IMG/VR virus record: IMGVR_UViG_3300042691_035418
Location: 1 to 22,885 of that record
DNA: 22,885 bases
Direction: 5' to 3' (one strand)
Source: a virus
The position numbers and the translations under genes are program-made. Positions 1 through 22,885 of this stretch are shown piece after piece (positions within the stretch are counted from its first letter, which is position 1; each line of letters starts with the position of its first letter). The notes beneath the pieces were generated by a model, which saw only the letters and a program-made list of their open reading frames with translations, did no database searches and was not told the origin of the DNA.

Positions 1-65
1 GCAACGGGCAGGTACGGCTTGCCCTTGAGGTTGATCAGGAAATCTGCGGGGTTTACGGGGTTCAC
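1..65 (-). CDS. N-terminus of an unrecognised gene, cut by the window edge
   Basis: Only the first 21 codons are visible, beginning VNPVNPADFLINLKGKPYLP. The GTG start overlaps the TGA stop of the preceding gene (GTGA) and has a good ribosome binding site (GGAGGG) six bases upstream, so translational coupling is likely. The opening resembles the beginnings of small phage DNA-binding or annealing-type proteins, but the diagnostic part lies outside the window, so no function is assigned. Confidence 0.6.
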   Translation of the reverse strand, partial: MNPVNPADFLINLKGKPYLPV

Positions 66-298
66 GGGTTCCCTCCGATCCACTTGCGGAATGCTTCCTC
101 TGAACCGCGGGCCTCCGCAGGAACCTCGCGCTGGATCATCTCCAGCACTTCGACGAGGTTGGCGCGGAGTTCCTTGTCCAGAAACGACGGGTTGAGATCA
201 GCAATGATCATCCGTTGGAAGCCACTCCCGGGATGACAGCGGTTCTCCACATAGCGGTGGATGACTCCGCGAACGAAGTCGTGCAAGTCTTTGTCCAT
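62..298 (-). CDS. Unknown 78-residue protein
   Basis: A small, mostly helical, charged protein with no cysteine pairs, signal peptide or membrane segment. I recognise no family. Its start follows AAAGGT, a moderate ribosome binding site. It has its own promoter (-35 at 379-384, -10 at 356-361) embedded in the last codons of the upstream gene, and a GC-rich hairpin at the predicted mRNA 5' end. The next gene downstream starts by GTGA overlap, so the two form a short operon. Confidence 0.75.
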   Translation of the reverse strand: MDKDLHDFVRGVIHRYVENRCHPGSGFQRMIIADLNPSFLDKELRANLVEVLEMIQREVPAEARGSEEAFRKWIGGNP

Positions 299-321
299 TC
301 AAATCTACCTTTCGATGTTCA

Positions 322-347
322 CCGGAGTGGACCTTGGCCCACCCCGG
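322..347 (-). repeat. 5' leader hairpin, divergent member of the cassette family
   Basis: Two 9-nt arms (CCGGAGTGG and CCACCCCGG) pair with one G-U and enclose an 8-nt loop. The hairpin starts about 2-3 nt after the predicted transcription start of the promoter at 356-384. This matches the arrangement seen at the other promoter-hairpin units, although the sequence differs. Confidence 0.55.
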
Positions 348-355
348 CATTGGTA

Positions 356-384
356 ATATTATCAGCCTTCGGATTGGCTGTCAA
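356..384 (-). promoter_or_regulatory. Promoter TTGACA-17-TAATAT inside the 3' end of the upstream gene
   Basis: On the minus strand the -35 is a perfect TTGACA followed by GCCAA, a 17-nt spacer and TAATAT. The -35 encodes part of the final codons (LDSQSEG) of the 362-1099 gene, whose stop lies next to the -10. It drives the 62-298 gene. Confidence 0.75.
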
Positions 385-1099
385 GTACGGCAAGCGCGAT
401 CTCTTCGGGGTCCCCGGTATGGTTCGGATTGAGGTTCATGATGGGGAAGATGGGCAGCATTTTCTGACACCAGACAACCACGGGGTAATCCATGGCAAGC
501 CCGAGTAGGTTTTCCGCCACGATCCAGTAGTCCGTAAACAACGACTCGAACGTCACCGGGTCCGCGCCTTCCGCGGGAATGAATTCGACCACGCTGTCAA
601 TCAGGCGATTGATCGTTGGCTCGGTCAGCGGGATGAGGGTTTGTTCCCCGTTCTTCCCGTTGATGTACCGGCCAAGCGGACGGTTGGTCGTCTTGCTTAC
701 CGCCATGTACGCGTAACCGTTTCGGACCGGTGCCATGGGGCCTCCGGGCCACGCCCCGGAGTTGGTCGGGGATAGGTCCGCGCATTCTGTCACGCAGACG
801 TTGCGCCCGTTGTAACGGACCAGACGCCATGATGACAGCACCTCGCCGATTGTGGCTTCGCGGCAGACAACCTGCCCCGTGTCCCAACCCTCCTCGCCCT
901 CCATGAGTTTCGCAATGTCCTGAAGCAGTGCGTCCTGCGTGTCACCTGCGATCAGGTAACGCCACATGGGGTGCGGATTGTGGGTGATGACGGTGGATGC
1001 GTCCGCCTTGGGGTGGGCGATCCACAAACGGTCTGCGGACGAGTGCGAGAAGGCGTAGTCCCAGCATTCGCATTCGGGATCAGGAATCAGGGTGTTCAT
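362..1099 (-). CDS. Unknown 245-residue protein
   Basis: A soluble, mixed alpha/beta-looking protein rich in tryptophan and cysteine at its ends (N-terminal ECECWDY, C-terminal VVVWCQKM). I recognise no motif. The start at 1099 follows GGAGA and lies 20 nt inside the end of the VRR-NUC gene, so the two are translationally coupled. Its 3' end carries the next gene's promoter, so the DNA there has two roles. Codon use is GC-rich like its neighbours. Confidence 0.8.
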   Translation of the reverse strand: MNTLIPDPECECWDYAFSHSSADRLWIAHPKADASTVITHNPHPMWRYLIAGDTQDALLQDIAKLMEGEEGWDTGQVVCREATIGEVLSSWRLVRYNGRNVCVTECADLSPTNSGAWPGGPMAPVRNGYAYMAVSKTTNRPLGRYINGKNGEQTLIPLTEPTINRLIDSVVEFIPAEGADPVTFESLFTDYWIVAENLLGLAMDYPVVVWCQKMLPIFPIMNLNPNHTGDPEEIALAVLDSQSEG

Positions 1100-1514
1100 T
1101 GGTTCTCCATTGGTTGGTCTTGATGGTGTCTGCGATTCGAGCCACCTGTTCGCGGTGCCCCCATGCCGATTCGATGCCCATCAAAACATCGAGTGCGTCT
1201 GCGGCTGATCGGACAATCCGGGTCATGCCCATTGCCTCCAGCCATTGTTGTGTCTCCGTAGGTTTGCCGTCCGCCGCTTTCAGTTCGAGCGCAATGGCAA
1301 CCGGGTTGCCCCACCCCTTGCGGTGGACGTACAGGTCAGGCAACCCCGGGGTGTTGCCTTGCCACCCGGTAGCGTAGGACTTGGCTCCGCAAGCGGAACA
1401 GGCAACCCTGCTCCGCCCCTTGCCGGTCTCCATGACGGTGTAACCAAGCATGGTCAGGACCGCTTTTATTTCCCGTTGTATTGCAGCCTCTGGCTGCCGC
1501 AATCGTCGTCTCAT
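1080..1514 (-). CDS. VRR-NUC domain nuclease
   Basis: A 144-residue protein of the PD-(D/E)xK superfamily VRR-NUC type, common as small stand-alone nucleases in phages, where they act on DNA junctions or repair intermediates. Visible motifs are an N-terminal helix with E9 (RQPEAAIQREI), the GLPD catalytic turn at 57-60, the ELK pair at 77-79 and a following QQ at 89-90. A CSAC pair at 39-42 precedes the core and may bind metal. I chose the ATG at 1514 rather than 1550 because it overlaps the upstream stop as ATGA and follows AAAGGGA. It belongs to an operon with the genes on either side. The family call is strong; the substrate is not known. Confidence 0.85.
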   Translation of the reverse strand: MRRRLRQPEAAIQREIKAVLTMLGYTVMETGKGRSRVACSACGAKSYATGWQGNTPGLPDLYVHRKGWGNPVAIALELKAADGKPTETQQWLEAMGMTRIVRSAADALDVLMGIESAWGHREQVARIADTIKTNQWRTNEHPDS

Positions 1515-2023
1515 CGTTTCCCTTTGTGCCTGACGGTCCGGAAGAGCCACGTCCGGATCGGGGTGGGTATCCTGACCTGCTCACGTTCGCAAGCCATTGC
1601 CCATGCCGCCGTGGTTCCGGACCTGCGGCAGAGTCCGTACATGGCTGGATTGTTGACCAGCCATGAGTACCATTTCGCGTACTCCGGGGTGGGTCCCTCC
1701 ATTTCAAGGGGGACCGGCTCCATCACGTCCGGGTCCCGGTCGGTTTGCCGGTCGAACGCCACAACCTCACCGCGTTCGACCACGACGCGGTACCGGGGGC
1801 GGCGATCCCACAAGCCATTGAGCATTCCGCAAAAGTCGGAGTCGGTGGGACGCCCCCACACGGTTTGCTCAATCGTCATGCGCTTGACCACCCCCAACCC
1901 GGTCAGGTGCCGTGCGTCTTCCATATACAGCACCATGATTTCTTCCGCCGATTCAGCGGTCGGAGACCACCAGACTGCCCTGCCGGTCTCCGATTCGATG
2001 GACGTCCTATAGAGGGTTGCCAT
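1511..2023 (-). CDS. Unknown 170-residue protein
   Basis: No family recognised. The protein is tryptophan- and arginine-rich with a basic C-terminus (TVRHKGKR). It overlaps the upstream gene's end by 17 nt and its stop overlaps the VRR-NUC start (ATGA), so it is in the middle of a tightly packed operon. There is no hairpin cassette on either side, unlike most genes to its right. Confidence 0.8.
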   Translation of the reverse strand: MATLYRTSIESETGRAVWWSPTAESAEEIMVLYMEDARHLTGLGVVKRMTIEQTVWGRPTDSDFCGMLNGLWDRRPRYRVVVERGEVVAFDRQTDRDPDVMEPVPLEMEGPTPEYAKWYSWLVNNPAMYGLCRRSGTTAAWAMACEREQVRIPTPIRTWLFRTVRHKGKR

Positions 2024-2393
2024 GATGGTCCGCCAAGAAGTCAGCCATCATCCACCCGTCAGGGTGATTGTCACCCATGTTGACCCGGACGAACGTGGGG
2101 GCCTTGCCAACCGCAGGGTGGACTTCGACCCGCCACCATCCGCCGCTCTTGGACGAGTATTCGTAGGTCCTGTTTCCGTCCAGCGGGTCGTCCACCGGGA
2201 CGGTCTCCAGTGCTATCCGTTTCGCCGCCGCCATGATGTTGCGTTGGGACAACGTCATGCCATTGCCCCTCCTGCGGTCCCAAACGCAGTCAGTCTTGGT
2301 GCCGGGGCCAACAGCCCATAGGCGGAACGGGCCGAATCGAATTGATTCCTCCACCTCCTGCACCTCCTGCGCCCACTGACTACTCTTCGACAT
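2007..2393 (-). CDS. Unknown 128-residue protein
   Basis: Starts MSKSSQWAQEVQEVEESIRF. The ATG at 2393 has GGAGG eight bases upstream, inside the preceding small membrane-protein gene; the longer reading frame up to 2492 only shadows that gene. The C-terminal half (YEYSSKSGGWWRVEV, then NHPDGWMMADFL) looks like a beta-rich small domain. No family recognised. The end overlaps the next gene by 17 nt. Confidence 0.75.
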   Translation of the reverse strand: MSKSSQWAQEVQEVEESIRFGPFRLWAVGPGTKTDCVWDRRRGNGMTLSQRNIMAAAKRIALETVPVDDPLDGNRTYEYSSKSGGWWRVEVHPAVGKAPTFVRVNMGDNHPDGWMMADFLADHHGNPL

Positions 2394-2508
2394 TGTGCGC
2401 CTCCACTTTGTCGAACGTCGTCGTGCATAGGTCCACAAAGGCGCACAACCCCGTCCCGATAAGGACGCCGCCAACGGCAACGCCCAACACAATCCACACG
2501 TTCGTCAT
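2380..2508 (-). CDS. Small single-span membrane protein, 42 residues
   Basis: This short gene encodes a peptide starting MTNVWIVLGVAVGGVLIG. Residues 4-25 form one clear hydrophobic membrane segment, followed by a charged, acidic tail (FDKVEAHNVEE). A strong ribosome binding site (GGGGGAG) lies five bases before the ATG. Its last 14 nt overlap the start of the downstream gene and contain that gene's GGAGG site. The function is unknown; small holin-like or membrane-modulating roles are possible but unsupported. Confidence 0.7.
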   Translation of the reverse strand: MTNVWIVLGVAVGGVLIGTGLCAFVDLCTTTFDKVEAHNVEE

Positions 2509-2524
2509 TTTTCTCCCCCAAGTT

Positions 2525-2552
2525 AAAAGCACGGGACGTTGCCACCCCGTGC
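2525..2552 (-). terminator. Probable intrinsic terminator after the 2574-3143 gene
   Basis: On the minus strand a perfect 7-bp stem (GCACGGG/CCCGTGC) with a 10-nt loop is followed by TTTT. It is the only hairpin in the left arm with a U-tract. It lies 22 nt after the TGA of the upstream gene and just before the ribosome binding site of the small membrane-protein gene, so it could be a partial terminator inside the operon. Confidence 0.55.
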
Positions 2553-2573
2553 CGGTTGTCGAATCGCGCCCCG

Positions 2574-3143
2574 TCAGACCGGGGGCTTGTTTGCGTCCTC
2601 AATCTCCTCTAGGGCCTGCTCCAGCCGCTCGAAGTCAGCGGAAACGGACCCGTCGTCCTTGGTCTGGACCGCCCCGATTTCAAACAGCAGGTGGCTTGCC
2701 ACGTCAGCGACAACGTCAATCAGGAACGTGTCAGGATTGAGCGCAATCCCGAATTCGTCACCGGTCCCGTACCGCTTGATCAGGTCCGCGAAGTCGGTGA
2801 TGATCTGCCCCAAGTCACCCGGGTCGTACTCACTAGCCACCATTGCGGCTGTTGAGGCAAGCCGGTGGTCAGGGCGGGCGGACCGCATGACCTGCCAAAG
2901 ATACTGCACCCCTAGCGGGTCGAAGTCCCATTGGGATTCGTGCGTACCGGGCGGTGCAGGTGCCACCTCCACCGTCTGCACGTCATTCTGGGTGAAATCG
3001 CGATCTGCGGTGGACGCCACCCGTTCGCGCAATTCTTCCCGTGCGTCCTCTTCTGTCTTTGCCCATGACCTCCACGTTTTGGTCAGGGTGTAGGTGCGGG
3101 TGACAGTGCCAACCCACGTTTTTCGATTCGCGTTGTCAGGCAT
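2574..3143 (-). CDS. Unknown 189-residue protein
   Basis: N-terminal residues 8-35 are beta-like and basic (TWVGTVTRTYTLTKTWRSWA). A middle proline-rich linker (VAPAPPGTHESQWDFDPLG) leads to a helical C-terminal half. No family recognised. A hairpin cassette lies directly upstream, with an AAGAGA ribosome binding site. No clear promoter lies between it and the upstream gene, so readthrough from the 3723-3751 promoter is likely. Confidence 0.75.
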   Translation of the reverse strand: MPDNANRKTWVGTVTRTYTLTKTWRSWAKTEEDAREELRERVASTADRDFTQNDVQTVEVAPAPPGTHESQWDFDPLGVQYLWQVMRSARPDHRLASTAAMVASEYDPGDLGQIITDFADLIKRYGTGDEFGIALNPDTFLIDVVADVASHLLFEIGAVQTKDDGSVSADFERLEQALEEIEDANKPPV

Positions 3144-3168
3144 TATGGTTCTCTTCTTTCAGGACGGT

Positions 3169-3186
3169 GCCCCGGTTGCCCGGGGC
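3169..3186 (-). repeat. Leader hairpin cassette, copy 1
   Basis: Perfect 7-bp stem GCCCCGG/CCGGGGC with a GCAA tetraloop (GNRA type) on the minus strand. It is flanked by the shared ATCGTCACTGCC before and CACCGTCC after, then AAGAAGAGA and the start codon. No U-tract. Confidence 0.8.
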
Positions 3187-3209
3187 GGCAGTGACGATGC
3201 TGTTGGCGA

Positions 3210-3665
3210 TTAGAAGTCCACGGTCCCCTTCAGGGAATTGAGGAACGCACGGCTAACACGGACGCTTTCCGCCAAGTGGGTGATCTCGTCGAACGTGCGG
3301 TCTGCAAGGTGGTCCGACCAGATGCTGTCCCCCCGATTCACGCAGGCTTCGACTAACTCGAGTCTGCACCCCAAGCCCGTTGGGCTTGATGCCCCGCTGA
3401 CCACATAGCGGAAGCAGTACCCGGAGGTGGACGGGTCTGATAGCAATTCCACCGCCGCGTTGTACTTTGTCCGCACCGTTTCAAACGATTGCAAAACGTC
3501 AGGGAGTGTCTCCGGGCTGGAGGTGATTTTGTAGAGGCCCTCGCGGACAGCGAAAACCGCTTGGCGCATAGCCGTGAGTTCGTCTGCCACGGCCTTGAGG
3601 AGGGCTTTTGCCTCGTCGTTCAGGACGTAGGTGATATCGTTCAGACCAATTTTGACTTCAACCAT
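3210..3665 (-). CDS. Unknown 151-residue helical protein
   Basis: Starts MVEVKIGLNDITYVLND and continues as long amphipathic helices (DEAKALLKAVADELTAM). No motif recognised. It has a full expression unit of its own: promoter at 3723-3751, hairpin at 3691-3708 and an AAAGAGA ribosome binding site. Confidence 0.75.
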   Translation of the reverse strand: MVEVKIGLNDITYVLNDEAKALLKAVADELTAMRQAVFAVREGLYKITSSPETLPDVLQSFETVRTKYNAAVELLSDPSTSGYCFRYVVSGASSPTGLGCRLELVEACVNRGDSIWSDHLADRTFDEITHLAESVRVSRAFLNSLKGTVDF

Positions 3666-3690
3666 CGTGGTTTCTCTTTCTTAGGACGGT

Positions 3691-3708
3691 GCCCCGGTTG
3701 CCCGGGGC
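3691..3708 (-). repeat. Leader hairpin cassette, copy 2
   Basis: Identical stem and GCAA loop to copy 1. It starts about 8 nt after the predicted transcription start of the promoter at 3723-3751, so it would be the first structure in the mRNA. Confidence 0.8.
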
Positions 3709-3722
3709 GGCAGTGACGATTG

Positions 3723-3751
3723 ACAGTACAACCTTTCGGCTTGGGTGTCAA
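3723..3751 (-). promoter_or_regulatory. Promoter TTGACA-17-TACTGT overlapping a stop codon
   Basis: The minus strand reads TTTGACACCCAAG, a 17-nt spacer, then TACTGT. The TGA within the -35 box is the stop codon of the 3748-4002 gene. It drives the 3210-3665 gene. Confidence 0.65.
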
Positions 3752-4002
3752 ATGTACGGGAAGCCATTGAACACGTCTATGGCGTCGTACGCCCACTTGC
3801 AGGACGCCTCGTTCCGGGCGTCGTACCGCTTATCTTGGTACGCCAATTGGGCCTCGTCCAAGATTTGGATGAGGTTGCGCAGGACGTTCTGCTGTTCGGT
3901 CCGGTGCAGGGTGCGGAACGCCTCGCGGACATCCGCGTTCTCATTCTGCCGCCAATTGTGGCGGAGGAGTTCGATGCACTGGGCGGCCTTCTGTTTTTCC
4001 AT
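3748..4002 (-). CDS. Unknown 84-residue helical protein
   Basis: Starts MEKQKAAQCIELLRHNWRQN. It is predicted to be almost entirely helical and charged, ending WAYDAIDVFNGFPYI. No family recognised. The stop codon is part of the next promoter's -35. It is preceded by its own promoter (4060-4088) and hairpin (4028-4045), then GAAAGAGA before the ATG. Confidence 0.75.
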   Translation of the reverse strand: MEKQKAAQCIELLRHNWRQNENADVREAFRTLHRTEQQNVLRNLIQILDEAQLAYQDKRYDARNEASCKWAYDAIDVFNGFPYI

Positions 4003-4027
4003 CGTTGTTTCTCTTTCTTGGGACGGT

Positions 4028-4045
4028 GCCCCGGTTGCCCGGGGC
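4028..4045 (-). repeat. Leader hairpin cassette, copy 3
   Basis: Stem GCCCCGG/CCGGGGC with a GCAA loop, starting about 8 nt downstream of the predicted transcription start. The flanks match copies 1 and 2. Confidence 0.8.
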
Positions 4046-4059
4046 GGGAGTGACGATGC

Positions 4060-4088
4060 AGTGTACGGCGCGAATCCTTGGCTGTCAA
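4060..4088 (-). promoter_or_regulatory. Promoter TTGACA-17-TACACT overlapping a stop codon
   Basis: The minus strand reads TTTGACAGCCAAG, a 17-nt spacer, then TACACT. The TGA is the stop of the 4085-4507 gene. It drives the 3748-4002 gene. Confidence 0.75.
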
Positions 4089-4507
4089 ATGCCCCGGGAT
4101 TCGCATCGTGGGCAGAGTGCCGTGCGGGGGTCTAATTCGGATTGGCACAAAGGGCACGGCCCGAAATCTACGCCGTCGAAATGCCGCTTGCGTTGGTCCG
4201 CCCGGATCATCAGTTTGCGGACGACGGTCAGTGCGTCCGGGGTCCAGTACACCGACCCGTCCGGGTTCTCGCCGGTATTGTACGCAATCGTGGCGGCGTC
4301 TTGGGAAATGGTCTTGACCCATTCGCGGACGTTGCCGATCCGGTCATGCCGGGATACCGGCAGTGCGACAACGGTGCCGTCACACGGGGCCTCGTCTTTG
4401 GACTCCACCCGCTTGAGGTGGGCGGAGCCGCGCCGCCAATCCAAGTACAACACGGGAGCGATGCGGCCCCCAAGGCACCGCGGGTCATGGGTAAAACGGA
4501 GTTTCAT
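4085..4507 (-). CDS. Unknown 140-residue protein with C-terminal zinc ribbon
   Basis: Starts MKLRFTHDPRCLGGRIAPVL. The last 25 residues contain CPLC and, eleven residues later, CPRC, a classic treble-clef/zinc-ribbon spacing that implies nucleic-acid or protein binding. The N-terminal part resembles a small beta-rich domain (VLYLDWRRGSAHLKRV). I chose the ATG at 4507 because it follows AAAGGA at proper spacing and lies just after a cassette hairpin; longer frames run through that hairpin. Its stop codon is part of the next promoter. No family name can be given. Confidence 0.78.
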   Translation of the reverse strand: MKLRFTHDPRCLGGRIAPVLYLDWRRGSAHLKRVESKDEAPCDGTVVALPVSRHDRIGNVREWVKTISQDAATIAYNTGENPDGSVYWTPDALTVVRKLMIRADQRKRHFDGVDFGPCPLCQSELDPRTALCPRCESRGI

Positions 4508-4535
4508 GGCAATCCTTTCGGGAACTGGTATCAGT

Positions 4536-4563
4536 GCCGGGAGCAGCATTCGCCACCCCCGGC
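4536..4563 (-). repeat. Leader hairpin cassette, copy 4, extended form
   Basis: An outer 6-bp stem (GCCGGG/CCCGGC) continues into an inner 6-bp stem with several G-U pairs and a GAAT loop. The copy at 6196-6223 changes one of these G-U pairs to C-G, a compensatory change supporting RNA structure. Confidence 0.7.
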
Positions 4564-4569
4564 GGAGGG

Positions 4570-4791
4570 TCAGAGTTGGACGGGCTTGATGCCCCGGACG
4601 CGGGTGGCGGACAGAAGGCGGACCTGCAACGGGCCCAGCCCAAACCGTTGCTTGACCCCGGCGAGACCAGAGGTGGCCGCGAGGTCGTTGCGTTCGTCCG
4701 GAGTCACGGTGGGGTGGGCTTCCACCGGGACCACCTCGCGGATGATTTCCGCGCCAACTTTGACGCGGACGTTGTGATAGGTCAGGACCAT
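4570..4791 (-). CDS. Unknown 73-residue protein
   Basis: Starts MVLTYHNVRVKVGAEIIREV. Probably a compact alpha/beta protein, ending RVRGIKPVQL. No family recognised. AAGGAG lies eight bases upstream of the ATG, one of the better ribosome binding sites here. Promoter 4851-4879 and hairpin 4817-4836 precede it. Confidence 0.72.
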   Translation of the reverse strand: MVLTYHNVRVKVGAEIIREVVPVEAHPTVTPDERNDLAATSGLAGVKQRFGLGPLQVRLLSATRVRGIKPVQL

Positions 4792-4816
4792 TGTGTTTCT
4801 CCTTCTTGAGGACGGT

Positions 4817-4836
4817 GCCCCGGGTTGCCCCGGGGC
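4817..4836 (-). repeat. Leader hairpin cassette, copy 5
   Basis: Perfect 8-bp stem GCCCCGGG/CCCGGGGC with a GCAA loop. Compared with copies 1-3 the stem is one pair longer, with both arms changed together. It starts about 8 nt after the predicted transcription start. Confidence 0.8.
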
Positions 4837-4850
4837 GGGAGTGACGATTC

Positions 4851-4879
4851 GTTATACCGCCTTGACGCTTGGCTGTCAA
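4851..4879 (-). promoter_or_regulatory. Promoter TTGACA-17-TATAAC overlapping a stop codon
   Basis: The minus strand reads TTTGACAGCCAAG, a 17-nt spacer, then TATAAC, among the closest to consensus in the left arm. The TGA in the -35 ends the ArdC-like gene. It drives the 4570-4791 gene. Confidence 0.8.
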
Positions 4880-5835
4880 ACGTCCTGTTCAAGGTCAGGG
4901 GCGGCCCCTGCGGGCAGGATCAGGTCCACCGCCTTCTGGGCTTCACGGGCGGCCCGCTGGAACACCTTGGGGTCCTCCTTCAGCCGCCGCCCCCACCCGG
5001 CGAGGTACGCGGCGGTCTGCTGGTCCGCCCGGACGTCGGACAGTCCCAACTCCGCAAGCACGGTGGCGGCGGTCAGTTCCGCCACCAATTCCTCCTCCGC
5101 GTAGTTCGCCGAGCCGAAGCCCACCGACTCCCCTGTGACTCCGGGACGCTTGAGCAGGGTGGAGTGCCCGGTGGAGTGCCCACACTCATGAAACAGGGTG
5201 GCGTAGTACCCAACCCCGTCCGCGAACTGCCACCGCTCTGGCATGGTGATGCCGTGGGTGGGCGGCGAATAGTACGCGGCGTCACCCGGCTCGTGGCGCA
5301 GGGAAACCTTGCCCCGCTTGAGGTAGTCCGCCACAATCGCCTCTGCGGCGGGGTCCGGGTCCGGACCGGCGGCGCGGGGTGCCACAACCTCCGGTTCCGG
5401 TGCCCCTTCGATCTGCGCCCGGTGGAACACGGTGTTGTACGAAAAGATCGGCACGTCCACCATGACGCGGCTACCGTCCGCATTGAGCATCCCGGACCGG
5501 TCAGGGTACCGCTTGAGGGTGAACTTGACGATGCGGGTGCCCTTCTCGCGCTTGCGGACCTGACCACCAACGCCCTGCCAATTGGCGTAGGTGCCCCAAT
5601 CCATTCCACCGGACCACCCGTTCCGCATGGCGGTCAGGGATGTGATCCAGACGTTGGTTCCCCGGTACTTGTTGCCGGTGAACGGGTTGCCCGGGCGTCC
5701 GCCGGGAACGCCGGTCCAAGGCTTCGCCCACGGGGCGGCCTTGCCGTCCAGAAGGTCCTGCGCCAATTGGGCGACAAAATCGCCGATCACGTCCACCCGT
5801 TCGCGGGTGGGGGTTGCCGTCTTGTTCCAAGCCAT
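4876..5835 (-). CDS. ArdC-like antirestriction protein (ssDNA-binding domain plus metallopeptidase)
   Basis: A 319-residue protein with the ArdC architecture found on conjugative plasmids and phages. The N-terminal domain, residues 1-140, binds single-stranded DNA in known relatives; here it carries WAKPW, GNPFTGNKYRGTN and SYNTVFHRAQ. The C-terminal zincin-type domain has HECGH (216-220) as the HExxH metal site and, about 27-33 residues on, YAEEELVAEL supplying the third ligand. A proline- and alanine-rich linker (about 145-165) joins the two. The known role is protecting incoming DNA from host restriction. It has its own promoter (5886-5914), leader hairpin and a strong AGGAG site. The length is close to that of full ArdC, so it looks intact. 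Confidence 0.88.
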   Translation of the reverse strand: MAWNKTATPTRERVDVIGDFVAQLAQDLLDGKAAPWAKPWTGVPGGRPGNPFTGNKYRGTNVWITSLTAMRNGWSGGMDWGTYANWQGVGGQVRKREKGTRIVKFTLKRYPDRSGMLNADGSRVMVDVPIFSYNTVFHRAQIEGAPEPEVVAPRAAGPDPDPAAEAIVADYLKRGKVSLRHEPGDAAYYSPPTHGITMPERWQFADGVGYYATLFHECGHSTGHSTLLKRPGVTGESVGFGSANYAEEELVAELTAATVLAELGLSDVRADQQTAAYLAGWGRRLKEDPKVFQRAAREAQKAVDLILPAGAAPDLEQDV

Positions 5836-5858
5836 TGTTCTGTCTCCTGTTGGTCGGT

Positions 5859-5876
5859 GCCCCGGTTGCCCGGGGC
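5859..5876 (-). repeat. Leader hairpin cassette, copy 6
   Basis: Stem GCCCCGG/CCGGGGC with a GCAA loop, starting about 3 nt after the predicted transcription start of the ardC-like promoter. Confidence 0.8.
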
Positions 5877-5885
5877 GGTTGGTCT

Positions 5886-5914
5886 ATTCTACGCCGTCAC
5901 GGTTTGGCTGTCAA
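5886..5914 (-). promoter_or_regulatory. Promoter TTGACA-17-TAGAAT for the ArdC-like gene, overlapping a stop codon
   Basis: The minus strand reads ATTGACAGCCAA, a 17-nt spacer, then TAGAAT. The TGA of TTGACA is the stop codon of the 5911-6171 gene. Confidence 0.8.
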
Positions 5915-6171
5915 TCCTCTTGCCGTTCGAGGGCGCGTTCGAGGTACCCGGCAAGTTCCCGGGCGAACGTTGCGTCGTCCTCTTCGAGGAAGTCTAGGAC
6001 GTGGTAGGTCACGACGTGCGTGGCCTTTCCGCGCCCGGACCAACTGACGTCCGTCAGGTAGGCCGGTGGGACGGCGTCGAAGTTGGTGCCGTCATGCACG
6101 ACGGCAACGCCGCCGCGCCACGGGGTGTCCAGCCCCTCTTGTATCCGAATTTTCAGGTCAGCGATTGTCAT
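5911..6171 (-). CDS. Unknown 86-residue protein
   Basis: Starts MTIADLKIRIQEGLDTPWRG. The first half looks alpha/beta; the C-terminus is an acidic helix (DFLEEDDATFARELAGYLER). The ATG at 6171 follows AAGGAAAG and the extended hairpin; the longer frame to 6399 reads through that hairpin and the gene beyond. No family recognised. Confidence 0.75.
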   Translation of the reverse strand: MTIADLKIRIQEGLDTPWRGGVAVVHDGTNFDAVPPAYLTDVSWSGRGKATHVVTYHVLDFLEEDDATFARELAGYLERALERQED

Positions 6172-6195
6172 GGGTCTTTCCTTCGTTTGGTCGGT

Positions 6196-6223
6196 GCCGG
6201 GAGCAGCATTTGCCGCCCCCGGC
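6196..6223 (-). repeat. Leader hairpin cassette, copy 7, extended form
   Basis: Same two-tier stem as copy 4: outer GCCGGG/CCCGGC, inner GGCGGC/GCTGCT with an AAAT loop. Relative to copy 4, a U-G pair becomes C-G, preserving pairing. Confidence 0.72.
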
Positions 6224-6247
6224 GGGGGTGTCGAAATGGGGTGCGGG

Positions 6248-6634
6248 TCAGGCGTTGGGGTTGTCCTGCCCCGCCACAAACGCAAGGCGGTAGGCGTCCA
6301 ACGCGGCCTTCGCGTCAATAAGGTGTTGCGCCCTCCGGTGCAACACCTCCTTGGTTTTCGAGTGGTTGCCCTGCGCGGATTCGCAGAGGGTCTGGACAAT
6401 GCGCCAAGTGGGGATGAACCCCGGGCAGTCCCGAAGGGACTTGATATCCACGATGGTCAGCCGCGCAACGCGCCCGATCGCTTCGGCGGTAGCCGGTTCG
6501 CCGTTTTCCGAATTCCAAGCATTCGCCGTCCAATCGGCGAACGCATTGTCCAAATTGCGGCTGACTTCGGAAACGCGCTCCCAAACGGGGCGCGGGTCAA
6601 TCGCCTCGGCGGGGATGATTGAGGTGGTTTTCAC
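6248..6634 (-). CDS. Unknown 128-residue protein, GTG start
   Basis: Starts VKTTSIIPAEAIDPRPVWER with GTG at 6634, just after AGAAAGAGA and the cassette hairpin; the ATG upstream at 6760 would translate through the hairpin and is unlikely. The body is a helical, tryptophan-containing protein (NAFADWTANAWNSENG) with an alanine-rich C-terminal helix. No family recognised. Confidence 0.72.
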   Translation of the reverse strand: MKTTSIIPAEAIDPRPVWERVSEVSRNLDNAFADWTANAWNSENGEPATAEAIGRVARLTIVDIKSLRDCPGFIPTWRIVQTLCESAQGNHSKTKEVLHRRAQHLIDAKAALDAYRLAFVAGQDNPNA

Positions 6635-6659
6635 GGTTGTGTCTCTTTCTGGGGTCGGT

Positions 6660-6679
6660 GCCCCGGGTTGCCCCGGGGC
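6660..6679 (-). repeat. Leader hairpin cassette, copy 8
   Basis: 8-bp stem GCCCCGGG/CCCGGGGC with a GCAA loop, flanked by TCGACACTCCC before and CACCGACCCC after. Confidence 0.8.
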
Positions 6680-6702
6680 GGGAGTGTCGAATCGGGGGTG
6701 GA

Positions 6703-7083
6703 TCAGGTAGCGTCCACCAACGCCTTCCGCAACCGGTCCACCTCCAACAAGGCGGCGCAAATGGCGTCGTACCCTTCGTCGGTTGGGTCCGTTTCGTAAG
6801 CCGCCCGGGCGGCTTGGTACCGGCTGTAGGCGGCTTTGTACCCCATGGCGATCGCCCTGACCTCCTCGAATTCGCGCAGGGCGGCCCCGGCATAATCCCG
6901 GGCGGAAACCTTATCGCCGGTCTCGGCAGTCGTTACCGCCCGGTCCAGCCAACTAAGGGCGGCGGTGCGGTACGGGCTACTGGGCAGGACTACCACTTTG
7001 CCCTCCGCGAACACAAGGGACTCGCGGTCCGGGGTCAGGGCGGCGGCGCGGAGTGCGGAAAGTGCGGTGTCGAACGGTCCCAT
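6703..7083 (-). CDS. Unknown 126-residue alanine-rich helical protein
   Basis: Starts MGPFDTALSALRAAALTPDR. It is predicted to be nearly all helix, with regular alanine, tyrosine and charged residues (GYKAAYSRYQAARAAYE), possibly a helical bundle. No family recognised. Start chosen at 7083 after AGAAAGAGA; the longer frame runs through the hairpin. It has a full unit: promoter 7146-7174 and hairpin 7108-7127. Confidence 0.74.
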   Translation of the reverse strand: MGPFDTALSALRAAALTPDRESLVFAEGKVVVLPSSPYRTAALSWLDRAVTTAETGDKVSARDYAGAALREFEEVRAIAMGYKAAYSRYQAARAAYETDPTDEGYDAICAALLEVDRLRKALVDAT

Positions 7084-7107
7084 TGTCTGTCTCTTTCTGG
7101 GGTCGGT

Positions 7108-7127
7108 GCCCCCGGCGAACCGGGGGC
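7108..7127 (-). repeat. Leader hairpin cassette, copy 9, UUCG loop
   Basis: 8-bp stem GCCCCCGG/CCGGGGGC with a TTCG loop on the minus strand, another well-known stable tetraloop. Both stem and loop differ from the GCAA copies while the fold is conserved. Confidence 0.8.
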
Positions 7128-7145
7128 GGTAGCGGCGAATACACC

Positions 7146-7174
7146 AGTGTATCATGCCGGTGCTGGGCAGTCAA
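7146..7174 (-). promoter_or_regulatory. Promoter TTGACT-17-TACACT
   Basis: The minus strand reads GTTTGACTGCCCA, a 17-nt spacer, then TACACT. It begins 2 nt after the TAG of the 7177-8310 gene. It drives the 6703-7083 gene. Confidence 0.72.
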
Positions 7175-7176
7175 AC

Positions 7177-8310
7177 CTAAGCCACCATGGTGGGGCGGCT
7201 GAAAAATCCGAAGGCGGGGTCCTTCGGGGACCGGGTTACGGTGGCTTTGACCCGGACCCGGTCTTGGTGTTGCCACCGGGCGGCGGACGGGACGGTGCCC
7301 CAGACCCGGTAGCCGTCACACTCGAGGAGTGCCTTCAGGGTGGACCCGTATGGCGTTTCCACAACCTTGGTGGAAACCACGACGCCCTCGAGGGTCAGGC
7401 GGCCCTCGGGGCATTCGCCCTTGGGTTGGGTGTCCCGTTCCGCCGTCAGGAACGCCATGCGGACTTTGCCGCAGACAAGGGCGGCCTCCCGGCGGGAGAC
7501 AAGGGCGTCGCCCTCGAAGAACCTTGCGGTGTCTTCCGCCTTCCGGAGGAATTCCAGCACCCCCTCGGGGAGTGCCTTGCCGTTGGCGGCAAGGGCACCA
7601 ACCTCCTCCCATGCCTGACGCCATGTGGCTTCAAAATTTGGGTTGCCGTTGGGGTGGCTGGACGGCCTGTACGGGGAGGTTTCAAAGAGGTCCGCCAACG
7701 CGGCGAGGTAGTCCGCCAACCAAAGGTACCCGGCGTACGCCCGCCCGTCCGGGCCGCATTCGTCGTAGTCGGTGCGGACGAGGTGGTTTTCGACCACCGC
7801 GAACGCAGACAGGATCTTGAGGGCTGTTGCCGGTATGTACCGGCCTTCGCAGGTGCCGCCCACCTGCAACAGCCGCCCGGTGGCAGTTTCGCGGACCACG
7901 CTGGTCTGGGTGCGGCGGATGGCCTTGCCGCACTCCTCACAGGTTGCAACTTCCGCCGGTATGGCGGCCCGGACGGCGTCGCGGGCGGCGGCGTCCTCGC
8001 GGTGCTGGAGCCAATTCTCGGCGGTTGCGCCGCCAAGGTCTTCGCGGCGGAGTACCAGACTCCACCCCGGGGCGGCAAGTGCCGCGTCCGGGATTGTAAT
8101 GGTAACCGGCACGGCGTCCGCGCCCCACCGGGCAGTCTCCTGCCATTCGGTGTGCCCGTAGGCACCCTCAATCGATTCGTGGCGGCGGACCGTCAACCGG
8201 ACGGGCTGCCCCACTTCGACTGCCGCCCCGGGAATGGCGGCAATGGCGGACCGAATCGGGCGCAGGGCGGCGTTGACGGTGGCGGGGGTCAGGTTGTAGG
8301 TGCGTTGCAT
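7177..8310 (-). CDS. 377-residue protein with CxxC zinc-binding motif and OB-like C-terminus
   Basis: The largest protein of the left arm. An N-terminal alpha/beta region (1-115) is followed by CEEC at 124-127 and GGTC ending at residue 154, a zinc-ribbon-like arrangement with three visible cysteines. The C-terminal segment (LEGVVVSTKVVETPYGSTLK, then YRVWGTVP and RVRVKATVT) looks like an OB-fold, as in hypothetical proteins of phages and plasmids from GC-rich bacteria. A nucleic-acid-binding role is plausible, not shown. It has a hairpin cassette and AAAGAGA before the ATG but no obvious promoter of its own. Confidence 0.78.
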   Translation of the reverse strand: MQRTYNLTPATVNAALRPIRSAIAAIPGAAVEVGQPVRLTVRRHESIEGAYGHTEWQETARWGADAVPVTITIPDAALAAPGWSLVLRREDLGGATAENWLQHREDAAARDAVRAAIPAEVATCEECGKAIRRTQTSVVRETATGRLLQVGGTCEGRYIPATALKILSAFAVVENHLVRTDYDECGPDGRAYAGYLWLADYLAALADLFETSPYRPSSHPNGNPNFEATWRQAWEEVGALAANGKALPEGVLEFLRKAEDTARFFEGDALVSRREAALVCGKVRMAFLTAERDTQPKGECPEGRLTLEGVVVSTKVVETPYGSTLKALLECDGYRVWGTVPSAARWQHQDRVRVKATVTRSPKDPAFGFFSRPTMVA

Positions 8311-8333
8311 TGTCTGTCTCTTTCTTGGTCGGT

Positions 8334-8355
8334 GCCCCGGGGGTCAGCCCGGGGC
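8334..8355 (-). repeat. Leader hairpin cassette, copy 10
   Basis: 8-bp stem GCCCCGGG/CCCGGGGC with the six-base loop CTGACC on the minus strand, followed by CACCGACC and AGAAAGAGA. Confidence 0.75.
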
Positions 8356-8379
8356 GGGAGTGTCGGTCAGTGGCGCGGG

Positions 8380-8661
8380 TCAGAGTTTGACCGGGGCGTC
8401 AATTTCTCCGTAGTAGCGTGCCATCACAAGGTCCTGTTCCCAAAAGTATTCGTCCGTCTGTCCGGCAAGGTAACCGGCACGTTCCGCCCTGCTTAAGGCG
8501 GCGGCAACGGCGGGGCTTTTTCCGTAGACCCGCCACCGCCAAAAGCAGAACGCGTAGATAGAGTCAGCCGTCACATCGGTGCGGCGGGTCAGTGCGTCAT
8601 GCCGGGATGCGGCGTAGTGCAGGCTACAGGCGGCGCGGGTCAATTGTTGCCGAGCGGTCAT
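8380..8661 (-). CDS. Unknown 93-residue protein, member of a local paralogue family
   Basis: Starts MTARQQLTRAACSLHYAASR. The central block AFCFWRWRVYGKSPAVAAAL resembles LMFWREIGIYG in the 10028-10312 protein and RYRYWGLRWFGL in the 9175-9483 protein, each followed by an alanine-rich helix. The start at 8661 was chosen over the in-frame ATG at 8676 because GGGAG lies eight bases before it, while the earlier ATG abuts the hairpin. Promoter 8711-8739. Function unknown. Confidence 0.72.
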   Translation of the reverse strand: MTARQQLTRAACSLHYAASRHDALTRRTDVTADSIYAFCFWRWRVYGKSPAVAAALSRAERAGYLAGQTDEYFWEQDLVMARYYGEIDAPVKL

Positions 8662-8683
8662 TAGATTGTCTCCCATGGTCGGT

Positions 8684-8701
8684 GCCCCGGCGATTCGGGG
8701 C
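8684..8701 (-). repeat. Leader hairpin cassette, copy 11
   Basis: 6-bp stem GCCCCG/CGGGGC with loop AATCGC on the minus strand, about 3 nt after the predicted transcription start. It is the shortest stem of the set. Confidence 0.65.
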
Positions 8702-8710
8702 GGTTGGTCT

Positions 8711-8739
8711 ATTGTATACCACCCGGGCTTGACTGTCAA
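8711..8739 (-). promoter_or_regulatory. Promoter TTGACA-17-TACAAT with the -35 inside an inverted repeat
   Basis: The minus strand reads TTTGACAGTCAAG, a 17-nt spacer, then TACAAT. The -35 lies in the loop of a perfect 9-bp inverted repeat (8719-8727 and 8741-8749). It drives the 8380-8661 gene. Confidence 0.75.
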
Positions 8740-8749
8740 ACCCGGGTGG
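8719..8749. promoter_or_regulatory. Inverted repeat CCACCCGGG-N13-CCCGGGTGG around a -35 box
   Basis: The 9-nt arms are perfectly complementary and enclose the TTGACA box. It also lies 25 nt after the stop of the 8774-9103 gene, so it could act as an operator, or as an mRNA 3' hairpin for that gene without a U-tract. Sequence alone does not decide between these. Confidence 0.55.
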
Positions 8750-8773
8750 CAGGGAACTGGTATCCGGGGGGCG

Positions 8774-9103
8774 TCAGCCGCAGGCCCCGGGGATTCGGTA
8801 CGCAAATTCGAGAGCGTTGGCGGTGCAACGCCCAACCGACGCAAGGCATTCGTCCGCTAGCGGTGCAACGCCCCAGAAGGCGGCGGCCCCGGCGGCGTCA
8901 GTTTCCGCCGTCATTAGATTGTTCCGCAACCCCCGGGCGTCCGGGCCGGTCAGCCGTGCGGCGGCCCGGGATGCCTTGCGGATTGAGGATCGGAGTTTGC
9001 GGACGTTGCCGGGGGTCGGTTCGACTGTCACCCGCAGGTATGCGGATCGGGCGTCGTAGGCGGCGAGGAGGGCCTTGGCGGCGGGGGTCTTGAAAAGGTT
9101 CAC
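8774..9103 (-). CDS. Unknown 109-residue protein, GTG start
   Basis: Starts (GTG) NLFKTPAAKALLAAYDARSA. A basic, alanine-rich helical N-terminal two thirds (VRKLRSSIRKASRAAARL) is followed by a cysteine-containing tail. No family recognised. AGAAAGAGA precedes the GTG, with a hairpin cassette upstream and no promoter visible. Confidence 0.7.
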   Translation of the reverse strand: MNLFKTPAAKALLAAYDARSAYLRVTVEPTPGNVRKLRSSIRKASRAAARLTGPDARGLRNNLMTAETDAAGAAAFWGVAPLADECLASVGRCTANALEFAYRIPGACG

Positions 9104-9128
9104 GGTTCGTTCTCTTTCTGGGGTCGGT

Positions 9129-9151
9129 GCCCCCGGGGGTCAGCCGGGGGC
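9129..9151 (-). repeat. Leader hairpin cassette, copy 12
   Basis: 8-bp stem GCCCCCGG/CCGGGGGC with a 7-nt loop on the minus strand (CTGACCC), flanked by the usual CACCGACC. Confidence 0.72.
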
Positions 9152-9174
9152 AGGAGTTACGATAGGGTGCCGGG

Positions 9175-9483
9175 TCAGGCAACCGGGGCGGCTTTACCGG
9201 CGGCAAGTTCCGCCGCCTTAATCCGTGCGGGGCGGTCAGCCCAGTGCAGGGCGGTTGCACGGTATCCCGTCCATCCGTCCAACAAACCGGACTCGAATCG
9301 GGCGGCGTCTTTGCCTGCATAATAGGCGGCGGGGCCACCCGTCAGGCCGAACCAACGCAAGCCCCAATACCGGTACCGGCGGAACGCCGCCACCAATTCG
9401 GGTGATGGCCGCTCGGGGTGGTTGGCGGGGGCGAGTTCGACGAATGCGGCGGACGCCGCAACAAGGTTTTGAATTACGGTCAT
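9175..9483 (-). CDS. Unknown 102-residue protein, member of a local paralogue family
   Basis: Starts MTVIQNLVAASAAFVELAPA. The pattern AFVELAPA, PSPELVAAF, YWGLRWFGL and an alanine-rich helix can be aligned by eye with the 10028-10312 protein (DFLAVAPA, PDPAVVAAVF, FWREIGIYG). This suggests duplication within the phage. AGGAAGAGA precedes the ATG. Function unknown. Confidence 0.74.
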   Translation of the reverse strand: MTVIQNLVAASAAFVELAPANHPERPSPELVAAFRRYRYWGLRWFGLTGGPAAYYAGKDAARFESGLLDGWTGYRATALHWADRPARIKAAELAAGKAAPVA

Positions 9484-9508
9484 TCGATTGTTCTCTTCCT
9501 AGGTCAGT

Positions 9509-9528
9509 GCCCCGGGGTCAGCCGGGGC
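9509..9528 (-). repeat. Leader hairpin cassette, copy 13
   Basis: 7-bp stem GCCCCGG/CCGGGGC with loop CTGACC on the minus strand. Confidence 0.75.
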
Positions 9529-9551
9529 GGGGTTGGCGCGGTCAGCGGGAG

Positions 9552-9770
9552 TCAGCGACAAAGGTATGCGTCAGACTCCTCGGCGGTCAGGACAATGTCC
9601 GTCGCCACGTCAAGGTATGCATGGCCCCGGCGGGGGTTCCAACAGTACAAAAGCACCCGCCCGGACCGGGTTCGGAACGGGGTTTCGGTCCCGCCGCAGG
9701 CGGGGACCCAACGGTCAGCGTTGGCCGCAACCGCGGCGGCGAATTGTTCCGGGCCGGTCAGCGGGGTCAC
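9552..9770 (-). CDS. Unknown 72-residue protein, GTG start
   Basis: Starts (GTG) TPLTGPEQFAAAVAANADRW. The middle is beta-rich (RTRSGRVLLYCWNPRRGHAY) and the end acidic. The GTG overlaps the stop of the upstream membrane-protein gene (GTGA), so translation is coupled. No family recognised. Confidence 0.7.
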   Translation of the reverse strand: MTPLTGPEQFAAAVAANADRWVPACGGTETPFRTRSGRVLLYCWNPRRGHAYLDVATDIVLTAEESDAYLCR

Positions 9771-9961
9771 TTGCGGACCTCCCGGGATTGTGCCGCCAAC
9801 CGGTGCAATTCGGCGTCAGCGGATCCGAATATGTACACAATGCCGCAACCCACTATGGTTGCGGCGGCGAACACCGGGTCGGAGCCGGTGAACAAAAGGG
9901 CGGCGGCGGCGGCGGCGGCGACAGTGGCAAGGGCGAGTGCAAGGGTAGCGTAGCGGTTCAA
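9767..9961 (-). CDS. Small two-span membrane protein, 64 residues, TTG start
   Basis: Residues 4-26 (alanine-rich) and 29-46 (AAATIVGCGIVYIFG) form two hydrophobic segments separated by a short turn. The polar basic C-terminus (HRLAAQSREVRK) likely faces the cytoplasm. The start is TTG at 9961, eight bases after AAGGAGG, the best ribosome binding site in the left arm. A holin-like shape is possible, but no lysis gene is adjacent, so the function is left open. Confidence 0.7.
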   Translation of the reverse strand: MNRYATLALALATVAAAAAAALLFTGSDPVFAAATIVGCGIVYIFGSADAELHRLAAQSREVRK

Positions 9962-9985
9962 AGTGATACCTCCTTACGGGTCGTT

Positions 9986-10005
9986 GCCCCCCGTTGCCGG
10001 GGGGC
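9986..10005 (-). repeat. Leader hairpin cassette, copy 14
   Basis: 8-bp stem GCCCCCCG/CGGGGGGC with a GCAA loop. The stem sequence differs from the others with both arms changed together. Confidence 0.78.
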
Positions 10006-10027
10006 GGGTCAGCGTCAGTGTATGGGG

Positions 10028-10312
10028 TCAGGCGGCGTACTGCTTGGCCATATCCCGCAGGTACTGCCAAGCGTGTGGTTTGTCGGTATAGAACCCGGCA
10101 CCGATTCCCCGGGCGGCCCATGCGGCGTAGGATTCGGCTTGGTCCGTGGTGTTACCGTAGATACCGATCTCCCGCCAAAACATCAGGTGGAAGACTGCGG
10201 CTACAACCGCAGGGTCCGGGTTCGCAACCCGGGGGGCCCGGGCCGGTGCAACGGCGAGAAAGTCGGCGGCGGCGCGGCGCAGGATCGCGGCGGATTGTTC
10301 GTTACGGGTCAT
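10028..10312 (-). CDS. Unknown 94-residue protein, member of a local paralogue family
   Basis: Starts MTRNEQSAAILRRAAADFLA. It shares a layout with the 9175-9483 and 8380-8661 proteins: an alanine-rich first helix, then LMFWREIGIYG, then a helix (ESYAAWAARG). AAGGAG lies before the ATG. No promoter is visible directly upstream; it is probably read from the 11219-11247 promoter. Function unknown. Confidence 0.74.
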   Translation of the reverse strand: MTRNEQSAAILRRAAADFLAVAPARAPRVANPDPAVVAAVFHLMFWREIGIYGNTTDQAESYAAWAARGIGAGFYTDKPHAWQYLRDMAKQYAA

Positions 10313-10336
10313 TCGATTCTCTCCTTACGGGTCGGT

Positions 10337-10356
10337 GCCCCGGGGTCAGCCGGGGC
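10337..10356 (-). repeat. Leader hairpin cassette, copy 15
   Basis: 7-bp stem GCCCCGG/CCGGGGC with loop CTGACC on the minus strand, followed by CACCGACCCGTAAGGAG. Confidence 0.75.
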
Positions 10357-10379
10357 GGGTGCTACGGGTCGGTGCGGGG

Positions 10380-10730
10380 TCAACCCCAACGCAGGGCAGG
10401 ACAGTCCCGTTCGGCGTTGGCTTGGACCTCCTTGGCAAGGCGGCAGGCCAACTCCCCCTGTTGTGCCACCTGCCGGTGTGCTGTCTGCAACGCCCCGCCA
10501 AGGTTCACAATTCGGTGCGCTAGTCGGTACACTTCATGCACATCCGACCGTATCTCCTCCACGTCAGTCCCGGTGGCAACGGATTCGGCGGCGGCGTTGC
10601 GGGTTGCCAACATCCCGTCAACTAGCGCGGTATGCGCCGTCCGCAGGGCGATAATCGCCTTGAATGCGGCGTCAATTGCGGCGTCAGCAGTGGCGATTGT
10701 GTCAGCGTGGGGTACGGTCCAATCGGACAT
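10380..10730 (-). CDS. Unknown 116-residue helical protein
   Basis: Starts MSDWTVPHADTIATADAAID. Long alanine-rich helices with heptad-like spacing (IDAAFKAIIALRTAHTALV, then VHEVYRLAHRIVNLGGALQ) suggest a helical bundle or coiled coil. No family recognised. It has AAGGAG before the ATG and a hairpin cassette upstream. Confidence 0.75.
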   Translation of the reverse strand: MSDWTVPHADTIATADAAIDAAFKAIIALRTAHTALVDGMLATRNAAAESVATGTDVEEIRSDVHEVYRLAHRIVNLGGALQTAHRQVAQQGELACRLAKEVQANAERDCPALRWG

Positions 10731-10742
10731 TCGAGTCTCTCC

Positions 10743-10868
10743 TTACGGGTCGGTGCCCCGGCGGCCCGGGGCGGGATACAGTTTCGGCAGTGCCCTGCCA
10801 ATCATCAGCGGGGCGGCGTCAGCCCCGGACCGTATCAGCGCATTCACCGTATGCTCAATTATGGCCAT
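10743..10868 (-). CDS. Possible 41-residue peptide running into the hairpin cassette
   Basis: Starts MAIIEHTVNALIRSGADAAP. Unlike all neighbours, the frame reads through the cassette hairpin and stops inside the next gene's ribosome binding site. There is no convincing Shine-Dalgarno; an in-frame GTG at 10928 is an alternative start. It may not be real. Confidence 0.3.
   Translation of the reverse strand: MAIIEHTVNALIRSGADAAPLMIGRALPKLYPAPGRRGTDP
10755..10772 (-). repeat. Leader hairpin cassette, copy 16
   Basis: 7-bp stem GCCCCGG/CCGGGGC with loop GCCG on the minus strand, followed by CACCGACCCGTAAGGAG before the 10380-10730 gene. Confidence 0.75.
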
Positions 10869-11218
10869 CGCCCGACCGGCCCCCGGCGAATTCCCCGATC
10901 CTATCGGCGGCAGTACTACCTGCCGCACCCCGGATGTCGCCCGTACCAGTCAGTGCCACTCCCCCGCCGCTACCCGGGCCAATCACCATGGCCCCGGTTA
11001 ATCGCGATTATGCCTTTTCCCCCGGACAAGTCTACGGGGGGGCGGGTTATCAGTTGCGGTTGCGCCCCGGGTTCGCGCCCTGTCCCGGGTTAGGTTCCCC
11101 TACCAGCAATTGCAGGGGTTATCGGCTGACGCCGATTCGATTGTCCAATTTGCAGTGTGCCGGGGGGGCGCGTTGGCCCCGGGTCCCGTTGGTCCGCCCC
11201 GATTGGCGGCACGGACTG
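10774..11218 (-). other. GC-rich region without a convincing gene, possible long structured leader
   Basis: Downstream of the 11219-11247 promoter the minus strand has no reading frame with a good ribosome binding site. Only a 44-codon frame (10855-10989) and the 41-codon frame ending at 10743 are present. Several potential hairpins occur, for example CCCCCG/CGGGGG arms at 11020-11041 and CCCGGG pairs near 11068-11097. It may be an untranslated leader, a structured RNA or degraded genes. Confidence 0.45.
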
Positions 11219-11247
11219 ATTCAATCACGCCCGGACTTGGCTGTCCA
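11219..11247 (-). promoter_or_regulatory. Promoter TGGACA-17-TTGAAT, leftmost outward promoter of the control region
   Basis: The minus strand reads TGGACAGCCAAG, a 17-nt spacer, then TTGAAT. It shares the GCCAAG extension of the left-arm promoters but has one mismatch in the -35. It likely starts the transcript covering 10380-9552 and onwards. Confidence 0.6.
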
Positions 11248-11298
11248 GTACTGAATAAGTATCAGCAATGTGTTTTTTGCGGCAATAAGTGTCAATAA

Positions 11299-11311
11299 CT
11301 GCCATTGGCAG
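11299..11311. promoter_or_regulatory. Palindrome CTGCCA-T-TGGCAG
   Basis: Perfect 6-bp arms around one base. The arms contain the GCCA/TGGC motif that follows most left-arm -35 boxes. It lies beside a TTGACT sequence on the minus strand and next to the CRP-like site. Confidence 0.55.
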
Positions 11312-11317
11312 TCAAGT

Positions 11318-11333
11318 GTGATCTTTATCACAA
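11318..11333. promoter_or_regulatory. CRP-like binding site TGTGA-N6-TCACA
   Basis: The sequence TGTGATCTTTATCACA matches the CRP/FNR-family consensus palindrome at all ten conserved positions. It is centred about 52 bases before the predicted start of the rightward promoter at 11343-11371, a distance usable for activation or repression. Confidence 0.65.
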
Positions 11334-11342
11334 TGGATTTTC

Positions 11343-11371
11343 TTGACATTGGCAATCCAGTATGGTATTTT
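11343..11371 (+). promoter_or_regulatory. Rightward promoter TTGACA-17-TATTTT
   Basis: A perfect TTGACA is followed by TTGGCAA, a 17-nt spacer and TATTTT. No credible gene follows until 12033, so the product would be a long leader or a non-coding RNA crossing the 17-bp repeats. Confidence 0.6.
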
Positions 11372-11469
11372 CACGCGCCTGCCTGTTTTGGGGCTACTAA
11401 ATGAATCACGCGGGTGCGTGCGCGATACTGAAGGTATGGGCTGGTTCCGGAGGGGGGAGAGGGGGGAGG

Positions 11470-11486
11470 CACCCAGTAGAGGTGAC
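11470..11486 (+). repeat. 17-bp direct repeat, copy 1 (CACCCAGTAGAGGTGAC)
   Basis: Identical to copy 2 and two bases different from copies 3 and 4. Confidence 0.8.
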
Positions 11487-11527
11487 AGGCCGCTGGCAAA
11501 TCCAAAAAACAAATTTCCTCGGTTTGA

Positions 11528-11544
11528 CACCCAGTAGAGGTGAC
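11528..11544 (+). repeat. 17-bp direct repeat, copy 2
   Basis: CACCCAGTAGAGGTGAC, identical to copy 1 and in the same orientation, starting 58 bases after it. Confidence 0.8.
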
Positions 11545-11568
11545 CTGCCACATCGGGCTGACAGTTGT

Positions 11569-11583
11569 TGCCAATTGTTGGCA
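11569..11583. promoter_or_regulatory. Palindrome TGCCAA-TTG-TTGGCA
   Basis: Perfect 6-bp arms with a 3-base centre. It combines two GCCAA half-sites like those attached to the left-arm promoters, so it is a candidate high-affinity site for the same regulator. Confidence 0.55.
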
Positions 11584-11710
11584 GGTAATGACGTGAAAAT
11601 GGGGTGGATGAATACCCAACCCGCCCTTTTCGTCCGCAGGCCGGGGACCCCCTTTTGTTTGCCCGTATGTTTGCCCTAGCACCTAGGTAGGGTAAGGAAT
11701 CCAGCCCGGA

Positions 11711-11727
11711 CACCCAGCGGAGGTGAC
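11711..11727 (+). repeat. 17-bp direct repeat, copy 3 (CACCCAGCGGAGGTGAC)
   Basis: Same orientation; TA is replaced by CG in the centre relative to copies 1 and 2. Confidence 0.8.
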
Positions 11728-11753
11728 ACCCCACCATGGCAAGCCCCACCCGG

Positions 11754-11770
11754 CACCCAGCGGAGGTGAC
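11754..11770 (+). repeat. 17-bp direct repeat, copy 4
   Basis: Identical to copy 3, starting 43 bases after it. Degenerate relatives occur at 11680-11696 and 11931-11947. Confidence 0.8.
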
Positions 11771-11993
11771 CGTCCCCGATATCCATCGAGTCCATCCTCC
11801 TCTCTCTCTTTCTCCCGCCGTAGAAAACCGATAAAACAGTGCTGCCGGTTCCTCCTGCTAGGCTTTGAGAACTCTGCCCCGGGCGATGGCGCGTGACCGA
11901 AGGCAACGCTCTTTCAATGGAACCAACCCCCACCTAGTAGAGGAACACCAACTAAAAACTTTTTTCCTATATATAGAGAAGGGGCGAGAGTCG

Positions 11994-12031
11994 CAACATT
12001 GCCGGTAATCGTACTGCCAAGTACAATGTTG
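11994..12031 (+). promoter_or_regulatory. Leaderless-type promoter spanned by an inverted repeat
   Basis: TTGCCG (11999-12004), a 17-nt spacer and TACAAT (12022-12027) end only 5 nt before the ATG at 12033, and no Shine-Dalgarno is present. Perfect 8-bp arms CAACATTG (11994-12001) and CAATGTTG (12024-12031) flank the promoter and could be an operator. The spacer contains another TGCCAAG. Confidence 0.6.
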
Positions 12032-12032
12032 T

Positions 12033-12356
12033 ATGTCTGAACCAACACAACGCAACGTGGCCTATGAAGTTCTCGAGGAACTGATCGGCATGGGTGCGTA
12101 TACCGACCGTGTCGTCAAATGGGACGGATACGACGCTGCAATTGTCGGATATGCCTACGTCTTCCGGGAAGGTGCATTTAGGTACTGCACCGTCTACGCA
12201 TACAACAAACTGATCGACTGCTACTTGCAGGCTGTCAATCTGGAATGTGGTGATGACCCGATGCTTGAAGCGGAAGAGAACATCGATTTCAACTTGATCA
12301 ACGCATGGATCGGCCCGAATACGCCGATTGTTGCCCGGGAATGGTTTGACAAATGA
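12033..12356 (+). CDS. Unknown 107-residue protein, first gene of the thyX operon
   Basis: Starts MSEPTQRNVAYEVLEELIGM. An acidic protein with a tyrosine-rich centre (VGYAYVFREGAFRYCTVYAY). No family recognised. No ribosome binding site is present and the -10 box lies 5 nt upstream, so translation is probably from a leaderless mRNA. Its stop overlaps the thyX start (ATGA), so the two are co-expressed and it may support nucleotide metabolism. Confidence 0.78.
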   Translation: MSEPTQRNVAYEVLEELIGMGAYTDRVVKWDGYDAAIVGYAYVFREGAFRYCTVYAYNKLIDCYLQAVNLECGDDPMLEAEENIDFNLINAWIGPNTPIVAREWFDK

Positions 12357-12988
12357 AAGTTCGACTTGCGTCCATTACTCCTGACGCGGAGCAGTTGATT
12401 GGATATTGCGCCCGCGTATCGTCACCGCAGAATCAGGGTAAGGATTCTGCCCGATTGCTGCGTTACTGCGTCAAACACGGTCATTGGAGTCCATTCGAGA
12501 TGGCCCATATGGTCGTTGAAATAGAAACAACCCGTGCGATTTCCGCCCAGATCATCAGGCACCGGTCATTTTCGTTCCAAGAGTTCAGTCAACGGTATGC
12601 ATCTGTGCAAAACGAGCCTGAACCGCCCGAACAGAGGCTTGCAGGGGCTACAAATCGGCAGTCTTCCATCCCTGTTGACCCATGTGGATGGTCACCGGAG
12701 CAAATGGATGCCATATGTCTTGCCGAAAAGGCTATTGCAGACGCTTGGAAGGCTTACAAACGGCTCGAATCAGTGGGTATTGCCACTGAAACAGCCCGGA
12801 ATGTGCTGCCGTTGTGTACCCAGACACGCCTGTACATGGCAGGAAACATCAGGTCATGGCTGCATTACTGTCAATTGAGGTGTACGGAAGACACTCAAGT
12901 CGAACATAGGCAGATTGCCAATGAAATCAAGACGATTTTGCATGACTTTCTGCCTGTTGTGGCATCAGCAGTTTTTGGCAGTGAGTGA
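12353..12988 (+). CDS. thyX: Flavin-dependent thymidylate synthase
   Basis: A 211-residue ThyX that makes dTMP from dUMP using methylene-tetrahydrofolate, FAD and NADPH. The family signature RHRxxSxxxxSxRY is present as RHRSFSFQEFSQRY at residues 69-82, and the N-terminal HGHWSPFEMAHM (42-53) matches the conserved H..P.EH-like region. The length is normal for phage ThyX. It is coupled to the upstream gene by ATGA. Together with the nearby dUTPase it would supply thymidylate for phage DNA synthesis. Its last 24 bases overlap the end of the convergent gene on the other strand. Confidence 0.96.
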   Translation: MKVRLASITPDAEQLIGYCARVSSPQNQGKDSARLLRYCVKHGHWSPFEMAHMVVEIETTRAISAQIIRHRSFSFQEFSQRYASVQNEPEPPEQRLAGATNRQSSIPVDPCGWSPEQMDAICLAEKAIADAWKAYKRLESVGIATETARNVLPLCTQTRLYMAGNIRSWLHYCQLRCTEDTQVEHRQIANEIKTILHDFLPVVASAVFGSE

Positions 12989-13276
12989 CTCCACTACCAA
13001 ATCCCTGTCGTAGGTATCCAATTCAGCGTCTTCAATCCCTGCAATCTTGTACTTCCAGTACATGACCTCAGTCTTTCCAGCCCGAATGGTTGTCCAACCG
13101 TCCGGGCCTTTTTTCTTTCGCAGTTTGCGCCCGCTGAGGTTCAGGAAGTCATGCAGTTCTCGAGAAAATGAAGGATGGCCTTCATCGTGTTCTTTCATCC
13201 TGCGTTTCATCTGCTTAATCATGGTGTCCCCCTTGGCACCATAGACGTAGTACTGAACAATAACGACGCACGGCAT
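12965..13276 (-). CDS. Unknown 103-residue basic protein
   Basis: Starts MPCVVIVQYYVYGAKGDTMI. After a beta-like opening it becomes strongly basic (IKQMKRRMKEHDEG, then SGRKLRKKKGPDGW), which suggests nucleic-acid contact. No family recognised. It follows the upstream stop codon directly (TAA-ATG) with AAGGTG as its ribosome binding site. It is the last gene of the dut operon and ends convergently inside thyX. Confidence 0.75.
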   Translation of the reverse strand: MPCVVIVQYYVYGAKGDTMIKQMKRRMKEHDEGHPSFSRELHDFLNLSGRKLRKKKGPDGWTTIRAGKTEVMYWKYKIAGIEDAELDTYDRDLVVESLTAKNC

Positions 13277-13513
13277 TTACTTCACCTTTTCCCAGTCATT
13301 GGCATGACGTCCGTCAGCCAACAAGTCCCAGAGTTGGTTGTCTTTAATCCAACGAGGCGGGCCGTATAGGTAAAGAGGCAGTTTCTCGAAACTGAACTTC
13401 TGTCCCGTGTACGACGATACTGGATCGCTCTTGATGTAGGCACCGTCAGGCCATCCGAGACGCCTTATCTTCGCACCAAACCGCAGGTAGAGGTTTGCTT
13501 CCTTGGCGTTCAT
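13277..13513 (-). CDS. Possible Tad2-like (DUF2829-related) small protein
   Basis: A 78-residue protein. The opening (EANLYLRFGAKIRRLGWPDG) and ending (LWDLLADGRHANDWEKVK) follow the layout of the DUF2829 family: a helix, then GxKxRRxxW, then a terminal DWE. Tad2 members of that family sequester the signalling molecule of the Thoeris defence system. Here the match is by eye and moderate; many small phage proteins with the same fold have no tested role. The start overlaps the dut stop (ATGA). Confidence 0.5.
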   Translation of the reverse strand: MNAKEANLYLRFGAKIRRLGWPDGAYIKSDPVSSYTGQKFSFEKLPLYLYGPPRWIKDNQLWDLLADGRHANDWEKVK

Positions 13514-13911
13514 GTTCCAGTACTCCCAAGCCCTCCGTGTCGTTTTTCAGACACAACGTCTGATGAAAGCGCACCATATGTAAACACCAATTGGGCGATC
13601 TTGTCCCCTGCCTGAAAGACATAAGACTCCTTGCCATGATTATGCAGGATCACCTTGATCTCATCCTCGTAATCTGAATCTATGATCCCGGGTGCGTTTG
13701 CTACAACAATGCCTTTTGTAGACAGCCCGGACCTGCTGCAAACCATGCCCATGACCAGAGAAGACATCTTGACGAAGACGCCTGTACCGATGATGGCGGT
13801 TTCATTCGGCACAATCCTGACCTCGCGATTTGTTCGCAGATCGTAACCAAATGAACGTTCCGTGGCCCGCGTACAGGGTTGCTGCGTTGCAATGATTTCA
13901 ACTTCGGACAA
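13510..13911 (-). CDS. dut: dUTPase (deoxyuridine triphosphatase)
   Basis: A 133-residue trimeric-type dUTPase that hydrolyses dUTP to dUMP, the substrate of ThyX. The motifs in order are GYDLRT (motif 1), CSRSGLSTKGI (motif 2), NAPGIIDSDYEDEI (motif 3), GDKIAQLVF (motif 4) and a short motif 5, HGGLGSTGT, where the usual phenylalanine of GGFGSTG is a leucine. The start is TTG, with GAGGAG nine bases upstream. It is slightly shorter than typical at the N-terminus. It leads a three-gene minus operon from the promoter at 13946-13974. Confidence 0.94.
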   Translation of the reverse strand: MSEVEIIATQQPCTRATERSFGYDLRTNREVRIVPNETAIIGTGVFVKMSSLVMGMVCSRSGLSTKGIVVANAPGIIDSDYEDEIKVILHNHGKESYVFQAGDKIAQLVFTYGALSSDVVSEKRHGGLGSTGT

Positions 13912-13927
13912 GACTCGTATCTCCTCT

Positions 13928-13941
13928 TGGTAAAATTACCA
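13928..13941. promoter_or_regulatory. Operator-like palindrome TGGTAA-AA-TTACCA at the dut start
   Basis: Perfect 6-bp arms. The predicted transcription start of dut falls inside it, which is the position expected for a repressor site. Confidence 0.55.
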
Positions 13942-13945
13942 GTAA

Positions 13946-13974
13946 AGTGTATAATATATTTGGACTTGATGCAA
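13946..13974 (-). promoter_or_regulatory. Promoter TTGCAT-17-TACACT for the dut operon
   Basis: The minus strand reads TTGCAT, a 17-nt spacer, then TACACT, in an AT-rich gap. The -35 overlaps the U-tract of the upstream operon's terminator. Confidence 0.65.
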
Positions 13975-14002
13975 AAAAAAGACGGGTGATTAGCCCGTCT
14001 TT
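13973..14002 (-). terminator. Intrinsic terminator of the HNH-DUF5872-CHAP operon
   Basis: Perfect 9-bp stem AAAGACGGG/CCCGTCTTT with a 7-nt loop, followed on the minus strand by an extended run of T. It lies 28 nt after the CHAP gene's stop codon. Confidence 0.85.
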
Positions 14003-14030
14003 GATAAGGAGATCTTTGCCTAAATTCGCA

Positions 14031-14570
14031 TCAAAAGTCTACCATGAGGAAACCACCATGCCTTCCAAGCGAAGACCATCTTCGGACACGTCGGTAGACT
14101 CCGTCACCGTCACGGTCAACCCCTTCGCCCGACATTGGGCGAGTATTGCCCTCTACCGTCACTACTCCGGTTTTCGTAACTTGGGTGACAATGCCAATGT
14201 GCCCGATACGTTCGATAGCGGGAAACCAGAACAGCGCAAGGTCACCGGGCAGGATCAGACTAGGATTGTCCTTTGCCCGTTCACGGGAGACCCACTTGTC
14301 GTATTTGTTGGCCCAGTTAGCCCAGTCGGGAGTATAGGCACTGCGAGGAAAAGTGGCGTTGTAGGTCAGTCCGAGCGCACGGGCAGCCTGTCGCATTCTG
14401 TACCGGACAAAGGCCGCACACCACGGTGCAGGAGGCTTGAGCGCAGGAACGCACGAGGCTAGGTAGGCTTCGACGGCAGGGCCGCCGTTATCGCCTTCTT
14501 CCTGCACTCCGATGTTTGCAATTGCATCCTGCACTGTCCGCAAGGCGATGGGGCGATTGGACTCTCTCAT
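14031..14570 (-). CDS. CHAP-domain cell-wall hydrolase, possible endolysin
   Basis: A 179-residue CHAP amidase/peptidase-type protein. The catalytic cysteine is in PWCAAFV (C51), the histidine in IGHIGIV (H124), and the third polar residue in VEGNT (E140/N142). The order and spacing fit CHAP domains. No signal peptide or separate binding domain is visible, so release would need a holin. I chose the ATG at 14570, which follows AGGAAG and lies one base after the upstream gene's stop; longer frames only shadow DUF5872. It is the last gene of a minus operon and is followed by a terminator. It could cut the host wall at lysis; a virion role is also possible. Confidence 0.82.
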   Translation of the reverse strand: MRESNRPIALRTVQDAIANIGVQEEGDNGGPAVEAYLASCVPALKPPAPWCAAFVRYRMRQAARALGLTYNATFPRSAYTPDWANWANKYDKWVSRERAKDNPSLILPGDLALFWFPAIERIGHIGIVTQVTKTGVVTVEGNTRPMSGEGVDRDGDGVYRRVRRWSSLGRHGGFLMVDF

Positions 14571-14571
14571 G

Positions 14572-14964
14572 TCACTTCTTCCTGAACTGTGCTGTCTTTT
14601 TTGCCACCTTGGGAGGCTGAGGTACGAATTGTTTGCCAGCCGCATTGCCACGCGCCTTTGCCGCGTTTGTGGCAGCCTTCTCACCCGCGCTCAACGCACT
14701 CCAAGCCTTGTCGGGAAGATATCGTTTCTTGCCCTCGCTTGGCTTGTTGTCACTTGTGCGCCACTTCTGGTCGGTCCATTTCGCCAGAGAGTTGTCAGAT
14801 GACTTGGCACCAACATATCCACCACCCTGCGCCTTGTACTTCTGAACCGCCAATTGGGCTTTCCGGGCACTCCACTCACCCGGGTCTCCGCCTTTCGTTC
14901 CCGCCTTGGTGGATGCGACTACCTTGTCCCACAGCCCCGGGTTGGTTTTTTTTGCGCTGGACAT
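14572..14964 (-). CDS. DUF5872 family protein
   Basis: A 130-residue basic protein. The family pattern is clear: GDPGEWSARKAQLAVQKYKA, then LAKWTDQKWRTSDNKPS, then RYLPDKAWSALSAGEKAATN and a lysine-rich end. DUF5872 occurs in phages and large DNA viruses and its function is unknown; the basic charge suggests DNA binding. It sits between the HNH and CHAP genes with 1-2 base gaps and AAAGG as its ribosome binding site. Confidence 0.85.
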   Translation of the reverse strand: MSSAKKTNPGLWDKVVASTKAGTKGGDPGEWSARKAQLAVQKYKAQGGGYVGAKSSDNSLAKWTDQKWRTSDNKPSEGKKRYLPDKAWSALSAGEKAATNAAKARGNAAGKQFVPQPPKVAKKTAQFRKK

Positions 14965-14966
14965 TG

Positions 14967-15242
14967 TTACTTGCCTTTCTTGTTGCTCTTGACGCTGCCG
15001 TCGGAGTTGCGCTTGAAACTACGATTCTCGGATGGCGTCACCAAGCGGAGATTGGACTTGGAATTGGACCCACCTTTGCTCAAGGGCTTCTTGTGATCGA
15101 TGTCCTTGCCCTTGCGGTCTACCCCATTTTTGTCCATTTCACGCCGTGCTTTCTGGCGTTCCATACGGTCAGCGTGTTCGCCGCGGGCAACCTGTTGCTC
15201 GTACTCTTTTTTGTAAGGGCGTTGCTTGTTTACATAAGGCAT
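14967..15242 (-). CDS. HNH endonuclease
   Basis: A 91-residue small HNH nuclease. The core at the C-terminal half reads DIDHKKPLSKGGSNSKSNLR followed by LVTPSENRSFKR, giving the first histidine, the central asparagine and the final N/R positions of the beta-beta-alpha metal fold. The N-terminus is very basic. The start at 15242 follows GAGGTG at good spacing; a longer in-frame start at 15260 would include the ribosome binding site. Small phage HNH proteins often assist terminase or act as homing nucleases. Here it is the first gene of an operon controlled by the triple repeat upstream. Confidence 0.85.
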   Translation of the reverse strand: MPYVNKQRPYKKEYEQQVARGEHADRMERQKARREMDKNGVDRKGKDIDHKKPLSKGGSNSKSNLRLVTPSENRSFKRNSDGSVKSNKKGK

Positions 15243-15263
15243 GATGTCACCTCGATCCAAAGG

Positions 15264-15329
15264 GAGGGTATCAAATCTGATAGGGGGAGGGTCTCATTTT
15301 TGATAGGGGGGAGGGTGTCATTTTTGATA
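15264..15329. promoter_or_regulatory. Three tandem operator-like repeats
   Basis: Units at 15264-15282, 15287-15305 and 15311-15329 each read GAGGGTNTCANNNNTGATA (19 bp), spaced 23-24 bases apart, about two helical turns. Each has partial dyad symmetry (TATCA/TGATA), and the third extends to a longer palindrome ending CCCTC. They lie between the divergent HNH operon and the 15391 gene. The layout resembles a cooperative repressor site array. Confidence 0.7.
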
Positions 15330-15340
15330 CCCTCATTACA

Positions 15341-15383
15341 TTGAACTAGAACCATATTGAACTAGAATCACTTGAACTAGGAG
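15341..15383 (+). repeat. Three direct repeats of TTGAACTAG
   Basis: Copies start at 15341, 15357 and 15372 (spacing 16 and 15). The first two supply TTGAAC and TAGAAT, a -35 and -10 pair with a 16-nt spacer (15341-15368). The third ends in TAGGAG, the ribosome binding site of the 15391 gene. Promoter and ribosome binding site thus look built from one repeated unit. Confidence 0.7.
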
Positions 15384-15390
15384 TATACGC

Positions 15391-15741
15391 ATGATCAGCA
15401 TATTAATCGCATTCGTACTTGGCATCGCAATCGGGTACTTGTTCTCTCGCGAACGTTTCCAAAGCGGAACCACTGCAAAGGGCACAATCTGTGTTGTGTT
15501 CAACGAAACCAAAGGCACGACGTTCCCCGCTAGGCTGTTCCACAACTTGGACGACGACGACGAGTACGCTTCCGTTCGCATAATTGATCCGATCACACTG
15601 GTCGAACGAAACCTGCCCATGTTTGTACGCAGGAACAAACTTCGCTTCTTCCTTGACGATGGCGCAACCATCAACATGGGCAACTGGCAGGAAATCAGGT
15701 TTGTTGTCGAACCTGTGGCAAACTTGGAAAAACCGCAGTAA
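15391..15741 (+). CDS. Unknown membrane-anchored 116-residue protein
   Basis: Starts MISILIAFVLGIAIGYLFSR. Residues 2-18 form a single N-terminal membrane anchor followed by a basic stop sequence, so the rest is probably cytoplasmic. The soluble part is beta-rich with a DDDDE run. No family recognised. TAGGAG precedes the ATG. It begins the operon that ends with ssb. Confidence 0.75.
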   Translation: MISILIAFVLGIAIGYLFSRERFQSGTTAKGTICVVFNETKGTTFPARLFHNLDDDDEYASVRIIDPITLVERNLPMFVRRNKLRFFLDDGATINMGNWQEIRFVVEPVANLEKPQ

Positions 15742-15777
15742 ACTCTATAGCAACATTACCAACATGGGGGCAATCTT

Positions 15778-16107
15778 ATGAAACTGATCCGTACCTCGCA
15801 GACCTGCGACATTGAGTTGGAAATCTTCCCCGGTGGAATCGACGGGTTTCAGTACACCATCAACGTCATGCAAGAAGATAAGCACATGGAGCCTTACTGC
15901 TCGTGTGTAAATCAGGTTGATGCCTACGATGCACTGGTGCGCTTGTACAACGAACCTAACCTTCGCGTTCCTGCGAAGTTTGTACTAGAATTCGCCAATC
16001 ATGTCATTGCAGACCTATCCCGGAAGGTTCTGTTTACGCAGACGTCCACCAAGACTGATAGTGCGGAAACGATTCTCTCTTACTGCTCTGATGGGACTGC
16101 GCGATGA
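15778..16107 (+). CDS. Unknown 109-residue protein upstream of ssb
   Basis: Starts MKLIRTSQTCDIELEIFPGG. An alpha/beta soluble protein with three cysteines near its middle (PYCSCVNQ). No family recognised. GGGGG lies nine bases before the ATG. Its stop overlaps the ssb start (ATGA), so its product is made together with SSB. Confidence 0.75.
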   Translation: MKLIRTSQTCDIELEIFPGGIDGFQYTINVMQEDKHMEPYCSCVNQVDAYDALVRLYNEPNLRVPAKFVLEFANHVIADLSRKVLFTQTSTKTDSAETILSYCSDGTAR

Positions 16108-16493
16108 ATCGAATCTGTGTCGTAGGCAGATTGACCGTGGACCCGAAGTCAACAACCACAACGTCCGGTTCCGTCGTTGCGGAATTCGGAGTTGCCGTAG
16201 ACAGGCCGATGAAGAAGGACGAGACAGACTTTTTCAATGTCAAGGCATGGGGAAAGACCGGAGAGTTCTGCGCCAACTACCTTGGCAAAGGCAGGTTGGT
16301 CTCGATCTCGGGACGAATGGAAAGCCGAAAGTACACAGGCACTGACGGCAAGACAACTACTTACTGGGACTTGGTTGCTGATCAGGTGAACGGTCTTGAT
16401 CGCAAACCCGAAGGAGAACAAGTCCAGAAATATGGGCGACCGGCACCGCCGCCTCCTCTTCCCGGAGAGGATGTCGAGGACCCGTTCGCATAG
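16104..16493 (+). CDS. ssb: Single-stranded DNA-binding protein
   Basis: A 129-residue SSB of the bacterial OB-fold type. It opens MNRICVVGRLTVDP, matching the conserved N-VxLxGRLTxDP strand, then FGVAVDRP, DFFNVKAWGKTGEFCANYLGK and VSISGRMESRKYTG, all standard SSB positions. A short proline linker and acidic tail end EDVEDPFA; the usual terminal PF is present but is followed by one extra alanine. It binds single-stranded DNA during phage replication. A strong terminator follows. Confidence 0.94.
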   Translation: MNRICVVGRLTVDPKSTTTTSGSVVAEFGVAVDRPMKKDETDFFNVKAWGKTGEFCANYLGKGRLVSISGRMESRKYTGTDGKTTTYWDLVADQVNGLDRKPEGEQVQKYGRPAPPPPLPGEDVEDPFA

Positions 16494-16497
16494 GACG

Positions 16498-16525
16498 AGT
16501 CGGGGCTTATACCTTTCACCCGACT
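16498..16525 (+). other. Hairpin AGTCGGG/CCCGACT after ssb
   Basis: Perfect 7-bp stem with a 14-nt loop, no U-tract. It directly precedes the terminator and may protect the 3' end of the transcript. Confidence 0.5.
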
Positions 16526-16530
16526 TGAGG

Positions 16531-16563
16531 AAGCCACCCTAGGCCACGCTGGGGTGGTTTTTC
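16531..16563 (+). terminator. Intrinsic terminator of the ssb operon
   Basis: A 9-bp stem (AAGCCACCC/GGGTGGTTT, one G-U pair) with a 12-nt loop, followed by T residues. It overlaps the last codons of the antisense HTH gene. Confidence 0.8.
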
Positions 16564-16757
16564 CTTTGTATGTATCCAAGCGCATTGAGCAACTTGATGT
16601 TGCGGTTCTTACCGGCAGGGATGCGATACATTCCGTACAGGACTTGCAATTTCCAATGTACGGTCCTGTGTGAGATGCCTAGTTCACCGGCAATCTGTTC
16701 TGCTGTATGACCCGTTGCAAGCAGATCGAGAATCTTGTCTTCTTCAACCTGTGTCAT
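16539..16757 (-). CDS. Small LuxR/GerE-type helix-turn-helix protein
   Basis: A 72-residue protein that is essentially one DNA-binding domain. LLATGHTAEQIAGELGISHR followed by TVHWKLQVLYGMYRI matches the GerE helix-turn-helix, with the recognition helix at about 29-42. No receiver or ligand domain is present, so it would be a stand-alone regulator. AGGAAC lies before the ATG. It converges on ssb and its final codons lie within the ssb terminator. It is a candidate for binding one of the repeats in the window. Confidence 0.82.
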   Translation of the reverse strand: MTQVEEDKILDLLATGHTAEQIAGELGISHRTVHWKLQVLYGMYRIPAGKNRNIKLLNALGYIQRKNHPSVA

Positions 16758-16810
16758 TTATTGCTTGTTCCTGTCAATGTTTGCAGCAATGTTATCACTT
16801 GCGCGGTGGG

Positions 16811-16839
16811 TTGACAGTCAGGCATACTGGTGCTATGGG
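16811..16839 (+). promoter_or_regulatory. Promoter region of the 16835 gene, likely leaderless
   Basis: TTGACA at 16811-16816 pairs only with a poor -10 (TATGGG) that overlaps the start codon. A better -10, CATACT (16823-16828), ends 6 nt before the ATG and has TTGCGC 18 nt upstream. No Shine-Dalgarno precedes the ATG, favouring a leaderless message. Confidence 0.45.
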
Positions 16840-17083
16840 CGTAGTAAAGAAATACCAAGACCCGAAGGGTGGTTTGAACGCTGCGGGTAGGGCGCACTTC
16901 AATCGAACGGAAGGTGCAAACCTCAAGCCACCTGCGCCCAATCCAAAAACGAAGGCCGATGCAGGACGGCGCAAGTCCTTCTGCGCGAGGATGTCCGGTA
17001 TGAAGGCCAAGTTGACATCCAGCAAGACGGCGAACGACCCGGACTCTCGGATCAACAAGGCCCTCAGGGCATGGGACTGTTAG
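16835..17083 (+). CDS. Basic 82-residue phage protein, DUF6321-like
   Basis: Starts MGVVKKYQDPKGGLNAAGRA. The pattern GLNAAGRAHFNRTEGANLKP, then RRKSFCARMSGM and the ending RINKALRAWDC is found in many marine and freshwater phage proteins; I recall the family name DUF6321 but cannot verify it. It is very basic and carries two conserved cysteines. It is usually found near packaging genes, as here. Function unknown. Confidence 0.75.
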   Translation: MGVVKKYQDPKGGLNAAGRAHFNRTEGANLKPPAPNPKTKADAGRRKSFCARMSGMKAKLTSSKTANDPDSRINKALRAWDC

Positions 17084-17093
17084 GGGTAACAAG

Positions 17094-17603
17094 ATGGCAC
17101 AAGATCCTGCTAACTTTAACGACGAAAACGAATTTAGCCGTGCATTGTTCCAGAATCCGAGAAACAAGTTTGTCAATGCACCAAAACCAAAGGGGCGAGA
17201 TACTCGTGTGCTTGCTTCCGCTAAATCTGGGCTAGGGCGCAACTTTACAAACATACAAGAAGCCAATGCTGAACTAAATCGACTTCAGGCTTTTGACCCT
17301 GAGAGGTTGCCAGACAAGTTATCAAGTGCGTTGCGAAAACGCGAGGCTTGGGCTGACCCCATAGATAGTGGCTACGCAATCGATGCAGAAAACAAAAAAG
17401 CACGATCAATGGGATTTTCATCAGTTGTAGAGTACGCTGACGCAATACGAAAAGGCATTAATGAATATAAAGAAAGCCTTTCAAAGCAACAAAAACCTCG
17501 CCAAGCCATAATTAGCGAAGGAGCAAATAAGGCATATCCAAGTCAAGGTAAAATATCTAAATTGATGGAAGAAGACTTTAAAAAATGTAACGGTGCAAAA
17601 TGA
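17094..17603 (+). CDS. Unknown 169-residue protein, AT-richer than neighbours
   Basis: Starts MAQDPANFNDENEFSRALFQ. A polar, helical protein with no recognised motif. Its last third uses many A/T-ending codons (for example 17390-17600), unlike the flanking genes, hinting at a separate origin. The ribosome binding site is GGGG eight bases upstream. Its stop overlaps the next start (ATGA). Confidence 0.75.
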   Translation: MAQDPANFNDENEFSRALFQNPRNKFVNAPKPKGRDTRVLASAKSGLGRNFTNIQEANAELNRLQAFDPERLPDKLSSALRKREAWADPIDSGYAIDAENKKARSMGFSSVVEYADAIRKGINEYKESLSKQQKPRQAIISEGANKAYPSQGKISKLMEEDFKKCNGAK

Positions 17604-17923
17604 TCAACCAGATGAACAAACATATGAATCATCTGTCCTTGCCGTACTCAACCGTACAATCCTTGGAAAAAACCGAACATGGCCTTTCGAAAAAACCATC
17701 CAAGGAGCAACTCCTTGCAATGGAGGCAGAAGAGCATGGGAAGAAAATGACCTTGTCCCAATTGCTCAAGGTTGAGACCAAAGAGCATATGAAACCAGAA
17801 GATGATGAGGAGGAAGACGATGATGAAGAGGATGATGAAAGTCCTAAGCAGTCTCCGTCCGCTCCTCATTACAATTCGTTGGGCGCGATGATCATCAAGT
17901 CTGGAGGCAAACGTGCTAAGTAA
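17600..17923 (+). CDS. Unknown 107-residue protein with acidic run
   Basis: Starts MINQMNKHMNHLSLPYSTVQ. A lysine- and glutamate-rich centre leads to an acidic block around residues 68-80 (EDDEEEDDDEEDDE), then a short basic end. Such regions are often disordered and may act as a scaffold or histone-like mimic; nothing more can be said. Coupled to both neighbours by overlaps. Confidence 0.7.
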   Translation: MINQMNKHMNHLSLPYSTVQSLEKTEHGLSKKPSKEQLLAMEAEEHGKKMTLSQLLKVETKEHMKPEDDEEEDDDEEDDESPKQSPSAPHYNSLGAMIIKSGGKRAK

Positions 17924-18080
17924 ATTGATGGGCATCAAGCAAGGCAAAATGCAAAAGGTCATGCATGAGTTCAAGGCAGGTACCTTGAAGTCATCTTCTG
18001 GACAGAAGGTGACCAATCGAAAGCAAGCCGTTGCAATCGGTATGTCCGAGGCACGGGCTGCAACCAAGAAACGAAAGTAG
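17913..18080 (+). CDS. DUF6496-like 55-residue basic protein
   Basis: A short gene starting GTG at 17913, five bases after GGAGG and overlapping the previous stop. The sequence KMQKVMHEFKAGTLKSSSGQ followed by VTNRKQAVAIGMSEARAATK fits the DUF6496 pattern (MxEFKxGxLxSxSGxxVTxxxQAxAIxxSEAR) found in many phages. The function is unknown. An internal ATG at 17928 is a less well-supported start. Confidence 0.78.
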   Translation: MLSKLMGIKQGKMQKVMHEFKAGTLKSSSGQKVTNRKQAVAIGMSEARAATKKRK

Positions 18081-18089
18081 GTGATTCAG

Positions 18090-18257
18090 ATGCCGATGGG
18101 AATGCCGTACCCGAAAGGGAACATGGCTATGGGAGGCAAGCCTTCCATGTCCGAAATGATGGGTGTTGAGAAGCCCATGCCGATGCCTATGCCGATGGAA
18201 AAGAAGAAGGCTGCTGCCAAAAAAGGCAAGAAATCCATGCCGTTCAAGAAGAAATGA
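18090..18257 (+). CDS. Methionine- and lysine-rich 55-residue peptide
   Basis: The peptide starts MPMGMPYPKGNMAMGGKPSM and later contains KPMPMPMPMEKKKAAAKKGK. About a quarter of the residues are methionine and the C-terminal half is very basic. The ATG at 18090 follows TAGGTG; GTG at 18081 is an alternative. The stop overlaps the next start (ATGA). No family recognised; probably disordered, perhaps DNA- or capsid-associated. Confidence 0.65.
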   Translation: MPMGMPYPKGNMAMGGKPSMSEMMGVEKPMPMPMPMEKKKAAAKKGKKSMPFKKK

Positions 18258-18448
18258 ACAAGAAGCAAACCGAACCTGTCGCGAATGAAAGGCCCGCTCC
18301 GTTCAATCGTATGGGACAGATTCGTCAAGCGAATAGGCTTTTGGGTCAGATGGGAAGTCCAACGAAGATTGGGAATCTGATGAATCCTGCTCTTCGCCAG
18401 AGCGTGTGGGACACGAGTAATCTTCGAGAGCCTGACGAAGATCGCTGA
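18254..18448 (+). CDS. Unknown 64-residue protein overlapping an antisense gene
   Basis: Starts MNKKQTEPVANERPAPFNRM, then a glutamine/arginine-rich helix (MGQIRQANRLLGQMG). It is coupled to the upstream gene by ATGA. Its last 146 bases overlap the 3' end of the DUF3310 gene on the other strand. Both frames look protein-like. Confidence 0.55.
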   Translation: MNKKQTEPVANERPAPFNRMGQIRQANRLLGQMGSPTKIGNLMNPALRQSVWDTSNLREPDEDR

Positions 18449-18698
18449 CAATCCCGTCTGCCAGAAGAAGCCGCTCCTCATGGGGCATACTCAAGGAGGC
18501 CGTCTCGTACACCAAGTACCAGATGGCCTTCAACATATCTGACTGTTTGCTGACGTCTTGCTTCAGACCGGCACGTTGCAGATACTTCAGCGTGCTGAAA
18601 ACAGCGGCACTGCTCTTCCATTGTTGTGCGACGAACAACGCATCAATCGGGCTGTTTCGATAGTGAACCCAAAGATTGCTGGCAGTTTTATCAGTCAT
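18303..18698 (-). CDS. DUF3310 family protein (nucleotide-kinase-like annotation)
   Basis: A 131-residue protein. The DUF3310 core is clear: WVHYRNSPIDALFVAQQWKS, then FSTLKYLQRAGLKQD and MLKAIWYLVYE, matching HY..PI....W..KYL.RAG.K..DL.KA.WYL. Members are widespread in phages and often annotated as nucleotide-kinase-like; the activity is unproven. The C-terminal 35 residues are serine- and aspartate-rich and overlap an opposite gene. The start at 18698 was chosen because a perfect TATAAT lies six bases upstream with no Shine-Dalgarno (leaderless type); the longer frame would run through the terS start. Confidence 0.82.
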   Translation of the reverse strand: MTDKTASNLWVHYRNSPIDALFVAQQWKSSAAVFSTLKYLQRAGLKQDVSKQSDMLKAIWYLVYETASLSMPHEERLLLADGIVSDLRQALEDYSCPTRSGEEQDSSDSQSSLDFPSDPKAYSLDESVPYD

Positions 18699-18714
18699 GT
18701 TGCCATTATACAGA
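18699..18714. promoter_or_regulatory. Divergent leaderless promoter shared by DUF3310 and terS genes
   Basis: Only 16 bases separate the two start codons. The minus strand has TATAAT (18705-18710), ending 6 nt from its ATG. The plus strand has CATTAT (18704-18709), ending 5 nt from its ATG. No ribosome binding site is present on either side. Clear -35 boxes are absent. Confidence 0.6.
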
Positions 18715-19461
18715 ATGGACTCACAGAATCTTCCTGAACGAATAACCTGCCAAGGAACTGTCAATGGGCGTCAATGTCGCATGAGGCCTGTCAAAGGCAG
18801 ACAGTTTTGCGTCAATCATGGTGGACGTAATTTGGCTGGACCGGACAGCCCTTCATTCAAGACCGGGCTTCAGTCTTTGAATCGAAAACGGTTTTCAGGG
18901 GTTGGTGCCGAACTTCTGAAACGTGTCGAATCATTCCGAGAAGACCCTGAACTATTCAGCCTCAGGGATGATGCTGCATATATGACTGCCTTGATTGACC
19001 GCAGGGCGGAAGCGGCATCCGAAGGTTTTGGCATAGAAATTTTCAACGAGTTGCGCCAGTTGTATCGAACGGCCAACCGCGGATATCGAAACGCAGATTG
19101 GGAAACGTTTGAGGACGCTTGGGTCAAAATGGGAGAAGTGTTTGACAAGGGTGGAGACGAGGCAAAGGCAACAGACGAGGTAGTCGAACTTATTACAAAG
19201 CGTGTTGGTCTTGTAGAAGCAGAACAGAGAGTTGCACACGCGAAGGCGTATACTCTGGAAGTAGACCAAGCCTACTCGCTTGTTATGCAAGTTGTCGGGA
19301 TTGTCAAACAAAGTGTACGGAACGCTGACGAACTATCTGCAATCAAGGCGGGAGTTGTCAGGTTGCTGAAGGTGTACCAGCAAGAAAATCTCAACCCGGA
19401 AACAATTGACGCAGAGGTAATTGATGAACCGCAGCAAAGTCAATACGAAACTGACGCCTAG
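18715..19461 (+). CDS. Probable small terminase subunit
   Basis: A 248-residue protein directly before and overlapping terL by 38 nt, the usual position of the DNA-recognition subunit of the packaging motor. The N-terminus has a zinc-finger-like C12, C21, C32, H35 arrangement ending FCVNHGGRN, seen in many phage TerS-type proteins. A long helical region follows (residues about 55-215), consistent with oligomerisation. I chose ATG 18715; no Shine-Dalgarno is present, so leaderless or coupled initiation is likely. The call rests on position and motif, not on a family match. Confidence 0.7.
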   Translation: MDSQNLPERITCQGTVNGRQCRMRPVKGRQFCVNHGGRNLAGPDSPSFKTGLQSLNRKRFSGVGAELLKRVESFREDPELFSLRDDAAYMTALIDRRAEAASEGFGIEIFNELRQLYRTANRGYRNADWETFEDAWVKMGEVFDKGGDEAKATDEVVELITKRVGLVEAEQRVAHAKAYTLEVDQAYSLVMQVVGIVKQSVRNADELSAIKAGVVRLLKVYQQENLNPETIDAEVIDEPQQSQYETDA

Positions 19462-21157
19462 GAATTTCCGCAAGTTTGTCCGCCCCGACAAGCCTCTGTC
19501 CGTTGCGCTGCTCGAAGCAATGGAAGATGAGTTTGACAGCATCATCAAGATGGGGGACTTTGAACAGGGTGGTGCCTACCCTATCGATGGCTCCGAGTTT
19601 GATTACAAAACTTGGCTGAAAGTCTATGCTCCCCATGCAGCCTCATCCCCCCTAGGTGACCATCATATTCGTGCGTGGGAGTGGGCTGAAGGTATCGAGG
19701 CAGGGAATCCTCCCCCGGCACTGATCGAGTGCTGGTTTCGCGGGGGTGGCAAATCAACCACCATGGAATTGATTGCAAGCCGTATTGCAGTCAAGGCAAC
19801 CAAACGGTTTTTGTTGTACGTCTGCGCGACACAGGAAATGGCTGACAGACACGTTCAAGACATTGCCACAACCATGGAAAGATGCGGCATTGAACGGGCC
19901 GTCAACAAGTACGGCTTTTCCAAAGGCTGGAATGCGTCCAAGTTGAGAACCGCCAACGGGTTCAACGTCCTTGCCTTTGGTCTGGATACCGGTGCCCGTG
20001 GTGTCAAACTCGATTACTTGCGACCTGACTTCATTGTGTTTGACGACATTGACGAACTCGACGACTCAGTTGCCCGCGTGGACAAAAAATTGGCAATCAT
20101 TACTCAAACGATCTTGCCCGCCAAGTCCACAGACTGTGCGATTGTTTTTGTGCAGAACCGGATTCATGCAAACAGCGTGATGTCCAAGGTTTTGAGCGGG
20201 GAGGTCGATATGCTTCAAAGCAGAAAGCAATCCCCGATTGTCCCCGCAGTACAGGGGCTGACATACACAACGGAAGAAAAAGAAGACGGACGTATTGGTT
20301 ATCGCATAACAGGTGGCGCACCTTCATGGATTCACAAGTCACTGGAGATTTGCCAACGTGAGATCGATGACTATGGGCTGATCAGTTTCTTGCGGGAGTG
20401 CCAACACGAAGTCGGTGTTGGTGGCCTGTTCTTTCCTGACTTTAAGGAATGGGGGCCAGACGGTGAACCATGGCACGTTGTAGACAACATACAGGTTCAG
20501 CCATGGTGGCGAATGTGGGCGAGCCATGACTTTGGTACGGGTGCCCCATGTTCCTTCATCTTGTACGCGTCCGATGAAAAAGAAAACGTCTATGTTATTG
20601 ACGAGATTTACGAGAAGGGTCATGTTTCATCAAGCCAAGCGCAACTTGTCTTGAACCTGTTGCAAGGACGTGGTGCCGGTGAACCAGTTGACCGCAGATT
20701 TCCTGACGGCAAGTGGAACACGCGGCTTGAGGCAATCGCTTTCGACTGGGCCAATACCTTTCCGCCCGAGGATATTCGGCAACGCATTGGTGAATACCCG
20801 GTAGAAATCTGGTGGGAGCGAGGTCTACCTTGCGTTCGTGCTGTCAAGGATAGGAAAGCAGGTTGGCGTAGAGTCAAGGAATGGCTTGCTGCTTCCGCCA
20901 TGGTAGATGGGAAGCCTAAGCCCAAGATTGTTATTTCTCGAAAGTGCCAGAACCTGATCAGGGAACTGTCCAAGACAATGGCTGACCCTCGTGATCCTGA
21001 AGAAATTGACCGTGGCACTAAGAATGACCACGCTATCGACTCGTTCAGGTACGGTTTGATGTGGCGCGAGTATCCCGTTGCTTGTCCGGAAGTTGACAAG
21101 AAACGTTCCGAATTGCCAGCGTGGCTTTCCGAGGACAGAAAAGGTGAATGGTTGTGA
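19424..21157 (+). CDS. terL: Large terminase subunit
   Basis: A 577-residue packaging motor. The ATPase domain has the Walker A FRGGGKST at 105-112 and Walker B FIVFDDID at 203-210, then the coupling segment VFVQNRIH. The nuclease domain begins near WASHDFGTG (D369), has VYVIDEIY at about 389-396 and ends with NDHAIDSFRYG near 534-544, giving the three acidic metal ligands. The protein pumps DNA into proheads and cuts it. The ATG at 19424 follows GAGGT; the TTG before it is less likely. Length and motif order are complete. Confidence 0.95.
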   Translation: MNRSKVNTKLTPRNFRKFVRPDKPLSVALLEAMEDEFDSIIKMGDFEQGGAYPIDGSEFDYKTWLKVYAPHAASSPLGDHHIRAWEWAEGIEAGNPPPALIECWFRGGGKSTTMELIASRIAVKATKRFLLYVCATQEMADRHVQDIATTMERCGIERAVNKYGFSKGWNASKLRTANGFNVLAFGLDTGARGVKLDYLRPDFIVFDDIDELDDSVARVDKKLAIITQTILPAKSTDCAIVFVQNRIHANSVMSKVLSGEVDMLQSRKQSPIVPAVQGLTYTTEEKEDGRIGYRITGGAPSWIHKSLEICQREIDDYGLISFLRECQHEVGVGGLFFPDFKEWGPDGEPWHVVDNIQVQPWWRMWASHDFGTGAPCSFILYASDEKENVYVIDEIYEKGHVSSSQAQLVLNLLQGRGAGEPVDRRFPDGKWNTRLEAIAFDWANTFPPEDIRQRIGEYPVEIWWERGLPCVRAVKDRKAGWRRVKEWLAASAMVDGKPKPKIVISRKCQNLIRELSKTMADPRDPEEIDRGTKNDHAIDSFRYGLMWREYPVACPEVDKKRSELPAWLSEDRKGEWL

Positions 21158-21294
21158 CAGTAGATCAGGTTCTTTTGCTCCTGTTGTCAGTAGTTAGCGT
21201 GGGTCAGTTTGTTGTTTTGATGCTACTCTATTGGGGGGTTCTCGTTTCGCCGTTCTCTAAACGCAATAAAACGAACGATAAAGGGTGGTTGTGA
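21154..21294 (+). CDS. Small membrane protein between terL and portal, 46 residues
   Basis: Starts (GTG) TVDQVLLLLLSVVSVGQF. Residues 4-33 form one long or two short hydrophobic segments, followed by a basic tail (PFSKRNKTNDKGWL). The GTG overlaps the terL stop (GTGA) and the TGA overlaps the portal ATG by one base, so the three genes are tightly coupled. A role in lysis or membrane-linked assembly is possible. No family recognised. Confidence 0.65.
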   Translation: MTVDQVLLLLLSVVSVGQFVVLMLLYWGVLVSPFSKRNKTNDKGWL

Positions 21295-22885
21295 TGGCAA
21301 TTTCAGACATTATTGGTCAAGCAGCCATGCGTTTGGCGCAACGTGGCAAACCTCGCATGACGGCATTGTCCGCACCTGACAACAACGGAACTCCGGGATC
21401 ATTTCCTTCGAGGAACTTGAGCCTTGTCAATGACGAGGACTTGACTCTCGACCACAATGCCCAAGACTGGAAGACTCCTGTTGAACTCGATGACGAGGAA
21501 GAGCGGCGAATAGTCCGGTTTGTGCGTGAGCAGTTCGACATGGCTTACCGCGCACGTCAGGAAATGGAACTCGAATGGGCCTTGGCTACTGCGTTCTTCG
21601 AGGGTAGGCAGTGGCTTAGGATCGCAAGCCAGACCAGAAACCTTATCCAACTCCAAAATCCTACTGAACTGAATCGTTACGTTACGGTCCAGAAGATGCG
21701 TCCATTGATTGACGGTGTTGTTGGAAAGTTGACTCAGGTTGCGCCTGATGCCTATGCCATTCCTATGTCGGACACAGAACGGGATCGGTTTGCAGCGGAT
21801 GAAGCCAACATCATCTGCAATCACTTCAATCGAAAGTTCTCCCGGGAAACCCAACTGAAAGAGCGGGTGCGTTGGGCTTGCGTCTGTGGCACTTCATATT
21901 TGAAAGTTTATTGGGACGCTCGCGGGGAACAGACAGTCCCGTTTTTCGACCCTGAAACCGGAGAAATTCAGGGCTATCAGAAGATGGATATCGGAGACGT
22001 CAGGGAAGAAATCCTACCTGCGTTCGATCTATTCGTTGACCCAACGGCCAAGCGTGACGCAGACGTCCGTTACATTATTCACGGGTCGGTCCGCCCACTT
22101 TCGTGGTTTGTGGACAATTATGGAGACGCGGGGAAGAAGGTGACCGCAGATGCTATTTCAGGGCAGAACTCCGGATACATCGACGCGTATCTGGAAGGCG
22201 GTAATGGTAGTGGCAATGGTTGGGTTCCTGCTTCTACTGCCCGCCTTGGTCAAATCGAAAGTCGGCGCAAGGCTGCAATCGTTTACGAATACTGGGAAAA
22301 ACCTAACGAACAATACCCGGCAGGACGATACGTCGTCTCAACCAATTCCGCACTTCTCTATGCTGGCGACTGGCCCTACGATAAGAAAGATGAATTCCCT
22401 TTCATCCCACTGCGTTGGCAGCCCCGTGCTGGGACAGTATATGGGTATTCGCTAGGATTCGATCTGTGCCCGCTGCAACAGACATACAATCGTGTCTATT
22501 CTCGAATGCTTGAACAGTTCGAGGCTCAAAAAGACTATGTGATGATTCAGAAGTTGAGCGGTATCGGAGCCGATGCGTTCAACAACCAGTCCGATGATGT
22601 CGATGACGCAAACCGGACATATCGCAAGATTTACTACAACCAAGCGTCTGCACCTCCCGGCATAGTACGATCCCCCGGAATTGGACAGGACTTGTATCCC
22701 ATGCTCCAGATTCTGGAGAAGGACATGATGGATATTGCCGGGTTGCACGATGTGTCGCAGGGCATGGCACAGGCTGGAACCCCGGCGGAGTCTGTACGTT
22801 TGCTGCAACGCGCGGACAATACTCAGCACTCCTACATTCGGTCGGACATTGAGATCAGCAATGCGAAGATCAAGGAATGGGAAGT
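21294..22885 (+). CDS. Portal protein, N-terminal part, running off the window
   Basis: 530 codons are open to the window edge. The sequence fits P22-type portals: EEERRIVRFVREQFDMAYRA and EWALATAFFEGRQWL, then RYVTVQKMRPLIDGVVGKLT, RVRWACVCGTSYLKVYWD, FDLFVDPTAKRDADVRYIIH and, later, RVYSRMLEQFEAQKDYVMIQ. The portal forms the dodecameric ring through which TerL pumps DNA. The start overlaps the small membrane-protein stop by one base and follows GGGTGG. Position directly after terL supports the call. Confidence 0.92.
   Translation, partial: MAISDIIGQAAMRLAQRGKPRMTALSAPDNNGTPGSFPSRNLSLVNDEDLTLDHNAQDWKTPVELDDEEERRIVRFVREQFDMAYRARQEMELEWALATAFFEGRQWLRIASQTRNLIQLQNPTELNRYVTVQKMRPLIDGVVGKLTQVAPDAYAIPMSDTERDRFAADEANIICNHFNRKFSRETQLKERVRWACVCGTSYLKVYWDARGEQTVPFFDPETGEIQGYQKMDIGDVREEILPAFDLFVDPTAKRDADVRYIIHGSVRPLSWFVDNYGDAGKKVTADAISGQNSGYIDAYLEGGNGSGNGWVPASTARLGQIESRRKAAIVYEYWEKPNEQYPAGRYVVSTNSALLYAGDWPYDKKDEFPFIPLRWQPRAGTVYGYSLGFDLCPLQQTYNRVYSRMLEQFEAQKDYVMIQKLSGIGADAFNNQSDDVDDANRTYRKIYYNQASAPPGIVRSPGIGQDLYPMLQILEKDMMDIAGLHDVSQGMAQAGTPAESVRLLQRADNTQHSYIRSDIEISNAKIKEWE

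Follow-up and report, generated by a model that had tools for sequence, protein, structure and literature searches.

Every gene start that follows an intergenic gap in the left arm of this uncultured phage's DNA (18/18 in the window, the whole 22,885-nt stretch analysed) is preceded by a GC-rich hairpin, and, judged by its sequence features, this leader hairpin is an RNA element. Those features are its position, orientation, spacing, covariation, lack of U-tracts and recurrence in relatives with other letters. Sixteen leaders lie on the minus strand within 3169-10772, in line with the first-pass annotation's count of at least 16 hairpin leader cassettes in the left arm, and two diverged copies lie outside, at 320-349 and 2528-2553. 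Left-arm starts were placed by hand and then checked for open frames; genes are named below by the position of the start codon, with loops in square brackets.

10728..10788, minus strand: leader of gene 10730; GCCCCGG[GCCG]CCGGGGC at 10755-10772
10310..10372, minus strand: leader of gene 10312; GCCCCGG[CTGACC]CCGGGGC at 10337-10356; without promoter
9959..10021, minus strand: leader of gene 9961 (TTG start); GCCCCCCG[GCAA]CGGGGGGC at 9986-10005; without promoter
9481..9544, minus strand: leader of gene 9483; GCCCCGG[CTGACC]CCGGGGC at 9509-9528; without promoter
9101..9167, minus strand: leader of gene 9103 (GTG start); hairpin GCCCCCGG..CCGGGGGC at 9129-9151; without promoter
8659..8739, minus strand: predicted promoter TTGACA-17-TACAAT (8739-8711) and leader of gene 8661; GCCCCG[AATCGC]CGGGGC at 8684-8701
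8308..8371, minus strand: leader of gene 8310; GCCCCGGG[CTGACC]CCCGGGGC at 8334-8355; without promoter
7081..7174, minus strand: predicted promoter TTGACT-17-TACACT (7174-7146) and leader of gene 7083; GCCCCCGG[TTCG]CCGGGGGC at 7108-7127
6632..6695, minus strand: leader of gene 6634 (GTG start); GCCCCGGG[GCAA]CCCGGGGC at 6660-6679; without promoter
6169..6239, minus strand: leader of gene 6171; variant stem GCCGGGGGCGGC[AAAT]GCTGCTCCCGGC at 6196-6223; without promoter
5833..5914, minus strand: predicted promoter TTGACA-17-TAGAAT (5914-5886) and leader of ArdC-like gene 5835; GCCCCGG[GCAA]CCGGGGC at 5859-5876
4789..4879, minus strand: predicted promoter TTGACA-17-TATAAC (4879-4851) and leader of gene 4791; GCCCCGGG[GCAA]CCCGGGGC at 4817-4836
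4505..4579, minus strand: leader of gene 4507; variant stem GCCGGGGGTGGC[GAAT]GCTGCTCCCGGC at 4536-4563; without promoter
4000..4088, minus strand: predicted promoter TTGACA-17-TACACT (4088-4060) and leader of gene 4002; GCCCCGG[GCAA]CCGGGGC at 4028-4045
3663..3751, minus strand: weaker predicted promoter TTGACA-15-TGTACT (3751-3725) and leader of gene 3665; GCCCCGG[GCAA]CCGGGGC at 3691-3708
3141..3202, minus strand: leader of gene 3143; GCCCCGG[GCAA]CCGGGGC at 3169-3186; without promoter
2506..2553, minus strand: diverged leader of gene 2508; GGCACGGGGTG[GCAA]CGTCCCGTGCT at 2528-2553; sole copy with a T-rich tail
296..384, minus strand: predicted promoter TTGACA..TAATAT (384-356) and diverged leader of gene 298; TGCCGGGGTGGGC[CAAG]GTCCACTCCGGTG at 320-349

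Each cassette runs from the upstream stop codon through a short spacer, a stable GC hairpin and ~24 nt containing the ribosome-binding site (RBS) to the start codon, and the 3′ foot of the hairpin lies 23.9 ± 1.9 nt from the start across the 18 left-arm leaders. The five left-arm starts that lack a hairpin all overlap the upstream gene (coupled). No gene was called upstream of the leader of gene 10730. Stems are of the GCCCC type in 14 of the 16 interval leaders and GCCGGG..CCCGGC in the other two. The flanking boxes described at first pass held up in part: a CACCGWCC-type 3′ box is present in most copies, whereas a TCGTCACTCCC-type 5′ box is discernible in only about half. RBS boxes vary (AGAAAGAGA, AAGGAGA and AGGAAGAGA, with AAGGAG also among them).

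The window contains 12 matches to the pattern GCCCCN{3,14}GGGGCACCGWCC, against none in 100 dinucleotide shuffles. An automatic scan placed a strong hairpin 17-30 nt upstream of 15/23 left-arm starts, compared with 4.2% of positions (binomial P ~8e-16), and found no such start-linked hairpin on the opposite strand or in the right arm of the window. Leader density is ~1.4 per kb here and 0.09-0.12 per kb in other viral contigs. A covariance model trained on the 16 leaders recovered the same 16 and placed all of them on the minus strand, which is by construction a consistency check. Rfam gave no matches above its curated threshold in the window, L086 or L087, and no DNA match of the window to known phages was found. 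Scanning IMG/VR for the exact hairpin pattern of the window likewise gave no match, because relatives carry other stems.

Within the window, compensatory changes affect 4 of 8 stem pairs, so both arms change together as first described, and the covariation score was reached by none of 500 shuffles. The first-pass annotation had staked its reading on covariation in related genomes. Relatives that share the terminase follow this design but use stems of their own (GCCGGG.., GGCCGGG.., GCAGGGTA..), and in the GCAGGGTA lineage 6/10 stem pairs covary; with covariation in both places, the claim that fold is conserved more than sequence is supported. The foot-to-start distance is also kept in relatives (medians about 18.5-24 nt) although their stems differ. 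Many single matches to the GCAGGGTA pattern were seen in 4-6 kb contigs, and these are probably a different element.

Loops range from 3 to 7 nt. GCAA occupies 7/16 interval leaders, and TTCG, GCCG and CTGACC, all listed at first pass, occur beside AATCGC, AAAT and GAAT; GNRA/UNCG loops are enriched (14/62 versus 10/117, P 0.01). Folding predictions in context give the hairpins a mean pair probability of 0.96 and ~-18 kcal/mol, and the start region is predicted to be more open than background (0.62 versus 0.39). Removing the hairpin in silico left openness nearly the same (0.609 versus 0.603; shuffled letters, 0.586), which lends little weight to a static RBS-opening role. Simple insulation of the RBS was likewise considered and set aside, the in-silico effect being very small. 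An RNase III site would call for longer stems than these, which span 7-9 bp.

That loops and stems are so varied speaks against sequence-specific recognition, and this bears on whether a phage or host RNA-binding protein reads the hairpin and its flanking boxes (CACCGACC), controlling left-arm translation or decay as a regulon. Stems and boxes are alike within a genome and differ between genomes, as co-evolution with a trans-factor predicts, and the geometry is fixed and strand-specific; cassette duplication can, however, also yield within-genome likeness. Loops (GCAA, TTCG, GCCG, CTGACC) and stems (GCCCC, GCCGGG) differ even within the genome, leaving recognition of shape at best, and no RNA-binding domain was found among the left-arm proteins scanned with Pfam. 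We consider this reading unlikely.

A promoter is predicted ahead of 7/18 leaders, and in four leaders the upstream stop codon falls within the promoter -35 box. In the promoter-bearing leaders the hairpin starts 6-18 nt past the -10 box, or ~1-11 nt from the predicted mRNA 5′ end if transcription starts 7 nt past the -10, which agrees with the proximity originally proposed for these copies. The other 11/18 lack a convincing promoter of their own and are located between cistrons, so only a minority of copies would have the hairpin at the 5′ end of the mRNA.

Stable GC hairpins lying 6-72 nt past upstream stops could also end transcription of the upstream gene without a U-tract, and terminators poor in U have been discussed for actinobacteria. 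Here, however, the hairpins sit between promoters and the genes that those promoters serve, and ~11 genes would be left without another promoter. The U-tract is absent from 17/18 leaders, as first claimed for all of them, the exception being the T-rich tail at 2528-2553, and terminator-like sites show no excess (15 versus 12.2 expected from shuffles). A hairpin with a direct U-tract, the hallmark of intrinsic (Rho-independent) termination, was found only at 2528-2553. A terminating role is thus highly improbable; as the first-pass annotation held, and on what the letters themselves offer, the leaders are not standard terminators.

Could the leaders be mainly recombination joints, alike through duplication and homologous recombination and with little RNA function? 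Between the related contigs L167 and L128, to which this result applies, 6/12 homology breakpoints are no more than 15 nt from a leader (P 0.005), which puts leaders at joints of gene exchange, where they may act as the boundaries first suggested, and in cluster M mycobacteriophages inserted genes bring their own repeat copy (PMC7953290). Breakpoints at gene boundaries nevertheless arise for other reasons too; recombination has no need of a strict start-codon distance; and the two-sided stem changes keep pairing while lowering identity, a pattern not predicted by recombination alone. As the main explanation, recombination appears unlikely. That the leaders are 'interchangeable', as they were first called, is something we infer.

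As a query, the left-arm protein 7177-8310 returned only three weak relatives. A TerL search of bacterial genomes for host assignment gave no match, and the best matches of ArdC and ThyX are spread over many host groups, so no host was assigned.

Similar elements are already known in a few other phages, where their function is also unproven. The closest comparison is with CR3/CR4 of cluster M mycobacteriophages (Estes, Aziz; PMC7953290), which like the window have small genes arranged in a leftward block, separated by intergenic gaps, and a variable-arm stem-loop upstream of starts. In Estes, 9/11 boxes are accompanied by a hairpin with variable arms whose end lies 22-30 nt ahead of the start. 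These stem-loops adjoin an invariant RBS box (CACACGGAGAAGGGA), whereas the window's RBS is less constant. A second stem-loop, larger than the first, is often found farther upstream in Estes; each leader of the window has a single GC-rich hairpin. There is no sequence likeness between the two: the CR3/CR4 sequence (Estes box ACACGGAGAAGGGA) is absent from the window leaders, which have AGAAAGAGA/AAGGAG boxes in its place.

PeSLs of T4-type phages are composite terminator/promoter motifs. In work cited by PMC4503421, an early promoter and a stem-loop recur together between small variable genes and are proposed to mediate module shuffling. In the window, by contrast, the hairpin lies downstream (3′) of the promoter, has a fixed start-codon distance and, with no U-tract in 17/18, lacks the terminator trait. 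Promoter and stem-loop share an intergenic cassette in 7/18 leaders only, and the PeSL-like breakpoints at cassettes were seen in L167/L128 and not in the window.

The leaders are inverted repeats close to promoters and starts, and comparable repeats of other phages (cluster K ESAS, cluster O, cluster EG) have been interpreted as DNA sites (PMC3203893, PMC7302621, PMC4351075), which raises the question of whether the leaders are DNA operators to which a dimeric phage regulator binds. The SAS/ESAS of cluster K mycobacteriophages and cluster EF Microbacterium phages resemble them in having many copies upstream of small non-structural genes, an RBS-proximal box with an inverted repeat and a consensus that differs between subclusters (PMC3203893, PMC7302621). 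The window's RBS boxes vary and do not follow the 13-bp SAS consensus. According to its authors, departures from the ESAS consensus give no support to RNA pairing (PMC3203893), unlike the stem changes in the window and the GCAGGGTA lineage. Cluster EG Microbacterium phages have an inverted repeat of 18 bp located 14-22 bp ahead of starts (PMC7302621), and each cluster O mycobacteriophage genome has over 30 inverted repeats (PMC4351075). In EG and O, arms and spacer are constant and the letters are shared between phages, whereas the window's arms vary; O repeats also occur inside genes, while the window leaders are strictly start-linked. A fixed dimer site would not tolerate paired arm changes and loops of 3 to 7 nt, and the single orientation, fixed start-codon distance and lack of a promoter at most copies also speak against binding of this kind. 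The operator reading is accordingly very unlikely, and the leaders are probably not DNA operators.

We tentatively favour a reading in which the hairpin is a cis-acting RNA boundary and end-protector for each gene, with the repeats doubling as exchange joints. Each copy would act in one gene's 5′ or intercistronic leader. The 3′ foot, ~20-25 nt from the start, would adjoin the edge of the initiating ribosome's footprint, so that hairpin and initiating ribosome together may leave almost no bare RNA. The hairpin could then serve as a roadblock and end-protector that keeps out 5′-end-dependent RNase E or 5′-3′ RNase J, and in polycistronic transcripts it could mark where each cistron is bounded upstream. 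Small accessory genes would thereby become independent, durable translation units, and as a by-product the repeated cassettes would offer homology joints for the gain and loss of gene modules.

Hairpins at 5′ ends hinder 5′-end-dependent decay and stabilise some bacterial mRNAs (ompA, papA type; PMC3997798). Those are single-gene leaders, whereas the window has a repeated per-gene set, mostly intercistronic and with a putative stabilising role, and a hairpin near the 5′ end is predicted for its promoter-bearing copies and not for the others. The half-life of mRNAs in M. smegmatis showed no correlation with the structure of the 5′ UTR, and a double stem-loop at one 5′ end conferred no stability (PMC11728522). 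We counted these results against the favoured reading, together with the location of most copies away from a predicted 5′ end and the nearly unchanged openness on hairpin removal; counted for it were the hairpin at all 18 gap starts and its absence from coupled ones, compensatory stem changes, GNRA/UNCG loop enrichment, in-context folding with an open start region, kept spacing, closeness to the predicted 5′ end at promoter-bearing copies, the stabilising 5′ hairpins of bacterial mRNAs, leader-linked homology breakpoints and the Estes geometry.

Start-associated repeats of actinophages and T4-type stem-loop cassettes have been reported for years without an assigned function, and the comparable array in Estes, a cultured phage of M. 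smegmatis, makes function directly testable in the laboratory. A broader, rather improbable extension is a phage-wide RNA regulon, in which a lineage-specific hairpin type precedes nearly every accessory gene and co-evolves with an RNA-binding factor. If true, whole gene sets would be co-regulated, and modules would be exchanged mainly among phages sharing a hairpin type. In several lineages the foot lies ~20-25 nt from the start codon despite unrelated letters, and the arms covary in the two lineages examined for this; the combination points to a role as RNA, in translation initiation or decay, rather than as a DNA site.

Every left-arm gene start in the window that follows an intergenic gap (18 of 18) carries a leader hairpin, and the five left-arm starts without a leader all overlap the upstream gene. 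At least 16 leaders had been claimed in the first-pass annotation; we counted 16 within its interval and two diverged leaders besides:

3169–10772, minus strand: 16 hairpin leaders
2528–2553, minus strand: diverged leader
320–349, minus strand: diverged leader

The foot (3′ end) of the hairpin lies 23.9 ± 1.9 nt from the start codon and, in promoter-less copies, the upstream stop lies 20–24 nt before the hairpin, except at 4507 (6 nt). The core hairpin pattern occurred 12 times in the window and 0 times in shuffles. A strong hairpin followed at 17–30 nt by an RBS-bearing start was found 15 times on the left-arm minus strand and nowhere else in the window; other viral contigs gave 0.09 per kb (0.12 per kb where GC >0.58), rates inflated because these controls had been chosen for hairpins.

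The window is a 22,885-base fragment from an IMG/VR virus record, with gene starts set by the analyst, and megablast against 50,697 phage records returned no match. Its arms contrast strongly in GC content: the leftward-reading left arm (1–11000; 63.6%) has 23 genes by our calls, most without a Pfam family, whereas the right arm (11000–22885; 51.1%) has genes for thymidylate synthase, dUTPase, endolysin, SSB, TerL and portal. The non-coding inter-arm region (11468–11777) holds four direct copies of CACCCAGYRGAGGTGAC, which also recurs several times, in both orientations, in relative G001 (contig L086, 5660–7258) and is a candidate origin or regulator site. Upstream of plus-strand gene 15391, GGGGGAGGGTSTCATTTTTGATA occurs three times almost in tandem (15260–15329).

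A TTGACA-type promoter was predicted at seven leader copies, most weakly at 3665; all promoters and transcription starts here are predictions. Those at 384–356, 4088–4060, 4879–4851 and 5914–5886 have bases in common beyond the hexamers (TTGACAGCCAAGCC), as do promoters of G001 (L086 1433, 3921, 5491 and 6186), and the bases they share at the beginning of the spacer are a possible operator. In two unrelated viral contigs (L255 and L259), a palindrome, GCGGACAGAATGTCCGC, spans the promoter, and a hairpin begins ~7 nt after the −10 box, followed by a GAAAGGA RBS.

Among the 16 window copies, 93% of cells pair in the stem alignment and 4 of 8 stem pairs show two-sided changes. The covariation score was matched by 0 of 500 shuffles and the pair count by 6 of 500, although the copies are mutually related and the alignment may lean somewhat toward structure, as the stem was named by the analyst on a MAFFT alignment. 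Sliding the partner column by one lowered pairing to ~60%, and predicted folding in context gave a mean pair probability of 0.96. A DNA operator would be the alternative; the hairpins always point one way at a fixed spacing from the start, their loops vary in length and their arms change together, all of which leads us to favour an RNA element.

A TerL search of IMG/VR yielded 145 encoding stretches, of which 80 were kept. G001 (TerL 87% identical) shares the window's promoter (TTGACAGCCAAGCC) and architecture with different stems; those of G002, another relative, are GCCGGGGCG[CTCCCC]CGCCCCGGC and GGCCGGG. Six contigs (G011, G012, G014, L128, L167 and L184) share a GCAGGGTA..TACCCTGC stem with a GAAAGGT RBS, and covariation was seen in this related lineage too (6 of 10 pairs two-sided; score matched by 0 of 500 shuffles). 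A covariance model of this L167-type lineage (R1) finds about a dozen coding-strand leaders in L167 and matches the window's 298 leader (rough E 0.014); one from the window's 16 copies (R2) matches leaders in L241, L087 and L086 (rough E 2e-5 to 1e-4). Across all lineages examined, median foot-to-start distance is 18.5–24 nt and stop-to-hairpin distance is variable; GNRA/UNCG loops are modestly enriched. An apparently unrelated conserved element, a CAGGGTA..TACCCTG..GAAAGG hairpin that is always 39 nt long, occurs once in each of many 4–6-kb contigs (L119–L198).

Gene modules have been gained or lost between L167 and L128. Half of their homology breakpoints (6 of 12) fall ≤15 nt from a leader, versus 15% of the region (P = 0.005), an excess expected in part from breakpoints at any gene boundary. 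This comparison, confined to L167/L128 (the window's left arm has no close relative), is consistent with cassette-mediated exchange, short of proof.

The window leaders are a variant within an already known class of phage elements. Estes, a cultured cluster M mycobacteriophage, has a leftward small-gene block with stem-loops that vary and an RBS box that does not; at 9 of 11 boxes a short hairpin ends 22–30 nt before the start. Stem-loops of this kind, and gene insertions that bring their own repeat, are described for cluster M (PMC7953290). The SAS/ESAS of cluster K, cluster EF and EG elements, cluster O repeats and T4 PeSLs are akin in layout but differ in the tested features.

The hairpins had been described as not standard terminators, and we likewise rejected a terminator role as unlikely. 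Static RBS insulation is weakly supported by modelled start-region openness (0.609 native, 0.603 with the hairpin removed, 0.586 with its letters shuffled). Some mRNAs are stabilized by 5′ hairpins (PMC3997798); in M. smegmatis, half-life was not predicted by 5′ UTR structure (PMC11728522). A foot beside the initiating ribosome, a stable stem and a near-5′ position where a promoter exists would fit a hairpin that protects and delimits the initiation region of each cistron.
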